This document shows positions 1 through 64,000 of a stretch of DNA of 64,000 bases, piece by piece. The stretch is from an uncultured Draconibacterium sp. (GTDB lineage: Bacteria > Bacteroidota > Bacteroidia > Bacteroidales > Prolixibacteraceae). The notes under the pieces were generated by a model. It made no database searches. It worked only from the letters and a program-made list of their open reading frames with translations, and was not told the origin of the DNA. The stretch lies in assembly GCF_963675585.1 (NCBI RefSeq), contig NZ_OY776414.1, positions 1,281,001 to 1,345,000 of the forward strand. Direction: 5' to 3'. Position 1 is the first letter of the stretch, and the number at the start of each line of letters is the position of its first letter. The position numbers and the translations under genes were made by a program.

Positions 1-2
1 TT

Positions 3-1583
3 GCAGATGCTAAAGCAGGTGTTGATACCGGAGATACTACTTACATCAATATCGCTACTGCGATAGTTGGACCTGAAGATAACAGTGCCGGTTGGTGGGC
101 TTATTTCTCCGATTACTTCACTGTTCCTACAAACAAATTATTGCATTTGGAGTTTGTTAACCACGGTACAGGTATTAACAACTGGAATAACTGGAACCTT
201 GCCATCGCCAATGAAGCAGATCGTGATGGAGACAACTATGCAGAGTACTTTTTACTTCGTTCTGATGCTTACGGCTGGGGCGGAGGAATGGCCGATGAAG
301 GGTATGAATTCGATCTAGCCCTGGTATCTCATAATTATCCCGATACCGACGGAGATGGTGATATTTGGAATGACTTCCGTACTACTATGCAAGGTGCCAA
401 TGTTTCTATTGATGTTGACCACTCTGCAACCGGTAATGTTTATGTTACAGCCACTGCGGTTGGTACAAATGGTACCGAACTGGTGATGACTTACAATCAA
501 CCGGTTTCTGCAACTGCTGATATTGTGGCTTTCTTAGTTTGCGATGGTAGTTATTTCGAGATGAAAAAAGCATACCTTATTCCTTCTAAAGTTACAGTTG
601 TTGAAGACTTCAATCCGGTTTCCATCACAGTTACAGGTGCTCCCGAGTTTGTTGAAATAGGCAACGAAGATTTCTGGGGCGATGCAGTAGCCACGGTTAC
701 TTATGCTGACGGATCATCGGCTGAAGTTGATACGGCAGATCTGTCATTCACTGTTGTCCCTGAAATGACTACATTAGGAGAAAAGACAGTAGTTGTAGCT
801 TACAGCAAAACGAAACAAGGCGAATACACGCAAGCAGTATCTACCTTCTATACCTTAGAAGTTACCAACTCTGTTTCAAGTCTGGAGGTTACTACTTTGC
901 CAAATATTACAACATACTATTACTACAACAGCGATTCAATTGTATTTAATACAACCGGTCTTGTTGTTACAGCTACTTATTCCGACGGAACAACAGGAGT
1001 TTTAGGAAAGGACGCTTTGAAATTTGGCAAAATTCCAGCTGCCGAAGGTGCTCAAACGGTTGATATTTCTTATGTTGGTGCAACAAATACAGTAACAACA
1101 ACTTGCCCCTTAACTCTTGTACAAGGTTTAAGTCAGGTTGGTCTTACTGACATGACTACTCCTTGGTGGACTGCATTTCATCCTGACGTTGCAGTGGCAT
1201 CAGGTACCAGTACTACAATTACCATGTATTGCTACTCTAACGGAATTAGTAACTGGAACAGTCCAAGTACAATACTTCGCAAAGCTGACCTAACTGAAAA
1301 TGCTGTTGTTCGAATGGACAGTTTTGGATGGGGCGATGGCTATGGCACAGCGACTGTTACAAACGATTGGAATTGGGATGTTTTCGGACCAAATATTAGT
1401 GGATCGAAGATCGCCATTACGGTGAAAAACAATGGTGATAATACAGCCGATGTACGTTACGATGTTACTTACGCCAATGGTGATAAGCATTTTCAGGAGT
1501 ATGCGGGTTTAACCGTAGACAGTTCCGATTTGAATTGTGCACTCGTTTTAGAGGGAGCCTATCTTGTAATTGTAAATAACTAA
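3..1583 (+). CDS. Secreted protein with duplicated glycan-binding-like domains and Ig-like linker (5' end missing)
   Basis: The reading frame is open to the left edge, so about 526 C-terminal residues are visible and the start and signal peptide lie outside. Two similar modules sit at the ends. Both contain a WW(A/T)-F start, an NxIxNWN motif, an R-x-D-x-x-GWGxG motif and a GAYL/GSYF end. Between them lie two bacterial Ig-like segments (VTATYSDGTTG and VATVTYADGSS types). I do not recognise a named family for the repeated module; the many exposed Trp and Tyr residues suggest a carbohydrate-binding fold. The gene ends 18 bp before susC, so it is probably co-transcribed with it and may be a surface glycan-binding protein or a CBM-bearing enzyme whose catalytic part is off the window. 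The domain reading is direct; the function is inference. Confidence 0.7.
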   Translation, partial: ADAKAGVDTGDTTYINIATAIVGPEDNSAGWWAYFSDYFTVPTNKLLHLEFVNHGTGINNWNNWNLAIANEADRDGDNYAEYFLLRSDAYGWGGGMADEGYEFDLALVSHNYPDTDGDGDIWNDFRTTMQGANVSIDVDHSATGNVYVTATAVGTNGTELVMTYNQPVSATADIVAFLVCDGSYFEMKKAYLIPSKVTVVEDFNPVSITVTGAPEFVEIGNEDFWGDAVATVTYADGSSAEVDTADLSFTVVPEMTTLGEKTVVVAYSKTKQGEYTQAVSTFYTLEVTNSVSSLEVTTLPNITTYYYYNSDSIVFNTTGLVVTATYSDGTTGVLGKDALKFGKIPAAEGAQTVDISYVGATNTVTTTCPLTLVQGLSQVGLTDMTTPWWTAFHPDVAVASGTSTTITMYCYSNGISNWNSPSTILRKADLTENAVVRMDSFGWGDGYGTATVTNDWNWDVFGPNISGSKIAITVKNNGDNTADVRYDVTYANGDKHFQEYAGLTVDSSDLNCALVLEGAYLVIVNN

Positions 1584-1601
1584 GCTAAAAATATATAAAC
1601 T

Positions 1602-4600
1602 ATGAAATATTTATATTTAATCCTGTTGGGATTCCTGGCGGTGGTACCGGCAACATATGCAGAAGGTATTGGCAATGCCGACCAGGTATCAATGGCTCAA
1701 CAAGACAACATAACAGTAAATGGTACAATCGTTGACGAAAACGGGGTATCGCTTCCGGGCGCAACCGTAGTTGAAAAAGGAACATCAAACGGTACCATTA
1801 CCGACATAGATGGAAAGTTCTCTCTGTCTGTTGCTTCAAATGCTGCACTCACAGTATCTTTTATCGGATACAAAAGTATCGAAGTAAACGTTGAAGGAAA
1901 AACTGATCTTGGCAACATTGCAATGGTTGCTGATATGATAGGACTCGAGCAAGTGGTAGTAGTTGGTTACGGAACACAACGCAAGGTTGACCTTACAGGA
2001 TCAGTTGCCGTTGTTGATGCTGAAGAGATGAAGAAAGTATCGAACTCAAACATTTCAACCATGCTTCAGGGAAAAGTTTCAGGTGTTCAGATTACATCTG
2101 ACGGACAACCGGGAGCCGACCCAATCGTACGTATTCGTGGTATCGGTTCATTTGGTAGCACATCTCCTCTTTACGTTGTAGATGGTGTACCTATGGGAAC
2201 AACAATTCGCGATTTCTCACCGAACGACATCGAAACCTTACAGGTACTAAAAGATGCTTCTGCTGCTGCAATTTACGGTTCTCGTGCTGCAAACGGTGTG
2301 GTAATTATCACCACAAAGCAAGGTAAAAAGAACCAGCCCATGAAGATCGACTACAAAGGATACGTTGGTATCGACCAGGTACAAAAAGATGTATACGATG
2401 TAATGGATGCGTACCAGTATGGTGAATACATAAACATGGCTTACACCAACAGTGGAATGGATGTTCCGGCCGGGTACAATCCAGCAAGCGATAAATATGT
2501 TGATCCTGCCGAAGTGAACACTGACTGGTTCGATGAAGCATTTAAAACAGGTATTCGTCAGAACCACAACATCAATTTATCAGGTGGTGGCGAAAGCAAT
2601 ACATACAACATCGCTCTCGACTACTACAGCCAGAATGGTACGATGGAAGGCGCCGGTCCTAACTTTGAACGTTATACGGCCCGTGTGAATAATACCATGG
2701 ATGTGAAGTTTGTAAAAATTAAAACAAACATAGTTTACAGCCACAGCGATCAGGACAATATGTCGCTGAGTAACGCCAACGAGTGGGTACAAGGTCTTTA
2801 TGGCGCACAATTTCCAGTAATGGCTTCGGCTCTGATTACACCTCCAAGTATCAAGGCTTACGATGAATCAACTTGGGTACTTGATGACAAAATTTCGTCA
2901 GCATCAGAATATACCTACGACTCTTACGGTTATGGAACTTACTACGACGATGTTCATGGAGACTTGCGTGTAACAAACCTTTTGCTTACCAATAATCTTT
3001 TGGAAAGAAATACGGTAGTTGACCGCATTGTTGCCTCGGGTTCGGCAATTGTTGATCTTATTGGCATGGTTAATCGTACCAGTAAAAATCACAAATTGGA
3101 TTACAACCTTAACTTGTCGTACAGTAAAACCACCGCGAAGGACTTTACCTTTGTGCCTGCATTTATACAAAGTACAACAAACTACTTGTCGAAGAGCAAT
3201 GAGAAGCTAACACAGGGCTACCGTAGTTTTAGCGACGCACTTGTTGAGAACACCTTAACTTACGATGGAACATTTGGAAAACATCATGTAAATGCGCTTG
3301 CCGGTCAAACATTCCAGCGCGAGCTCTATCATACACTTACAGGTACAGGTGTTAACATGCCTGAACCCTATTATCTGCAGGTAAACAACGCGGAGGAAAC
3401 ATCGGCTGGCACCTATGAAAGCGAACATGTTTTGGCTTCGTACATTGGTCGTATCAACTACAATTTCGACGATAAATACCTGCTTTCTGCTACTGTTCGT
3501 CGTGACGGTTCAAGCCGTCTTTCTTCAGAAGACCGTTGGGATTGGTTCCCTTCAGTTTCAGGAGGTTGGCGTATCGAACGGGAAAACTTCTTCCCCGCAG
3601 ATGAATCAACCATTAACCTGCTTAAAGTTCGTGGTAGTTATGGTGAATTGGGTAACGAAAACATTGGTGAATACCAGTATATGGACATTATGGCGAGGGG
3701 TAATTACGCTTATAGTTTCGGAAATGAGAAAATTACCGGATCAACCGTTACAAACTATGTAAACACAGCCATTAGATGGGAGAAGAAAAAGACACTTGAC
3801 TTTGGTCTTGACCTTGGGATGTTCAACAATAAGTTGGAATTTACTTTCGACTGGTATAAATCAACATCAGAAGATCTTCTATACAGTGTAGCAGTTCCAA
3901 CAAATGCAGGTGCTGCCAACACAACTGTAACAATGAATGCCGCAACAATGGAAAACTCAGGTCTTGAGTTCCTGCTTGCCTACCACAATCATCAACACGC
4001 TGTTAAGTTTGATGTGAGTGGAAATTTATCTACCCTTAGCAACAAGGTAACAAAGTTGGGCGTTTCAAACGAACCTCGTACCGATGGTTTCTCTCGCACA
4101 GAGGTTGGTCGTGAAGTTGGTTCATTTTATGGCTACGTTTACGAAGGCATCTTCCAGTCGCAGGACGAGATTGACAACCGCATTAACTCTGAAGGCAACT
4201 ATGTGAATCAGCCGGGAGCACAACCGGGTGATGTTGCTTACGCCGACATTGCAGGAGCATTTGATGAAAATGGCAATCCAATTCCTGACGGTGAAATTAC
4301 AAATGCCGACCAAACGTACCTTGGTAATGGCTTGGCCAAAGTGCATTATGGAATGAATGTTCGTGCTGAATGGAAAGGATTTGACTTGAGCGTATCAACA
4401 CATGGTGCTGCAGGTTTTAAAGCAGTAGATTTTGTTGACCGTACATTAACCAGTTCATACGGTTCGCTCAACAAAGACGTTGCTCTATTGAATGCGTGGA
4501 CACCGGAAAACACAAATACCGATGTACCCCGAGTAGCTTACAAATCGTCAGGTTCAATCACCAACGATATGTTCAGCCAGCGTTTTATTCAAGATGCATC

Positions 4601-4829
4601 GTACCTGAAAATTGCCAACATCGAACTGGGTTACAATATGCCTAACAGTTGGTTTGGCGGATACATCAGCGGTGTACGTGTGTACGCATCGGCTCAAAAT
4701 TTGGCCACATTGTCTAAATACAAAGGTTACAATGTAGATTTTGCAGGAGGCACATTCACTCCGGGTTACAATTACGCTTCGTATCCAACACCACGAAGTT
4801 TAATGTTTGGAGTAAACTTGTCATTCTAA
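1602..4829 (+). CDS. SusC-like TonB-dependent outer-membrane receptor (arabinan locus)
   Basis: 1075 residues, typical for SusC. A Sec signal peptide covers about residues 1-20. A carboxypeptidase-regulatory-like beta-sandwich follows at about 37-110 (TVNGTIVDENGVSLPGATV, with the ITDIDGKFSL strand). The SusC signature VVVVGYGTQRKVDLTGSV is at about 118-135, then a plug domain with RIRGIGS, LYVVDGVP and LKDASAAAIYGSRAANGVV. The remainder is a 22-strand-type barrel ending in phenylalanine. There is no STN domain, so this one is not expected to signal to an anti-sigma factor. It should import oligosaccharides with the SusD partner, whose start is 29 bp downstream. The flanking GH43 and GH51 genes point to arabino-oligosaccharides as cargo, which is inference from context. 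Confidence 0.95.
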   Translation: MKYLYLILLGFLAVVPATYAEGIGNADQVSMAQQDNITVNGTIVDENGVSLPGATVVEKGTSNGTITDIDGKFSLSVASNAALTVSFIGYKSIEVNVEGKTDLGNIAMVADMIGLEQVVVVGYGTQRKVDLTGSVAVVDAEEMKKVSNSNISTMLQGKVSGVQITSDGQPGADPIVRIRGIGSFGSTSPLYVVDGVPMGTTIRDFSPNDIETLQVLKDASAAAIYGSRAANGVVIITTKQGKKNQPMKIDYKGYVGIDQVQKDVYDVMDAYQYGEYINMAYTNSGMDVPAGYNPASDKYVDPAEVNTDWFDEAFKTGIRQNHNINLSGGGESNTYNIALDYYSQNGTMEGAGPNFERYTARVNNTMDVKFVKIKTNIVYSHSDQDNMSLSNANEWVQGLYGAQFPVMASALITPPSIKAYDESTWVLDDKISSASEYTYDSYGYGTYYDDVHGDLRVTNLLLTNNLLERNTVVDRIVASGSAIVDLIGMVNRTSKNHKLDYNLNLSYSKTTAKDFTFVPAFIQSTTNYLSKSNEKLTQGYRSFSDALVENTLTYDGTFGKHHVNALAGQTFQRELYHTLTGTGVNMPEPYYLQVNNAEETSAGTYESEHVLASYIGRINYNFDDKYLLSATVRRDGSSRLSSEDRWDWFPSVSGGWRIERENFFPADESTINLLKVRGSYGELGNENIGEYQYMDIMARGNYAYSFGNEKITGSTVTNYVNTAIRWEKKKTLDFGLDLGMFNNKLEFTFDWYKSTSEDLLYSVAVPTNAGAANTTVTMNAATMENSGLEFLLAYHNHQHAVKFDVSGNLSTLSNKVTKLGVSNEPRTDGFSRTEVGREVGSFYGYVYEGIFQSQDEIDNRINSEGNYVNQPGAQPGDVAYADIAGAFDENGNPIPDGEITNADQTYLGNGLAKVHYGMNVRAEWKGFDLSVSTHGAAGFKAVDFVDRTLTSSYGSLNKDVALLNAWTPENTNTDVPRVAYKSSGSITNDMFSQRFIQDASYLKIANIELGYNMPNSWFGGYISGVRVYASAQNLATLSKYKGYNVDFAGGTFTPGYNYASYPTPRSLMFGVNLSF

Positions 4830-4858
4830 AAGTATAATCTAATAAATAAGATATCGTT

Positions 4859-6613
4859 ATGAAAAGAATAAATATAATTCTAATAATATTGGCACTTCTT
4901 GGAGGCCTGGCAGCCTGCAATGAAGATCTGAATGTTACGAATCCGAACAATCAGACAACCTATGATTTTGGCAAATCAGAATCAGAGCTTCAGGAGGCTA
5001 TCATTGCATGCTACAATCCTTTGCGCTACGATGGTACATTTTCACGTGTTGGTTACACTTTGGATGCTGTACGTGGCGACGAAGTATGGAACTCATCTCA
5101 GCAGTGGTATTTGGAATACGACAACCTTAATTCTCCGGGAACAATTGGTATTGGTGACGAGTGGCCATGGCGAAGCTTCTACATTATTGTAAACCACACC
5201 AATTTTGTGTTATCGAAAGTGGATGAAGTTGAAATGTCGGATGATTCGTACAATGAAATTAAAGGACAGGCACTGTTCCTTCGTTCTTTGGCGTACTATT
5301 ATTTGGCAACCTATTACCAAACGCTGCCATTGATTACTGACTATGCATCGTATTCAGACATCAACACCATGTATGCGCACTCAACCAGTCAAGACTCGAT
5401 TTTTGACCAAATTGAGGTTGACCTGACTGAGGCTATGAATATATTGCCATCGCGCGATAAAGGTGGCGAATGGGCAAAAGGTCGTGCTACAAGTGGTGCT
5501 GCTGCCGGATATTTGGCACGTTCTTTAATGTTCCGTCACAAGTTTTCGGAAGCCAATACTGTGCTAAAAGCCATTATTGCAGGTAATTACGGTCATTATG
5601 AACTTACTGCTGATTATGGCGACAATTTTAAAGAAGATACAGAAAACAACTCTGAGAGCCTTTTCGAAGTTCAGTTTATGAACTTTGGAACAGGTGGTAC
5701 CGAAGACGAGTGGGTGATAGAATTATTAACTCCGGAAGCAACTCAGGGACACGCTGTGGAAAGCAACTATGCTTCGCAGGATTTGGGTAGCTGGGGCGAC
5801 CTGGCAGGCTCTCCGTGGTTGTATAACTTATTTATTAAAGAGAATTGTACTGATGACCGCCTCGATCCTCGTTTGTACTGGACACTGGTAACATATGAAG
5901 ATGAATATGGTGTTTATACAGGTCTTAAAACTGCAGCATATCCCAACGGAGATCCACGTAGCAATGTAGTGTATCAGGAGGAAATAACTGAAACTCCGTT
6001 ATCGAACACTTCGCAGGGCGGTATTTCAATAGCTAAGTTTACCAACGCCAGAAATAACATTTATAGTTCTATAACCAACGGTTTGCATTGTGGAGTAAAT
6101 CTTCGCCTTATGCGTTACAGCGATGTTTTATTGCGTGCGGCAGAATGCGAAAATGAACTTAATGGTCCAAACCAAACTGCTATTGGTTATATTAACGAGG
6201 TGCGTAACCGTGTTGCTCTTGAAGATCTTCAGGTTTCCGACTTCTCGAATGCCGATCAGCTTTTCGAACACATTGCAAACGTTGAACGTCCAAAGGAATT
6301 TGGTTGCGAAAACGGACGTGGTATCGATTTATTACGCTGGGGATTCTTTTACGATAATGCTCGTTTGAACCAGTTGGTTGAACATGGTTTTTACAAGCGC
6401 GATGGTACAGCTTCAACAGAAGAACTGACCGAAGAAACTGCTGACGATTCTTCATTCAAGTATTACTATAAAGGACATGAATATCTTCCAATATTTCAAT
6501 CAACTCTTAATGCCAATCCTAACCTTGTTGGTAACTCTGCAAATAACAATGTGGATAATGGACCGGCTTTCAGAGAGAAGTATAACATTCGTCCAGTTGT
6601 GGAATTAAACTAG
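4859..6613 (+). CDS. SusD-like outer-membrane glycan-binding lipoprotein (arabinan locus)
   Basis: 584 residues. The N-terminus is a lipoprotein signal with the lipobox LAAC, so the mature protein begins at about Cys20. The SusD/RagB pattern is clear: the helical TPR-like part (FLRSLAYYYLATYYQTLPLIT, then a YLARSLMFRHKFSEA helix) and a C-terminal RagB part with LRLMRYSDVLLRAAECEN, INEVRNRV and the VERPKEFGCENGRGIDLLRWG segment. It forms the lid over the SusC barrel encoded just upstream and binds the oligosaccharide at the cell surface. It is one transcriptional unit with the SusC gene on spacing grounds. No anomalies were seen. Confidence 0.95.
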   Translation: MKRINIILIILALLGGLAACNEDLNVTNPNNQTTYDFGKSESELQEAIIACYNPLRYDGTFSRVGYTLDAVRGDEVWNSSQQWYLEYDNLNSPGTIGIGDEWPWRSFYIIVNHTNFVLSKVDEVEMSDDSYNEIKGQALFLRSLAYYYLATYYQTLPLITDYASYSDINTMYAHSTSQDSIFDQIEVDLTEAMNILPSRDKGGEWAKGRATSGAAAGYLARSLMFRHKFSEANTVLKAIIAGNYGHYELTADYGDNFKEDTENNSESLFEVQFMNFGTGGTEDEWVIELLTPEATQGHAVESNYASQDLGSWGDLAGSPWLYNLFIKENCTDDRLDPRLYWTLVTYEDEYGVYTGLKTAAYPNGDPRSNVVYQEEITETPLSNTSQGGISIAKFTNARNNIYSSITNGLHCGVNLRLMRYSDVLLRAAECENELNGPNQTAIGYINEVRNRVALEDLQVSDFSNADQLFEHIANVERPKEFGCENGRGIDLLRWGFFYDNARLNQLVEHGFYKRDGTASTEELTEETADDSSFKYYYKGHEYLPIFQSTLNANPNLVGNSANNNVDNGPAFREKYNIRPVVELN

Positions 6614-6697
6614 GAATCATTCTCTTAAATTAGAGACTTCCTTATCTGGCTTACTTTTTGTATGTTGATAGGGAAGTTTCTAAGAAAACAATTTAGC

Positions 6698-8386
6698 ATG
6701 AGACTAAGGTATTTTTTATTTCTTTTATTTATCAGCATAACTACTGTTTACTTTGTAGGATGTAGCGACGATGGTTTAGATCCAACAGGAATCACCACAA
6801 AAGATGACGATGATGATGAGCCTGTTAACGACCCGGATTTTACCATTCCAACATATGCCGACGACTATTCTGCAATAGCATCGTGGTCAAACCGAAACGA
6901 ATGGAATCTGGCAAACGTTCACGATCCATCGGTTGCCTACTACAATGGATACTACTATATGTATGCTACGGATGCTTCGTATGGTAATGAGGCTGCCGGG
7001 CATGGTCATTTTCAAGGCAAACGTTCAACCGATTTGGTGAACTGGGAATGGATTGGCGGACCGTTTTATGAGGCACCGTCGTGGGTGGCCGATTCGCTCA
7101 ATGCCATTCGTTCACGCATGGATTTGGATGCCATTGCCGAAAACGACATCCAGTATGGTTTCTGGGCACCGGTAGTACGTCGGGTTAACGTTGGTGGACA
7201 AGAGGTTTTACGTATGTACTACAGCATAGTAATCGAGAACTACATCAAAACGGGTAATCCCATTTCAGCAAGCTTCGATGGAAGTTGGACCGAACGTGCC
7301 TTTATCGGCATGTGCGAATCTACAGATCCTGCCGGAGCGGTATGGGAAGACAAAGGTTTTGTAACAACTTCTTCGTCAGATCGTGGCTTGGATTACAGTC
7401 GTGCCAGTACAAATGACTGGAGTGGTTATTTTTACTACAATGCCATTGATCCAACTTATATAGTTGCACCCGGAGGGAAACATTACCTGATACATGGCTC
7501 GTGGCACAGTGGCTTTGCGCTATTGCAAGTTGATGCTGTTACCGGAAAACCGCTTAATACACTCGGTAATCCATGGGCTGACAATGCCAGTGAGCTTTCA
7601 GCCCGATATGGCCTTAGGATTGGGACACGCACTGCCGGCTCGCGTTGGCAGGGTAGCGAAGCTCCGGAGATAATTTATAAAGATGGTTACTATTATTTGT
7701 TTATGGCATACGATGGCCTCGATGTACCGTATAATACACGCGTGGTTCGGAGCACAAACATAGAAGGTCCGTATTACGACATCACCGGGCGGAATTTCAC
7801 CAATGGAAACGGCGACTGCTACCCTATTGTAACTCATCCTTACAAATTTAATCTTAGCAACGGATGGGTAGGTATTGCACACTGCTGTATTTTTCAGGAT
7901 GAAAATACCAACGACTGGTTTTACATGTCGCAAGGACGATTGCCTGCCAATGTTGGCGGCAACGCGTATTCCAATGCCATTATGATGGGACACGTGCGCC
8001 GCATTGTTTGGTGCCCGGCCTCTGCAAGTGAGCCCGATAATCTGTGGCCAATAGCATTACCTGAACGTTATGCTGCTGTACCTGATTATGGAAAAATTAC
8101 AAAAGACTCGCTTGTTGGAACTTGGGAACACATAAACCTTAAATACAGCTATGCTCAACAAAAGACCGCTACTTCACTTTCTCTAAAAGCCGACGGCACA
8201 ATGACTGGTGCGCTGACAGGCAATTGGAGTTACGATGAGACCAAAAAGCAACTGACATTGGGCAATGTTATCGTTTGTGTTGAACGCGAAGTGGACTGGG
8301 AAGCCAACCCACGCCGTGTGACTCTTGTATATGCCGGAACTGAAAAAAATCTAAACGCCACTTATTGGGGCAAACTAAAAAAATAA
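6698..8386 (+). CDS. GH43 endo-arabinanase-type lipoprotein with C-terminal lipocalin-like domain
   Basis: The frame is open from an ATG at 6662, but I chose the ATG at 6698 because it puts a normal lipoprotein signal at the N-terminus (hydrophobic run, then VGC, Cys about 22). The acidic run KDDDDDEP after the Cys suits a surface-exposed lipoprotein. Family GH43 catalytic residues are visible: general base Asp in NVHDPSV, pKa-modulating Asp in NAIDPTY and general acid Glu in GSEAPEI. WAPVV, and a conserved His in GIAHCC, match the arabinanase branch. The last 100 or so residues (LVGTWEH, LSLKADGTMTG, GNWSYD) form the small beta-barrel domain found at the end of many Bacteroides endo-arabinanases. 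It probably cuts alpha-1,5-arabinan at the surface before import by the SusCD pair. Family call firm, endo mode probable. Confidence 0.88.
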   Translation: MRLRYFLFLLFISITTVYFVGCSDDGLDPTGITTKDDDDDEPVNDPDFTIPTYADDYSAIASWSNRNEWNLANVHDPSVAYYNGYYYMYATDASYGNEAAGHGHFQGKRSTDLVNWEWIGGPFYEAPSWVADSLNAIRSRMDLDAIAENDIQYGFWAPVVRRVNVGGQEVLRMYYSIVIENYIKTGNPISASFDGSWTERAFIGMCESTDPAGAVWEDKGFVTTSSSDRGLDYSRASTNDWSGYFYYNAIDPTYIVAPGGKHYLIHGSWHSGFALLQVDAVTGKPLNTLGNPWADNASELSARYGLRIGTRTAGSRWQGSEAPEIIYKDGYYYLFMAYDGLDVPYNTRVVRSTNIEGPYYDITGRNFTNGNGDCYPIVTHPYKFNLSNGWVGIAHCCIFQDENTNDWFYMSQGRLPANVGGNAYSNAIMMGHVRRIVWCPASASEPDNLWPIALPERYAAVPDYGKITKDSLVGTWEHINLKYSYAQQKTATSLSLKADGTMTGALTGNWSYDETKKQLTLGNVIVCVEREVDWEANPRRVTLVYAGTEKNLNATYWGKLKK

Positions 8387-8774
8387 AGTTGTTGTCAGCT
8401 AAAAATATTTGCATAAAGCAGTTAATACCTGGCAGACTCTGATTTGTAACAGCTTGTTTTTTTGAATGAAGAAATAGAATTAGATCCAACTTATGCCTTA
8501 GGCTAATATTGAAACAGCAATATTTCAAAAGGCTTTTTGTTAAGAGAGAAAATAGTGCTGAGGAGTTTTTGCATATACATGGTTTTATCCAAAACTCCAC
8601 CTTTTGTATGTAAGACTCCACCTTTTTCCCTTTTTTGTTGTCAATCTTTGAGGTGGTTTCTAACCGTTTAACGATAACTATAGTGCATGATTTAGGGATT
8701 ATAGCGAATGTGGTTTTTAGAATAAAACGTTTTTTCAGATAAGAGGTGGAAAGTCCGCAATCTTACTGTTAAGA
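8387..8774. other. 388-bp intergenic region rich in candidate regulator sites
   Basis: No convincing gene is present. The stretch contains a 12-bp direct repeat at 21-bp spacing, two inverted copies of its CCACCT core (AGGTGG at 8651 and 8744) and the motif TATAGCGAATGTGG at 8700-8713, which recurs before the second GH51 gene. It probably holds a promoter for the next GH43 genes, making this an internal start point in the arabinan locus. No clear -33/-7 pair was found. Confidence 0.5.
8594..8626 (+). repeat. Pair of 12-bp direct repeats, 21-bp period (candidate activator site)
   Basis: ACTCCACCTTTT occurs at 8594-8605 and again at 8615-8626, exactly 21 bp apart, that is two helical turns. 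Such same-face direct repeats are typical of AraC-type and hybrid two-component regulators that switch on Bacteroidota polysaccharide loci. The repeat is seen in the sequence; the regulator is unknown and not encoded in the window. Confidence 0.6.
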
Positions 8775-9806
8775 ATGAACAAACCTACTAGAATAAATCA
8801 ATTTATGAACTCATTAAGAAATATAGCAACAATTTGTCTTTTGGGTACGATCCTTTGGAGTTGTTCTTCGGGCGAGAATACTGAAAAACAAAAACTTGCA
8901 GACAATACTCCTAAAAAGGAACTCAATATCAATAATCCTGTAATAAAGGACAAATTCACCGCCGATCCGGCAGCAATGGTTTACAACGATACTGTATACC
9001 TGTACGCTGGTCACGATGAAGCACCCAACGATTTTGATTTTTATAAAATGAACGAGTGGTTGGTTTATTCATCTACGAATATGGTAAACTGGACAGAACA
9101 TCCGGTTCCTTTAAAAACCACAGACTTTTCATGGGCTTTGGGCGATGCATGGGCTGCTCAGGTTATTCAAAGGAATAATAAATTTTACTGGTATGTTACG
9201 GTTAGTCATGCTTCCATAAACGGAAAAGCCATTGGAGTTGCAGTTTCTGATTCTCCCACCGGGCCATTTAAAGATGTTTTGGGCAAAGCACTGATAACAA
9301 ATGATATGACCACTGAGTATACCAGTATTGACTGGGATGATATTGATCCGACTGTTTATATCGACGACGATGGACAGGCCTATCTTTTTTGGGGAAACAC
9401 AGTTTGCTACTATGCCAAGCTAAAAGAAAATATGATTGAGTTGGATGGTGCTATTCATACCATTGACCTCCCCCATTTTACGGAAGCTCCGTGGATACAT
9501 AAAAAAGACGATTGGTACTATCTTTCCTACGCCTATCAATTTCCTGAAAAGACAGCTTATGCAATGAGTAAATCGATTACAGGCCCCTGGGAATACAAAG
9601 GAATTTTAAATGAGTTGGCTGGCAATAGCAACACCAATCACCAAAGTATTATCGAGTTTAAAAACAAGTGGTACTACATTTATCACACAGGAGGAATTCA
9701 ACCGAATGGAGGTAGTTTCAGACGATCGGTATGTATCGACGAAATGCATTACAATCCGGACGGAACAATTCAAAGAGTAATTATGACATCAGAAGGAATT
9801 CAATAA
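8775..9806 (+). CDS. GH43 family glycosidase lipoprotein (arabinofuranosidase/xylosidase type)
   Basis: 343 residues from the ATG at 8775; a second ATG at 8805 is also possible and keeps the lipobox. The signal ends in LWSC, so a lipoprotein with Cys about 30. The GH43 catalytic set is complete: Asp64 in FTADPAA, Asp191 in DDIDPTVY and Glu237 in FTEAPW. The five-bladed propeller is a single domain without an added module. The motif VYLYAGHDEA resembles exo-acting GH43 arabinofuranosidases and xylosidases rather than the endo-arabinanases on either side. The exact subfamily cannot be fixed by eye. It probably trims arabino-oligosaccharides in the periplasm or at the outer membrane. It starts a new cluster after a 388-bp regulatory gap and is 11 bp from the next GH43. 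Confidence 0.88.
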   Translation: MNKPTRINQFMNSLRNIATICLLGTILWSCSSGENTEKQKLADNTPKKELNINNPVIKDKFTADPAAMVYNDTVYLYAGHDEAPNDFDFYKMNEWLVYSSTNMVNWTEHPVPLKTTDFSWALGDAWAAQVIQRNNKFYWYVTVSHASINGKAIGVAVSDSPTGPFKDVLGKALITNDMTTEYTSIDWDDIDPTVYIDDDGQAYLFWGNTVCYYAKLKENMIELDGAIHTIDLPHFTEAPWIHKKDDWYYLSYAYQFPEKTAYAMSKSITGPWEYKGILNELAGNSNTNHQSIIEFKNKWYYIYHTGGIQPNGGSFRRSVCIDEMHYNPDGTIQRVIMTSEGIQ

Positions 9807-9817
9807 ATACTAAAATC

Positions 9818-10810
9818 ATGAAATTATTTATATACATTTTACTTGCTTTCTTTTTCGTTTCAGAAACGAGTTTTGCGCAAGATATAATTGTTCACGATCC
9901 GGTTATGATCCAACAAAACGACAACTACTATGTTTTCTGCACAGGTATGGGAATCAGTGTTTGGTCGTCAAAGGACATGAAAAACTGGAACGCAGAAAAA
10001 TCTGTTTTCAAAAAAGCTCCGGCATGGACAAAAGAAGCTGTAAAAGACTTCCAGGGCCATATGTGGGCTCCCGATATTTCGTATTTTAACAACAAATATT
10101 ATTTGTATTATTCGGTTTCTTCGTTTGGAAAAAATACATCGTGCATTGGTTTGGCAACAAACGTTACACTCGATCCAAACGATCCTGCTTTTAAATGGGA
10201 AGATCAGGGAATGGTGATTCAATCGGTTCCCGGAAAGACAAACTGGAATGCGATCGATCCGAACCTAATCGTTGCTGAAGATGGTACGCCTTATTTAAGT
10301 TTTGGCTCATTCTGGGATGGGTTGAAGCTGGCAAAACTTACGCCCGACGCAATGGCAGTTGCCGATGATATTACTAAAATCCCAACCATTGCTTCACGTA
10401 AAAAAACAATAAGCAGCACAAATCAAAATGTTTCAGTTGAAGCCGGTTCAAATGCCATTGAAGCGCCTTTTGTATTCAAAAAAGGTGATTTCTATTATCT
10501 GTTCGCTTCCATTGATTATTGCTGCAGAGGAGTAGAAAGTTCGTACAAAATGATTGTGGGCCGCTCGCACAGGATACAGGGGCCGTTTCTCGACAAAAAC
10601 GGAAAAGACATGGCAACAGGCGGAGGCAACATTGTGCTGCAGGGTGATAAAAACTGGCACGGTGTAGGTCACAATTCTGCTTACACTTTTAATTCAAAAG
10701 ATTACCTTGTTTTTCACGGTTATGATGCCAACGACGAAGGACGTCCTAAACTTTTGATCAAAAAAATGAACTGGGACAACGACGGATGGCCTGTAATTCC
10801 AAATGAATAA
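9818..10810 (+). CDS. GH43 arabinan endo-1,5-alpha-L-arabinosidase-type enzyme, Sec-exported
   Basis: The frame extends upstream to 9731, overlapping the previous gene by 76 bp, but the ATG at 9818 gives a clean Sec signal (MKLFIYILLAFFFVSETSFA, cleavage before Gln). The mature enzyme starts directly with the catalytic strand. Asp27 in VHDPVM is the base, Asp147 in NAIDPNL the second Asp, and Glu215 in AIEAPFV the acid. The segments HMWAPDISYFNNKYYLYYSVS and GVGHNS are typical of the arabinanase branch of GH43. It is about 330 mature residues, with no accessory domain. Unlike the enzyme at 6698 it lacks a lipobox, so it is probably periplasmic and acts on imported oligomers. A GH51 gene follows 24 bp later, likely in the same transcript. 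Confidence 0.9.
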   Translation: MKLFIYILLAFFFVSETSFAQDIIVHDPVMIQQNDNYYVFCTGMGISVWSSKDMKNWNAEKSVFKKAPAWTKEAVKDFQGHMWAPDISYFNNKYYLYYSVSSFGKNTSCIGLATNVTLDPNDPAFKWEDQGMVIQSVPGKTNWNAIDPNLIVAEDGTPYLSFGSFWDGLKLAKLTPDAMAVADDITKIPTIASRKKTISSTNQNVSVEAGSNAIEAPFVFKKGDFYYLFASIDYCCRGVESSYKMIVGRSHRIQGPFLDKNGKDMATGGGNIVLQGDKNWHGVGHNSAYTFNSKDYLVFHGYDANDEGRPKLLIKKMNWDNDGWPVIPNE

Positions 10811-10834
10811 TAAAGCGTTTCTAAAAAACCGTAA

Positions 10835-12427
10835 ATGAATATTGTAAAGAAAATTCCACTATTTTTATTGGCAATACTAATGCTTTCAGAAAATATGACC
10901 GCACAAAATGCCCGTATAAAAATCGATATTGACAGACAAATTGGTGAAGTAGATAAAAATATTTACGGAAACTTTGTTGAACACCTGGGACGATGTGTTT
11001 ACGGGGGAATTTACGATGAAGGTAATCCATTGTCTGACGAAGATGGAATTCGTTTGGATGTACTGGAAGCGGTAAAAGGCCTGAATATTCCAATTACACG
11101 TTATCCGGGAGGAAACTTTGTTTCGAATTACAACTGGAAAGATGGAGTTGGCCCTAAAGACGATCGGCCTGTGCGAATGGAACTGGCCTGGGCGCGTTTG
11201 GAAAGCAATCGCTTTGGCACAAATGAATTTGTGGACTATGCCAGGCGAATGAATACTGAACCTTATTTTGCTGTAAACATGGGCACCGGAACCATAAAAG
11301 AAGCACAGGAATGGGTGGAGTATTGTAATGTGAAAGAAGGTCCGTATTATGCTGAACTACGCAAAAAACATGGATATCCGGAACCACACAACATAAAATA
11401 CTGGAGCCTTGGAAACGAAATGGATGGTTTCTGGCAAATGGGTCATTTAAATGCAGAGGATTATTGCAAAAAAGCTCGTGAAGCCGGAAAACTGATGAAA
11501 TTAACCGATCCAAATATTAAACTTATTGCTGCGGGAGCTTCCAATTTCAGGCCCGATAACGACCCACACGAATGGAATGCAACCGTTCTTTCTGAATTAA
11601 AAAATGTGGTTGATTACATTGCTTTGCATATGTACCTTGGAAACCACGAGGACAATTACTACAATTTTGTTTCGGCACCATTGGTACTTGAAGAACGGAC
11701 AAGAATTGTAAAGGGAATGATAGCCCGGGAAATGGAAAAAGCCGACCGTGGCGACCGCGACCCGATTTACATTGCATGGGATGAATACAACATTTGGTAC
11801 CGCTGGCGAGCTGAAGAAACCATGACCGGAACACGGGCGCTCGAAGAACGTTACAATTTAGAAGATGCCCTGGTTATTGCCGGATTTCTAAATGCTTTTA
11901 TTCGAAATGCTGATGTTGTTAAAATGGCGAATATGGCGCAACTGGTAAATGTTATTGCCCCAATTTTTGCTGAAAAAGAGGGTATCTTCCTGCAAACAAT
12001 ATATTACCCGCTACAACTTTTTGCAAACAACATGTTTGGTACCTCGCTTGATGTATTCGTAGATTGTGAAACCTACAACACTGACAAATTTCAACTGGGA
12101 CTTGCCGAACAGGCGACTCAACAAAACGGAGTACCTTATCTGGATGTTTCGGCAGCATACAACAATGGCGAAGTGGTTATTGGAGTAATAAACCGACACA
12201 AAGAGAATTCGATTACAACAGATATTTTGTCGCAGGAAGGACTATTTGATGGTGAATTTAAAATTTTTGAAGTAAACGGCCCGAATATAAAAGCCGAAAA
12301 TAACTTTGATAAAACGGAGGTGAAAACCATTCAGAAGGAATCAGTTAAACTCAAAAATGAAGCTGGTTTTACATACGAGTTTCCACCCCACTCATTTACA
12401 ATGTTAAAAGGAAAAATAATACAGTAG
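10835..12427 (+). CDS. GH51 alpha-L-arabinofuranosidase
   Basis: 530 residues with a Sec signal (residues 1-24, cleavage near MTAQ). GH51 hallmarks are present: NFVEHLGRCVYGGIY near the N-terminus, acid/base Glu195 in SLGNEMDG and nucleophile Glu317 in AWDEYNIW. The (beta/alpha)8 barrel is followed by the usual C-terminal beta-sandwich, ending with the SFTMLKG strand. It releases terminal L-arabinofuranose from arabinan and arabino-oligosaccharides. The position right after two GH43 genes makes it the end of a debranching and trimming series. It is clearly related to, but distinct from, the second GH51 at 12573. Confidence 0.95.
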   Translation: MNIVKKIPLFLLAILMLSENMTAQNARIKIDIDRQIGEVDKNIYGNFVEHLGRCVYGGIYDEGNPLSDEDGIRLDVLEAVKGLNIPITRYPGGNFVSNYNWKDGVGPKDDRPVRMELAWARLESNRFGTNEFVDYARRMNTEPYFAVNMGTGTIKEAQEWVEYCNVKEGPYYAELRKKHGYPEPHNIKYWSLGNEMDGFWQMGHLNAEDYCKKAREAGKLMKLTDPNIKLIAAGASNFRPDNDPHEWNATVLSELKNVVDYIALHMYLGNHEDNYYNFVSAPLVLEERTRIVKGMIAREMEKADRGDRDPIYIAWDEYNIWYRWRAEETMTGTRALEERYNLEDALVIAGFLNAFIRNADVVKMANMAQLVNVIAPIFAEKEGIFLQTIYYPLQLFANNMFGTSLDVFVDCETYNTDKFQLGLAEQATQQNGVPYLDVSAAYNNGEVVIGVINRHKENSITTDILSQEGLFDGEFKIFEVNGPNIKAENNFDKTEVKTIQKESVKLKNEAGFTYEFPPHSFTMLKGKIIQ

Positions 12428-12448
12428 AATTTCATCTGCTTACAGTTC

Positions 12449-12504
12449 ATATTCACATTCTGCTAAAATTATGTTTTAAGTACTTTATAGTGAATGTGGA
12501 ATAT
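12449..12504. promoter_or_regulatory. Imperfect palindrome containing the TATAGTGAATGTGG motif
   Basis: ATATTCACATTC at 12449-12460 pairs with GAATGTGGAATAT at 12492-12504 with a single extra base, leaving a 31-nt centre. The right arm overlaps TATAGTGAATGTGG (12486-12499), which matches 13 of 14 bases at 8700-8713. It lies 69 bp upstream of the second GH51 gene and could be an operator or an mRNA hairpin. The role is inference. Confidence 0.45.
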
Positions 12505-12572
12505 CAGGATAAAATAAGTGTATTATTGACAATAATTATTATTTTTAGATCGAAAAATTAAACTAAAATAAA

Positions 12573-14105
12573 ATGAACAAACCAAAATCACTAGTAACTA
12601 TTTTTTTAGTACTTGCAGCAACTACTCTTTTTGCTCAAAGTAAACTTTCACTTCACACCGATCAGGCTAAAACCGAAATAAGCAAAGACATTTACGGACA
12701 TTTTGCCGAACATCTGGGACGCTGTATTTACGGCGGTATTTATGTTGGAGAAAATTCGGAAATTTCAAATACCCGTGGTTTTCGCGACGATGTAATAAGT
12801 GCACTCAAGGAAATGGATATTCCGGTACTGCGCTGGCCCGGAGGATGTTTTGGAGATACTTACCACTGGAAAGACGGAATTGGTCCGCGCGAAGAACGTC
12901 CTTCAATGGTAAATATTCACTGGGGCGGAGTTACAGAAGACAACAGTTTTGGAACACACGAATTCCTCGATTTTTGTGAGATTATCGGCGCCGAACCATA
13001 TATCAATATTAATGTTGGATCGGGAACTGTTCAGGAAGCTTCTGAATGGGTAGAATACGTTACTTCATCAAACGTTAGTCCGATGACTGACCTTCGGAAA
13101 AAGAATGGCCGTGAAGAGCCATGGAATGTAAAATACTGGGGAATTGGTAATGAAAACTGGGGATGCGGAGGAAACATGACTCCTGAATATTATTCTGATT
13201 TATACAACCGTTTTGCAAGTTATTGTGGCGGTGCCAAATATAAAATTGCCGGCGGCCCGAACGTTGCTGACTATAACTGGATGGAAGTGGTAATGCAAAA
13301 GACATCGCGCCACAGAGGACTTGTGCAGGGAGTTTCGTTACACAACTATACTTTTACAACTGCATGGGAAGACAAAGGTCATGCAACCGATTTTGGCGAA
13401 AAAGAATGGATTTCTGTTATGAATAATACCTTAAAAATGGAAACCCTGGTTAATCGTCATTCAATCATCATGGACAAATACGATCCGGCAAAACGAGTTG
13501 GACTAATTGTTGACGAATGGGGAAACTGGTTTAACGTGGAAGAAGGAACAAATCCGGGATTTTTGTATCAGCAAAATACTTTGCGTGATGCTTTGGTAGC
13601 CGGTATCAATCTGAATATTTTTAACAACCATGCCGATCGTGTTAAAATGGCTAACATTGCACAAACTGTAAATGTTTTGCAATCGGTAATTTTAACCAAA
13701 GAAGATGAAATGGTGTTGACACCAACTTACTATGTATTTAAAATGTACAGCGTTCACCAAAATGCCAAATTAATTCCATCGAACCTGAAAACAGGAACAT
13801 ATGAATTAGAAGGTAAAAAAGTGCCTGCTGTGCATGTATCCGCATCAACAAAAGACAATGTGGTTTCTGTTACGCTTTGTAATCTGAATCCAAACAAAAG
13901 CGAATCAATCGATATCGATATAACCGGTGAAGAATTTTCTTCTGCATCGGGTCAGATAATTACATCTGAAAACATGAATGATTTTAATGATTTTGGTAGG
14001 AAGGAAACGGTTAACTTAAAATCGTTTGATGTTGCAAAACCAAAGGACGGGAAACTAACGGTTGAGCTTCCATCAAAGTCAGTTGTACTTGTACAGTTGA
14101 AATAA
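12573..14105 (+). CDS. GH51 alpha-L-arabinofuranosidase (second copy)
   Basis: 510 residues with a Sec signal ([22 protein letters not shown]). Family signatures are [16 protein letters not shown], acid/base Glu194 in [11 protein letters not shown] and nucleophile Glu315 in IVDEWGNWF, then the C-terminal beta domain. The [11 protein letters not shown] form differs from SLGNEMDG in the neighbour, so the two enzymes belong to different GH51 branches and may prefer different linkages (for example alpha-1,5 ends versus alpha-1,3 or alpha-1,2 side branches). That split is inference. The gene stands 145 bp after the first GH51, behind its own candidate operator, and is closed by a strong terminator. 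Confidence 0.95.
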
Positions 14106-14127
14106 GAGATACCGTTTCAAAAAAAAG

Positions 14128-14157
14128 AAAAAGGAAGCCTTTGAGCTTCCTTTTTTT
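14128..14157. terminator. Rho-independent terminator, bidirectional
   Basis: The stem GGAAGC (14133-14138) pairs with GCTTCC (14145-14150) around a 6-nt loop, with an A-run before and a T-run after. It ends the + strand arabinan locus and can also stop the convergent - strand gene whose stop codon is at 14178. Confidence 0.9.
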
Positions 14158-14177
14158 GTATTGTGAGAAACGTAAGT

Positions 14178-15641
14178 TTATCCGGTAATTTTAGCTGGAA
14201 GGCCTTTTACATTAACAGGCTTCTTATCTTCCGCTTTAATCTCAAACATGTCGGCAGGAGTTAATTCACATTCCTCCATCATTTCGAAACAATATTCAAG
14301 TTGACCCAATTCACGGGTAACATTGTTGGTTCCAAAAGAGAATTTAACTCCGGCAGCTTTTGCCATTTTAATCATTTCTGCGCTGGGTGTTTTATACCTC
14401 GCATTAATTTCGAGAGCAATACCGTTTTCAGCCAAAACTTTAACAACCCGTTCCATTCGTTCTTTTGTCCAAAGCTCAGTATATTCAGGCATTAATTCGT
14501 TTGGCAATACGGTTGGATTCACATAAATATCAACCGGTTCCTGCGAAAAAATGGCTTCAATTTTTTCTACCAGGTCATCCATAAACTCTTGTTTGTCGTC
14601 TACCCAAACTTCTTCCGGAATCCAAATGCGGTTGCGCCGGCCCTTTTTATCGGTAAAGGTCATTGCATCGGTAAAAACATAATCAAATTTTGCCACTGCT
14701 TCGGGCGAAAAAAGTGTTATCCATTCGCGTCCTTCAGCTTGCATTCCTTTAAAAGTAGCACTTCCTTTTACATCTTCCATGTATTGGTACAACGAAGCAT
14801 CGTCGGTAACCGGGAAGTGTAATCCACAGTTTGGAGCCACGCCGTAATTAATGCCCAGTTTTTGTGAATTAGTAACCAAATCTTCAATGGTTAATCCGCC
14901 TTTCAGGTGTACATGGAAATCAACCAATGGGAAACCTGCGTACATAAGTTGTGTAACTTTGGTGTCCCAGTCTTTATCTTCAACCACTTGTTTTTCACCG
15001 GCTTCCAAAGCTTTTATTTTCAGGTTACGGTAAAAAGTTGTACTGCCCGGATCGTGCGCTTGCAAAGCAATGGTACCTTCACTTAATTTACAGTTTTCGC
15101 CACCCTCCCAGCGCCAGGGATTTTCAGGTTCAATGTATTCATTCACTTTTACATCGTTTACAAAAACCTCAACTACGTTTTCAACCACTTTTATACGCAT
15201 TTTAAACCACTCATTGTCGTTTGCCAAAGGATAATATACGTTTCTAACATTGTATACACTTCCAGTTTTCCGGCGTTCAGGATATTCTTCCGAGCCACGA
15301 AATGAATTGTTTACCTGTATCTCATAACCATTTGAAGGCCACCCCTGGTTTTGGTATTTTGTATGAATAAAAACTCCTGAGTTGGAATGCTCCTGCGCTT
15401 TTATTTCGGCTTCAAATTCGAAATTTTTGAAGCTGTCGTTGTAAAATAAGTGGCTTCGTTCTCCCGAGCATTTTATCATGCCATCTTCAACAGAAATACT
15501 TTCCGGGTTTTCAGCTGCTACTTTCCATCCCTTTAGAGTTTGTCCGTCAAACATGTTCTGCCACTCGCCTATCGGTGCCTTTTGCTGGCACGAATTCAAA
15601 AAGATCAAAGAAAGAAAACTAAGAATAATAAGTTTTTTCAT
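14178..15641 (-). CDS. Lipoprotein: DUF1080 (3-keto-glycoside hydrolase-type) domain fused to PHP/amidohydrolase-like domain
   Basis: 487 residues with a lipoprotein signal (FLNSC, Cys about 18). Residues of about 24-210 are a DUF1080 jelly roll: MFDGQTLKGWK, GVFIHTKYQ and NGYEIQVNN. Some members of that family cleave 3-keto-glycosides. A second domain follows, opening with LVDFHVHLKGG (His-x-His at about 242-244) and running as an alpha/beta barrel to the end, which resembles PHP or amidohydrolase proteins. The late motif that usually reads GSDAH is GTNNV here (about residue 433), so at least one metal ligand appears lost. It converges on the arabinan locus and sits 72 bp downstream of the M81 gene, possibly in one transcript. 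Domain 1 firm, domain 2 moderate; the substrate is unknown. Confidence 0.75.
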   Translation of the reverse strand: MKKLIILSFLSLIFLNSCQQKAPIGEWQNMFDGQTLKGWKVAAENPESISVEDGMIKCSGERSHLFYNDSFKNFEFEAEIKAQEHSNSGVFIHTKYQNQGWPSNGYEIQVNNSFRGSEEYPERRKTGSVYNVRNVYYPLANDNEWFKMRIKVVENVVEVFVNDVKVNEYIEPENPWRWEGGENCKLSEGTIALQAHDPGSTTFYRNLKIKALEAGEKQVVEDKDWDTKVTQLMYAGFPLVDFHVHLKGGLTIEDLVTNSQKLGINYGVAPNCGLHFPVTDDASLYQYMEDVKGSATFKGMQAEGREWITLFSPEAVAKFDYVFTDAMTFTDKKGRRNRIWIPEEVWVDDKQEFMDDLVEKIEAIFSQEPVDIYVNPTVLPNELMPEYTELWTKERMERVVKVLAENGIALEINARYKTPSAEMIKMAKAAGVKFSFGTNNVTRELGQLEYCFEMMEECELTPADMFEIKAEDKKPVNVKGLPAKITG

Positions 15642-15713
15642 TTTTAAGTTGGTTTAGTATTTTGATAAATTCAAATCTAGCTAAATTCTTTTACTTTCTT
15701 CAACATGTAGTTT

Positions 15714-17264
15714 CTAATTTGACCCGGCCAAAGGAATTAAGCGGGCACTTAAATCCGGATCTTCCATATTCTTATCCAACGGGAACATAGGACGTTTAAT
15801 GTGTTGGTAGCCCAACCTGTCGAGGTCCTGATCTACACCACCCGGTGTTTGCGCCATTAACCAGTCGGCACGCATATTATACAATTCGGGAACCAGGTAA
15901 CCAATTTTAACCACTACAATATCTGTTTCCTCCGGATTTAGGTTCAAATCGGTAAAGTCGGCTTTGTAATGATAGGGCTTGCGTTTTTTTGTTACAATAA
16001 CCCGAACACTCCCCACTTTTACGACCACTTCGGTTTCGGCATTTTTATCGCCCTGTTTAATGGCTTCAATTGTACCGGTAAGTTTTACTGGCGGCGCAAA
16101 ACGGGCATCAACAGCGGCTCCTGCAAACTCGCTTACTTTTCCACCAATTCCTGCTTCAACCGCTTTAGCAACAAAATCAGGCCCGGGAAGTGAGGCATAA
16201 ATCAACGATGGTCCCTCTTCCGATTGAAACTCTTTCCGTTTTAATATTTCGGTTAATGTCCACGTTACATCACCAGCGCCACCTGCTGTTGGATTGTCGC
16301 CCATGTCGCTAATAATAAAAGGTTTGCCTTCAAAAGCAATTGCCCGGTTTAAACATTCATCTAAATCTGCCACCGGTGCCACAAAATCAAACTCTTCGCG
16401 AACCGCCCAAAAACTTTGAGCCAGCTCTTCTGCAGCTTTCGAAACAGCTTCTTTATCGTCGCCATAAGCCATAACAACTGCATGATTTCGTGGTGCATCG
16501 GCCCATGCATAACCAACCCAAATTGCAGCATCGATCACACCTTCGCGGGCAGCAGCCGGTGCTACTTTAGCATATAAACTTTTACCCGGTTCAATGCGTG
16601 TGCTTGTTTTTTCGCCCGGAAGCAAAATTGGTACAGGTACCCATGCTTTGTATTTGGGTTTGCCTTTGCCACTTTCCAACCGGTCAAGTAAATTTTCCAA
16701 AGCCCGTTGTTTCGATTCCAGTGCATCTTCGTGTGGAGCCAAACGATAGCAGGTTATTAAATCACTTCGTTCAGCCAAAAGTTCTGTTACATTTCCGTGC
16801 AAATCCATCGATGTGGAAATCATTGTTTCATTTCCAATAACTTCCCGAATACGGCTAATAAAATCTCCTTCCGGATCGTCCAGACCAACGACACTCATTG
16901 CTCCGTGAATGTCGAAAAATAAACCATCGTAAGGCATGTCCTTTTTTAAGCGATCGAGGGTTTCTGTCACCAATGCTTCGTAGGCTTCGCGTGTTACAAT
17001 TCCACCCGGCAGCGCGTGCCCGTGTAAAATTGGAAACCATTGTGCGCGGCTCATTACCGACTCATCTGAATAAAACGGATAGGTAGCAAATATTTCTTCT
17101 CCCCTGTTGGCATGAAAGGCTTCGATACCTGATTGTGCCGGAGAAAATGTACTCGATTCAATAGCTAAACCGGCAATTGCTATACGCGGTAATTTTTTTT
17201 CCTGTTTACAGCTCACGCTAAATAGTGTAGCAAAAACCAGTAATCCACATAGCATTCGTGTCAT
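15714..17264 (-). CDS. M81 family (microcystinase C/MlrC-like) metallopeptidase, lipoprotein
   Basis: 516 residues; a lipoprotein signal ends in SVSC (Cys about 19). The MlrC pattern is clear: IAGLAIESSTFSP at the mature N-terminus, FFDIHGAMSV with the DDPEGDF segment, STSMDLHGNVTELL carrying the expected metal-binding Asp and His, then the C-terminal MlrC domain with GDNPTAGGAGD. The M81 family is named for hydrolysis of linearised microcystin fragments, but most members have unknown substrates. The real role here may be a peptide- or amide-hydrolysing step tied to the DUF1080/PHP protein next to it. Nothing in the sequence supports microcystin degradation. The region upstream to the divergent radical SAM gene is 393 bp. 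Confidence 0.85.
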   Translation of the reverse strand: MTRMLCGLLVFATLFSVSCKQEKKLPRIAIAGLAIESSTFSPAQSGIEAFHANRGEEIFATYPFYSDESVMSRAQWFPILHGHALPGGIVTREAYEALVTETLDRLKKDMPYDGLFFDIHGAMSVVGLDDPEGDFISRIREVIGNETMISTSMDLHGNVTELLAERSDLITCYRLAPHEDALESKQRALENLLDRLESGKGKPKYKAWVPVPILLPGEKTSTRIEPGKSLYAKVAPAAAREGVIDAAIWVGYAWADAPRNHAVVMAYGDDKEAVSKAAEELAQSFWAVREEFDFVAPVADLDECLNRAIAFEGKPFIISDMGDNPTAGGAGDVTWTLTEILKRKEFQSEEGPSLIYASLPGPDFVAKAVEAGIGGKVSEFAGAAVDARFAPPVKLTGTIEAIKQGDKNAETEVVVKVGSVRVIVTKKRKPYHYKADFTDLNLNPEETDIVVVKIGYLVPELYNMRADWLMAQTPGGVDQDLDRLGYQHIKRPMFPLDKNMEDPDLSARLIPLAGSN

Positions 17265-17657
17265 AACTTTTTAAAATATTTAATTAATAAATACAAATAA
17301 CAGAAATATTATTAAATGTATCTCATTTTATCTGGTGTTTTTTGTCAGGTATTTTTGCGATTTAAGGTTTCTAAATGTGTGATTTAAGCGGGGAATTGAC
17401 TGAAATCCGCGTAGTCATAAATTTTATAGCGAAATCGTTCAAATGTTGTTCTTTTATTTATTTTTACTCCATCATTCAATTCGATTAAATATGACAGACA
17501 TCGGATACATATATAAGTTGCTTTTGGTTTACATCGACCGAAGCAAAATGCTTATGTTCATGTATATCTTCTCCGAACTGTAATTCCTTCAATTTCTTTC
17601 TTCTACCCCCTTGTTTTACTTTCTTATTATCAATTGTTAGTAGTTCTGATTTAATAG
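17265..17657. other. Divergent intergenic region, no gene seen
   Basis: 393 bp, AT-rich, between the - strand M81 gene and the + strand radical SAM gene, so it should hold both promoters. I see no convincing -33/-7 pair, repeat or structured RNA. Confidence 0.4.
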
Positions 17658-18899
17658 ATGAATTCATATTACAACTGGCGAAATTCGCTGGTTAATGGCA
17701 ATAAAGCTGCCTTTGGTTCTTATACAGGTTTAACCTGGCTGAATAGTTACAGTGCTCACGATGCACAGGAAAAGAAAGATGCCCTGATGCATAAAGTGGA
17801 AAATGTTTTGTTTAAGGGAACCAAACCGTATTACAAGCAAATTTCCGATGGCTGCAAATTATGCGGACTTGGCCAATGGAGCTGTTTGTTTATTACCGGA
17901 AAATGTAACGCTTCGTGTTTTTACTGTCCGGCATCGCAACAAGAAGACCATGTACCTACAACGCAAAATCTTAGCTTTGAGAATGCGGCAGCCTACGCCG
18001 AATACATCAATTTCTTTGGTTTTAAAGGAGTGAGTTTTAGTGGTGGCGAGCCATTGCTAAAGTTCGAGCGCACACTCGACTACCTTAAGCAAGTACGTAA
18101 AAAGTGCAAGCCCGCAACATACATTTGGATGTACACCAATGGCATTTTGGGTGAACCGCAAAAATTTAGAAAACTGGCAGCTGCCGGCATAAACGAAGTA
18201 CGTTTTGACATTGGAGCTACGGCTTTTCGACTCGATAAAATAGCAGCCGCAAAAGGCATAATTCCAGTTGTAACTATTGAAATACCTGCTGTTCCGGAAG
18301 AGCTTGAAAAACTTAAAAAACTTCTGCCTGAGATGGTAAAAGCCGGAGTTAGCAACCTAAACCTGCATCAGCTAAGATTAACACCACACAACGTTAAACA
18401 GCTCTCAAAACACAATTACACATACATTCATGCCGAGCAGCCCATTGTTTTGGAGTCGGAACTTGCCGCCCTGGAACTGATCAGTTATGCCCGTGAACAT
18501 TCCATCGATATTGGCATCAATTATTGCTCGTTTCATTTTAAAAATCGTTTTCAGAAAGCCGGTTTCCGCAACCGCATCTCATCCAGGCTGGCGCTACCCG
18601 ATGATGTAATTACTGAAAATGGGTACATTCGAAAACATTCAGCAGATAGTATTGGGTACGATTCAATTCGGATCTACGATCAAAAACCCGGGCAACAAAG
18701 TGCAGAAGAACTACAGCTAACGCGCAAAAACTATTTCTTCACCCGGCAGCCGGTAGTAAGTCAGCAAACTGTTCCGGAACAGATGAAAAACGAAATAGGA
18801 GGATTGCTTCAAAACGAACCAATCGAAGCTCCCGAGGATTCACTCTTGTTTAAAATATGGCAAATGGAACACATTGAAAGAGGAATACGTGAATATTAG
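17658..18899 (+). CDS. Radical SAM protein with extra N-terminal cysteines
   Basis: 413 residues. The radical SAM cluster motif CxxxCxxC is at Cys83, Cys87 and Cys90 (GKCNASCFYC), followed by the SAM-binding GGEPLL at about residues 125-130 (FSGGEPLLKFERTLDYL) and later barrel strands such as WMYTNGIL. Three more cysteines just before the motif (CKLCG and WSC, at 66, 69 and 76) could hold a second cluster or a zinc site. The C-terminal 100 residues have no motif that I recognise. It is a soluble cytoplasmic enzyme with no signal peptide. No substrate gene lies beside it, so I cannot name a reaction. A short GC-poor inverted repeat overlapping the stop may end transcription. Confidence 0.85.
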   Translation: MNSYYNWRNSLVNGNKAAFGSYTGLTWLNSYSAHDAQEKKDALMHKVENVLFKGTKPYYKQISDGCKLCGLGQWSCLFITGKCNASCFYCPASQQEDHVPTTQNLSFENAAAYAEYINFFGFKGVSFSGGEPLLKFERTLDYLKQVRKKCKPATYIWMYTNGILGEPQKFRKLAAAGINEVRFDIGATAFRLDKIAAAKGIIPVVTIEIPAVPEELEKLKKLLPEMVKAGVSNLNLHQLRLTPHNVKQLSKHNYTYIHAEQPIVLESELAALELISYAREHSIDIGINYCSFHFKNRFQKAGFRNRISSRLALPDDVITENGYIRKHSADSIGYDSIRIYDQKPGQQSAEELQLTRKNYFFTRQPVVSQQTVPEQMKNEIGGLLQNEPIEAPEDSLLFKIWQMEHIERGIREY

Positions 18900-18922
18900 A
18901 AGCTGTTTTTAAATGGCTTCTA
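18897..18922. terminator. Weak terminator-like hairpin between convergent genes
   Basis: TAGAAGC (18897-18903, including the stop codon) pairs with GCTTCTA (18916-18922) around 12 nt and is followed by a T-rich stretch. It lies between the convergent radical SAM and DUF1801 genes. The stem is short, so this is tentative. Confidence 0.4.
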
Positions 18923-18926
18923 CTGT

Positions 18927-19292
18927 TTATTTTGCCGCATTTTCTTTGTTTTCATTTACTCTGAATTGTACCATTTCCTCAATTAAATTGATAGGTAGTT
19001 CTTTGTTGTGTGGAAATTGCACCGAACCTTTTCCTCTTTTGTATTTGGCCAGCTCTTCTTCAAATTTATCATGTCCTGTTGGTGTGGCGTAAAAACCAAT
19101 GTGTTTGGCAAATGCAGCAAAGTAAACCAGTGGCTTTTTAAAGGTTTTGTACGCAGGCATTCCATACAAAATGCTTTCAACCGCTTCGGGCGCATGTTCT
19201 TTTATCGTTTGCCTTATTAGCTTAAGTCGAGTTTGTATTTCTTCCGGAAAGCCGGCAATGTACTCATCAACGTTGTTTATATTCTTATCCAT
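18927..19292 (-). CDS. DUF1801 (YdhG-like) small protein
   Basis: About 121 residues from the ATG at 19292. The frame extends 22 codons upstream, but that part (MKRCWRFRF onward) is not family-like. DUF1801 features are visible: VDEYIAGFPEEIQTRLKLIR, then GMPAYK, VYFAAFAKHIGFYA and the basic KRGKGSVQFP strand near the C-terminus. The family forms small YdhG/frataxin-like folds; YdhG-type proteins have been called iron chaperones, but a precise role is not established. The protein is cytoplasmic and appears to stand alone as a single-gene unit convergent with the radical SAM gene. Confidence 0.85.
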   Translation of the reverse strand: MDKNINNVDEYIAGFPEEIQTRLKLIRQTIKEHAPEAVESILYGMPAYKTFKKPLVYFAAFAKHIGFYATPTGHDKFEEELAKYKRGKGSVQFPHNKELPINLIEEMVQFRVNENKENAAK

Positions 19293-19655
19293 CAGCACAA
19301 ATTTTAATGCTACTAATTTAATAAAGATAACAAATCTGAAACGCCAGCATCTCTTCAATGGTTCGTTTAAGCACTTGTATTTTTCAAATTTTAATTGAAG
19401 TTGTAATAAAGTTCACGAAAAGATGGAAAAGTTTTTTGGCATTTTTTAATTAAGATCAATCTCGTTTTTACAAAGCAAAAATCACCCTGTATTTGAGTTA
19501 GTTAGTTCTAATTTCAACAAAATAATTTTTGTTTTAAAATTTGCATTTGTTCTTAATCTTTTCAGGATTGTTGCTCCATGGGATGATAAAATTTGTTGTT
19601 GCTTTTTTTGAATTCTGATAATTGCTTATACATTTACGTGCTACTAACTATCTGA
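19293..19655. other. Intergenic region before the ECF sigma gene
   Basis: 363 bp, strongly AT-rich, between the divergent DUF1801 and sigma factor genes. TTTG-containing stretches such as AAAATTTGCATTTG near 19540 resemble a -7 box but do not fit the TAnnTTTG spacing. No gene or repeat was seen. Confidence 0.35.
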
Positions 19656-20249
19656 ATGGGGACATCGAATCAACATATTGATTACATCCATATTGTTAAA
19701 TTAATAGATGGAGATGCCAGGTCTTTCGATGTATTATTCGAAAAATATTCGGGGCGTTTGTTCAACTTTGCTTTAAAGTATTTAAAATCGGTTGAAGATG
19801 CTGAAGAGGTGGTACAATCTGTTTTCTTGTACATTTGGGAAAAGCGCGGAAGTTTAAAACCTGAATTCTCGTTTAACGCCTATCTTTTTACCATTGCGCA
19901 CAACATCATTAAAAAACAGTTTTTAAAGAAGGCACGCGATAATGCCTACAAAGACGAAGTTTTATATACTTTATTGAAATCTGACAATAGTCTGGAGAAG
20001 ATAATTGATTATAAATATTTATTAAAAAAGGTAGAAGAAATAATAGAGCAACTTCCGCCAAAACGAAAAGAAGTATTTATTAAACGGAAATACCAGGAAC
20101 TTCCGGTAAAAGAAATAGCTGCTGAAATGGGCATCTCCCCCAACACTGTCGAGAATCATCTGTCTGCTGCACAAAAGCAAATTCTAGAAACACTGGAAAA
20201 AGAAAAACTGGCCGGATTTTTATTCTATATGCTTTTTGTAAAGCTGTAA
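19656..20249 (+). CDS. ECF-type RNA polymerase sigma-70 factor
   Basis: 197 residues. Sigma region 2 is visible at about 25-95 (LFNFALKYLKSVEDAEEVVQ, FLYIWEKR), and region 4 at about 130-180 with the helix-turn-helix ELPVKEIAAEMGISPNTVEN. There is no sigma 1.1 or region 3, as expected for an ECF member of the Bacteroidota SusC-linked group. It should direct transcription of the SusC/SusD pair and perhaps the flavoprotein operon downstream once released by the FecR-like anti-sigma factor encoded next. The gap to that gene is 228 bp, larger than usual, so separate promoters are possible. Confidence 0.95.
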   Translation: MGTSNQHIDYIHIVKLIDGDARSFDVLFEKYSGRLFNFALKYLKSVEDAEEVVQSVFLYIWEKRGSLKPEFSFNAYLFTIAHNIIKKQFLKKARDNAYKDEVLYTLLKSDNSLEKIIDYKYLLKKVEEIIEQLPPKRKEVFIKRKYQELPVKEIAAEMGISPNTVENHLSAAQKQILETLEKEKLAGFLFYMLFVKL

Positions 20250-20307
20250 CTTTTTTTTGATCTGATATTCACTCTTCAGAACTCTGAAACGAACACCTCT
20301 TAAAAAT

Positions 20308-20337
20308 TGTCATTTCGAGCGTTGTGAGTAATCTTTT
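20308..20337. repeat. Possible remnant of a dispersed extragenic repeat
   Basis: The stretch containing TGTCATTTCGAGCG followed by GAGTAATCTTTT resembles the TGTCATTTCGA-type extragenic repeats common in Bacteroidota genomes. Only one copy is seen in this window, so the call rests on resemblance. Confidence 0.3.
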
Positions 20338-20477
20338 AATTTTACCAAACAGTAATAAAAAAACACACCTGTAAGGCTCTTTAAATCAGTTATTAAAACT
20401 AAGACTGCTTTAAAAAGTGTATTTTTTTTTGATTTTGACTAGTGGATTATTAACCGAAGTTGACATATGTAAGTAGT

Positions 20478-21497
20478 ATGAGGATAGATAAGAATAAAAT
20501 AAGACGTTTTACATCTGATAAATTTTCGATGAGTGATTATTTATCCGTGAAAGAATATTTCAAAAACGAAGAATATGATGAAAACTTGTCAGAGCAAATG
20601 AAATCTGACTGGGACGAAACAAGTTCAACAGACAGGAGCATGAATCACATTCTGAAATTTCTACACACAAAAATGGGGATTGAAGAGCTCAACTTTCGTC
20701 AGAAATCTTACCGCCTTTTTTCAAAAATTGCAGCCATATTAATTCTTCCTGCTTTTATCACAATTGCCTTTTTAACCTATCAATCAATAAAACAAAACAA
20801 CGCGGAAGTAACCTGGGTCGAAATATTTTCACCGGCTGGTTCCCGAACAAACTTTCAGCTTCCCGACGGAAGTATTGGCTGGCTTAACAGTGGCTCGTCT
20901 ATAAAATATCCTTCTCAGTTTAAAGGCGAAAGAAGGGTTGAGATATCGGGCGAAGTGTGGTTCGATGTTGTTCATAAAAGAAACAAGGAGTTTAAGGTGA
21001 ATACTCCATATTTCGAGATAAAAGTTTTAGGTACACAGTTTAATGTAACATCGTATCCTTCCGAAAAAACGGCTCAGGTAATTCTGGATAAAGGGAAAGT
21101 TGAACTGACCGGAAAAAACGGCCGGCAGGCAATTACTATGACTCCCAATCAACGTGTTGTATATGATATCACAAAGAAGAATTTTGTAAAATCGGAATGT
21201 GATGCCAGTTCCTATTGCTCGTGGAAAGATGGTTTACTGATTTTTAAAAATGTGCCTTTTTCTGAGATTGCCCAACGTGTTGGCAGAAAGTACAATGCCG
21301 AAATAATTGTACACGATGAAGCTTTGAACTCGGAAATTTTCAGGGCTACTTTTGAAGATGAGACACTGGATCAGATTTGTAAACTCCTAGCAGGGGTTGT
21401 TCCAATCGAATATAAAATCCACAAGAGAATTATCCAACCGGATGGTTCTTTCTCGAAAAACAAAGTCGAAATCTGGACAAAACGAAATATCAACTAA
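20478..21497 (+). CDS. FecR-family anti-sigma factor with DUF4974 domain
   Basis: 339 residues from the ATG at 20478; a TTG at 20460 in frame is less likely. The cytoplasmic N-terminus of about 85 residues binds the sigma factor. One membrane helix follows (AAILILPAFITIAFLTY). The periplasmic FecR domain has FSPAGSRTNFQLPDGSIGWLNSGS, GEVWFDVVH and TPYFEIKVLGTQFNV, and a C-terminal DUF4974 domain has FKNVPFSEIAQRVGRKY and ATFEDETLDQICKLL. It should hold the ECF sigma factor at the inner membrane until the STN domain of the SusC encoded next signals that ligand is bound. The three genes form a classical trans-envelope relay. Confidence 0.95.
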   Translation: MRIDKNKIRRFTSDKFSMSDYLSVKEYFKNEEYDENLSEQMKSDWDETSSTDRSMNHILKFLHTKMGIEELNFRQKSYRLFSKIAAILILPAFITIAFLTYQSIKQNNAEVTWVEIFSPAGSRTNFQLPDGSIGWLNSGSSIKYPSQFKGERRVEISGEVWFDVVHKRNKEFKVNTPYFEIKVLGTQFNVTSYPSEKTAQVILDKGKVELTGKNGRQAITMTPNQRVVYDITKKNFVKSECDASSYCSWKDGLLIFKNVPFSEIAQRVGRKYNAEIIVHDEALNSEIFRATFEDETLDQICKLLAGVVPIEYKIHKRIIQPDGSFSKNKVEIWTKRNIN

Positions 21498-21543
21498 AAA
21501 ATAAGAAATGCCAATGAATTAAACCAAATCGAATTAAACAAAA

Positions 21544-21572
21544 CAGGGAAGGTACTTGCACTACCCTCCCTG
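21544..21572. promoter_or_regulatory. Hairpin between anti-sigma and susC genes
   Basis: CAGGGAAGGTA (21544-21554) pairs with TACCCTCCCTG (21562-21572), 10 of 11 bases, around a 7-nt loop. No T-run follows, so it is not a classical terminator. It may be an mRNA processing or stability element that lets susC reach higher levels than the regulator. Confidence 0.5.
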
Positions 21573-21622
21573 CAAATTGTGAATTAAATATTAGTAGTAC
21601 TAAATCCACAGCTAACAAAATT

Positions 21623-24600
21623 ATGAAAAAAAACCGAAGTTATGGGGTATTGAATAACTATGCCCTGTTTAAAATGCTAAAAATTATGCGATTTACCATT
21701 ATCATTTTACTCGTAACGTTAACACAGACTTTTGCAGTAAATAGTTATTCGCAACAAACAAAACTTACCCTTTCATTACAAGGGGTTACCGTAGAAAAAG
21801 TGCTCGATGAAGTTGAAAACAGCACCGAATTCTATTTTTTGTATAACAAAAAAATGGTTGATGTTAACCGAACTGTTGACATTAATGTAGAGGCAAAAAC
21901 GGTAAATAAGGTACTCGAACAACTTTTTCGCGATTCAGATGTATCCTATACCATTATTGATCGCCAAATATTATTAACCAATAAGTTGTTAACCGAATCG
22001 GAAAATAATATCGGGTATGGTGAGCAAAAATCAATTACCGGAAAAGTAACCAACGACAGAAATGAGCCAATTCCGGGTGCCACAGTAATTGTTAAAGGTA
22101 CCACACAAGGTACAGTAACCGATGTAAATGGAAATTACACGCTTGCTAACGCACCTGCTTCCGGATTCTTACAGATTTCTTTTGTGGGTATGATAACTGC
22201 CGAATTTGATATTAGCGGACAAACAGTTATTGATGCAAAATTGCAGGAAGATTTTATCGGAATTGAAGAGGTGGTAGCCATCGGTTATGGAACCATGAAA
22301 AAGGCGGATTTAACAGGGGCCGTTTCACAGATAAAAACAGAAACGCTTGAGCAGGTTCCGGTTTATAACATGGAGCAGGCTTTAAAAGCCAATGCATCAG
22401 GTGTTCGCGTTAGTCAGAATTCCGGTCAGCCCGGAGCACGGATAGAAGTTCGTATACGTGGGGGAAACTCGATGATTGGCGACAATGGTCCATTGTACGT
22501 TGTTGATGGTTTTCCGGTAACCGGAGGAATTAATTTCATGAATCCTTCGGATATCGAATCGATCGACATATTAAAAGATGCCTCTGCAACTGCAATTTAC
22601 GGAGCAAGGGGTGCAAATGGTGTTGTTTTAATTACTTCAAAAAGAGGGAAAAAAGGGCAAAACAGCAAGATTGAAATCAATACATACCTTGGATTTCAAC
22701 AGGAAACAAAACGGTATGACCTTTTAAATGCGCAGGAATATGCAATAATTGCCAACGAATGGCTAAAAAACGGAGGGTTAGATCCATTCTTTTCTCAAGA
22801 TGAAATTAATAATCTGGGAGAAGGAACAGATTGGCAGGATGCGATTTTTCAAACTGCTCCTATTCAAAACCATACCATTACTTTCTCGGGTAGTTCTGAA
22901 AAAACACGTTATTCTTTATCCGGAAATTATTATGATCAGGATGGAATTATCATCAATTCAGGAGTTAAAAGAGGTTCTGTTCGTTTAAACCTTGACCATG
23001 AGTTGAACAGCTGGCTAAGCATGGCGGTTAACCTGAATCTATCAAGAAGATCGAATACCAGAATTCCGGTAGACAATGGATATCGAGGTACCTCTACCCT
23101 ATCTGCAGCAGCTTCTGCCCCTCCCACATTACCCGTTTACGATGAAGATGGTTTACCAACTCAAATTGAACAGTTTTACAATTTCGGCTCTGCAGATATG
23201 AGAAACCCTTTGATTTATGCAAGCAGGCAAACAACCACAATGGCAAATACTGTTATTGGAAACGGCAGTTTTGATGTGAAAATAACAAAAGACCTAACCT
23301 TCAAAACATTATTGGGTATTGAATATGAATATGCATGGACAGATTATTACAGTCCTATCATATACGAAAATGACCGAGGATCAGCTTCTCAAAGTACATC
23401 GTACAACAATTCATTCTTAAATGAAAACGTTTTAACCTACAAGAAAGAGATCGACGACAAGCATGAACTCACATTAACTGGTGGATATACCTATCAAACC
23501 CATATGGGAAGGTCATTAAATGCCAGTGTGAGTGGATTTGCAAACAATACCACTGAGAATTACAGTCTACAGGCCGCTGAAATATCAAATCCGCCATCAT
23601 CTTACATTTCTGAATGGGTATTGGCTTCGTGGCTGGCTCGTGTGAATTATTCCTTCAATAATAAATATTTAGTTACTGCAAGTATCCGAGCTGATGGTTC
23701 TTCCCGTTTCGGTGCAAATAATAAATGGGCTGCATTCCCGTCAGGAGCTTTTGCCTGGCGTGTTTCAGAAGAACCTTTTATGTCTGATGTTACTTTCCTT
23801 AGCGATTTAAAATTCAGGGCAAGTTATGGTGTAACTGGTAATACTGCCTTGAGCCCTTACCAATCGTTAGACAGATTAGGAACAGTTAAGACTATTTTTG
23901 CCAATCAGGCCGACGAGGTTGGATTTGTGCCAACCGGAATATCAAATGCCGATTTAAAATGGGAAACAACTGCCCAGACAGATATTGGTTTTGACGTTAG
24001 CTTTTTCAAAAATAAGTTGAGGGTAACAGCCGACTATTATAAAAAGAATACGACTGACCTTTTGGCATCGGTTCCGCTGCCTCCATCTGTTGGTTTTGGC
24101 TCTATTCTTCAAAATATTGGAGAAATTCAGAATCAGGGTTTTGAGCTTACCGCAAGTGCAGACATCATCAGAACGAATGATTTAGCCTGGAATATCTCTG
24201 CGAATTTTTCTTCAAATAAAAACAAAGTTATTGAAATTGCAGGAGGTAGTGATATTTTCGCATCCGGTCAGGGAGCTGCATGGTCAAGTACCAATATTGC
24301 CCGCGAAGGAGAGCCAATTGGAAGTTTTTACGGCCTTGTTGAAGACCATATCGGAGACGATGGTTTGATTGTATATAAAGATTTAAGCGGCCCGGACGGA
24401 ACACCTGACGGCGTTGTAAATGCACTAGACCGGGTTATTCTTGGCAGCCCACATCCTGATTTCTTTTATGGGATGAATTCAAACCTTTCATACAAAAACT
24501 TTGATTTAAATATCATTTTGGATGGTGTATATGGAAATGAAATTTTCAACGCAACTTTAGGAACACACCTGAATTCTTTCCAACGCGGAAACAACCAATT

Positions 24601-24976
24601 TACTGATATTATGGGCAACTACTGGACAGCTGAAAATCCTGATCCAAATGCCAAATATCCAAAAATCAGTTCTGCTACTCAAATTGATGTATCCGACAGG
24701 TTTATTGAAGATGGAAGCTATTTAAGGGTAAAATCAATACGCCTTGGATATACGATCCCAACAAAAAGACTGGGCTTGAAATGGTTCGACTATGCACAGG
24801 TTTACCTTTCAGGAACAAACCTTTTCACATTCACAAAATATTCCGGACTCGATCCTGAAGTTAATACTAAAGGTGGTGATAGCCAGGATATTGCCAGCCG
24901 ATTGAATATGGGACACGATCAAAGTGGATATCCCAATGCAAAAACGTATGCAATTGGTTTAAAACTTAATTTCTAA
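21623..24976 (+). CDS. SusC-like TonB-dependent transducer with STN domain
   Basis: 1117 residues. The long signal sequence runs to about residue 44. An STN domain follows at about 48-118 (LTLSLQGVTVEKVLDEV, FYFLYNKKMVD, VNKVLEQLF), then a carboxypeptidase-regulatory-like domain at 137-207, then the SusC signature EEVVAIGYGTMKKADLTGAV and a plug with RIRGGNS, LYVVDGFPV and LKDASATAIYGARGANGVV. The barrel ends in Phe. The STN domain is the contact point for the FecR anti-sigma factor encoded just upstream, so this receptor both imports and signals. The SusD gene starts 13 bp downstream. No glycosidase follows, so the cargo is unclear. Confidence 0.95.
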   Translation: MKKNRSYGVLNNYALFKMLKIMRFTIIILLVTLTQTFAVNSYSQQTKLTLSLQGVTVEKVLDEVENSTEFYFLYNKKMVDVNRTVDINVEAKTVNKVLEQLFRDSDVSYTIIDRQILLTNKLLTESENNIGYGEQKSITGKVTNDRNEPIPGATVIVKGTTQGTVTDVNGNYTLANAPASGFLQISFVGMITAEFDISGQTVIDAKLQEDFIGIEEVVAIGYGTMKKADLTGAVSQIKTETLEQVPVYNMEQALKANASGVRVSQNSGQPGARIEVRIRGGNSMIGDNGPLYVVDGFPVTGGINFMNPSDIESIDILKDASATAIYGARGANGVVLITSKRGKKGQNSKIEINTYLGFQQETKRYDLLNAQEYAIIANEWLKNGGLDPFFSQDEINNLGEGTDWQDAIFQTAPIQNHTITFSGSSEKTRYSLSGNYYDQDGIIINSGVKRGSVRLNLDHELNSWLSMAVNLNLSRRSNTRIPVDNGYRGTSTLSAAASAPPTLPVYDEDGLPTQIEQFYNFGSADMRNPLIYASRQTTTMANTVIGNGSFDVKITKDLTFKTLLGIEYEYAWTDYYSPIIYENDRGSASQSTSYNNSFLNENVLTYKKEIDDKHELTLTGGYTYQTHMGRSLNASVSGFANNTTENYSLQAAEISNPPSSYISEWVLASWLARVNYSFNNKYLVTASIRADGSSRFGANNKWAAFPSGAFAWRVSEEPFMSDVTFLSDLKFRASYGVTGNTALSPYQSLDRLGTVKTIFANQADEVGFVPTGISNADLKWETTAQTDIGFDVSFFKNKLRVTADYYKKNTTDLLASVPLPPSVGFGSILQNIGEIQNQGFELTASADIIRTNDLAWNISANFSSNKNKVIEIAGGSDIFASGQGAAWSSTNIAREGEPIGSFYGLVEDHIGDDGLIVYKDLSGPDGTPDGVVNALDRVILGSPHPDFFYGMNSNLSYKNFDLNIILDGVYGNEIFNATLGTHLNSFQRGNNQFTDIMGNYWTAENPDPNAKYPKISSATQIDVSDRFIEDGSYLRVKSIRLGYTIPTKRLGLKWFDYAQVYLSGTNLFTFTKYSGLDPEVNTKGGDSQDIASRLNMGHDQSGYPNAKTYAIGLKLNF

Positions 24977-24989
24977 AAACACCGAAATT

Positions 24990-26444
24990 ATGAAAAGAAT
25001 AACATTATATATTTTAATCACAATCCTATTTTCATCTTGTAATGACATGTTGGATGAAGTTCCAATGGATTTTGTTTCCCGTTCTAACTTTTATACAAAC
25101 GAAATTGATGCACAGGGAGCCCTCAATGGTGCCTATGATGCCACTGGCCCTGATTTTTACGGCATTACTCACTATTTAATGGTTGAGCTTCATGGAGATT
25201 ATTTGAATGGCAGGGGATCTCAGGCACCGATTTCGATAATGGATCAGGTATTAAATCAGCAAAATATTGGTAGATGTGAAACCAACTGGTTAACACTGTA
25301 TCGTGCAGTTAACAGGGCCAATGCAGTGCTTGATAATGTAGTTAACATTGAAGATATTACAGAAAGTGCCAGAACAAGAATATTGGCTGAAGCACACTTT
25401 TTAAGAGCAATGGCCTATTTCGAATTAGTTAGAGGTTGGGGACCTGTTCCAATTAAAACAAAAGAAAGTACCGACCTGAGCGAACTGGAATCGCCCAGAA
25501 TGCCTGAAAGTGATGTATATGATCTGATTATTGAAGACTTGTTAATTGCTGAAAAAGATTTATCGGAGGATATTGGTGCAGAAACAGGACGTGCTGGAAA
25601 ATGGGCTGCAAAAATGCTCCTTTCACATGTTTATTTAACAATTGGTGAATGGGCCGAAGCAGCCAGCAGAGCCAATGATGTAATCAATAGTGGTAAATAC
25701 GCAATGGTGCAGGTAACAGAACCGGATGATTTTTATAAAATATTTGCTTCTGAAACTAGTTCTGAAGACATTATGTCTATTCACCACTCTGAAACAAGTA
25801 CTTCTACCATTCCAACCTATCTTCACAGAGGAAGTGCATACCCATATAACAACAGTAGTACAGGCTATTTTGCATGGCTGCCCGACATGAATTCGTTTAT
25901 TGGTGATAGTTGGGATACCAATGATTTAAGGAAACAATTTAACTTCTACGAAAAATATCAGGATTCAGACGGAAACTGGGTTTCACTGCCTTCGACCGTT
26001 CCTGTGCTGATGAAAAAATTCATCAACAATGCAGATGGGTTAAATATTTACAGCGTTCCGATTTATCGGTATACTGAAGCTTTCTTATTCTATGCTGAAG
26101 CTGCCTGCCAGGCAGAAGGAGCTCCTTCTGATCTTGCACTTGAACGCCTAAATATGGTAAAAAGAAGGGCTTATGGTTACGATCTGAATACGCCTTCTCC
26201 TGTTGATTATCCTTCAGGTATGAGCAAAGACGAATTTGTGGAAACAGTTCTCCAGGAGCGTGCCTATGAATTTATGGTAGAGCGCAGAAGATGGTTCGAT
26301 CTTAAACGTACAGGAAAAGTAAAAGAAGCTTTTGCTGCCGTTGGTAAAAACATTATCGACGAAAGATTTTTCTGGCCAATCCCGGAGGATGAAATCAATA
26401 ATAATCCTGCAATCAATCAGGAAGATCAAAATCCTGGATATTAA
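24990..26444 (+). CDS. SusD-like outer-membrane lipoprotein (second locus)
   Basis: 484 residues. The lipoprotein signal ends in LFSSC (Cys about 17), followed by the SusD start pattern DMLDEVPMDFVSRSNFYTNE. Internal family motifs are ILAEAHFLRAMAYFELVRGWGPVPI, YRYTEAFLFYAEAACQ and the C-terminal VLQERAYEFMVERRRWFDLKR with FWPIPEDEINNNP. It binds ligand on the cell surface with the STN-bearing SusC. Its spacing of 13 bp from susC supports one transcript, and a strong terminator follows, so the flavoprotein genes behind it need their own promoter or read-through. Confidence 0.95.
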   Translation: MKRITLYILITILFSSCNDMLDEVPMDFVSRSNFYTNEIDAQGALNGAYDATGPDFYGITHYLMVELHGDYLNGRGSQAPISIMDQVLNQQNIGRCETNWLTLYRAVNRANAVLDNVVNIEDITESARTRILAEAHFLRAMAYFELVRGWGPVPIKTKESTDLSELESPRMPESDVYDLIIEDLLIAEKDLSEDIGAETGRAGKWAAKMLLSHVYLTIGEWAEAASRANDVINSGKYAMVQVTEPDDFYKIFASETSSEDIMSIHHSETSTSTIPTYLHRGSAYPYNNSSTGYFAWLPDMNSFIGDSWDTNDLRKQFNFYEKYQDSDGNWVSLPSTVPVLMKKFINNADGLNIYSVPIYRYTEAFLFYAEAACQAEGAPSDLALERLNMVKRRAYGYDLNTPSPVDYPSGMSKDEFVETVLQERAYEFMVERRRWFDLKRTGKVKEAFAAVGKNIIDERFFWPIPEDEINNNPAINQEDQNPGY

Positions 26445-26453
26445 TAAGCTAAT

Positions 26454-26481
26454 AAAGGGAACTGCTCACTCAGTTCCCTTT
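26454..26481. terminator. Rho-independent terminator after susD
   Basis: AAAGGGAACTG (26454-26464) pairs perfectly with CAGTTCCCTTT (26471-26481) around CTCACT, followed by a T-rich run. It separates the SusCD unit from the flavoprotein operon. Confidence 0.85.
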
Positions 26482-26665
26482 AATTTCCCTTTTTAACCTA
26501 TAAACTAACTATTTTACGCTGTTACCGCGCTATCGTATTAGTCGATTTTAGGTAAATGCAAACAGAGTTATCATAATAGTCAGAGACTGGCTTTTTACGG
26601 TGAAATCACTTTGTTGTAATACTGCGGCCAACAGAAAATTGTAAGATCAGCTAAATCATCTAATT

Positions 26666-29644
26666 ATGCGACTGATTGTTTTATTGTTCATATTCATCGG
26701 TATCTGGAATTATTCTCCGGCTTCAAATAACCTGGTCTCTCAGTCGGCAAGAGATATTCCGCTTATAGCTTCGGTGGATGTTGTTATTGTTGGCGGGACA
26801 ACAGCTGCCGTATCTGCAGCAGTGGAGGCATCTTCGCATGGAGCATGCGTATTTTTAATTGCTCCCAGACTTTATTTGGGCGAAGATATGTGTGCTACTT
26901 TGCGTTTGAAGGTTGCTGAAGATTGTATACTTAAAACCAATCTTGAAGAACAGCTTTTTTCAAATGAGCTAGAAATAACTCCTTTAAAAGTGAAAGCTAC
27001 TTTAAACCATGCATTGCTCGATGCCAACGTGAATTTTGTTTTTGGATCTTTCGCTACTGATATTTTATGGGATGAAAACCACATCCCGTCGGGAGTTATA
27101 ATTGTAAACCGTGCAGGCAGACAGGCAATTGCTGCCAAAACAATTATTGATGCCACGCCACAAGCCTGGGTATGCAAAATGGCAGGAGCAAAATCAAACG
27201 ATGCAACTATTTCGGAAATAGAATTTGAAAGAACTCTTATTATGCCGGGTTTAAAAAAGGATGAGCCTTTATATGTCAGAAGGAAATTAACCATTCCGAT
27301 GAACGATTTAACCTTTCCGTCGTTTGCAAAAGCCGAACAAATTGCCAGAAAAGAAACATACTCCGAAGTTCAGTTACGGGCTTCCGAGTCCTTGTTTTTT
27401 ATTCCACCAAATCCAATTGTTTGTAACAAGAATGTAACTGAATGGACCGAAAATTCTGAAACAACGCTTGAGTTTTTTCAGCCCAAAGGTTTTAACAACC
27501 TCTATGTATTATCCGGAAGTGCAGGAATTCCAAGAGAAGTTGCTAAAGATTTGTTGCAACCGGCAGCACTTTGCAGCATTGGTGAAAAAATAGGTGAAGC
27601 AGCTTCAAATTCATCAATAGAGAAAATTTTCGCTACCAAATTCTTTTTACACAATAAAGCGGTTGCAACAACAGAACTGGGCGATGTAAAAGAAATTCTA
27701 ACCGGACTTCGACCGATTCACGAAAATGAAAACGTAGTTAGACTTCAGGAAAGTTCAGTGCCTGTTATCTCCGATTACGAAGTTGTTGTTGTTGGAGGCG
27801 GTACTTCGGGTGCTCCTGCAGCTATTGCGGCAGCCCGAATGGGAATGAAAGTGCTGGTAGTTGAATTTCAGGAAGGACTGGGCGGTGTTGGCACCCTTGG
27901 ATTAATTGGGAAACCCTGGTATGGCCGGAAGGTAGGTTTTGCCGCTGAAGTTCCTTTTCCGCAAGAAAACATTGAACCTAAAATGGAATGGTATCGCTCA
28001 GAACTTGAGAAAGCAGGAGGTGATATTTGGCTTGGCACTCTTGGATGCGGGGCTTATGTTGACGGAAATAAAGTAAAAGGTGCAGTTGTAGCAACCCCAG
28101 CAGGCAGAGTGGTTGTTAAAGCAAAAGTTGTTATCGATGCAACAGGAAATGCAGATGTGGCAATTGCTGCGGGCGCTCAATACATGTACGGCGAAATTGA
28201 AAAGGGCGACATTGCTTTGCAGGGCACTGGATTGTCTTCAAGATCAATTGTGGGAAACTACCTAAATACGGATTATCTGCTTGTGAATGAAATGGACATG
28301 ACTGATGTTTGGCGCACTTTAGTAAGTGTTCAGCAAACAAAGTTTTCGGAAGGCGAATTCGATGCAGGTACCTTAATTCAGAGCAGGGAGCGCCACCGTG
28401 TTGTTGGCGATTTTGTATTGCACTACCTCGATCAAATTACCGGTCGAACTTTCCCCGATGCCATTGTTTTTTCCCAAAGCGATTACGATTCGCATGGTTA
28501 CCCCAGTTCCGATTATTTTGCATTGTTGCCACACGACAGCATTTCGCGCAAACAAAACCATCCTGCGCCGGGAGGAACCTGTTACACGCCATTTCGTTGT
28601 TTGCTTCCCAAAGGTTTGGATGGTATTTTAGTTACCGGACTTGGTATTAGCATGGAGCGGGATGCGTCGGCAATGATTCGGATGCAACTTGATCTGGCCA
28701 ACCAGGGATATGCTGCAGGTATGGCCTCTGCGATTGCAGTTTCTGAAGATAAAAGTTTAAGAGAAATCGACATTAAAGAACTTCAGAAATACCTAGTTGA
28801 AAAAGGGAACTTACCCGAAGAGGTTCTTTCTCAAAAAGACTCTTATCCATTTTCGCGTCAAATCGTTCAACAGGCAGTTATCGACTACGGAAAGGCAAGC
28901 AATCCGGAACAGGCAGGGAAACCACTGGCAATAATTCTGACACACCAAGAGACAGCTATCCCGCTTGTAAAAACAGCATTTTTAAATGTACAAGGAAAAC
29001 AGAAACTACAATATGCCCAGGTTTTGGGCATGTGCGGAGAAAAGGATGGTGTGGAAATTATGATTGATGAACTTAGGAATATTAAAACCTGGGATGAAAA
29101 AATTTTCCAGGGAAGTTTGGCCGATTTTGCTCATTTACCCACACCGGTTGATGCGCTCATTCTGGCCTTGGGAAATTCCGGCGACGAAAGGGCTATTCCC
29201 GTTCTGATAGATTTAGTTGAAAAGCTGGATTCGGGAGTGACACTTTCTCATTTTCGTTCTGTTGCGCTTGCTTTGGAAAAATTTGCTTGCCGCGAAGCGG
29301 CCGAACCACTGGCTCAACTTCTTCAAAAAGAAGGAATGTCTGGTTTTGCCATGGCAAATATTGAACAAGCTTCAACTCAATTAGGCAACGACGGGAAAGG
29401 TCCGAATCCGGTGAGAAATGCTTCATCGGATAAAAGAACAAAGGCACTGCGTGAAATTGTTTTGGCCAGAGCCTTATATAAATGTGGCGATTACAACAAC
29501 ATTGGTGAAACCACATTAAAAAGTTACCGGAATGATATGCGTGGTTTATTTGCACAACATGCAAAAATGGTGCTGGAAGCAAACGAAAGAATACTGGAAA
29601 CAGGTTCCAATAAAACAAATAAATTTAAAGGCAAAATTGAATAA
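26666..29644 (+). CDS. Exported double-module FAD-dependent oxidoreductase with HEAT-like tail
   Basis: 992 residues. A Sec-type signal without twin arginines covers about residues 1-20. A first dinucleotide-binding module begins at about 37 (VDVVIVGGTTAAVSAAVEA, a weakened GxGxxG) with LYLGEDMCATLRLK after it. A second, better conserved one begins at about 372 (YEVVVVGGGTSGAPAAIAA), with GLGGVGTLGLIGKPW and the closing FAD motif LVTGLGISMERDASAMIRMQ near residue 660. Residues from about 780 to 900 look like HEAT helices (ALGNSGDERAIPVLIDLVEKL). It belongs to the FAD_oxidored (PF12831-like) group. It is a paralogue of the protein at 32913 and is followed 96 bp later by a related smaller flavoprotein. 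Reaction and substrate are unknown. Confidence 0.85.
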   Translation: MRLIVLLFIFIGIWNYSPASNNLVSQSARDIPLIASVDVVIVGGTTAAVSAAVEASSHGACVFLIAPRLYLGEDMCATLRLKVAEDCILKTNLEEQLFSNELEITPLKVKATLNHALLDANVNFVFGSFATDILWDENHIPSGVIIVNRAGRQAIAAKTIIDATPQAWVCKMAGAKSNDATISEIEFERTLIMPGLKKDEPLYVRRKLTIPMNDLTFPSFAKAEQIARKETYSEVQLRASESLFFIPPNPIVCNKNVTEWTENSETTLEFFQPKGFNNLYVLSGSAGIPREVAKDLLQPAALCSIGEKIGEAASNSSIEKIFATKFFLHNKAVATTELGDVKEILTGLRPIHENENVVRLQESSVPVISDYEVVVVGGGTSGAPAAIAAARMGMKVLVVEFQEGLGGVGTLGLIGKPWYGRKVGFAAEVPFPQENIEPKMEWYRSELEKAGGDIWLGTLGCGAYVDGNKVKGAVVATPAGRVVVKAKVVIDATGNADVAIAAGAQYMYGEIEKGDIALQGTGLSSRSIVGNYLNTDYLLVNEMDMTDVWRTLVSVQQTKFSEGEFDAGTLIQSRERHRVVGDFVLHYLDQITGRTFPDAIVFSQSDYDSHGYPSSDYFALLPHDSISRKQNHPAPGGTCYTPFRCLLPKGLDGILVTGLGISMERDASAMIRMQLDLANQGYAAGMASAIAVSEDKSLREIDIKELQKYLVEKGNLPEEVLSQKDSYPFSRQIVQQAVIDYGKASNPEQAGKPLAIILTHQETAIPLVKTAFLNVQGKQKLQYAQVLGMCGEKDGVEIMIDELRNIKTWDEKIFQGSLADFAHLPTPVDALILALGNSGDERAIPVLIDLVEKLDSGVTLSHFRSVALALEKFACREAAEPLAQLLQKEGMSGFAMANIEQASTQLGNDGKGPNPVRNASSDKRTKALREIVLARALYKCGDYNNIGETTLKSYRNDMRGLFAQHAKMVLEANERILETGSNKTNKFKGKIE

Positions 29645-29740
29645 AAGAGATACTTGTATATTTCCGGGCAATTTTTAACTAAACCAATAGTACATTTATA
29701 CAATAAATTATATTATACATTTAATAATCTACCTAAAAAT

Positions 29741-31408
29741 ATGAATCTCATACTTAGATATTTTAAAGGCGTTTTGCTGATAATAACCGCAGGAATGATC
29801 ATATGGGGATGCCAGTCTGCTATACAAGCAGAAAATGAATTCAGTGCGGATGTTATCATTTATGGTGGAACGTCGTCGTCTGTAATGGCTGCGGTAGAAG
29901 TCGCACAAGCAGGAAAATCGGTAATAGTGGTTTCTCCCGACAAGCATTTAGGAGGATTAACTTCGTGTGGACTGGGATACACCGATACCGGAGATAAATC
30001 AACCATTGGAGGTTTGTCGCGCGAATTTTATCACCGCGTGTGGCTGCATTATAATGATTCTTCGGCCTGGATCTGGCAAAAGCATTCAGAATATGGCAAT
30101 AAAGGTCAGGGCACAGTAGCTATGGATGGCGAAAACCGCACCATGTGGATTTTTGAACCTCACGTAGCCGAACAGGTTTTTGAAGATTTTGCAAAAGAAA
30201 ACAAGCTTACCATTTATCGTGATGAATGGCTGAACCGAGAAAAGGGTGTTGAAAAGAACAATGGAAAAATAACAGCATTCAAAACGCTTTCGGGAAAGAC
30301 ATTTAAAGGAAAAATATTTATTGATGCCACTTACGAAGGCGATTTAATGGCTGCGGCCGAAATAAGTTACCACGTTGGCCGCGAGAGCACTTCTACTTAT
30401 GGAGAAGAGTGGAATGGTGTTCAAACGGGCGTTTTACATCATCAGCACTGGTTCAGAGCAAAAATCTCACCTTACAAAATTCCGGGAGATCCATCCGGCG
30501 GACTGGTTACAGGTGTGTCAGCCGAAGCGCCCGGAGAATATGGTGCTGCCGATGATAAAATTCAGGCATATTGTTTTCGAATGTGTATGACAAACCACCC
30601 TGAAAACCGTGTTCCTTTCCCAAAACCTGATAATTACAATGCTGACAATTACGAATTGTTGCTTCGGGTGTTTGAAAGCGGCCGGAAAGACTGGTTTAAC
30701 AAGTTTGATGCAATTCCGAACAAAAAAACAGATACCAACAATCACGGGCCTTTTAGCAGCGATTACATTGGTATGAACTACGAATATCCGGAAGCAGGTT
30801 ACGAAAAGCGCAAAGAAATTATTCAGCAACACAAAGATTATCAAATGGGATTGCTTTGGTTTGTTGCCAATGATCCGCGGGTACCGGAAGATATTCGCAC
30901 CCAAATGGCTACCTGGGGGCTGGCAAAAGATGAATTTACTGAAAGTGAAAACTGGCCACATCAGATTTATGTTCGTGAAGCCCGGCGTTTGATAGGTGAA
31001 TATGTAACCACAGAAAATGATGTATTGCTAAAACGTGAGGTTCCGCGTCCGGTTGGAATGGGGTCTTATGCAATGGATTCTCACAATGTTCAGCGTTACA
31101 TCACGCCTGAAGGTTATGTGCAGAATGAAGGTGATATCGGCGTTTCTCCTCCGGGACCGTATTCCATTTCATACGGTTCAATTGTTCCGCAAAAAACGGA
31201 ATGTCAGAATCTGCTGGTTCCGGTTTGCGTATCGAGTAGCCACATTGCATTTGGTTCAATTCGTATGGAACCGGTGTTTATGATTCTTGGACAATCTGCT
31301 GCTGTTGCGGCTTGCATGGCAATCGATAAAGATGTGGCTGTTCAGGACATTGATTATTCTGATTTAGAAAAGGAACTCGTAAATCGAAAACAAATTTTAA
31401 CCAGATAA
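29741..31408 (+). CDS. FAD-dependent oxidoreductase lipoprotein
   Basis: 555 residues from the ATG at 29741. The frame reaches up to 29654 through a TTG, but only the ATG gives a proper lipoprotein signal (ending in IWGC, Cys24). A single FAD_oxidored-type module starts at about residue 36 with ADVIIYGGTSSSVMAAVEVAQ, followed by DKHLGGLTSCGLGYTDTG and the FIDATYEGDLMAAA strand. The closing segment has FGSIRMEPVFMILGQSAAVAACMA. The family is common in Bacteroidota and planctomycete catabolic loci, usually without a tested substrate. It lies between a larger flavoprotein and a CstA-like carrier, 22 bp from the latter, which supports one operon. Confidence 0.88.
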   Translation: MNLILRYFKGVLLIITAGMIIWGCQSAIQAENEFSADVIIYGGTSSSVMAAVEVAQAGKSVIVVSPDKHLGGLTSCGLGYTDTGDKSTIGGLSREFYHRVWLHYNDSSAWIWQKHSEYGNKGQGTVAMDGENRTMWIFEPHVAEQVFEDFAKENKLTIYRDEWLNREKGVEKNNGKITAFKTLSGKTFKGKIFIDATYEGDLMAAAEISYHVGRESTSTYGEEWNGVQTGVLHHQHWFRAKISPYKIPGDPSGGLVTGVSAEAPGEYGAADDKIQAYCFRMCMTNHPENRVPFPKPDNYNADNYELLLRVFESGRKDWFNKFDAIPNKKTDTNNHGPFSSDYIGMNYEYPEAGYEKRKEIIQQHKDYQMGLLWFVANDPRVPEDIRTQMATWGLAKDEFTESENWPHQIYVREARRLIGEYVTTENDVLLKREVPRPVGMGSYAMDSHNVQRYITPEGYVQNEGDIGVSPPGPYSISYGSIVPQKTECQNLLVPVCVSSSHIAFGSIRMEPVFMILGQSAAVAACMAIDKDVAVQDIDYSDLEKELVNRKQILTR

Positions 31409-31430
31409 TAAACGATTTAAGCACTTAACA

Positions 31431-32873
31431 ATGATTACATTTTTCGCAGGACTGCTAACACTGATTTTAGGGTACATTTTTTACTCCCGGTTTATCGAAC
31501 GTTTTGCTGATGTTGATGGAACCCGCAAAACTCCGGCATTTACCATGAAAGATGGTGTTGATTACGTGCCTTTAAAATGGTGGAAGATTTTTTTGATTCA
31601 GTTTTTGAACATTGCAGGATTGGGTCCAATTTTTGGCGCTATTGCCGGAGCTATGTGGGGGCCGGTTGCTTTTCTGTGGATTGTGTTAGGATCTATATTT
31701 GCCGGAGCAGTTCACGATTATTTTTCAGGAATGCTATCCATAAAACACAAAGGACTTAGCATAACCGAAATTGTTGGTATTTACCTTGGAACCGGAACGA
31801 AACAGTTCATGAGAGGTTTTACTGTGATTCTGATGGTGTTGGTAGGTGCAGTTTTTATTATGGGCCCGGCAAAAATTCTGGCTGGTTTAACTCCCAATTT
31901 TGCATCGGTAAGTTTTTGGGTATGGATTGTTTTTGTTTATTACCTGCTTGCAACAATGTTGCCCATCGATAAAATAATCGGGCGGGTTTATCCGGTTTTC
32001 GGATTATCACTGCTTTTTATGGCTGTAGGTTTAATTATTGCACTCTTTGTAAAAGGATATCACATTCCGGAATTAAATTTGACCAACTTGCGCAATTTTC
32101 ATGCGAACAGTGATAAGTTTCCAATATTTCCCATGCTATTTATTACGATTGCCTGTGGTGCAATTTCCGGATTTCATGCTACTCAGTCGCCATTAATGGC
32201 ACGTTGTTTAACCAACGAAACATACGGCCGGCGCGTTTTTTACGGAGCCATGATTTCAGAGGGTATAGTGGCATTGATTTGGGCGGCCATTAGTATGAGC
32301 TTTTTTGGAGGAATTCGCGAATTGAATGAAACGATGGTTGCCAACGGAGGAAATGCCGCTGTAATTGTAAACGACATATCGAATTCTCTTTTGGGAAGAC
32401 TAGGCGGTGTGCTGGCATTACTGGGTGTTGTGGCAGCTCCGATTACTTCCGGTGATACTGCATTTCGTAGTGCAAGACTTATTGTAGCCGATTTTATGAA
32501 TTACAATCAGGGACCAATAAAAAACAGGTTGTTTGTTAGCATCCCTCTTTTTGCCATTGGTTTCCTTTTAACACAAATCGATTTCAGCATTATTTGGAGA
32601 TATTTTGCCTGGTCGAATCAAACACTGGCAATGATTGTATTATGGACGATTACAGTATTTCTGGTTCAGCAAAGAAAAAACTACTGGATTACTTTGCTTC
32701 CGGCAGTATTTATGACCGCTGTAACCACTACTTATTTACTCTTTGCACCAGAAGGATTTTCGCTTCCCAAGAGTATCTCCTATCCTATTGGTGCTTTAAT
32801 AACTGTATTTGCGCTGGGTATGTTTATTGTTTACAAACGAAAACATTCAGCACAACTAATTGCTAAAACGTAA
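31431..32873 (+). CDS. CstA-like (carbon starvation protein family) membrane transporter
   Basis: 480 residues, all membrane, with roughly 13 hydrophobic segments. CstA family motifs are present: the N-terminal RKTPAFTMKDGVDYVPLKWW, LNIAGLGPIFGAIAGAMWGP, AVHDYFSGMLSIKHKG, and further in FHATQSPLMARCLTNE and APITSGDTAFRSARLIV. It is shorter than E. coli CstA (about 700 residues) and lacks the extra C-terminal part. Known members move peptides or pyruvate. Here it sits inside a flavoprotein operon, so it may carry the small product of those enzymes across the inner membrane, which is inference. Confidence 0.93.
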   Translation: MITFFAGLLTLILGYIFYSRFIERFADVDGTRKTPAFTMKDGVDYVPLKWWKIFLIQFLNIAGLGPIFGAIAGAMWGPVAFLWIVLGSIFAGAVHDYFSGMLSIKHKGLSITEIVGIYLGTGTKQFMRGFTVILMVLVGAVFIMGPAKILAGLTPNFASVSFWVWIVFVYYLLATMLPIDKIIGRVYPVFGLSLLFMAVGLIIALFVKGYHIPELNLTNLRNFHANSDKFPIFPMLFITIACGAISGFHATQSPLMARCLTNETYGRRVFYGAMISEGIVALIWAAISMSFFGGIRELNETMVANGGNAAVIVNDISNSLLGRLGGVLALLGVVAAPITSGDTAFRSARLIVADFMNYNQGPIKNRLFVSIPLFAIGFLLTQIDFSIIWRYFAWSNQTLAMIVLWTITVFLVQQRKNYWITLLPAVFMTAVTTTYLLFAPEGFSLPKSISYPIGALITVFALGMFIVYKRKHSAQLIAKT

Positions 32874-32912
32874 AATATTTATATTTAGAAAAATACCTTG
32901 ACCAACTAAATA

Positions 32913-35900
32913 ATGAAACGACGAAACTTTATAAAAACCACTGCGGCCGGATCTGCAGTGATATTTACATCCGGAGCATGGGCTTTTAATGCCCCGGGCC
33001 TGGATTCTAAAAAATTTGGATGGCAATCGAAACGTGGAATTCCGGTAGCTTATAATGTTGATGTGGTTGTGATCGGAGGTTCTACCGCCGGAGTTGCAGC
33101 TGCTGTTGAAGCTTCCAGAGAAGGAGCATCAGTGTTTTTACTGGCACAGGAGCCGTATCTTGGCGAAGATGTTTCAGGAACCTTCCGTTTATGGGCCAAA
33201 GATACATCCATTCAAAAAACAGAGCTGGGGAATGCCATCTGGGCCGATGGTTTGCCCTCGCAACTGAAAGTAAAAAAGACGCTTGACAATGCACTTATCG
33301 ATAACAAGGTAAATTTTTTGTATTCGTGTTTTGCCACCGATATTTTAACGGATAAAGAAGGAGCTCCGGCAGGAATTATAATGGCGAACCGCTCGGGAAG
33401 ACAGGCCATTATTGCCAAAACAATTATTGATGCTACTCCGCGTGCACTAGTAGCTCGTATGGCTGGGGCACAATTTGGTGATTATCCGTCAGGAAAGCAG
33501 AATTTTAAATTTACAGTTGTCGGGAATCAGGTGAAATCGGGGATTGATTTTGCCGGAAAAATCAAGGAGGAACCGGTTTTGATTCATCCTTCGGGTGTTG
33601 TAAACGGTGAAGGTTCATCTAAAAACATTGAATACAATGCCATTGAATATACCTTGCAAATTGAAATGAAAGATGGCAGTTGGTCATCGTTTGCCAATGC
33701 CGAGCAGGTGGCCCGCGATCTTACCTGGGATGCTGACCAGGTAGAATCTTCTGACTTACTTTTTCAAAATCCACCGGACAAGCTGGTTGGACAAAAGCGT
33801 TGGACTAACGAAGAAGTAGATTTGGAAAAGATTAACTTGAAGGTATTTCAGTCACGAAAAATTGACAACGTATTTGTTTTGAGCGGAAGTGCCAATTTAA
33901 GCGACAAGGCTTCAGACACACTGTTAGAACCGGGTAAAATGATTCGGATTGGTGAGCGAATTGGCTCCAGCGCAGCCATTCTTGCCAGCGGATTGAGCAA
34001 GCCGGAAAATCCAAAAGTGCTTGGAAATGCTTCTGCAAGTATCGAAAATGGTAATGTTGGAGAACTGCTTGAAGGCTTACGTCCTTCGTTAAACATGGGC
34101 GAAATTGTTTCAGAGGAAACCACTCTTCCTGTTCTGGCTAAATATGATGTAGTTGTATTGGGAGGCGGCACTGCAGGTGCTCCTGCCGGTGTTGGAGCAG
34201 CCCAACACGGAGCCAAAACACTGGTAATTGATTACATGCACGGTTTGGGAGGAATGGGAACATTAGGCATGATCGGGAAATATTACCACGGTTACCGCGA
34301 AGGATACACCAATGTAGTTGACCGCGGAGTAAAAGATATGGGCCCCGACAATCCGCGTAAAAAAGATAAACTTGAATGGTGGGTATTCGACTGGAAAACA
34401 GAATATTTTAGAAAAGAAATAAGGAAATATGGCGGTGAGATTTGGTTTGGAGTTATCGGTTGCGGTGCCTATGTTGAAAATGGCCAGGTAAAAGGCGTGG
34501 TTGTGGCAACTCCCGAAGGCAAAGGAATTGTGTTGGGACATACTGTAATTGATTCAACAGGAAGTGCCGATACCGCCGTTGCAGCAGGTGCCAGCTATCA
34601 TTTTACCGACGGAAATTCAGTGGCTGTTCAGGGCGCCGGTTTCCCGCACAAAAATCCGGAAGATTTTTACAACAACAGCGACTGGACTTTTATTAATGAT
34701 TCAGACATGCTGGATGTTTGGCGTGCCATGGTAGTTGCAAAAGACAAGTACGAGGGAGAATACGATATTGGTAAAATTCCGCAAACCCGCGAAAGAAGAA
34801 GAATGGTAGGCGACTTCACCATTTCTGTACTTGATGTGTACAATGGCAGAAAACATCCCGATTCCATTTCGCTACATAAAAGTTCGTTCGACACACATGG
34901 GTTCACCGAAGATCCGTTTTTCTCGTTAAAACCGCCTGAACACAGTGGTGTAGATGTTTATGCCTATGTACCTTTCAGGGCATTATTGCCCAAAGGTTTA
35001 GAGGGTATTGCGGTTACAGGTTTGGGTGCCAGTGCCGATCGCGATGCAATGCCGGTAATTCGTATGCAACCTTGTCTGCAAAATCAGGGATATGCGGTTG
35101 GATGGGCTGCTGCGCGTGCTTCAAAAAACAATCAAAGAATTAGAAATATTGATGTAAAATCGCTTCAAAAAGAACTGATCAAACTGGGTAGTTTGCCCGA
35201 AAATGTTCTTAGCGATGTGGATAATTATCCTCCCCCGTTTGAAAAAATACAGGAGGCTTCCAAAACTGTGGTAAATAACCTGGAGGGACTTGAAACCATT
35301 CTTTGGGATAAAGAAAGAGGAATTGTAGCACTTACCGATCAGTTTCATTTTAGCACGAAAGAGGAAGACAAGCTGGTGTATGCGCGGATTTTAGGAATAC
35401 TCGGTGTAGCTGATGGATGGCAGGAATTAATAAAAGCCATTGATTCCTACGAAGATTGGGATGAAGGTTGGAATTTTACGGGTATGGGCCAGTTCGGAAA
35501 AAGTATTAGCTACCTCGACAGTCTGATAATTGCAGCTGGCCGGACAAAACATGCTGAAGCGCTGCCTTCCATTTTCAAGCTGATGAAAAAGTTAACGCCC
35601 GAAAGTGAATTTTCTCATTTTCGTGCGGTAGCAATTGCACTTGAAACCATTGCCGATGAAGAGGCTGCAGAGCCGCTTTTCAATTTATTAGAATTGCCTG
35701 GAGTGCGCGGGCATAGTATGTCGGACATTGAAACGGCCAAAAAACTGGAGCCCAAATTTCAGAACGATGTTAGCACGCGAAATAACTCACTTCGTGAATT
35801 GATTTTAAGCCGTGCACTGTATCGTTGCGGCGACTTTAACGGAGTTGGAAATCAAATTCTAAACGATTATTCGAAAGATTTACGCGGACATTATTACAGG

Positions 35901-35960
35901 CATTCAAGCGGTGTTTTGGAAATGTATTCGAAACCAAAAGAAAAGAAAGTTGTATTGTAA
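32913..35960 (+). CDS. Tat-type exported double-module FAD-dependent oxidoreductase with HEAT-like tail
   Basis: 1015 residues. The N-terminus MKRRNFIKTTAAGSAVIF is a Tat-like signal, unlike the Sec-type one of its paralogue at 26666. The first module begins at about 48 (YNVDVVVIGGSTAGVAAAVEA) and the second at about 411 (YDVVVLGGGTAGAPAGVGAA), with GLGGMGTLGMIGKYYHG and the closing GLGASADRDAMPVIRMQP. The C-terminal 200 residues contain HEAT-like helices. Shared blocks such as GRQAIxAKTIIDATP and LPKGLxGIxVTGLG show clear common ancestry with the 992-residue protein. It closes the operon, 39 bp after the CstA-like gene. The substrate is unknown. Confidence 0.87.
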   Translation: MKRRNFIKTTAAGSAVIFTSGAWAFNAPGLDSKKFGWQSKRGIPVAYNVDVVVIGGSTAGVAAAVEASREGASVFLLAQEPYLGEDVSGTFRLWAKDTSIQKTELGNAIWADGLPSQLKVKKTLDNALIDNKVNFLYSCFATDILTDKEGAPAGIIMANRSGRQAIIAKTIIDATPRALVARMAGAQFGDYPSGKQNFKFTVVGNQVKSGIDFAGKIKEEPVLIHPSGVVNGEGSSKNIEYNAIEYTLQIEMKDGSWSSFANAEQVARDLTWDADQVESSDLLFQNPPDKLVGQKRWTNEEVDLEKINLKVFQSRKIDNVFVLSGSANLSDKASDTLLEPGKMIRIGERIGSSAAILASGLSKPENPKVLGNASASIENGNVGELLEGLRPSLNMGEIVSEETTLPVLAKYDVVVLGGGTAGAPAGVGAAQHGAKTLVIDYMHGLGGMGTLGMIGKYYHGYREGYTNVVDRGVKDMGPDNPRKKDKLEWWVFDWKTEYFRKEIRKYGGEIWFGVIGCGAYVENGQVKGVVVATPEGKGIVLGHTVIDSTGSADTAVAAGASYHFTDGNSVAVQGAGFPHKNPEDFYNNSDWTFINDSDMLDVWRAMVVAKDKYEGEYDIGKIPQTRERRRMVGDFTISVLDVYNGRKHPDSISLHKSSFDTHGFTEDPFFSLKPPEHSGVDVYAYVPFRALLPKGLEGIAVTGLGASADRDAMPVIRMQPCLQNQGYAVGWAAARASKNNQRIRNIDVKSLQKELIKLGSLPENVLSDVDNYPPPFEKIQEASKTVVNNLEGLETILWDKERGIVALTDQFHFSTKEEDKLVYARILGILGVADGWQELIKAIDSYEDWDEGWNFTGMGQFGKSISYLDSLIIAAGRTKHAEALPSIFKLMKKLTPESEFSHFRAVAIALETIADEEAAEPLFNLLELPGVRGHSMSDIETAKKLEPKFQNDVSTRNNSLRELILSRALYRCGDFNGVGNQILNDYSKDLRGHYYRHSSGVLEMYSKPKEKKVVL

Positions 35961-35993
35961 ATAGATAATTTGATAGTTAGTTAGATCAAAAAG

Positions 35994-36028
35994 AATGCAT
36001 CCCAAATTTACTTTGCGGGTGCATTTTT
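35994..36028. terminator. Terminator between convergent genes
   Basis: AATGCATCC (35994-36002) pairs with GGTGCATT (36018-36025) with one bulge, flanked by an A-run upstream and a T-run downstream. It can serve both the flavoprotein operon and the convergent MFS gene, whose stop codon is at 36048. Confidence 0.6.
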
Positions 36029-36047
36029 CTTTTCCTATTTGAAGTAT

Positions 36048-37376
36048 TTATTCTTCGTATTTATCCTGAGGATTTTTTGCCTTATAGCTAAAAGCAGAAA
36101 TTACAAGAATAAGAACAAGTAGAAAGTAAATGGCGTAGGCATACGAACCAAAAACAGAATACGAAAGACTAAAAAGGATGGGCCCCAAAGCACTTGCAAA
36201 TACCACAATTGCCATTACAAACCCGGTGATTTTTCCCAAATGTTCGCGACCGTAAAAACGCGGCCAGGTTACACTCAGCAAAACATTGTACATGCCACTT
36301 GGGATGGCACTTCCGATAATAAATGCGTAATAAAACAGTCCGTCGTTAATGTTTGCCAGCGAAAACAAAGCAATTACTTCACCAACAAGCATCAGATACA
36401 ACAGGTATTGAAGTTTAATTCTATCGCTGATCCAGCCGCCTGCAAAAGCCAGTGTTACCGATATTAATGACATAGGAATAAAAATAGACAGTGCCCTTTC
36501 ACGGTCAATTCCGGCCTCGCCAAACAGCGATATCAGGTGGAAAACATAACCGGTAATAAACAAGGCGTAAACTGCAATGGGCAATACAAACAGCCAAAAA
36601 CTAAGGTCTTTGCGAGCCTCTTTAAGTGTGAATTGTTTAAAGGGTTTTATAATTACGTCGTGTTCTTTATTACCGTGTTTTTCACCATCGGGAATTTGGT
36701 TACAGTCTTCTGGATTGTCGCGAAAAAAGACAAAAACAAACAAAAAGAAAAATACGCCAATGCCCAAAGCCATTAACAAATAGGCCGAACGCCACGATGT
36801 ACTTTGAATAAGCATGTCGAAAGTAAGCGGAGCAATAGAGAATCCCAGCGAAACAAACACCGACGAAATGCCGTTTACCAAACCACGTCGTGCAATAAAC
36901 CATTTCATTAACATGTTACGCGAAACCATGGTAATTACTCCCTGCCCCGAAAAACGCAGCATAAAAAAGAAAAGTATAAAACTGGCAATGGCGATCCCCA
37001 CATAAATACTTGATGTTTGCGGAACGATGGCTTTTATAATCCGGTCGGACTGGCTAAACAGCACCAAAACAAATCCCAAAGTCAGTGCAGCGGCCATTCC
37101 CACCCAGCGTGCGCCGTATTTATCATAGAGTTTTCCTGCGTAGGTTAGAATAAACGAACTGGCAATTGTACCAAACATATACGCCATACTTATCTGGTCG
37201 CGTGTAATACCAATGTTTTCAATCAGGTAATCGGTAAATGTAGAAACACCCGTGGTTTGCCCGGGGGCACTGCATAAAACGCCAATAGTTGCCGCAAATA
37301 GAATTAACCATCCATAAAAAAACGGAACTTTCGACGGATTAAACGGAAAATTGTTGTATTGCAGCTTGAGTTTCAT
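36048..37376 (-). CDS. MFS transporter, OFA/monocarboxylate-like
   Basis: 442 residues with 12 predicted membrane helices in two halves around a charged loop at about residue 210-235 (NQIPDGEKHGNKEHDV). The N-terminus PFFYGWLILFAATIGVLCSAPGQTTGVS resembles the oxalate/formate antiporter and monocarboxylate branch of the major facilitator superfamily. GKLYDKYGARW is the loop 2-3 signature. It probably moves a small organic anion, but the substrate is not readable. It stands alone at the end of a - strand run after a 148-bp gap, facing the flavoprotein operon. Confidence 0.88.
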   Translation of the reverse strand: MKLKLQYNNFPFNPSKVPFFYGWLILFAATIGVLCSAPGQTTGVSTFTDYLIENIGITRDQISMAYMFGTIASSFILTYAGKLYDKYGARWVGMAAALTLGFVLVLFSQSDRIIKAIVPQTSSIYVGIAIASFILFFFMLRFSGQGVITMVSRNMLMKWFIARRGLVNGISSVFVSLGFSIAPLTFDMLIQSTSWRSAYLLMALGIGVFFFLFVFVFFRDNPEDCNQIPDGEKHGNKEHDVIIKPFKQFTLKEARKDLSFWLFVLPIAVYALFITGYVFHLISLFGEAGIDRERALSIFIPMSLISVTLAFAGGWISDRIKLQYLLYLMLVGEVIALFSLANINDGLFYYAFIIGSAIPSGMYNVLLSVTWPRFYGREHLGKITGFVMAIVVFASALGPILFSLSYSVFGSYAYAIYFLLVLILVISAFSYKAKNPQDKYEE

Positions 37377-37524
37377 TGCTTGTAAAACTAGCTAAAGTTT
37401 GTATTGTAGCTGCCATTCGTACAGTTTTCAGATTGAATAGTAATGTTTTGTTAGTGCATTACAATTCTGAAAGTAAAAAGTATCCAAATTGTAGAAATGT
37501 TAAAAGGTAGCCTTCTAGTATCGT

Positions 37525-38025
37525 TTAGGCCGATAATCCGGAAACTCCGCTGGCAAAGCCTGCAAATATCCCCACAAACATCATGATTATAAATGCAAGA
37601 ATGTAAAGGGCAAACATTACAATTGTAAAAATGCCAATAAAGCGGTAATGCGCTTTCAGGTTAGTAAATGCAACGCTCAACTGCTCCTGGTTTTTTGAAA
37701 GAACGGCTTTGTTTATGTTGCTTGAAAAGCGGTACAAGTACAATATGGGGAGAAAATAAATGGCACCAATAATCAGGTAAATCAAACCAAAAAGAAAAGG
37801 AGGAAAGGGCATTTCTCCGGCTAAGTCGCCCGGAATTACCAAAAATACGATGCTCATTACAAAACCACCGAACACCATCATTCCCATAAATACAAAACCA
37901 AGAATGGACAAAAATTTCCCCCATTTCCCGGCGCTTTGTAATATCTGGCCCAGTTCGTTTGTAATCTCAAGTTTTGCGTGTTGTTCGGGCATTTCCTGCC
38001 CCGGGGTTTCGTTTGTGGTATTCAT
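37525..38025 (-). CDS. DUF5362-type membrane protein
   Basis: 166 residues with four hydrophobic segments: FLSILGFVFMGMMVFGGFVMSIVFLV, LFGLIYLIIGAIYFLPILYLY, and the paired FIGIFTIVMFALYILAFIIMMFVGIFAGF near the C-terminus. The middle holds FSSNINKAVLSKNQEQLSVAFTNLKAHYRFIGI, the typical segment of this uncharacterised Bacteroidota family. The N-terminal 25 residues are soluble and acidic. Starting 50 bp after the GH53 gene, it may share that transcript, though a functional link is not evident. Confidence 0.7.
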   Translation of the reverse strand: MNTTNETPGQEMPEQHAKLEITNELGQILQSAGKWGKFLSILGFVFMGMMVFGGFVMSIVFLVIPGDLAGEMPFPPFLFGLIYLIIGAIYFLPILYLYRFSSNINKAVLSKNQEQLSVAFTNLKAHYRFIGIFTIVMFALYILAFIIMMFVGIFAGFASGVSGLSA

Positions 38026-38075
38026 TTTTCAGGTAAATAATAATTTGGTGAACTATAAAAATCAGGAACTCTTGT

Positions 38076-39140
38076 TTAATATCGGGTAAACTTATCAAAA
38101 ACGTTTATAACCGGCAACACATTTCCGTTTTCGTCGAAAAAACTTCTGGAGCCGTGCCTTGCAACTGCGGGTTCCCACCAGAAGATCCCGATTCCGCGGT
38201 TGTTGTTTATGCCCATTACAATCCGGTTGCACTCGTCCCAAAATTCTTTTTGACCTTCGGGAGTTTCAGCAAACGGCGGATCTTTTTCCTTGTATTCGGT
38301 TGGTGTCCAGTTGTAGGCCGCTTCAACCAGAATAATGTCTTTTTTGTATTCGTCGGCAGCAAAGTTCAGGCAGGCTCGTAAATCGAGTAAACTGCCGTGC
38401 CACCAGGGATAATACGACTGGCCGATTACATCGAATTTTATGCCGTATGAATTGATTTTGTCGTAAAAGTATTTGGTAAAGTCTTTGTCGCCGCCTTTGT
38501 CAATGTGAATCATTATTTGCGGACAGGGATTATTTCCACAGCCGGCATAAACACCGTTAATTCCGGCCTGTACCAATTCCGCAAAATTGTCCCAGTTTTC
38601 AGGGAGTTTTCCATCGGGCCACAGCATACCATGACTGATTTCATTTCCCACCTGCACCATGTCGGGGAAAACGCCCGAGTCGCGAAAGGCGATCATGGTT
38701 TCGCGTGTATACTCGAATACCGCTGCTTCCAGTTCGGCGTGCGATTTGCCTTCCCATGCTTTTGGAATAAACTGCTTCCCCGGGTCGGCCCAAGTATCGG
38801 AATAGTGGTAGTCGAGCAGAAATTTATAGCCCAGCTTTTTGGCCTCTTTAGCCAAAGCAATGGTGTATTCCAGGTTATTGGGCAAACGGTCTGGCGTATG
38901 AAACAACCTTAAACGAATCCAGTTGTACCCGTGGTTTTTAAAAATCTGCAATCCGGGCTGAGCCTCCCCGTTTTCTTTAAACTCAAATCCCATGTCTTCG
39001 GCCTGCTTTAAAAACGAAAGATCGGCCCCAACGGCATAGTCCTGCGCCTGCATTGTTTGCACTGATAGTAAAACAATACAAGCCATAAAGAAACTACGAA
39101 TACATAGAGCGTTTTTAGTGATTCCAGGTTTTGTTTTCAT
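38076..39140 (-). CDS. GH53 arabinogalactan endo-beta-1,4-galactanase
   Basis: 354 residues with a Sec signal (to about residue 32, ending TMQAQ). GH53 markers are strong: GADLSFLKQAEDMG, IRLRLFHTP, FLLDYHYSDTWADPGKQ, acid/base Glu167 in VQVGNEISHGMLWP and nucleophile Glu273 in LVEAAYNWTP. It hydrolyses beta-1,4-galactan, the side chain of type I arabinogalactan and rhamnogalacturonan I. That fits the arabinan locus 24 kb away, although no SusCD pair or other galactanase gene lies next to it here. The enzyme is probably periplasmic. The 242-bp upstream gap carries nested inverted repeats. Confidence 0.95.
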   Translation of the reverse strand: MKTKPGITKNALCIRSFFMACIVLLSVQTMQAQDYAVGADLSFLKQAEDMGFEFKENGEAQPGLQIFKNHGYNWIRLRLFHTPDRLPNNLEYTIALAKEAKKLGYKFLLDYHYSDTWADPGKQFIPKAWEGKSHAELEAAVFEYTRETMIAFRDSGVFPDMVQVGNEISHGMLWPDGKLPENWDNFAELVQAGINGVYAGCGNNPCPQIMIHIDKGGDKDFTKYFYDKINSYGIKFDVIGQSYYPWWHGSLLDLRACLNFAADEYKKDIILVEAAYNWTPTEYKEKDPPFAETPEGQKEFWDECNRIVMGINNNRGIGIFWWEPAVARHGSRSFFDENGNVLPVINVFDKFTRY

Positions 39141-39259
39141 AGGTAGTTATTTAAGTTATCCGAGACTTTTAACCGCCTCTGAAAAGTTGCGTTTTATTTC
39201 CTGCTAATTTCGTAAAATATTTTAGTTCCGGAACACTCTGCTTTTGTATAAAAGTAATT

Positions 39260-39386
39260 TTAATACAGCCACCTGCCCAAAATGCAAACACTTTGACAAG
39301 TTTTTCCCGGTGTTGCCCCTGCGAAATACGTGGAGCGCTACCCCGGTTTGCCAAAGTGTTTACAAACAATAAAAGAGCTGTATTAA
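39260..39386. repeat. Nested inverted repeats (127 bp) upstream of GH53
   Basis: TTAATACAGC (39260-39269) pairs with GCTGTATTAA (39377-39386), and inside it AAACACTTTG (39286-39295) pairs with CAAAGTGTTT (39352-39361). All four arms are perfect 10-mers and the spacers between outer and inner arms are nearly equal (16 and 15 nt). The outer right arm overlaps the stop codon of the next gene. It could be a long mRNA hairpin or a small MITE-like element; no target duplication is obvious. Confidence 0.65.
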
Positions 39387-40042
39387 CTTCTCACAAACTT
39401 GCCAAGAGATTCAAGCAGTTGTGGTTTATCTTCCAAAGCAATTTTTGCAACGGCATAAAATTCGCTCATCCAGTCGTCCATTTTTGCAAAGGCTTCGTCT
39501 TTTGCTTTTGTTGCATCCTGCGACTCCCCTTTTTCTCGTAAATATTCGGCTCTTGCTGCTTCCAATTCACCAATTACGGTTCCTGCTGCGCTTAAATCAT
39601 CGGCGGTAACCTTTAACCTGAGTAGTTTTGTTTGTATATCAGCATCTCTCGAAGCCACCGAATAAAATTTCTTTACCGTCTCTAACCAGTTTATATAAGC
39701 TTGGGGTATACTCCCTGATACCGCTAATTTATCGAGAGTTTTAGGATCGGTACGAAAAATAATTTTGGCCTTTTTGCGGTGCATCTTATAGATTTCTTCC
39801 AGATTTGATTTAAGTGCAGCAAATTCACTGTACGCTTCTGTTGTTTCATCGTCTTCGCTTTTGTTTAAGTCGTAAGCCTGCCGCGTTTGTGTTAACAGAG
39901 TTTTACCCTCGGCTATTACAGTGGTGTCGTAGCCAAATTCGGCCATGGTGGTGGCAATTTCAGGTTGAATTTCTACATTGTCAAGCGATACCCGGTATTG
40001 TTCGAGTGCTTCCGCTTCGGTGAGTGTTTTTTTTGTTACCAT
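39383..40042 (-). CDS. Unknown helical cytoplasmic protein
   Basis: 219 residues, not recognised. It has no signal peptide or membrane segment and is mostly charged helix: ALKSNLEEIYKMHRKKAKIIF in the middle and EAARAEYLREKGESQDATKAKDEAFAKM near the C-terminus suggest a coiled coil or helical bundle. The C-terminal part ends in LEDKPQLLESLGKFVRS. Its stop codon lies in the nested inverted repeat at 39260-39386, and a 42-bp tandem repeat begins about 90 bp upstream of the start. Codon use looks ordinary, so the gene appears real. Confidence 0.7.
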   Translation of the reverse strand: MVTKKTLTEAEALEQYRVSLDNVEIQPEIATTMAEFGYDTTVIAEGKTLLTQTRQAYDLNKSEDDETTEAYSEFAALKSNLEEIYKMHRKKAKIIFRTDPKTLDKLAVSGSIPQAYINWLETVKKFYSVASRDADIQTKLLRLKVTADDLSAAGTVIGELEAARAEYLREKGESQDATKAKDEAFAKMDDWMSEFYAVAKIALEDKPQLLESLGKFVRS

Positions 40043-40061
40043 ACTTTTAAAAATTTAAGGT

Positions 40062-40163
40062 TTACATTTTATTTATTGCGAACTCCTTACGGAGGTTTGC
40101 CGGTTCCTTAATGGTATTTTTACGCTCCTTAATGCCTTGCTTCTGTTTCTTACCATTCTGCAT
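40062..40163 (-). CDS. Possible 33-residue basic peptide over the tandem repeat
   Basis: The frame starts at an ATG within the first 42-bp repeat unit, encodes a Lys/Gln-rich peptide (MQNGKKQKQGIKERKNTIKE at its start) and stops 20 bp before the 219-residue gene. The preceding repeat unit encodes almost the same 14 residues but is closed by a TAG. It may be a decayed repetitive gene or chance; no expression signal was seen. Confidence 0.2.
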   Translation of the reverse strand: MQNGKKQKQGIKERKNTIKEPANLRKEFAINKM

Positions 40164-40219
40164 GCGTTCCTTAAGGCCTTGTTTCTATTCCTTACCATTC
40201 TGCATGCGTTCCTTAAGAC
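40136..40219. repeat. Tandem repeat, two 42-bp units plus degenerate flanks
   Basis: Units at 40136-40177 and 40178-40219 differ at only a few positions and share the core CTTACCATTCTGCATGCG. Shorter CGxTCCTTAA fragments occur on both sides (40105-40134). The 42-bp period equals 14 codons. Confidence 0.8.
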
Positions 40220-40403
40220 TTTGCACGCGTATTATACAACATGCCCCCAATTCCTTAGAGCTTGCCAAGCCTGATTTTTGCTAAATGGGGTTCTCCTTTA
40301 ATTTACTTATGCTTGTTTTTGTTTTGAGTTACTGACTGAGGGTGATTTACATAGGTTTAAAATACCATTTGTGAAGGTAAGGAATATTATTTGAACGAAT
40401 TTT

Positions 40404-40565
40404 ATGTTGAACGATAATATGGAGGAGTTATGCAACATAAAATTGCTTTGTTGGGGCTTTTACTTAGATAAAAATGGCAATACCGGCAGTTTGAGGGTGC
40501 TGGTGAATTTTGAAGTTGTCTCCTTACCTGAAATACGGAAATTTGTTGGGAGAATCAAGGAATAG
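40404..40565 (+). CDS. Possible 53-residue protein
   Basis: An uninterrupted frame from ATG to TAG with protein-like composition: KLLCWGFYLDKNGNTGSLRV followed by a strand and a C-terminal helix LPEIRKFVGRIKE. I do not recognise it. It is convergent with the 188-residue gene to its right, whose stop is at 40613. It could be a real small gene, a fragment, or chance. Confidence 0.3.
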   Translation: MLNDNMEELCNIKLLCWGFYLDKNGNTGSLRVLVNFEVVSLPEIRKFVGRIKE

Positions 40566-40612
40566 ATACAGCACCAATTCAGTGAACCAATTTAACCATT
40601 TTTCCTTGCTCA

Positions 40613-41179
40613 TTAATAAAAAACAAATTCCATATCTTTTACGGGCATAAAGTTCGTTTTTTCCCAATGGTATATTTTTTTGTCATCAATTAATTCATTT
40701 TTATCCGGTTCATATGAAAAATGGTCTATTTTCATATTAGCTGGAGTTATTAAAGTATACAAAACTTCACGAAGAGGTTGCTTCCAGTAATTTGTCGTAA
40801 TCAATATGTATTTTGCTCTATTTGATTTTAATTTTTGCCTGTAGGAAATAAACAGTGTCAAAGTTGAATCAATCTTAATATCAAAAATCACTCCGCCTGA
40901 TTTGAAACTAATATTTTCAACTTTACTTTTATTTGTTATGTCAAAAATGTGAATTGAATCTGCTGGGTAAAAAATACTTTCGGTAGGAAAGGGATAATAG
41001 AGAGGCGTTTCCGAAATGCTTGAACCACTTGTTTTTAAGTGATAATATCCAGACACATAAAATGTATTTTCTTCAATTCTGAAAGTTAATTCTTCTGAGT
41101 CAAATGACAGTTCTTGCGCATGACTGAATGAATTGATAAATATAAAAAGAAGAAAAACTAATTGGCGGCTATTTATCAC
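40613..41179 (-). CDS. Exported protein of unknown function, AT-rich
   Basis: 188 residues with a Sec signal (LVFLLFIFINSFSHAQ). It starts at a GTG that overlaps the TGA of the gene before it (GTGA), so the two are translationally coupled. The mature part is mostly beta strand (FRIEENTFYVSGYYHLKTSG, IFDIKIDSTLTLFISYRQKL) with many Tyr and Ser residues. It ends in EFVFY. I find no family. The DNA of this pair is visibly more AT-rich than its neighbours, which may mean recent transfer or weak constraint. Confidence 0.6.
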   Translation of the reverse strand: MINSRQLVFLLFIFINSFSHAQELSFDSEELTFRIEENTFYVSGYYHLKTSGSSISETPLYYPFPTESIFYPADSIHIFDITNKSKVENISFKSGGVIFDIKIDSTLTLFISYRQKLKSNRAKYILITTNYWKQPLREVLYTLITPANMKIDHFSYEPDKNELIDDKKIYHWEKTNFMPVKDMEFVFY

Positions 41180-42258
41180 AACTTAATAATTTGATTGTTC
41201 TTTATATCAACTCTTCTACCATCAATTGTTAAGACGTAAAAATACAATCCCGAACCGTTATTATTAAAATCTTCATTTGTAAAAGTAATTATTGTTCGAT
41301 TCATAGTTAACTTTTGAGAAGTAATAAATTTACCACTTGAATTATAAATGCTAAATAATGAATTGTTCACCGGTGTTGCACTTGGAATATCAATAATTAC
41401 CCTTAGATATTCATCAAAAGGATTTGGATAGACATTAAGGTTAAATTCAGTTACAACAATTTCATCATATGGATTATAGTTTTCGACTGAAAAAAGATAT
41501 AAATCTTTGTCAATTGTTGAATTGGGGATTATATTAATTGTATCACGGCAATAAATATATTTTTTGTAAGTGGTGTTTTCTCTTATCCGAAAAGTATCAA
41601 GTTTGTATGTTCTTGATAATACTTCTCCGTAGAAGAACCCATTTTCATCAGTTTCCAGATTTCCAATAAATCCTCGAATAACAGAATTTGGAATTGGTTC
41701 GTTGTTTTGGTTATATAAATATCCTTGAATTGTTCCAGCTACTCCATTAATATCATTGTATCTACCAATTGATGGAGTATTATCCAATGAATAGTAACCA
41801 CTATGCCCATTAAAATCTTTTACATGTGATATAGAACAACCATATTCAAGTTTATTAAAATTTGAACTTGATCTATTCCCAAAAATTAATTCATCTTTTA
41901 ATTCCATGTTTCGCAGGAACGATTTTATGGCAACGAAATCATTAGACCTATTAAGTGTGAATGAATTTTCTATATTTTCTTTTGAGAGTACAAGCAAATA
42001 AGGAAACCACCCTTCACTGCATTCTATAATTGAATCATAATTCAGAACTTTAAAGGTACCTGAACTTGTTTCTATAAATAAACTGTCGAGAAAGTCTTCT
42101 GGTTTTTCCGGAAATCCTAATTCAATATACCAGTTGTTTAAGGAATCAATGTAAATTTCAGAAATGTATGCTTGTGGAGGAGCAATATTTGCAAATAAAT
42201 TGACATTTACAGAAAGTGTTAAAATAAATAGAATAAAGATTGTTTTCATGATTTTCAT
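41176..42258 (-). CDS. Exported T9SS cargo protein with carboxypeptidase-like and sorting domains
   Basis: 360 residues; the start is at 42258, or 3 codons later at 42249. A signal peptide covers about 1-24. An N-terminal region resembles lamin-tail or surface-protein folds (SNDFVAIKSFLRNMELKDEL). A short carboxypeptidase-regulatory-like segment follows (GTIQGYLYNQNNEPIPNSVI). The last 90 residues are a type A T9SS sorting domain: NLNVYPNPFDEYLRVII, FSIYNSSGKFI and the closing GLYFYVLTIDGRR. It is expected to be secreted across the outer membrane and held at the surface. It is coupled to the next gene by a 4-bp overlap. The precise role is unknown. Confidence 0.75.
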   Translation of the reverse strand: MKIMKTIFILFILTLSVNVNLFANIAPPQAYISEIYIDSLNNWYIELGFPEKPEDFLDSLFIETSSGTFKVLNYDSIIECSEGWFPYLLVLSKENIENSFTLNRSNDFVAIKSFLRNMELKDELIFGNRSSSNFNKLEYGCSISHVKDFNGHSGYYSLDNTPSIGRYNDINGVAGTIQGYLYNQNNEPIPNSVIRGFIGNLETDENGFFYGEVLSRTYKLDTFRIRENTTYKKYIYCRDTINIIPNSTIDKDLYLFSVENYNPYDEIVVTEFNLNVYPNPFDEYLRVIIDIPSATPVNNSLFSIYNSSGKFITSQKLTMNRTIITFTNEDFNNNGSGLYFYVLTIDGRRVDIKNNQIIKL

Positions 42259-42576
42259 TTTAAGGCTAACATTTTAGTTTTTCATTATACTCGCAAAAGT
42301 TTCTGCTAGTATGCCAACAATACCATCACAACTGTTGGGATATACTTTAAGTGTACTTTTTAACGTTGACGGCTTATTTTTAATTACTAGCATTTATGCG
42401 TATTGAAAGGTATTGTGGTTTTTAAAAGTAAACATCATCTATTTAAAAAGCAAGCGAGTAAAAAGGTATTTTGTGTGGTGTTACAGACTGTCCGTTTTAC
42501 AAGGTAATATTCTGAGGCTTACGAACAGAAATTTTACTTTTTATACGAAGGATCGCAAATAAACCTTTACTTTTAA
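42259..42576. other. Divergent intergenic region with a small palindrome
   Basis: 318 bp between the T9SS cargo gene (-) and the LytTR gene (+). CCAACA (42314-42319) and TGTTGG (42333-42338) form an inverted repeat with a 13-nt centre that could be an operator. No gene seen. Confidence 0.4.
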
Positions 42577-43452
42577 ATGTCCATATTTTGGCCCCGATTT
42601 ATGAAAAAGATACATATATCAGCGTTTAAAAACAGACTTCAGCTAAGTCTGTTTCTGGTATTTTGGCTGGCCTATTTTACCATTAACACTGTTTCTACCC
42701 TGTTTTTCGACAAGGAAGTTTTCCGGACTATACTTCTTATTCACAGTTTGTTGTATGCCTTTAGTGGTTTGGCCTGTAGTTTTTTTGGTTACAAAACGAT
42801 AAAATTTATTCGAAGCAAAATTCAGTCGAATACCCGGTTTCTGTTGCTTGCTGTGCTTTGTGTGTATGCCGTTACTTTTTTATGGGTTATTTTAAATCAT
42901 TTTTCGTGGTGGGTGGTTTCCGGCAACGAAACTCCGGTGATCCGGCTCAGCGTTTACCCGGTGAAAGCTTTGTTGTTTTCAATTATTACCCTGGCGGCCA
43001 TTTTGCTTTTGCTGCTTGCCGAAAATAAGTCACTGACAGTGCCGGGCGCCAACAAAAAAAGCACCCTCGATTTGCAAAACATCCAGCATTTATTCGACAG
43101 CCGCGAATCGAATTATAACGATACAATTCTACTTCCTGTAAAAAACAAGCTGTTGAATTTTAAAATCGACACCATCAAACTAATCCAGGCAAATGATTAC
43201 TATTCGAACCTGTTTTCCGACAAATTCGACAAAACCGTCCTTACTAATTATTCGCTAAAAAAGTGGGAGGAAATTTTACCCAAAAAGCATTTTCTCCGGA
43301 TTCATCGTTCCTCCATTATCAACCTGAATTACGTTGAGAACATTGAAAAAATGTACAACAACACCTACGAGGTTAAAATAAAAGGCATTGAACAGCACAT
43401 TTACATGAGCCGAAGATGTGCAAAAACGGTGCTCGAAAAGTTTCAGCTTTAA
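42577..43452 (+). CDS. Membrane-anchored LytTR transcriptional regulator
   Basis: 291 residues from the ATG at 42577; an ATG at 42601 is equally possible. Four hydrophobic segments fill residues of about 18-155 (LSLFLVFWLAYFTINTVSTL, then LLALLCVYAV-like helices). The C-terminus is a LytTR DNA-binding domain: KIDTIKLIQANDYYSNLF, LKKWEEILPKKHFLRIHRSSIINLNYVENIEK and VKIKGIEQHIYMSRR. There is no receiver domain, so sensing is probably by the membrane part itself. The esterase gene starts 101 bp downstream on the same strand and is the likely target or partner. Confidence 0.9.
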   Translation: MSIFWPRFMKKIHISAFKNRLQLSLFLVFWLAYFTINTVSTLFFDKEVFRTILLIHSLLYAFSGLACSFFGYKTIKFIRSKIQSNTRFLLLAVLCVYAVTFLWVILNHFSWWVVSGNETPVIRLSVYPVKALLFSIITLAAILLLLLAENKSLTVPGANKKSTLDLQNIQHLFDSRESNYNDTILLPVKNKLLNFKIDTIKLIQANDYYSNLFSDKFDKTVLTNYSLKKWEEILPKKHFLRIHRSSIINLNYVENIEKMYNNTYEVKIKGIEQHIYMSRRCAKTVLEKFQL

Positions 43453-43553
43453 GCGGCGAACCGTTTACTGATTTATAAAACCACTGGCTGAATTTTTAGA
43501 TCAACTCCGGCGCATTCGGGGTATTTTAGTCGCAAAAACTTAAAAACACTACA

Positions 43554-44375
43554 ATGACCGGAAAACGCAAAATTTACCTGGGTACAATTCTTTTACTTGC
43601 ACTTACCCTGTTTGGTTTTGTTTACGCCCAAACCATGGGCAGCAAAAACGAAAGCAGCATTTGTATTACATCAAAAATTCTTGGCGAGGACAGAACAATA
43701 TGGATAAATCTACCCGAGGGCTACGAAAATTCGGATGTTAGCTACCCCGTTTTGTACCGCCTGGATGGAAATAAAAAGCTGGTACAAAAAACGGCTGCCA
43801 CGCTAAAACGTGTGAATAAAAAGGATGAAAATACTCCTGAAATGATCGTGGTTGGCATTGAAAATATTTGGCGAGACAAGGACATGTGGCCTACTTATAA
43901 CAAATATTATCCCGAATCGCAGGAACTGGGTTCGCCAAAATTTATGGCTTTTATTGAAAAGGAACTTATTCCATACATGGAAAACCACTACCGCACCAGT
44001 GAAAACAGGATTTTGTGTGGACAATCGCTCAGTGCAGTATTTACATTGTATACGTTTTTAGCCAAACCCGCTTTGTTTGATTCGTACATTGCCTGCAGCG
44101 GGGCATTTCCCGATTGCGAACCTTTTTTTAAGGAGCTAAGCACAACGGCGTTTCAAAATGCCGGATTGTACAGTAACAAAAAGCTGTTTATTACACATGG
44201 TCTAAAAGACCCGCTTGATCCGGATGGAATCGTTCACCGGCAAATGACTGAGTTCTCTCAATCAATTCAGAATCAGCTCGGAAGTATGGTTTCGTGCAAA
44301 TATCTTATTTACGAAAACGAAGGGCATGTTCCCAAAAACAGTTTGGAGGATGGTTTGGCATATTTGTATAAATAG
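43554..44375 (+). CDS. Secreted alpha/beta-hydrolase, esterase D/IroE-like
   Basis: 273 residues with a Sec signal (about 1-25). The fold is the esterase family typified by PF00756: WINLPEGYENSDVSYPVLYRLDG, MIVVGIENI, nucleophile Ser158 in CGQSLSA, and the C-terminal His in NEGHVPKN. The acid residue is probably Asp in HGLKDPLD. Related enzymes cleave siderophore or feruloyl/acetyl esters. It is periplasmic or surface-located. It may be controlled by the LytTR protein encoded just upstream. The substrate cannot be read from the sequence. Confidence 0.88.
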   Translation: MTGKRKIYLGTILLLALTLFGFVYAQTMGSKNESSICITSKILGEDRTIWINLPEGYENSDVSYPVLYRLDGNKKLVQKTAATLKRVNKKDENTPEMIVVGIENIWRDKDMWPTYNKYYPESQELGSPKFMAFIEKELIPYMENHYRTSENRILCGQSLSAVFTLYTFLAKPALFDSYIACSGAFPDCEPFFKELSTTAFQNAGLYSNKKLFITHGLKDPLDPDGIVHRQMTEFSQSIQNQLGSMVSCKYLIYENEGHVPKNSLEDGLAYLYK

Positions 44376-44426
44376 CAATTGATTTTTATGTAGTTCAGAT
44401 TCAAATTGGTTACGAATTCCGACAAA

Positions 44427-45569
44427 CTAAACGGCAGCTGCTTTTGTTTTGATTTGTTGCACAAAACCCAGCGAAACAACACTTAGGCCTGCGCCAATTA
44501 CAAAAGGAATCCTAAAATCGACCATCCACAACAAACCGCCCATTACCGGAACCACAACCGCCATAATGTGGTTAATGGCAAAACCTGCCGATGCAGAAGG
44601 TGCGATATCGCGCGGATCAGCAATTTTTTGCAGGTAAGTGCTTATGCCAATGCTAAAATTAAAAAACAGATGATCGAGCAAATACAGGCCTGCTATGTAG
44701 TAGCGATTTTGAAAGTAGGCGTATCCCAGAAAAATAAAAAACAGGCCAATGTATTCGAGCGACAATACTTTGCGTTCGCCGTATTTATTAATCCATTTGG
44801 CAATAATCGGATTAAAAAAGTAGGCCAGAATGTTATTGGCAACAAAAAGAATGGCGATTTCTTTTACGGTAAATTGGTAACGCTCAACCAACAGAAATAC
44901 GGCAAATACAACAAAAATCTGGCGGCGGGCACCACCCAGTAAATTCAGCACATAAAAAAGCCAGTATTTTTTGCGTAAAATAATTTTTTTATGCTGTGCC
45001 ACCGGTTCCTTTTTAATCGGATTTTGTGCGAGTGTATATATTCCGGCGGCTACCACACACAAACCAATAAACAAAAAGCTGTATTTGTAGGGCAAATAAT
45101 CAGACACGGCCCAAACAAGCCCTCCAACAAGAATATTTGTAAGCGCACCAAACGAGCGCAGTTGTGCAAAAACAATGGGTGCCTGCGTGGTATTAAAATG
45201 CTGAAGTGTGAGCGATTTGTTGGTGGTTTCGAAATAATGAAATCCAATGGACATTAACACGGTAGTGAAGATCAATCCCGGGAAACTTGGAAAAAATCCC
45301 ACCAAAGCAATTCCCAGCCCCATTACCAACACCGAAATAGCTGCCAGTTTGTGTTCGCGGATCAGCATCAGTACGAACACCACCAAAAATACCAGAAAGC
45401 CCGGAACTTCGCGCAGCGACTGCACTACTCCTATCTGAAAACCCGAAAGTGTAGCTTCTTCAACGGCAAAGTTGTTTAAAAGCGTTCGCCATCCCTGAAA
45501 ACCGGCCATGGCCGAAAGCACAAGCACCATTAAATAGGGATACATCGGATTTTTCCTGATTTCCTTCAT
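44427..45569 (-). CDS. MFS transporter, unknown substrate
   Basis: 380 residues with 11-12 hydrophobic helices and a short basic loop in the middle (QNPIKKEPVAQHKKIILRKK, about residues 180-200). The N-terminus YPYLMVLVLSAMAGFQGWRTLLNNFAVEEA and the segment QIGVVQSLREVPGFLVFLVV fit the major facilitator superfamily. The later TYLQKIADPRDIAPSASAGFAINHIMAV is a helix-11 motif of a small MFS group. No neighbouring gene suggests the cargo. It is convergent with the esterase gene, with only 51 bp between the stops. Confidence 0.85.
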   Translation of the reverse strand: MKEIRKNPMYPYLMVLVLSAMAGFQGWRTLLNNFAVEEATLSGFQIGVVQSLREVPGFLVFLVVFVLMLIREHKLAAISVLVMGLGIALVGFFPSFPGLIFTTVLMSIGFHYFETTNKSLTLQHFNTTQAPIVFAQLRSFGALTNILVGGLVWAVSDYLPYKYSFLFIGLCVVAAGIYTLAQNPIKKEPVAQHKKIILRKKYWLFYVLNLLGGARRQIFVVFAVFLLVERYQFTVKEIAILFVANNILAYFFNPIIAKWINKYGERKVLSLEYIGLFFIFLGYAYFQNRYYIAGLYLLDHLFFNFSIGISTYLQKIADPRDIAPSASAGFAINHIMAVVVPVMGGLLWMVDFRIPFVIGAGLSVVSLGFVQQIKTKAAAV

Positions 45570-45700
45570 TTATATCGTTTGAAATTTAGTTCGTTTAAAA
45601 CACGAGTATTTGCAAGCAGAACAAAGCTAAAATAAAAATGCCGGGTGAAACCTGAATCGGCAACAGAGGAACAGTAATTAATATAATCGTCATAAAAAAA

Positions 45701-45739
45701 GCCACTCCGGCATCCGTATAATACGAACAACAGAGTGGC
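45701..45739 (-). terminator. Terminator of the metal-cluster transcript
   Basis: GCCACTC (45701-45707) pairs with GAGTGGC (45733-45739) around a 25-nt loop. On the - strand it is followed by a run of T from the A-run at 45694-45700. It lies just after the stop of the HMA protein gene. Confidence 0.7.
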
Positions 45740-45766
45740 TCTTGTTTGATACCTTGTAAGTTCAGG

Positions 45767-46135
45767 CTAATCGTTGTGCTTTTCGCTACCGTGATCGTGC
45801 CCTGTTTCATTGGTTTCTTTCACAATCTCGTCGTATTCTTCCTTGCTGATTTTTTCGGCTATGTACCCTTTCTTTTCAACGGCTTTAGCCAAATTCTCAT
45901 CAGTATTTTTACCGTCTTTGTATTTCACTAAAATAGTGTTTGAAGCATGGTCAACTTTTAAGTCTTTCACCCCTTTTTCAAACTTCAGGTATTCGGTAAT
46001 TGTTTTTTCGCAATCGCCGCAATCCATATTGCTTTTAAAACAAACTACTTTGTCTTCCTTTTTTTGAGCCATTGTATCGTTTGCTGAAAAACCGATAAAC
46101 AATGCTACCATCAATACATAAATTAGATTTTTCAT
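45767..46135 (-). CDS. Exported heavy-metal-associated (HMA) domain protein
   Basis: 122 residues with a Sec signal (about 1-23). The HMA fold carries a CxxC metal site at Cys39 and Cys42 (KSNMDCGDCEKTI), and the ferredoxin-like strands are readable as LKVDHASNTILVKYKDG and AVEKKGYIAEKI. The C-terminus is rich in His (GHDHGSEKHND), adding a possible second metal site. It probably binds copper or a similar soft metal in the periplasm. The TonB receptor gene lies 139 bp upstream on the same strand and both likely belong to one metal-response unit. Confidence 0.9.
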   Translation of the reverse strand: MKNLIYVLMVALFIGFSANDTMAQKKEDKVVCFKSNMDCGDCEKTITEYLKFEKGVKDLKVDHASNTILVKYKDGKNTDENLAKAVEKKGYIAEKISKEEYDEIVKETNETGHDHGSEKHND

Positions 46136-46274
46136 TTTGTTCTTTTTATTTGCTTCATGCTAAGGGCTGCAAGCCACAAGTTTTAAGTACTTGTTGTTTG
46201 AAACCTGTAACGTAAAGCTGATTATTTATTTTTTAGTTTCATTTTCGTCCTTCCTACTTCCATCTTCCAACTCT

Positions 46275-48491
46275 CTAGTCGTAATTCAAATTAAACCGCA
46301 GTCCCAAATATACCTTTCTTCCCAGAACCGGCCCCCAAACATTGGTTGCATTAAAGTCGGGTCCAAAAGGATTGTCGGCGCCCTCAATCGGATTCTCCTG
46401 TTTAAAATCGGTTAAATTTTCGGCACCTAAATAAACGCTCCAATACCGGAAATATTTGGTTATTTGGGCATTCATTACCGTGTATGGCGAAAATTCAAAA
46501 GCCGCCATATCTACCTGGTTCATCCAGTCTTCGTGAACATAAGGAATTCGTCCTCCCCCATTAAACTGGATGGTATAATCGAACATCCATTTTTTTAGAT
46601 TGGTGGAGTAATTAAAATTGATTAAACCCTTGTAATCGTTGTTAAGCGGTTTTGTTTTTAACTCGCCGCCAATGGTTTGTTTAATGTCGTTTACACGGTA
46701 TGCCAGCAGAACATCCAAACGTTCAATGGGTTGCCAGCGTAAATCAAACTGTAAACTGTTGGCATACGATTTTCCATCGAGTGCTGATAAAAGAATATAA
46801 TCGGCAGATGTTTCGCGGTCAACAATCAACTGCGATTGAAAATTGGTACGGAAAAATTCGGCATTCAACGTTAATTCTCGTCCCAGAAGTGTATAGTTTT
46901 GAATAAATGCAATTCCATAATTCCAGGCTTCTTCCTGCATCACATCGGTTTCCCACTGCAGCGGTCGTGCATTGGCCAGCATAAAGGTATTTTCCGATAG
47001 TACATTGGCAGTTCTATACCCTTTTCCTGCACTTGTTCTTACGGTAAAATGCTCTCCCATCCGGTACCTGAAATGCATACGAGGGGTTACAAATGTTCCA
47101 AAAATATTGTGAAAATCAGCGCGAATACCAGCCATTAAAGTCAGGTTGGGATTTGGCTTAAAGGTGTATTCCGAAAATATTCCGGGAACTTTCTCGGTTC
47201 GTTGTACATCCTGATCGTACAGCATTTCATTAAAATCGTCGTAGATAAAGCTAAATCCACTGTTTAAGGTGTGGGTTGCTGCCGCATTTAAATCGCGAGT
47301 AAGAACGGCACTGGCATAAAAACGTGTTTCGTCGGCATTGTAATCGGTTAATCCGTAATACGATTCGGTTTCGTGATACGAAAAATTGGTAAGCAAAGCC
47401 ACGGCAGTTCTAGTGTCGGCCGAAACCAGCCCCGATTTAAAAAATGCATCAATCCTATCGTTGGTAATATTCACGCCATACGGATTTGTAATGGACGGAA
47501 TCATGTCGCGGTTAGCGCCAACCTGCCCGCCCATACGGTCTTCTGTGAGAATATTAAATCCGGCCTGTGCCATGTACCCTTTGTGGTTGTTGTATTTCCA
47601 ACGGTTGCCAATCTGAAACATGCGCGACAAAGGTTCATCGAGAAAACCGTCGGCGTTGTGATCGTTCTCCTGCGACAAGTCGTGTCCGTGTACAAAAATA
47701 CCCGTTGTTAAAGTGTCGCCTTTTACTTTTATGTTGGTGTTGCCGTTAAATTCCAAACGCCCGTCTTTGCTGCCATACAGATTTAAGAACAGTTTTTCGT
47801 TTGAATCGGGCTTTTTCATCTCTGCATTAATCTGTCCTGCAATGGCATCGTAACCATTCAGTACTGACGCAGCTCCTTTCGAAACCTGAATGGATTCCAA
47901 CCATGGTCCGGGAATGTAGGTTAGCCCGAAAGTGGTTGCCAATCCGCGTAAATTGGGCATATTTTCTACTTGCAAAAGCGAATATGTTCCATCTAATCCA
48001 AGCAGTTTAATTTGTTTGGCCCCTGTAATGGCATCGCTGTAACTCACATCAACCGACGGGTTGGTTTCAAAACTTTCGGCCAGGTTACAACATGCGGCTT
48101 TGTGCAATTCGGCACCGCCAATGTTTTCAGTCTGAATGGGATTAATTGTTGACAGGTAGGTGCCCCTACTCTTTTTAACAACCAGAACTTCTTCCAGTTC
48201 CAGATTGGGCTCCAGTACAACTTCAATCGGATCAGTATCGTGTACATGAACCACTTTTGATTCGTAACCAACAAAACTAAAAACAAGCATGTGTTGGCCA
48301 TTCTTTTGTTTTATTTTAAAACTGCCGTCAGGGCTGGTTGCAGTCCCTGTACTGGTTCCCTCCCAAACAATATTTACTCCCGGGAGTGGTTGTTTGCCGC
48401 TTTCATCGTTTCCGAATACGGTGCCTTCAATATTTTGCGAAAAAGATAAAAACGGAATAAATAGTATTACTAGTAATATGTAATTTTTCAT
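46275..48491 (-). CDS. TonB-dependent receptor, metal-cluster type (CC motif in plug)
   Basis: 738 residues with a Sec signal (about 1-18). A carboxypeptidase-regulatory-like domain covers about 20-95 (GTVFGNDESGKQPLPGVNIVWEG split over its first strands). The plug has the motif LHKAACCNLAESFETNPSVD and the segment DAITGAKQIKLLGLDG, then a barrel ending YLGLRFNLNYD. The double-Cys plug is typical of receptors next to HMA proteins in this phylum, which suggests a metal or metal-chelate cargo. TGACA-type inverted repeats lie just upstream of the start. It is flanked by the Cys/His-rich protein gene and the HMA gene, all on the - strand. Confidence 0.88.
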   Translation of the reverse strand: MKNYILLVILFIPFLSFSQNIEGTVFGNDESGKQPLPGVNIVWEGTSTGTATSPDGSFKIKQKNGQHMLVFSFVGYESKVVHVHDTDPIEVVLEPNLELEEVLVVKKSRGTYLSTINPIQTENIGGAELHKAACCNLAESFETNPSVDVSYSDAITGAKQIKLLGLDGTYSLLQVENMPNLRGLATTFGLTYIPGPWLESIQVSKGAASVLNGYDAIAGQINAEMKKPDSNEKLFLNLYGSKDGRLEFNGNTNIKVKGDTLTTGIFVHGHDLSQENDHNADGFLDEPLSRMFQIGNRWKYNNHKGYMAQAGFNILTEDRMGGQVGANRDMIPSITNPYGVNITNDRIDAFFKSGLVSADTRTAVALLTNFSYHETESYYGLTDYNADETRFYASAVLTRDLNAAATHTLNSGFSFIYDDFNEMLYDQDVQRTEKVPGIFSEYTFKPNPNLTLMAGIRADFHNIFGTFVTPRMHFRYRMGEHFTVRTSAGKGYRTANVLSENTFMLANARPLQWETDVMQEEAWNYGIAFIQNYTLLGRELTLNAEFFRTNFQSQLIVDRETSADYILLSALDGKSYANSLQFDLRWQPIERLDVLLAYRVNDIKQTIGGELKTKPLNNDYKGLINFNYSTNLKKWMFDYTIQFNGGGRIPYVHEDWMNQVDMAAFEFSPYTVMNAQITKYFRYWSVYLGAENLTDFKQENPIEGADNPFGPDFNATNVWGPVLGRKVYLGLRFNLNYD

Positions 48492-48506
48492 TGCTTAAAG
48501 TATTTA

Positions 48507-48626
48507 TGACAAAAATGTCAAATCAATCATTGGTGGGTTTTCTTGTCATTTTACTGCGTTGAACGGATTAAATTCATTAATTACAGGAATGAATAAACAC
48601 GTTTCACTCGGGCACATAAAATGACA
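48507..48626. promoter_or_regulatory. TGACA-type inverted repeats upstream of the TonB receptor
   Basis: TGACAAAAATGTCA (48507-48520) is a palindrome 16 bp upstream of the receptor start. TGTCATTTT (48544-48552) and AAAATGACA (48618-48626) form a wider inverted pair. Shared half-sites suggest a repressor or metal-sensor site, which is inference. Confidence 0.45.
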
Positions 48627-48639
48627 CCAAAGAATAACT

Positions 48640-49128
48640 TTAAGCGATTGAAGGGATTTTAAGCTGATGAATTTGAATTAAAAAGTCGAATGACTTTATT
48701 ACGGTTGGCGGCGAGCTGTTGTAATACTCGTGCTCGTTAATATCGACGTATTGTAGTTGAAGTTCATCAAACAAAGTAGAACTTGCAACCATTAATTCAA
48801 GGCTTTGCACACCAATAAAATGTACTTCATCGTCGATTGCCTTGTCTTTTAATTTGAAAAAGAATTGCTGGGGAGTTTCACAACCACAGTCGTGTGTGTG
48901 ATCCGAACATTCGTGACATTCATGAGCTGAACAGGATATTTCCTTCTCCTGTTGATCATGCTGATGATGCTGATGGTATGTGGTCTCACAAGTTTCAGGA
49001 CGGACAAATACACTTGTTTGTTCTTCTCCTGTACACGAACAGCTTGATTTGTAAATCATAAATCCTGAGGACGAAATCAAAAAGATCATCCCAACAAGAA
49101 CTACTGTTATGTGTTTTAAAACTTTCAC
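48640..49128 (-). CDS. Exported Cys/His-rich protein of a metal cluster
   Basis: 162 residues. An N-terminal hydrophobic segment (ITVVLVGMIFLISSSGFMIY) is a signal or anchor. The middle is full of potential metal ligands: SSCSCTGEE, ETCETTYHQHHQHDQQ, SCSAHECHECSDHTHDCGCE. The C-terminus has NSSPPTVIKSFDFL. It resembles the small HYC/CC/PP-type exported proteins found beside TonB receptors and HMA proteins in Bacteroidota. It probably buffers or senses copper or zinc in the periplasm. It is the first gene of the - strand cluster, 148 bp before the receptor gene. Confidence 0.7.
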   Translation of the reverse strand: MKVLKHITVVLVGMIFLISSSGFMIYKSSCSCTGEEQTSVFVRPETCETTYHQHHQHDQQEKEISCSAHECHECSDHTHDCGCETPQQFFFKLKDKAIDDEVHFIGVQSLELMVASSTLFDELQLQYVDINEHEYYNSSPPTVIKSFDFLIQIHQLKIPSIA

Positions 49129-49219
49129 TCTACAAATATAACCATTTATACATGTTAAAGGTTGTTAATGGGATGTTAAAGAAGTCGCAGTTTACAGTCT
49201 AAGTCTCAGTTAAAAGAAA

Positions 49220-49253
49220 CAAAGGGAGAAAATTCAATAATTTTCTCCCTTTG
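49220..49253. terminator. Rho-independent terminator of the M49-like gene
   Basis: CAAAGGGAGAAAATT (49220-49234) pairs perfectly with AATTTTCTCCCTTTG (49239-49253) around a 4-nt loop. It lies 36 bp after the stop of the - strand peptidase gene. Confidence 0.8.
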
Positions 49254-49289
49254 ACACTGATCACTGAACACTGGCAACTGATCACTTTC

Positions 49290-50942
49290 TTATAGTCCTA
49301 AAACTTCGGAACCTTGTTCAAAAATAATATCTCTCGGAATACCAGCTTCGCCAATTCTGTCCAGGTCTTTTTGAAGGGCTTCGCGAATGTATCCTTTCTC
49401 ATTTAATAAGGCCTGTGCTGTTTCATAATCTCCATCGCCCTGAATTTTCAAAATATCAGCGGACAAACCGAGCATGGCCTCTTTCATTTTTTCGTAGTCA
49501 ACCCGATAGGTGCCGGTAGTTTCGTCGCGGGTAAACGCGCCTGTTTCCTGGAAATAATAGAAACGCATCATGTTTGCTTTCCCATGGGCACTGGCAGCAC
49601 CAAAACGTACCGAGCGGAAAATTCCTGTCATAAAAGTCACAAAATTGTCCATCATGTCTTTGTCGCTCAACTCCCCCATTTCGTTCAGTTGATACACACA
49701 CCACAATCCCAAAATATCGGCTTTCCCTTCTTCAATTGATGTGTACACATCTTTTAAAGCTTCGCGAACCGTGGTCGATTGGTCAACTGTGTTTCCCATT
49801 CCCAAACCGTGTGCTACCTCGTGAAACATTGTATTTTCAAAAAATGCGTCAAACTTTACATGCTTCCGCTGGTCTTCGGCAATTAACAAATCGGCAATTG
49901 GGATAACAATTTTATCGAATTTTGCCTGCATCGAGTTTTTCAACTGCAGTTTACGGCTGCCTTTTGTATTTCTAACCACCTCGTCGTTGGGAAGGTTAAT
50001 GGCAATTGTTTTGCTTCCGGCATTACAATCTCCGGCATAATAAATGGCATCGTATACATTCATATCGGAATCAATTCCCGGTGTTTCACTTTTGTATTTT
50101 GGTTCGCAGGGTAAGGCAGTTTGTAAGCCAGGCAACAAGGCAGCGTACTTTTCAAGTTTTTCGCTCCATACTTTGTCTTTGATCAAAATAAACGATTCGT
50201 GAGCCGCTTTGTAACCATACAACTGGTCTTCGTAGTTCTCAATGGGGCCAATAATAAATTCGATGGTGTTGTTTTTCATTTCCATCCAGGCTACGTCGCT
50301 ATCGAAATAATCGTCGGTTAATAATGCCTGAGCACGTTTTTCAAGGTAATTTTTCAAACCCGGGTCTTCTGCCAAAGCAGCTGCCTTGTTAAGAAGAGCT
50401 GCGGCTTTTTCAACCTGCTCCTGAAATGCGATGTGGTATGGGATTGATTGTAAATCTCCGTCTTCGCCCCTGCGGATTAAAGTGTACAGGCTTGTTTTTG
50501 TATCGTCGTTCCAGCTTTCAAATTCTTCCTTCATCATATCCGCAGGATAGAAATTGGCACCTGCCGGTTTGTCTTCATATTCGGCTAAAAACGATTTATT
50601 GGCATTTAGTCGTTCCCAGGGGCCGTAATTCAATTGTATAAACTTCCGGGTATATTCATCCCAGTCTTTGTTACACAATTCATCCTTCTTTCCAAATGCT
50701 TCCACCCAGTATATTTCTTCCATTAATTTGGCTGCATCCAGCAATAAGGGAATCATTTGTTTTTCGTTTTCTGTTAAAACACCTAAGTCGCTTGTTAATT
50801 TAAACGAAACAAACTCGTCGGCTTTTTGCTTTATTTCATTGTTTTCTGTCATATCCTTTTCTTGTTTTGATTCCTTTTTTGAGGACGTATTGCATGCGAA
50901 AGCAAGTAGTGCAGCAATAAATACAATTCCTGTTATTTTCAT
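49290..50942 (-). CDS. Peptidase M49-like (dipeptidyl-peptidase III family) lipoprotein
   Basis: 550 residues; a lipoprotein signal ends in AFAC (Cys17). The zinc site is HEVAHGLG at about residue 371, followed by the family's second motif EEGKADILG. The canonical M49 motif is HExxGH, but here it reads HExxH, one residue shorter. The rest fits M49: an N-terminal helical half and long stretches such as KAAHESFILIKDKVWS and MQAKFDKIVIPIADLLI. It is shorter than human DPP III (about 740 residues), as in other bacterial members. It is probably periplasmic. Whether it cuts dipeptides or serves another Zn-dependent role cannot be told. Confidence 0.8.
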   Translation of the reverse strand: MKITGIVFIAALLAFACNTSSKKESKQEKDMTENNEIKQKADEFVSFKLTSDLGVLTENEKQMIPLLLDAAKLMEEIYWVEAFGKKDELCNKDWDEYTRKFIQLNYGPWERLNANKSFLAEYEDKPAGANFYPADMMKEEFESWNDDTKTSLYTLIRRGEDGDLQSIPYHIAFQEQVEKAAALLNKAAALAEDPGLKNYLEKRAQALLTDDYFDSDVAWMEMKNNTIEFIIGPIENYEDQLYGYKAAHESFILIKDKVWSEKLEKYAALLPGLQTALPCEPKYKSETPGIDSDMNVYDAIYYAGDCNAGSKTIAINLPNDEVVRNTKGSRKLQLKNSMQAKFDKIVIPIADLLIAEDQRKHVKFDAFFENTMFHEVAHGLGMGNTVDQSTTVREALKDVYTSIEEGKADILGLWCVYQLNEMGELSDKDMMDNFVTFMTGIFRSVRFGAASAHGKANMMRFYYFQETGAFTRDETTGTYRVDYEKMKEAMLGLSADILKIQGDGDYETAQALLNEKGYIREALQKDLDRIGEAGIPRDIIFEQGSEVLGL

Positions 50943-51136
50943 TTTAGTGTCTTTTAGATTTGGGTATAAAGCTATAAAAGTTCGAATTAAATTATATGAT
51001 TTTTGTATTCAATAATTGGAATAGAATTGTTGTTCTTCGTCTGATTCGTGAAAATATCAGAAATTAAAAAAAATGTTTTGTTCTAAATTTTCGAATGCTT
51101 GTGAACAAAATTCGACAGAAAAAGTTAAAAAAGCAG

Positions 51137-51186
51137 AGTTTAAACTTGAAAAAGCATCAAACATTGAGTTTTTATTTAAACTCAAT
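51137..51186. promoter_or_regulatory. Two palindromic operator candidates in the fabI promoter
   Basis: The larger palindrome is ATTGAGTTT-N6-AAACTCAAT (51163-51186); it fills the spacer between the -33 and -7 boxes. A second, AGTTTAAACT (51137-51146), lies 33 bp upstream, about three helical turns, and shares the GAGTTT/AAACTC half-site type. A repressor bound here would block RNA polymerase. Confidence 0.65.
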
Positions 51187-51194
51187 TAACTTTG
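51164..51194 (+). promoter_or_regulatory. Bacteroidota-type promoter of fabI
   Basis: TTG at 51164-51166 and TAACTTTG at 51187-51194 match the -33 TTG and -7 TAnnTTTG boxes with a 20-nt spacer, inside the usual 19-21. The start codon is 25 bp downstream of the -7 box. Confidence 0.75.
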
Positions 51195-51218
51195 TGGCCT
51201 ATTTCATAAAAAATAATT

Positions 51219-52085
51219 ATGAGTAATAACTTATTAAAAGGTAAACGGGGGATTATTTTTGGAGCCTTAAATCCGGATTCAATTGCCTGGAAAGTAGCAG
51301 AACGTGCGCACGAAGAAGGCGCAATTCTAACGCTCACAAATACTCCTGTGGCGTTACGCATGGGTGAAACCAATGCTTTAGCTGAAAAACTAAATACAAA
51401 AGTAATTGGTGCCGATGCAACAAATGTTGAAGATTTAACAAATCTGTTTATTGAGTCGATGGAGTTTTTGGGCGGTAAAATTGATTTTGTACTCCACTCA
51501 ATTGGTATGTCGCCAAACGTACGTAAAGAAAGACATTACAGTGATTTAGATTACAATTATCTGGACAAAACACTGGATGTGTCGGCTATTTCATTTCATA
51601 AAATTCTGCAAACAGCCCGCAAGCTGGATGCGATAAATGAATGGGGTTCGGTAGTTGCGTTGTCGTATGTGGCAGCACAACGAACATTTTTTGGTTACAA
51701 TGATATGGCTGATGCAAAATCATTGCTCGAATCAATTGCACGTAGTTTCGGCTATATTTATGGTCGCGAACGTCATGTACGAGTAAATACCATTTCGCAG
51801 TCGCCAACCATGACCACTGCAGGAAGTGGTGTAAAAGGTTTCGATCGTCTTTTGGATTTTGCCGAAAGAATGTCGCCTCTTGGAAACGCCACCGGCGATG
51901 AGTGTGCAGATTATTGTATTACACTTTTTTCTGATTTGACTAAAAAAGTAACCATGCAGAACCTGTTTAACGACGGAGGTTTTTCAAACATGGGAATGAG
52001 TTTACGTGCACTTCAGCAGTACGAAAAAGGATTGTACACCGATGAAGCAACCGGAAAACGCAGTGCTGACCACAGTTATGATTAA
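51219..52085 (+). CDS. fabI: Enoyl-[acyl-carrier-protein] reductase (NADH) FabI
   Basis: 288 residues, an SDR-type reductase of type II fatty acid synthesis. The cofactor loop is GIIFGALNPDSIAWKVAERA (a FabI-like GxxxxxSIA pattern). The active-site set is Tyr150, Tyr160 and Lys167 in SYVAAQRTFFGYNDMADAK, with the same 10- and 7-residue spacings as E. coli FabI. TMTTAGSGVKGFDRLLDF is the flexible substrate-binding loop region. It reduces the trans-2 double bond in the last step of each elongation cycle. It stands as a single-gene unit with its own clear promoter, two candidate operators and a strong terminator, so expression is probably adjusted to lipid demand. Confidence 0.93.
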   Translation: MSNNLLKGKRGIIFGALNPDSIAWKVAERAHEEGAILTLTNTPVALRMGETNALAEKLNTKVIGADATNVEDLTNLFIESMEFLGGKIDFVLHSIGMSPNVRKERHYSDLDYNYLDKTLDVSAISFHKILQTARKLDAINEWGSVVALSYVAAQRTFFGYNDMADAKSLLESIARSFGYIYGRERHVRVNTISQSPTMTTAGSGVKGFDRLLDFAERMSPLGNATGDECADYCITLFSDLTKKVTMQNLFNDGGFSNMGMSLRALQQYEKGLYTDEATGKRSADHSYD

Positions 52086-52463
52086 TTTATGCTAAGCATA
52101 CTTTCAAGGCCGTTTTATTTGCAAAACGGCCTTTTTTATTTTTATTCCTTTCCCCAATCGCTAAAATAATTTGAATTATTGTCTTCCCCTACCGTTAAAT
52201 ATTTTTATCTTTATTCAGTTGATTTTACTGAACATACTTCTATTTTCGAGTAGTTTGAAGAATTAACAAAAGCTTACAGATTAATTATAAACAAGTTAGA
52301 ACAGGCCCTTTGTACACAGTAACTTTTCGAATTAGAACCTAATTTAGTTTGTAAATACATTTAAAAATTGCGCTTGAAACTTTAATGAATAAACAAGTGT
52401 AATTTGTTTTACCTTATGTTTACAAATCACCTGTTAGATGTTAAAGCACAAAAATTGAATATT
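52086..52463. other. Intergenic region after fabI
   Basis: 378 bp; it opens with the fabI terminator. The rest is AT-rich, with TAATTTG near 52400 as a loose -7-like match for the M16 gene. No gene or repeat seen. Confidence 0.4.
52106..52138 (+). terminator. Rho-independent terminator of fabI
   Basis: AAGGCCGTTTT (52106-52116) pairs perfectly with AAAACGGCCTT (52123-52133) around 6 nt and is followed by a T-run. Confidence 0.92.
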
Positions 52464-55385
52464 ATGAGAACATTTCTTTTCTCTTTGCTTGCAATACTTT
52501 TTGCAACTCCTGGTTTTGGAGAGAAAAACAACATTCAGAAGTACAAACTTGAGAATGGTTTAACAGTTATTTTATACGAAAATCATTCACAACCCACCGT
52601 GTTTGGTTCGGTTGCTGTTCGTGCCGGATCGAAAGATGATCCTGCTGATGCAACAGGTTTGGCCCACTACATGGAACATGTAATGTTTAAAGGAACAGAG
52701 GATTTGGGAACCTACGACTGGGAAGCTGAAAAACCACACTACGACCGAATTATTGAGTTGTACGAAGAGTTACGTGCAACAACTGACGAAGCCAGAAAAG
52801 CAGAAATCAATCAGGAAATTAATGAGGAATCGCTGGCTGCCGGAAAATATGCCATTCCAAATGAGTTTTCGAATCTGGTTCAGGCAATGGGTGGAACCGG
52901 TTTAAATGCAGGTACGGGTTATGATTTTACCTACTACCATAACTCTTTCCCACCATTTCAAATTAAAAGCTGGTTGGATTTGTATGCCCACCGATTTATT
53001 AAGCCGGTTTTCCGTGGTTTTCAATCGGAGTTGGAAACGGTGTACGAAGAAAAGAACATGTATTCCGACAATCCGTTTCGTGCCGTAAGTACCGATTTTA
53101 TGCGTCAGGCTTTTGATGCCGAAAATCCATACGGAAGATTAATTCTTGGCAAAACTGAACATTTAAAAAGCCCATCGATAAAACGTATCAACGAATTTTA
53201 CGATGCATTTTATGTGCCTTCAAACATGGCCTTGATTTTGGCCGGCGACATCAATCCAGAGGAAGTAAAACCTTTGATTGAAGCTACTTTTGGAAAATGG
53301 GAAAACAGAGAAGCCAAGGGAGTACCTGTGGTTCCTGACAATGTGAATATTCCGAAACCAATAAAAATAAAAGAAAAATTAACGCCTTACCCAACAATTA
53401 TTATGGGTTTCCCCGGAGTGAATGTTTCGGACAAAGACAAATATGCATTCGATTTTTGTACCCGATTGCTTTCAAATAACAATCAGACCGGACTGCTTGA
53501 CAAACTGGTTTTGGAAGGCGACCTTATTAGTGCAAGTGCCTACCATCAGCAATTTAAATACGCTGGTTTGGTAACCATACAGGCCATTCCAACTTTCGAT
53601 ATGAGCCAAATGAAATTTATGTCGTTAAGTGTTGTTGAAAAACTAATTAACGATGAAATTGAAAAACTGAAAGAGGGAAATTTTGACGATTGGCTGGTGG
53701 AAGCTTTTAAAGATGAACTGATCAAACAGCACGAAATGAGTCTGGAAACTCCGGCCAGTGTTGGTGTTCAGTTAATGAGTAGTTTTGCTTATGAATTGCC
53801 TTTGGATGAGTTTCTGAATTACAATGAAAAAATTCAGTCGATAACAAAAGACGATATTGTTCGTATTGCAAATACTTATTTAACCAAAAATCACATTACT
53901 TACCTGTCAGATATTGGTGAGCCGGTAAAAGATGCATTGAAAAAACCCGATTATAAACCAATCGATCCTGAACCCGGACATCAGTCGGCTTATGCTGAAC
54001 ATTTTAAAACCATTGATTTAACAGAGGTAAAAGAAAATTTTGTTGATTTCGACAAGGATGTAACCACCTCTCAACTGGCGCCGGGTGTAAAACTGTTTTA
54101 TACTCCAAATCAACAAAACGACATCTTTTCGCTGGTGATTAAATATGGCGTAGGTAGCGGAGAAATTCCTACACTCGACCTGGCTACTGAACTGATGAAT
54201 AATGCAGGGATTTTAGCACAGCACAAACCTCAGGATCTTAAAAAAGAATACAGTAAACTGGGTTGTTCCGTGCGTTTTCAAAACAACGAAAGCTACACCT
54301 ATATTATTCTTGAAGGAAATGAAGGCAACCTGGGAGCAGCTTGCCAGTTGTTATCGCGTACATACCTGCTTCCGGAACTGGATGAAAAGCAGATGAACAA
54401 TGTAATTGGTAGCGAAGTTGGGATGCGCAGGGTTGAAAAAACAAACAAAGATATGCAAGCCGAAGCCCTAATGGATTATATGATTTACGGTGAGAACTCT
54501 CCTGAATTGAACCGTTTGTCGACTGCGGAAATCAGGTCGCTTTCCATTTCAGATTTAACGGGTGATTTTATTCTGGCGACACACTACGAAGCAAGCGTGC
54601 ATTATGTGGGTAAAATTCCGTTTGAAGAGCTTACTCAAACACTAACAGGAAACCTGGCTTTTGCAGCCGATCTTAAAAAATCTACTTCGCCTTACATCCG
54701 TCCGATTGCCGAGAATAAAAAAGAATCGGTGTTGTTCCTGAACAATGCCGATGCCCGTCAGAGTGAAATTTATTTATTCACCAACGGATCAGATTATCAA
54801 CTGAGCCAGGAACCAACAATTGACGCATTTAACCAGTATTTTAGCGGTGGTTTTAATGGTTTGGTAATTCAGGAATTACGCGAAAAAAGATCGTTTGCAT
54901 ATTCTGCCGGAGCATCGTATACAAAACCAGCTATCCCCGGGAATCCTGCATTCCAGATAGGATACATTGGTACACAGGCAGACAAAACTGCCGATGCAGT
55001 TGATGAGTTTGTTAAACTAATTAAGGAGATGCCTGAAAAGCCTGAACGTATTGAGAATATTCGCGATTACCTGGTGCAGTCGTCACGAGCCAGCCGTCCC
55101 GGATTTAGAAGTTTAAGTCAGGTAATTGAATCATGGCAAATGAAAGGTTATACCACCGATCCGAATAAATCATTAATTCCGGAGTACGAGAAACTAACTT
55201 TTGAGACTATTCTTGATTTTTACAATACCGAAATTGCAAGCAAAGCATTGAATATAGCTGTTGTTGGTAACCGAAAAGAAGTTGATATTGAAAAACTGGA
55301 GAAGGTCGCCAAAGTTGAAAAGGTAGCTGTAAAAGATATTTTTAAAGACGAAAACGCTATTACAATGCCACGTTTCAAAAACTAA
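52464..55385 (+). CDS. M16 family metallopeptidase, two-domain, Sec-exported
   Basis: 973 residues from the ATG at 52464. The frame continues upstream to 52404, but only the later ATG begins a Sec signal (MRTFLFSLLAILFATPGFG). The zinc motif HxxEH is HYMEH at about residues 68-72, and the third ligand is probably Glu in the ELETVYEEKN helix. Between them is a charged helical insert (RIIELYEELRATTDEARKAE). A second M16 domain in the C-terminal half has lost the motif, as usual for the fused type. It probably degrades peptides in the periplasm. It is monocistronic, closed by the strong terminator at 55407. Confidence 0.92.
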   Translation: MRTFLFSLLAILFATPGFGEKNNIQKYKLENGLTVILYENHSQPTVFGSVAVRAGSKDDPADATGLAHYMEHVMFKGTEDLGTYDWEAEKPHYDRIIELYEELRATTDEARKAEINQEINEESLAAGKYAIPNEFSNLVQAMGGTGLNAGTGYDFTYYHNSFPPFQIKSWLDLYAHRFIKPVFRGFQSELETVYEEKNMYSDNPFRAVSTDFMRQAFDAENPYGRLILGKTEHLKSPSIKRINEFYDAFYVPSNMALILAGDINPEEVKPLIEATFGKWENREAKGVPVVPDNVNIPKPIKIKEKLTPYPTIIMGFPGVNVSDKDKYAFDFCTRLLSNNNQTGLLDKLVLEGDLISASAYHQQFKYAGLVTIQAIPTFDMSQMKFMSLSVVEKLINDEIEKLKEGNFDDWLVEAFKDELIKQHEMSLETPASVGVQLMSSFAYELPLDEFLNYNEKIQSITKDDIVRIANTYLTKNHITYLSDIGEPVKDALKKPDYKPIDPEPGHQSAYAEHFKTIDLTEVKENFVDFDKDVTTSQLAPGVKLFYTPNQQNDIFSLVIKYGVGSGEIPTLDLATELMNNAGILAQHKPQDLKKEYSKLGCSVRFQNNESYTYIILEGNEGNLGAACQLLSRTYLLPELDEKQMNNVIGSEVGMRRVEKTNKDMQAEALMDYMIYGENSPELNRLSTAEIRSLSISDLTGDFILATHYEASVHYVGKIPFEELTQTLTGNLAFAADLKKSTSPYIRPIAENKKESVLFLNNADARQSEIYLFTNGSDYQLSQEPTIDAFNQYFSGGFNGLVIQELREKRSFAYSAGASYTKPAIPGNPAFQIGYIGTQADKTADAVDEFVKLIKEMPEKPERIENIRDYLVQSSRASRPGFRSLSQVIESWQMKGYTTDPNKSLIPEYEKLTFETILDFYNTEIASKALNIAVVGNRKEVDIEKLEKVAKVEKVAVKDIFKDENAITMPRFKN

Positions 55386-55406
55386 TATTCACATTACATT
55401 ATTAAT

Positions 55407-55443
55407 AAAAAGTCCCTTTTTATACTTTAAAAAGGGACTTTTT
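55407..55443. terminator. Rho-independent terminator of the M16 gene
   Basis: AAAAAGTCCCTTTTTA (55407-55422) pairs perfectly with the mirror stretch 55427-55443 around TACT; both flanks are A/T runs, so it may act in both directions. Confidence 0.88.
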
Positions 55444-55514
55444 ATTTATCTTGTGTTTTAAAGAATAACGTTTTACTCTTAAACATTAAATACAAACCTA
55501 CTCTTATAAACACA

Positions 55515-55904
55515 ATGATTTCGACCAGATACGACAGTGAAAATAATATTGTATACTTATCACACGATGGTGAAATTACTATAAATGATGCCACAAAGAC
55601 GCTTCGGATGCTAAAGAATACATACAACCATCTCGATTATGTGTACCTGCTGGAAGATTCCCGAAATAGTTCGTTCTCTTTTTCAATTTCAGAGATTCCG
55701 ATATTAATCAAAGCAGTAAAAGAGAATTTATACGGAATAATAGAAGTCAGGCATGCCGACATCGTATTGTCTCCTCTTAACACCGCACTAAGTTTTATTT
55801 ATGGTCAAATGGTAAATACCATTAGAAACTACAAATACAGGGCCTTTTCAACCGAAGAGGCGGCTATTGCCTGGTTAAAAAAAGGGATTTATTTTCAGAA
55901 ATAG
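55515..55904 (+). CDS. Small SpoIIAA/STAS-like cytoplasmic protein
   Basis: 129 residues, without signal peptide. The pattern is alpha/beta: VYLSHDGEITINDATKTLRML, then YVYLLEDSRNSSFSFSISEIP, RHADIVLSPLNTALSFIYGQM and a C-terminal YRAFSTEEAAIAWLKKG. The closing F-x-TEEAAIAWL helix is typical of SpoIIAA-like and STAS/SEC14-type proteins of this size in Bacteroidota. Function is unknown; it may be a binding module for a membrane or signalling partner. It stands as a single gene between the M16 terminator and the convergent TolB-like gene. Confidence 0.6.
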   Translation: MISTRYDSENNIVYLSHDGEITINDATKTLRMLKNTYNHLDYVYLLEDSRNSSFSFSISEIPILIKAVKENLYGIIEVRHADIVLSPLNTALSFIYGQMVNTIRNYKYRAFSTEEAAIAWLKKGIYFQK

Positions 55905-55922
55905 ATTTATTTCAAACTTCCA

Positions 55923-57419
55923 TTAATAAGTGTACGATACAAAGGCTACTTTCTTTGAATCAGGACTCCACGATGGAACATTTATTGTTCCCTGTCCTCC
56001 ATACAAGAATGCAACCGTTTTTATTTCACCTCCATCAACGGGCATTAAACGCAACATAACGCGTTGGTTATGCGGATGCGATCCTGCCGGAACCACTGAT
56101 AAGTACGAAATCATAATCAGCCATTTCCCGTCGGGCGACGGGTGTGCAAACCAATTCTGAAAATCATCCTTCGTCACTTGTTCCTGCTCCGACCCGTCAG
56201 GTTTCATGCGCCAAATTTCCATCATTCCTGTACGTGTGGAATTAAAGTAAATGTACTTTCCATCCGGAGTATATTCCGGTCCGTCATCCAGACCTTCGGC
56301 ATTTGTTAAACGAATTTCATCGCCTCCTTGCGAAGGGATTTTATAGACGTCATAATTGCCACTTCTTTCGGCACAATAGCTTAACCACTTGCCATCGGGC
56401 GACCAGCCATGCCAGTACGATGGGCCGTTTGGTGTAATCCGGGTAGCTTCTCCCCCGTCAATGGGTAAAGTATAAATTATAGAATGACTGTTTCCATTTT
56501 CAGACACATGATTGCTAACGGCAATCGTTTTTCCATCAAAAGAAATTCCGTGGTCGTTGTTATTTGATGTGGCAGCTCCTGTATTTAAAACCGAAGACCG
56601 TTTTGTTTCCAAATCAAATTTATACAATCTTCCATCCGAATTATACAAGAGAAATTTTCCATCGCGCGACCAGTTAGGCGCCTCAATATGAGTTGAAGTT
56701 TCGTATATAATTTTTCGGTTTCCGCTTTCGATGTCAATAACCTCAAGCCGGCTGGGCGATTGTTGCTGATAACCATCAATACCATCGGCAGCAGGTACTT
56801 CCAAACGGACATTCCAGAATTTTGCAGCTTCAATAACATTTTCGTCGTGAGAACAAATAAAGAGCCCTGCTAATACATTTTCCCCAAATTCAAAGCTTTT
56901 TTCGGCAACGGTTACCAGCGGTTGCTTGTCTTTCGAAACACGCACGGTATAAGTATTGTTTTTCCGTTCAATTTGAACAAATTCAGGCGCACTTATATCC
57001 GCTTTTATTTCATCTGTATCTTCTCCCTTTTTACTCCGAAACTGCATGCCGGTTAAACCATCGCCATGAACCGCACAATCCACATATGCTGCGTCGGTGT
57101 CAAAACCGGAACGAATCATTACTCCGATTTTACGGTGTGCGTTCTCTCCTTCACCAATAAATTGAAGGTTGGCAGAAAGAATAAAATCGCCTTTAATTTT
57201 TTTGAATTCGAACCAGCCTTCATCTTCAGCAAACCAAAAGTTTTTACCTGCACCTTTCAGAATATAGGTCTGTGTTTCAGCATTGTAAATGGTGCTTCCG
57301 TTTAATTTTGGATGACCAATTGATGTTCCGGAAAACTGTGTTTTCATGCCTTGAGAATACGTAGTTTGATTTGTAAAAATGAACATGCTTAGTAAGATAA
57401 GCAATGAATAAGGTTTCAT
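55923..57419 (-). CDS. Exported TolB-like beta-propeller protein with N-terminal concanavalin-like domain
   Basis: 498 residues; a Sec signal covers about 1-22 (ending YSQ). Residues of about 30-200 are a jelly-roll of the DUF1349/LamG type (WFEFKKIKGDFILSANLQF, KIGVMIRSGFDTDAAYVDCAV). The C-terminal half is a PD40/TolB propeller with repeated blades: SWSRDGKFLLYNSDG, GWSPDGKWLSYC, YTPDGKYIYFNSTRTG, HPSPDGKWLIMIS and SWSPDSKKVAFVS. Such proteins often bind or sense a glycan in the periplasm. It begins 10 bp after the GntR regulator gene, so it is probably in the fuc transcript. Confidence 0.85.
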   Translation of the reverse strand: MKPYSLLILLSMFIFTNQTTYSQGMKTQFSGTSIGHPKLNGSTIYNAETQTYILKGAGKNFWFAEDEGWFEFKKIKGDFILSANLQFIGEGENAHRKIGVMIRSGFDTDAAYVDCAVHGDGLTGMQFRSKKGEDTDEIKADISAPEFVQIERKNNTYTVRVSKDKQPLVTVAEKSFEFGENVLAGLFICSHDENVIEAAKFWNVRLEVPAADGIDGYQQQSPSRLEVIDIESGNRKIIYETSTHIEAPNWSRDGKFLLYNSDGRLYKFDLETKRSSVLNTGAATSNNNDHGISFDGKTIAVSNHVSENGNSHSIIYTLPIDGGEATRITPNGPSYWHGWSPDGKWLSYCAERSGNYDVYKIPSQGGDEIRLTNAEGLDDGPEYTPDGKYIYFNSTRTGMMEIWRMKPDGSEQEQVTKDDFQNWFAHPSPDGKWLIMISYLSVVPAGSHPHNQRVMLRLMPVDGGEIKTVAFLYGGQGTINVPSWSPDSKKVAFVSYTY

Positions 57420-57429
57420 AAGTTAGGTT

Positions 57430-58434
57430 TTATAATGAATCCCTTAAAAGTAATGAAGTTGGTAAAACTTCGGCAATTTTTTGTTTGTTTTTTACAAATT
57501 CGGCAGCGCGGGTTCCCATTTCTTCAAAATCAATGGAGATCACGCTAATCCCTCCACCAACAATTTGCTTCATTGGAGTGTCGTTGTAAGAAAGAATACC
57601 AACATCCTCCCCCAATATTAAGTCTTTGCTTCTGCAATATTTTATAATTTCAACCAAATCACTGTCACGCAGCACAAAATAAGCCTGTCCCTTTTTAATT
57701 TCGGTTGTGTTTACTTTTTCTTTGTTTCGAAATTCAATTTGATTTTTTTTGCAAAAGCTACGGACCGCGGCAACGGTTTCAACCGGATGCGGGGTATTGT
57801 TTTTAGCGTAAACAAGAATTAGTTCGCTGTATTTTTTGAGTTTGTCTTTGCCCTCTTCCAGACACGATTTTACCGATGCATTAAAATCTTGCAGGAGGTA
57901 ATTCATTTTCCCTTTTTCAGGGCGCCCCATGTCCAGAATCAATAGCTTATTCTGATCTATCTTTTCCAGAATCGGATCGATGGTTTTATGATCGATGTTC
58001 ATTACCACATACAAACTGTAGCGCCCCATACTGTTTTGAATCAACTGCTGAAAAACTTCGGGGTTGTAATGATGAAACATCAGATCTACTGAATACGAAT
58101 TAGGAAGATTCTGCCGAAACGACTGATAAAACTGCTCCTTGAACGCACTAAAATCGTCGAGTAAAACAAAAACCTTGTACGATTCGTTGGCTACAAAATA
58201 TCCTTTTTGAGGTGCCGATTCAATTACATTCCGTTCTTTTAAAATATTGTATGCCTTAAAAACCGTATCGCGCGAAAAACCACTTTTGGCACTCAACTGA
58301 TTAACCGAAGGCATTGGATCTCCGGTTTTCAATTGTCCGTTGCTTATGGCTTCAGTAATTGAATGCACCAGTTGTTGCAACTTGGTTTGTCCTTCTGATT
58401 CGGATATTTTGAACGGAAAATCTGGCATTAACAA
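57430..58434 (-). CDS. GntR-family transcriptional regulator, fucose locus (FucR-like)
   Basis: 334 residues. The N-terminal winged helix of the GntR family is at about residues 10-75 (LVHSITEAISNGQLKTGDPM, then PSVNQLSAKSGFSRDTVFKAYNIL). The C-terminal 250 residues resemble a LacI-type periplasmic-binding fold (FVLLDDFSAFKEQFYQSFRQ, GVISVI-type strands and DVGILSYNDTPMKQIV), so the ligand is probably a sugar. It lies 86 bp downstream of fucI, a placement like the FucR regulator of the Bacteroides fucose operon. It is expected to repress fucI through the inverted repeat at 60347-60378. The name FucR is by analogy. Confidence 0.85.
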   Translation of the reverse strand: MLMPDFPFKISESEGQTKLQQLVHSITEAISNGQLKTGDPMPSVNQLSAKSGFSRDTVFKAYNILKERNVIESAPQKGYFVANESYKVFVLLDDFSAFKEQFYQSFRQNLPNSYSVDLMFHHYNPEVFQQLIQNSMGRYSLYVVMNIDHKTIDPILEKIDQNKLLILDMGRPEKGKMNYLLQDFNASVKSCLEEGKDKLKKYSELILVYAKNNTPHPVETVAAVRSFCKKNQIEFRNKEKVNTTEIKKGQAYFVLRDSDLVEIIKYCRSKDLILGEDVGILSYNDTPMKQIVGGGISVISIDFEEMGTRAAEFVKNKQKIAEVLPTSLLLRDSL

Positions 58435-58465
58435 AGTATTTTAATGGATGGATTTACAAATATAA

Positions 58466-58509
58466 AAGTGGCATCTGATTTATTGCTACAACAAATTCAG
58501 ATGCCACTT
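58466..58509 (-). terminator. Hairpin between fucI and the GntR gene
   Basis: AAGTGGCATCTGA (58466-58478) pairs perfectly with TCAGATGCCACTT (58497-58509) around 18 nt. On the - strand it is followed by TTTTATA. It probably ends or attenuates the fucI transcript, allowing less regulator than enzyme. Confidence 0.65.
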
Positions 58510-58520
58510 AAATTTATATT

Positions 58521-60302
58521 TTATTTATACAGAGGTCCAAAATTTTCGCATGCGCGATAATCAGCACCTTCTTTGTTTTCTCCAAAGCCACTCCATGCAC
58601 TCGGACGGAAAATTTTATCTTCGTCCACATTGTGCATACAAACCGGAATACGAAGTATAGAAGCCAGCGTAATTAAATCGGCTCCGATATGACCGTATGA
58701 AACAGCTCCGTGGTTAGCGCCCCAGTTGGCCATTACCGAATAAACATCTTTAAAAGCTCCTGTTCCTGTTAATTTAGGAACAAACCAGGTAGTTGGCCAG
58801 GTTGGATTGGTGCGTTCGTCAAGAATTGCATGTACATCATCCTCCAATTCAACAGTATAACCTTCAGCAATTTGCAGTACCGGCCCTAATCCTTTCACAA
58901 GGTTTACACGGCTCATGGTAACCGGCATTTGTCCTGCAGTTTTAAACTGGCTCGAGAAACCTCCTCCGCGGAAATATCCTTTATCACCCGGACAGAAATT
59001 GGTATTTTCAAGACAAGCTTTAACATCAGCATCGGTAACTTCCCAATAAGGTTTCATTACCGGATTTCCGTTTGCATCTTTTTGCTGCGCAGTTGCATCC
59101 ATGGTTGTCGATCCGGAATTAATCAGGTGAATAATTCCGTCTTTTGCCAAACCTGATAATTCTTTGCCTGTAACACGTTTTACCGCTTCCGGGCTCCAGT
59201 ATGTACGAACGTCAGAGAAAATCTGTGCAGTATTGGTTAAGAGGTGTCCAAACAACATTGGAACCGCATTTAAACTATCGTTTTCGGTAGCAAACACAAA
59301 TGCCTCACGAATTCCGTTCCAGTCGAATGAAGTATTTAATATCGTTTCGGAGAAATCGCCGTTTGGATAATAATCTGTCCACTGGCGTTGTCCCTGGAAT
59401 CCTCCTGCAATTGCGTTGTGCCCATGAGATTCTTCTCCAAAACCTGCTTCTTTTAGTTTCGGATTTCCTATCATCAGGTCTCGCATAATCAGTGTCATTT
59501 TTACAACCACGGTCCATTCCCAGTCTTTTCGTTCACGATCCGACTGCTCTTCCGGTGCATTGTAATCGTCACCTTCAATGATGTTGGCTTTTGTCCAGGC
59601 CAAGGCTTTTTCATATTCTGCTTTGTCGTAGATTTCTTCATCTAAACGACGTTTAACCTCTACCATGTCAACAAATTCGGTTCGCATACCAAGGTATTCC
59701 TGGAAAAAATCAGGATTTACCATCGAACCTGCAATTCCCATCGAGGTATAACCCAGCGACAAGTAAGATTTGCCTTTCATTTGAGCCACTGCAAGGGCAG
59801 CATTTACAAAACGAAGTACTTTTTCTTTTACATCTTCAGGAATGGTTTCATCGCCGGCATCCTGCACATCGCGGCCATAAATGCCAAAGGCTGGAAGTCC
59901 TTTTTGAGTGTAACCAGCAAGTGCAGCGGCCAGATATACAGCTCCCGGACGTTCAGTTCCGTTAAATCCCCAAACTGCTTTTGGAATCATTGGTGTTGAA
60001 TCCATAACTTCGGTTCCGTAGCACCAGCAAGGAGTAACCGTTAACGAAACGCCAACTCCTTCCCTTTCAAATTTATCGGCACAGGCCGCAGCTTCAGCCA
60101 CTCCGCCAATGGTTGAGTCGGCAATAACACATTCTACCTTTTCTCCACACGGAAAGCGAAGGTTTTCTTCAATCAATTTAGCGGCATTTTTTGCCATATT
60201 CATGGTTTGCACCTCAAGCGATTCGCGCACACCACGTTCGCGCCCGTCAATTACAGGGCGGATTCCTACTTTCGGAAGTCTACCAATTAATCTATTAGCC
60301 AT
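58521..60302 (-). CDS. fucI: L-fucose isomerase
   Basis: 593 residues, matching E. coli FucI (591). The metal and catalytic residues are in place: Glu in [18 protein letters not shown], Asp in [19 protein letters not shown] and the C-terminal His in [13 protein letters not shown]. The N-terminus has [20 protein letters not shown] and [12 protein letters not shown], both typical of the family. It converts L-fucose to L-fuculose; members also accept D-arabinose. No fuculokinase, aldolase or permease gene is in this window, so the rest of the route must be elsewhere. It heads a - strand unit with a GntR regulator and a TolB-like protein. Confidence 0.95.
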
Positions 60303-60346
60303 TTTTTAAGTGATTATTTATTAGTACTTGTTACAAATTAAAAATT

Positions 60347-60386
60347 CAGCACAAACTATGCTGTCCTGTACTGTGCTGCAAAAATA
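60347..60386 (-). promoter_or_regulatory. Candidate GntR operator and -7 box of fucI
   Basis: CAGCACA (60347-60353) and TGTGCTG (60372-60378) form an inverted repeat with 18 nt between. Right next to it, CAAAAATA (60379-60386) reads TATTTTTG on the - strand, a match to TAnnTTTG. A protein on the repeat would cover the transcription start. The -33 spacing is poor (CAA at 60403), so the promoter part is tentative. Confidence 0.5.
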
Positions 60387-60521
60387 GATACTATTTTCAT
60401 ATCAAAAAAGATGTTTTGCAACAATTAACATTCTGTTTTATCCAGCTTGTATGAAAAAGCATTGAGTAATTATGCAGAAAGTCTTGTTTTCATTTGTATT
60501 TTAGCTACCAAATCACAAACA

Positions 60522-61484
60522 ATGAAACTATTTATTTACCCATTACTACTGTTCTTTGTTCTTGTTAACAGCGGATTGGCCTCTTCGCAAAACGTTTACA
60601 AACAACTGTACCCGCTAAAATGCGACAGTCTGATTAAAGCCAATTCTGCCAATCCGAATTTTGTAATATTAGATGTAAGAAGAGATAGCGAGTGGCGCAA
60701 CGAACATCTTGAGGGATCGATTAACAGAAGTACCGGCGATTCTGATTTTCAGCAGCGTTTGGCGCTATTGCCCAAACATAAAATATTTCTTTTGCACTGT
60801 CAGTCGGGTGGAAGAAGTGCCGGTGCATTTGCAAAAATGAAAGAGCTGGAATTTGCCGAAGTATACGAAATGATTGGTGGAATTAACGGATGGAACAGCA
60901 ATAACCTGCCAACCACATCGGTACTGGCACCAAAACTAATGTTGGTTTCGCAGCAAGGTACTGAAGGTGAAAATGCAGATACAATACAAGTAACCATCAC
61001 CAACCGGGCAAATGATCTGTTGACTTTTAATTCGATAGTGATTGACGATGCCCATGCCATAACACACAATTTTAACAACGAAATTAGTATTGCCGGTGCT
61101 GAAGATTACACATTTTCAATTTACCACATGCCCGGATATTCAGACGATGACACAACACAAATCAATCTTGACAGTAATGGCGGAACACTCGATTTAAAAG
61201 TAATGGTTGAAAAAGATGCATCTACAGGTGTTCATGAATTTGCCGGTTCAGATTTTGGTTTGTACCCCAATCCTGCAAACAACAGGATATTTGTTAAAGG
61301 AATTCCCGAAAATATCAGAATGGATATAAAGGTGTATAATCTGAACGGGCAGATTGTTTTTGAAAAAATGAACCATTTTTCGGGGGAAGCGATTAACGTT
61401 TCGCGTATAAATGAGGGTGTACATGTGTTGTTTATAGAAACTGCTACCGCTACTTATTCGCAAAAGTTATTTATAAAACATTAG
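60522..61484 (+). CDS. Secreted rhodanese-domain protein with T9SS sorting domain
   Basis: 320 residues from the ATG at 60522; the frame extends to 60447 but only this ATG gives a Sec signal (MKLFIYPLLLFFVLVNSGLA). A rhodanese domain is at about 35-130, with FVILDVRRDSEWRNEHLEGS and the active-site Cys in LLHCQSGGRSAG. A beta-sandwich follows (VTITNRANDLLTFNSIVIDD). The last 75 residues are a T9SS type A sorting domain: FGLYPNPANNRIFVKG, VYNLNGQIVFEK, EGVHVLFIETA. Rhodaneses are usually cytoplasmic, so outer-surface delivery is odd. It is divergent from fucI and 73 bp before the DUF5686 gene. Confidence 0.87.
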   Translation: MKLFIYPLLLFFVLVNSGLASSQNVYKQLYPLKCDSLIKANSANPNFVILDVRRDSEWRNEHLEGSINRSTGDSDFQQRLALLPKHKIFLLHCQSGGRSAGAFAKMKELEFAEVYEMIGGINGWNSNNLPTTSVLAPKLMLVSQQGTEGENADTIQVTITNRANDLLTFNSIVIDDAHAITHNFNNEISIAGAEDYTFSIYHMPGYSDDDTTQINLDSNGGTLDLKVMVEKDASTGVHEFAGSDFGLYPNPANNRIFVKGIPENIRMDIKVYNLNGQIVFEKMNHFSGEAINVSRINEGVHVLFIETATATYSQKLFIKH

Positions 61485-61557
61485 TTGTTTTTAACAAAAT
61501 ATTATTTTTTACAAAGTACATTTTTCTTTTTTTTGCAGATCAGAAAACCAAAAAGCC

Positions 61558-64000
61558 ATGTTGACCAAAATTAACTTTCAATCCGCCAGTAGAAAACTAT
61601 ACACCTTTTGCGCTGTAACTATTTTATTCGTGCTTCCCTTTTTAGCAAAAGGCCAGGTAATTTCAGGACTTATAAGCGACGAACAAAACAATCCCATTCC
61701 GTATGCTACCATTTTTGTAAAAGAAACAAAAGAAGGTACGACATCGAATGTGGATGGAAAATTTCAGTTGCAATTACCCAAAGGAAATTACAATTTTACA
61801 ATTCGTTCCATGGGGTTTCTGCAGGAAAATAAAATTGTAAGTACTCAAACCGACAGTTTAAATTTACCCATTACCTTAAAAGTGCAGAAGTTCGAATTAA
61901 AGGAGGTAAAAGTGTTTCCCGGCAAAGAAGATCCTGCTTATTTTATTATGCGAAAAGCCATGGCCAAAGCACCTTTTTATCGCAACAAAATCAAACATTA
62001 TTCAGCTGATTTATATATCAAAAGTAATTTTGAGTTTACCAATATTCCAAAACTGTATCAGAACAAAATTGAACTGGACGACGGTAAAAAACTAAAGGAT
62101 TATTTTAAGGAGAATGTAACTTATGTAATTGAGTCGCAGAATAAAATAACTTACGATTATCCGGACACTTACGACCAGAAAGTGATTAGTAAAAAAACAT
62201 CGCTGGTTGGAATAGACGAGCCACCGGTAATGGGTTTAATTACAACAAGTATATACGAAGAACGCCCGTTTCAGGCCATTTCTCCCCTATCTTCGGTTGC
62301 ATTAAAACATTATAATTTTCAGTACGAAGGGTATATTACCGTAGGCGATTTTGATGTGTTTAAAATTAAGGTGACACCAAAACGGAAAAGCAACGAGCTA
62401 CTGGATGGCTACATGTATATTGTCGACAGGCTTTGGTGTGTGTATAACCTGGATTTGAATTCGAGCTTTGAGTTTTTTAATTTTAGAATAAAGCAGCAAT
62501 ACCAGAATTTAGACAACGACAACTGGTTACCCGTTTCGTACAACATAAGCGGAAACATTAGCATGCTGGGTTTACGGGGCAACTTTTATTACGGATCGTC
62601 GGTAAAATACGATTCAATCGTAGAAAACTACCAGTCAAAAATTCAGCAGGAGATTGATGCGAACCAAGTTGCTAAAGAGAATGTGGCAGTAAGAGAAAAG
62701 AGTGACAAAGAAAAAGAATTAACAAATCAGGTGAATGCTTTAAGTGCCAAAGAAAAACTGAGTAATGCCGATGTAAAGAAAGTATCGAGGCTAAACCGTA
62801 AAATTTTAAAAGAGCAGTACCGAGATTCTACAATTGTTGCATCAACGTTCAACAGCTACAATATCGAAGACAAAAAAGATTCGTTACAAAACAACATAGT
62901 TTGGGACACAATCAGGGCAATTCCGTTAACTCCGGCCGAAATTCAAAGTTACAGGCTGGCCGATTCAATTGTAGCACTTGAAACCATGGATATTGATTCG
63001 CTGAGTGCGGATGATAAAAAGAAAAAACAACAATCGAAGTTTAACAAACTACTTTTCGGGCATTACGATTTATGCAAAGACTCGTCGATTCGATTGGGAT
63101 ATGACGGATTGATCTCAACTGAAAATTTTGATTTTAATGCTGTTGATGGTTACAAATACAAACAATCGCTTCGTTTTCGAATAAATCCCGACAGCGGAAA
63201 ATACGTGTATATTACCCCTGAATTGGGCTATGCATTTAATCGCAAAGGTTTGTTTGGCTCAGTTGAAACTCAGTTTATTAATGTTCTGGCCGATGGTAAC
63301 AGCTTTGGTTTTAAGGCAGGCAAACAGAGTAACGATTTTAAAAATCAGAACATTGGAATATCTCCTGCTTTAAATGCCATTAGCACCTGGTTTTTTGCAG
63401 AAAACTACATGAAATTGTATGAAACTGGTTTTGTTTATTTTGAAATTACGCAACGGATTAAAAAGGGATTTACGGTGCTCGCCAACGCAAATTACGATCA
63501 TTTTTACCCGCTGGAAAATCATGCGTCGTATTTATGGTCCGACAACAAAGTATTCTCACCAAACATACCAAAAGGTTTAACTGCCACCAGTTCTGCTTTA
63601 CAGGAACAAAAAAGTTTCAGCTATGCGTTGGGTTTTGAATTTAAACAACGTCAGCGAAAACCGTGGCTGGAGGAGTCGCCATTTCTTTTTATTGATGATT
63701 TTTATACGCTTCGTTTAAATTACAAACAAGGTATTACCGGAATTTTCGACTCGGAGTCTGATTTTAACCAGTTGGATCTGAGCTGGCATCAGCAAGCCAA
63801 CATTTCTCAAACTGCGGGTATCGACTGGCATTTAAATGCCGGATATTTCTTCAACAACGACCAAATGCATTTTTCGCAATATCACCATTTTAAAACGGCC
63901 GAAATTCCGGTTTTGCTGAGTTCGTTTACCAATACATTTCAATTGCTGAATGATTATGAATTCAGCACAAACAAAAGCTATATTACGCTTGGAGCCGAAT
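61558..64000 (+). CDS. DUF5686/carboxypeptidase-like regulatory domain outer-membrane protein (3' end missing)
   Basis: The frame opens at the ATG at 61558 and runs past the right edge (814 codons visible), with a Sec signal ending KGQ. A carboxypeptidase-regulatory-like domain follows at about 33-110 (ISGLISDEQNNPIPYATIFV, NVDGKFQLQLPKGNYNF). The next block PAYFIMRKAMAKAPFYRNKI is the DUF5686 signature, then a region with a helical stretch (IQQEIDANQVAKENVAVREK). Beta-barrel-like strands continue to the edge (YVYITPELGYAFNRKGLFG). The family is widespread and essential-looking in Bacteroidota, with an unknown envelope role. The start is well supported by the signal peptide; the true length cannot be seen. 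Confidence 0.88.
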   Translation, partial: MLTKINFQSASRKLYTFCAVTILFVLPFLAKGQVISGLISDEQNNPIPYATIFVKETKEGTTSNVDGKFQLQLPKGNYNFTIRSMGFLQENKIVSTQTDSLNLPITLKVQKFELKEVKVFPGKEDPAYFIMRKAMAKAPFYRNKIKHYSADLYIKSNFEFTNIPKLYQNKIELDDGKKLKDYFKENVTYVIESQNKITYDYPDTYDQKVISKKTSLVGIDEPPVMGLITTSIYEERPFQAISPLSSVALKHYNFQYEGYITVGDFDVFKIKVTPKRKSNELLDGYMYIVDRLWCVYNLDLNSSFEFFNFRIKQQYQNLDNDNWLPVSYNISGNISMLGLRGNFYYGSSVKYDSIVENYQSKIQQEIDANQVAKENVAVREKSDKEKELTNQVNALSAKEKLSNADVKKVSRLNRKILKEQYRDSTIVASTFNSYNIEDKKDSLQNNIVWDTIRAIPLTPAEIQSYRLADSIVALETMDIDSLSADDKKKKQQSKFNKLLFGHYDLCKDSSIRLGYDGLISTENFDFNAVDGYKYKQSLRFRINPDSGKYVYITPELGYAFNRKGLFGSVETQFINVLADGNSFGFKAGKQSNDFKNQNIGISPALNAISTWFFAENYMKLYETGFVYFEITQRIKKGFTVLANANYDHFYPLENHASYLWSDNKVFSPNIPKGLTATSSALQEQKSFSYALGFEFKQRQRKPWLEESPFLFIDDFYTLRLNYKQGITGIFDSESDFNQLDLSWHQQANISQTAGIDWHLNAGYFFNNDQMHFSQYHHFKTAEIPVLLSSFTNTFQLLNDYEFSTNKSYITLGAE

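Follow-up and report, generated by a model that had tools for sequence, protein, structure and literature searches.

Within the window, by which we mean the whole 64,000-nucleotide stretch of DNA that was analyzed, eight genes located on one strand (+) encode, in this order, a sigma factor, a FecR protein, an STN-bearing SusC, a SusD, a tandem FAD protein, a single FAD protein, a CstA-type carrier, and a second tandem FAD protein. These genes, a hairpin lying between two of them, and a convergent gene are as follows:

19656..20249, + strand, ECF sigma factor of the Bacteroidetes type (TIGR02985, 139.3 bits versus a cut-off of 126.4)
20460..21497, + strand, FecR-type anti-sigma factor (FecR 3.7e-16, FecR_C 4.8e-15)
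21623..24976, + strand, SusC/RagA outer-membrane transporter with an N-terminal STN signaling domain (TIGR04056 907.5 bits, STN 4e-10, Plug 3.2e-19)
24990..26444, + strand, SusD-like surface lipoprotein (SusD_RagB 2.5e-24, SusD-like_3 9.9e-22)
26453..26482, + strand, 12-pair hairpin downstream of susD, ahead of the first FAD gene (pattern scan)
26666..29644, + strand, FAD1, tandem FAD_oxidored protein with a Sec-type start rather than a Tat one (PF12831 9.5e-62, in three stretches)
29741..31408, + strand, FAD2, single-domain FAD_oxidored protein (PF12831 1.7e-110 across the whole profile)
31431..32873, + strand, CstA-type inner-membrane carrier of 480 amino acids (PF02554 7.7e-64)
32913..35960, + strand, FAD3, tandem FAD_oxidored protein with a twin-arginine-type signal (PF12831 2.5e-64)
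36048..37376, - strand, convergent MFS carrier (NCBIfam L-lactate MFS, 95 bits versus a cut-off of 320)

As originally predicted, this eight-gene set is present at these coordinates with its families matched by Pfam and NCBIfam, and no glycoside hydrolase, lyase, or sulfatase family was detected for any of the eight genes (Pfam, E ≤ 0.001), the sole lyase-named Pfam row being PF03130 in FAD1, which is a HEAT-repeat model. The contiguity on one strand of the genes for the ECF sigma factor, FecR, the STN-bearing SusC (STN, CarbopepD_reg_2, Plug, and barrel domains according to Pfam/NCBIfam), and SusD is that of an ECF sigma/FecR-regulated SusCD locus. A canonical polysaccharide utilization locus carries a CAZyme in the same transcription unit; none was found among the eight genes, and one is present in some relatives, e.g. 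L041. From the reading frame, FecR probably starts at the ATG near 20478, 3' of the start given in the ORF table, and the probable start of FAD2 is the ATG near 29741, the table having a TTG at 29654. The hairpin at 26453..26482 is, from its sequence, a possible attenuator, and the 15 terminator-like sites found represent no excess over the mean of 15.2 in shuffled sequence. PF02554 gave three matches in the genome, all inside cstA, which is the only copy found. The nearest relatives of the MFS carrier are monocarboxylate carriers, yet it scores below every cut-off; with no homologue in the 85 loci compared (E ≤ 1e-8), it is not conserved beside the FAD genes and was rejected as part of the system, to which it is perhaps related.

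The prediction of three exported flavoenzymes was right as to the three PF12831 proteins (210, 370.7, and 218.5 bits for FAD1, FAD2, and FAD3, all above the Pfam gathering cut-off of 27) and is refined here in that they are of two kinds, i.e. the single-domain, lipoprotein-like FAD2 and the duplicated-domain FAD1 and FAD3 of about 1000 residues. FAD2 is likely a lipoprotein, judging from its N-terminal ...IIWGC; a twin-arginine pattern was observed in 69 of the 76 tandem proteins, and the genome encodes TatC. The predicted models of FAD3 (pLDDT 88) and FAD2 (pLDDT 86) have no ligand in them, and the former contains two FAD folds, at residues 44-363 and 406-762, followed by a helical tail (763-1005); this fold was predicted for FAD3 only, FAD1 being likened to it through their 41% identity. 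Both halves of the FAD3 model gave fold matches, the N-half aligned to its own C-half (probability 99.3), and FAD2 aligned with the second FAD3 domain (probability 99.6), the motifs REARR/RERRR, D-x-H, and R-M being common to both. Of the N-half columns, 11 of 320 are invariant, versus 38 of 357 for the C-half. Sequence comparison indicates that the tandem protein arose by internal duplication, with two FAD folds and then a helical tail, and that the motifs common to the single FAD protein are kept in the second copy and lost from the first.

The original prediction would have been contradicted had the flavoproteins fallen into an established enzyme family of unrelated function, and no such family was found for them: PF12831 scored well above its cut-off, and none of the NCBIfam models listed (25 of 34 rows for FAD1 and 25 of 48 for FAD3) exceeded its own. 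Among the phmmer matches listed, none of those between FAD2 or FAD3 and solved structures extended beyond the nucleotide-binding part, and the FAD2-family profile likewise matched only this part in the 60 of 85 matches listed, whereas fold comparison of the models returned a broad list of flavoproteins, including aromatic hydroxylases and ketosteroid dehydrogenases. Naming the enzymes by solved structure failed because of these nucleotide-binding-only matches and the unspecific fold list. The genome contains another strong PF12831 match (C4:914163-915323), and the 17 kb covered at this site gave no profile match to SusC, SusD, CstA, FecR, or the sigma factor.

The original prediction depended on the two halves of the locus being conserved together, and sigma/FecR/SusCD genes were indeed found again with FAD genes in loci of Prolixibacteraceae, Parabacteroides, Proteiniphilum, Tannerella, and Membranihabitans; further lineages have them together with the single FAD gene. 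Mariniphaga anaerophila and Draconibacterium mangrovi (loci L023 and L024) are cultured carriers from the environment. When the 48 named relatives of FAD3 with at least 7 kb upstream were analyzed, SusC/SusD occurred in the same-strand upstream run of 27 of these mutually related loci versus 2 of 92 control genes, and a chance juxtaposition of SusCD and FAD genes was therefore excluded. The same-strand runs of 78 named loci included at least two FAD genes in 40 cases, CstA in 18, and FecR in 15, and in many loci SusCD continued directly into the FAD genes. Independently of the tandem protein, FAD2 retrieved 20 regions from 15 genomes, whose neighbors were labeled by our own profiles and by similarity to earlier family-scanned proteins; a FecR-SusC-SusD-FAD run was present in four (L114, L123, L124, and L127) and FAD genes with an adjoining CstA in two (L111 and L127). 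Four proteins of these regions were compared with solved structures, and two were unrelated (an aspartokinase-homoserine dehydrogenase and an aminopeptidase).

Counting against the main reading presented below, SusC/SusD were absent upstream in 21 of the 48 tandem-FAD loci, and the FecR-SusC-SusD-FAD run was absent in 16 of the 20 FAD2 regions. Sus genes and CstA were both present in only 9 of 78 loci, many contigs being short. The spread is patchy: among 393 genomes of the order, 11 gave a tandem-protein match, which was partial and weak in one case, and none was obtained in the listed genomes of the same genus (one) and the same family (three). In the FastTree trees of SusC and SusD, only the split between the group formed by the window, L024, and L039 and the rest is clear, because the trees are shown without support values and few sequences come from outside (7 of 28 SusC and 6 of 33 SusD); a division of the SusCD partners into "four separate lineages" was dropped for the same reasons.

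Glycosidases adjoin the FAD genes in some relatives (GH2, GH76, and GH36 in L041; GH42 in L091, L089, and L078) and so do sulfatases (L045, L056, L023, and L068; by similarity alone, L111, L112, and L118). Because homologous FAD genes stand beside such enzymes elsewhere, the substrate would be of the sugar type, and the non-sugar compound suggested originally becomes less likely; these neighbors could also reflect chance in glycan-locus-rich genomes. A link to small acids is provided by L068, where FAD genes, a sulfatase, a GntP permease, a glycerate kinase, and a DUF1080 relative are found in a row. As for electron carriers, an FMN-like protein occurs in 6 of 85 loci, a NapH-like polyferredoxin in L046, and CxxCH proteins close to the FAD genes in L112, L121, and L086. 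The window itself yielded neither an FMN_bind nor a CxxCH protein: FMN_bind, expected of a flavinylated respiratory reductase, is absent from all eight proteins, and the three FMN_bind matches of the genome all lie outside the window; the FMN-like proteins were unmatched by Pfam FMN_bind even at E ≤ 1. The FMN-like homologue of this genome is encoded some 73 kb downstream of the operon in a different setting, among genes whose sizes and N-termini suggest an RND efflux set, and it was discarded as the missing electron carrier because of this location and setting.

Because the two halves are conserved together and no known unrelated enzyme family was assigned, it is fair to read the locus as importing a compound on which flavin chemistry then acts outside the cytoplasm, which upholds one part of the predicted "import and oxidative breakdown"; that the chemistry is oxidative rather than reductive is left as inferred. 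We favor, with somewhat less than even confidence, the view that the operon as a whole senses a compound, takes it up, and degrades it by redox chemistry, with periplasmic FAD enzymes and with CstA importing a small product. The imported compound is most likely glycan-derived, i.e. a sugar, sugar acid, or glycoside, sulfated in some relatives. We infer the substrate, the electron direction, and the CstA cargo, and we know of no member for which substrate, product, or activity is known. From the families involved, binding of the substrate by SusD/STN-SusC would signal through FecR to the ECF sigma factor and switch the operon on, and SusCD would import the compound into the periplasm. The lipoprotein-like FAD2 and the Tat-type tandem protein would then oxidize it there, the second FAD domain of the tandem protein being the likely catalytic one and the first probably a degenerate copy retained for structure or electron passage; the signal patterns, the duplication, and the motif loss are the parts of this scheme that the sequence itself shows. 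Electrons might reach the respiratory chain via variable partners (in some relatives FMN-like proteins, a NapH-like polyferredoxin, or c-type heme proteins), and a small organic-acid product would enter the cell via CstA. A broader proposal, about which we are rather doubtful, is that Bacteroidota have a glycan pathway that depends on flavin and involves no hydrolysis. Exported enzymes of PF12831, among them a twin-FAD protein whose duplicated domain has turned accessory, would oxidize in the periplasm the sugars that SusCD brings in, and would release a small acid for CstA, this one redox cassette having been combined with two or more clearly different SusCD groups, and perhaps with at least four.

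The electrons might instead run in the opposite direction, the FAD proteins being periplasmic terminal reductases akin to flavocytochrome c or urocanate reductase, by which respiratory electrons would reduce an organic acceptor imported by SusCD while CstA handles a linked acid. We consider this unlikely.

The nature of the substrate raises two further alternatives. An ordinary glycan locus could have its hydrolases elsewhere, for instance in the arabinan locus at 1602-14105 or as the GH53 at 38076-39140, with the FAD proteins only trimming or detoxifying oxidized or modified sugar ends. In agreement with this, the window flanks carry GH43, arabinofuranosidase-type, and GH53 enzymes, and several relatives have FAD genes within glycosidase-bearing clusters. 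However, the flanking hydrolases are on the other strand or have their own SusCD, GH53 recurs in none of the 85 loci, GH43 and GH53 relatives went unlabeled in the 20 FAD2 regions, and the many loci passing straight from SusCD into FAD genes have no further enzyme, so that this explanation appears improbable. Even less credit is given to a non-glycan substrate (aromatic, terpenoid, or other secondary metabolite) that is imported and oxidized: aromatic hydroxylases and ketosteroid dehydrogenases are among the proteins of similar fold, a FadL/TodX-like porin is located downstream in L043, and 2 of 80 pooled neighbors match the dienelactone hydrolase family, which is a broad group of alpha/beta-hydrolases, but otherwise no ring-cleavage or CoA-ligase family was present in the neighbor scans (25 of 190 families listed in the pooled scan), and the same scans contain carbohydrate-related families.

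SusCD loci are a main route for Bacteroidota to consume complex compounds, and their substrates are usually guessed from the adjoining glycosidases. A recurring class of SusCD loci with flavoenzymes and a carrier instead would be missed by such guessing; marine isolates and gut Parabacteroides are among the relatives concerned. If periplasmic sugar oxidation proves true, it would represent a hydrolase-free route of glycan breakdown delivering electrons straight to respiration, and PF12831, a family that a single paper of the searched library cites by accession, would gain a first functional setting. A literature search, without subscription journals and preprints, recognized no description of the gene set in print.

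Comparison with known systems places the carrier near E. coli CstA, a pyruvate importer according to PMC5847655, the PF02554 core being common to both, whereas the 480 residues found here face 701 positions in the NCBIfam equivalog for the pyruvate symporter CstA and score far below its cut-off (101.3 bits versus 1188). Flavinylated extracytosolic reductase systems, as presented in PMC8238504, have in common with the locus an extracytosolic flavoprotein and, in a minority of loci, possible FMN-carrier and polyferredoxin neighbors, whereas the present proteins have no FMN_bind match and are tied to SusCD and CstA; "SusD" occurs 0 times in the main text of that source. The run of ECF sigma, FecR, STN-SusC, and SusD is shared with ECF sigma/FecR polysaccharide utilization loci, from which the operon differs in having PF12831 flavoproteins as catalytic genes and no CAZyme family. 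The 3-ketoglycoside pathway comprises a wider gene set, BT2156-2159, with oxidations by Gfo/Idh-type dehydrogenases. NCBIfam includes a model named BT_2158, a DUF1080 gene is located 4 kb upstream in the window, and a DUF1080 relative was found by similarity in 1 of 85 loci (L068); neither a Gfo/Idh glycoside 3-dehydrogenase nor a DUF1080 hydrolase is among the eight genes. We did not adopt that pathway for the operon, since DUF1080, Gfo/Idh, and AP_endonuc_2 genes turn up near the FAD genes only now and then. FAD enzymes of the PF12831 family stand here instead of LacABC or Gfo/Idh-type dehydrogenases. The general idea that oxidation precedes cleavage is nevertheless common to both, the oxidations of the 3-ketoglycoside pathway relying, according to PMC9007349, on LacABC.

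The operon under study carries three genes of the FAD_oxidored family (PF12831), of which FAD1 and FAD3 are tandem proteins with two FAD domains and FAD2 has one. It lies among the following features of the window:

1602-14105, plus strand: separate arabinan-type locus upstream of the operon, encoding SusCD, three GH43 enzymes and two of arabinofuranosidase type
14178-17264, minus strand: DUF1080 (3-keto-disaccharide hydrolase family) gene adjoining an M81/MlrC metallopeptidase-family gene
17658-18899, plus strand: radical SAM protein directly 5' of the operon, below the cut-offs of the best 25 of 35 NCBIfam matches
19656-35960, plus strand: the operon, by family matches ECF sigma, FecR, STN-SusC, SusD, FAD1, FAD2, CstA and FAD3, in this order
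36048-39140, minus strand: MFS carrier (monocarboxylate-like, sub-threshold), DUF5362-like protein (sub-threshold) and GH53 galactanase-family gene

The host genome comprises 6.03 Mb in four contigs, and the convergent MFS carrier marks the 3' limit of the operon. Family searches listed no carbohydrate-active family for any of the eight operon genes, and the stretch 1602-14105 is an ordinary arabinan-type locus with its own SusCD, apart from the FAD operon. Among the 85 FAD loci compared, none showed an M81 homologue.

The conservation of the gene set was analyzed in 79 named loci retrieved with FAD3, whose closest named relatives (72-80% identity) belong to Prolixibacteraceae-type bacteria including Maribellus, Mariniphaga and Draconibacterium. 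Using profiles built from the loci themselves, 78 loci were counted after one duplicate was dropped, and because many contigs are short the following counts are lower bounds: the same-strand run contained at least two FAD genes in 40 loci and a single FAD gene in 35, together with SusD in 28, SusC in 26, FecR in 15, sigma in 11 and CstA in 18 (among them L085, at only 25% identity), and Sus genes and CstA occurred together in 9. Where at least 7 kb of upstream sequence was available, SusC or SusD was found upstream within six genes in 27 of 48 loci and in neither form in the other 21, versus 2 of 92 controls, i.e. unlabelled minus-strand genes from the same loci (Fisher p = 1.1e-13, a value that overstates the association because the loci share ancestry).

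The set was also checked through FAD2 alone, which gave 17 matches at E up to 1e-60 among 395 genomes of the phylum; 20 regions were fetched from 15 of the matching genomes, none picked for Sus or CstA. FecR, SusC, SusD and FAD formed one run in four regions (L114, L123, L124 and L127), and in L122 the FecR/SusC/SusD and FAD genes were divergent. CstA, in a longer form of about 575 residues (about 206 bits), adjoined the FAD genes in L111 and L127, the latter showing the same FecR-to-CstA gene order as the window and with all its FAD genes single. Sus or sigma genes lay nearby but outside the FAD run in L117, L120, L125 and L126, sulfatase-like frames surrounded the FAD genes in L111, L112 and L118, and the remaining regions had no profile match except FAD. 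L111 and L118, with five and seven such frames, belong to two genomes from a single distant family (f203).

The tandem protein is rare, with a patchy distribution. With an E limit of 1e-30, 4 of the 395 genomes searched in the class and 11 of the 393 in the order contained a match, the window's own included, and no match was present in the same-genus genome G562 or the same-family genomes G462, G652 and G717; in G342 and G552 the match is limited to the second FAD domain, and these may represent other families. In SusC and SusD trees, shown without support values and with few outside sequences, the transporters of the window, L024 and L039 stood apart from the rest with non-FAD transporters in between, and several further transporter groups were kept with FAD genes. 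The FAD cassette has thus become combined with two or more distinct groups of transporters, as would fit a common downstream step for more than one substrate.

The PF12831 match spans the whole length of FAD2 (370.7 bits). FAD1 and FAD3 have about 1000 residues each, and the predicted model of FAD3 (pLDDT 88) contains two stretches that match flavoprotein folds, residues 44-363 and 406-762, with a helical tail behind the second. Because one half can be aligned to the other (prob 99.3, E 2.7e-20), FAD3 is most likely the product of an internal duplication. The REARR/RERRR, D-x-H and R-M motifs are common to FAD2 and the second half of FAD3 and are missing from the first half in the alignment of the two halves. 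Counting columns occupied in 90% or more of the 53 rows, 11 of the 320 first-half positions were invariant, against 38 of 357 for the second half. The catalytic site therefore likely lies in the second half, whereas the first may have a structural role or serve as an electron relay.

A loose twin-arginine pattern was matched by 69 of 76 tandem proteins, a set with some duplicate rows, and TatC is present in the window's genome. The seven exceptions comprise FAD1 of the window (with its copy L017), of L023 and of L024, all with Sec-like starts, together with proteins of L062 and L067 and just one of the two L094 frames. Among 60 single FAD proteins, 28 matched the lipobox pattern and four the twin-arginine one; the FAD2 signal ends in IIWGC, which the lipobox pattern used missed. 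Single FAD proteins of L041, L046, L061, L068 and L102 (8095-9876) carry an extra N-terminal part starting around VEAE/VETE...GGW, perhaps a binding module, which in L041 has about 200 residues and no Pfam match.

Possible electron partners lie beside the FAD genes in a minority of relatives. In 6 of 85 loci (L024, L039, L041, L046, L085 and L016, the last shorter since the stretch ends inside the gene) the tandem FAD genes adjoin a family of about 380 residues with a signal-like start, a D-x-x-[ST]-x-A-T motif close to the one in ApbE targets, no match to Pfam FMN_bind and no convincing Pfam match. The flavinylation motif [S/T]GA[S/T], as given in PMC8238504, fits the proteins of L041, L085, L016 and L046, and its glycine is replaced in L024, L039 and the homologue of the window's genome. 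A NapH/NapG-like polyferredoxin lies by the FAD genes of L046, and CxxCH proteins near those of L112, L121 and L086. In L112 (5830-9042), FAD genes on one side and sulfatase-like genes on the other flank a protein of 1070 residues that contains a c-type haem motif and weakly matches designed propeller proteins.

In relatives, the genes around the FAD genes indicate a link to sugars: L041 has GH2, GH76 and GH36; L091, L089 and L078 have GH42, the last also GH10 and GH28; and several have sulfatases. In L068 (8651-18969), single and tandem FAD genes are followed in a row by genes for a sulfatase, a GntP permease, a glycerate kinase and a DUF1080 relative. This row is the clearest hint at a product; the permease and kinase behind the FAD genes suggest a small acid.

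The sigma/FecR/STN-SusC part has the standard make-up of trans-envelope control in Bacteroidota, its predicted role here. E. coli CstA imports pyruvate, according to PMC5847655, whereas the operon's CstA, the only one found in the window's genome, scores far below the cut-off of the pyruvate-importer CstA model. The locus belongs to a known kind, the SusCD loci; no published description of one with this enzyme set was found in the literature searched.
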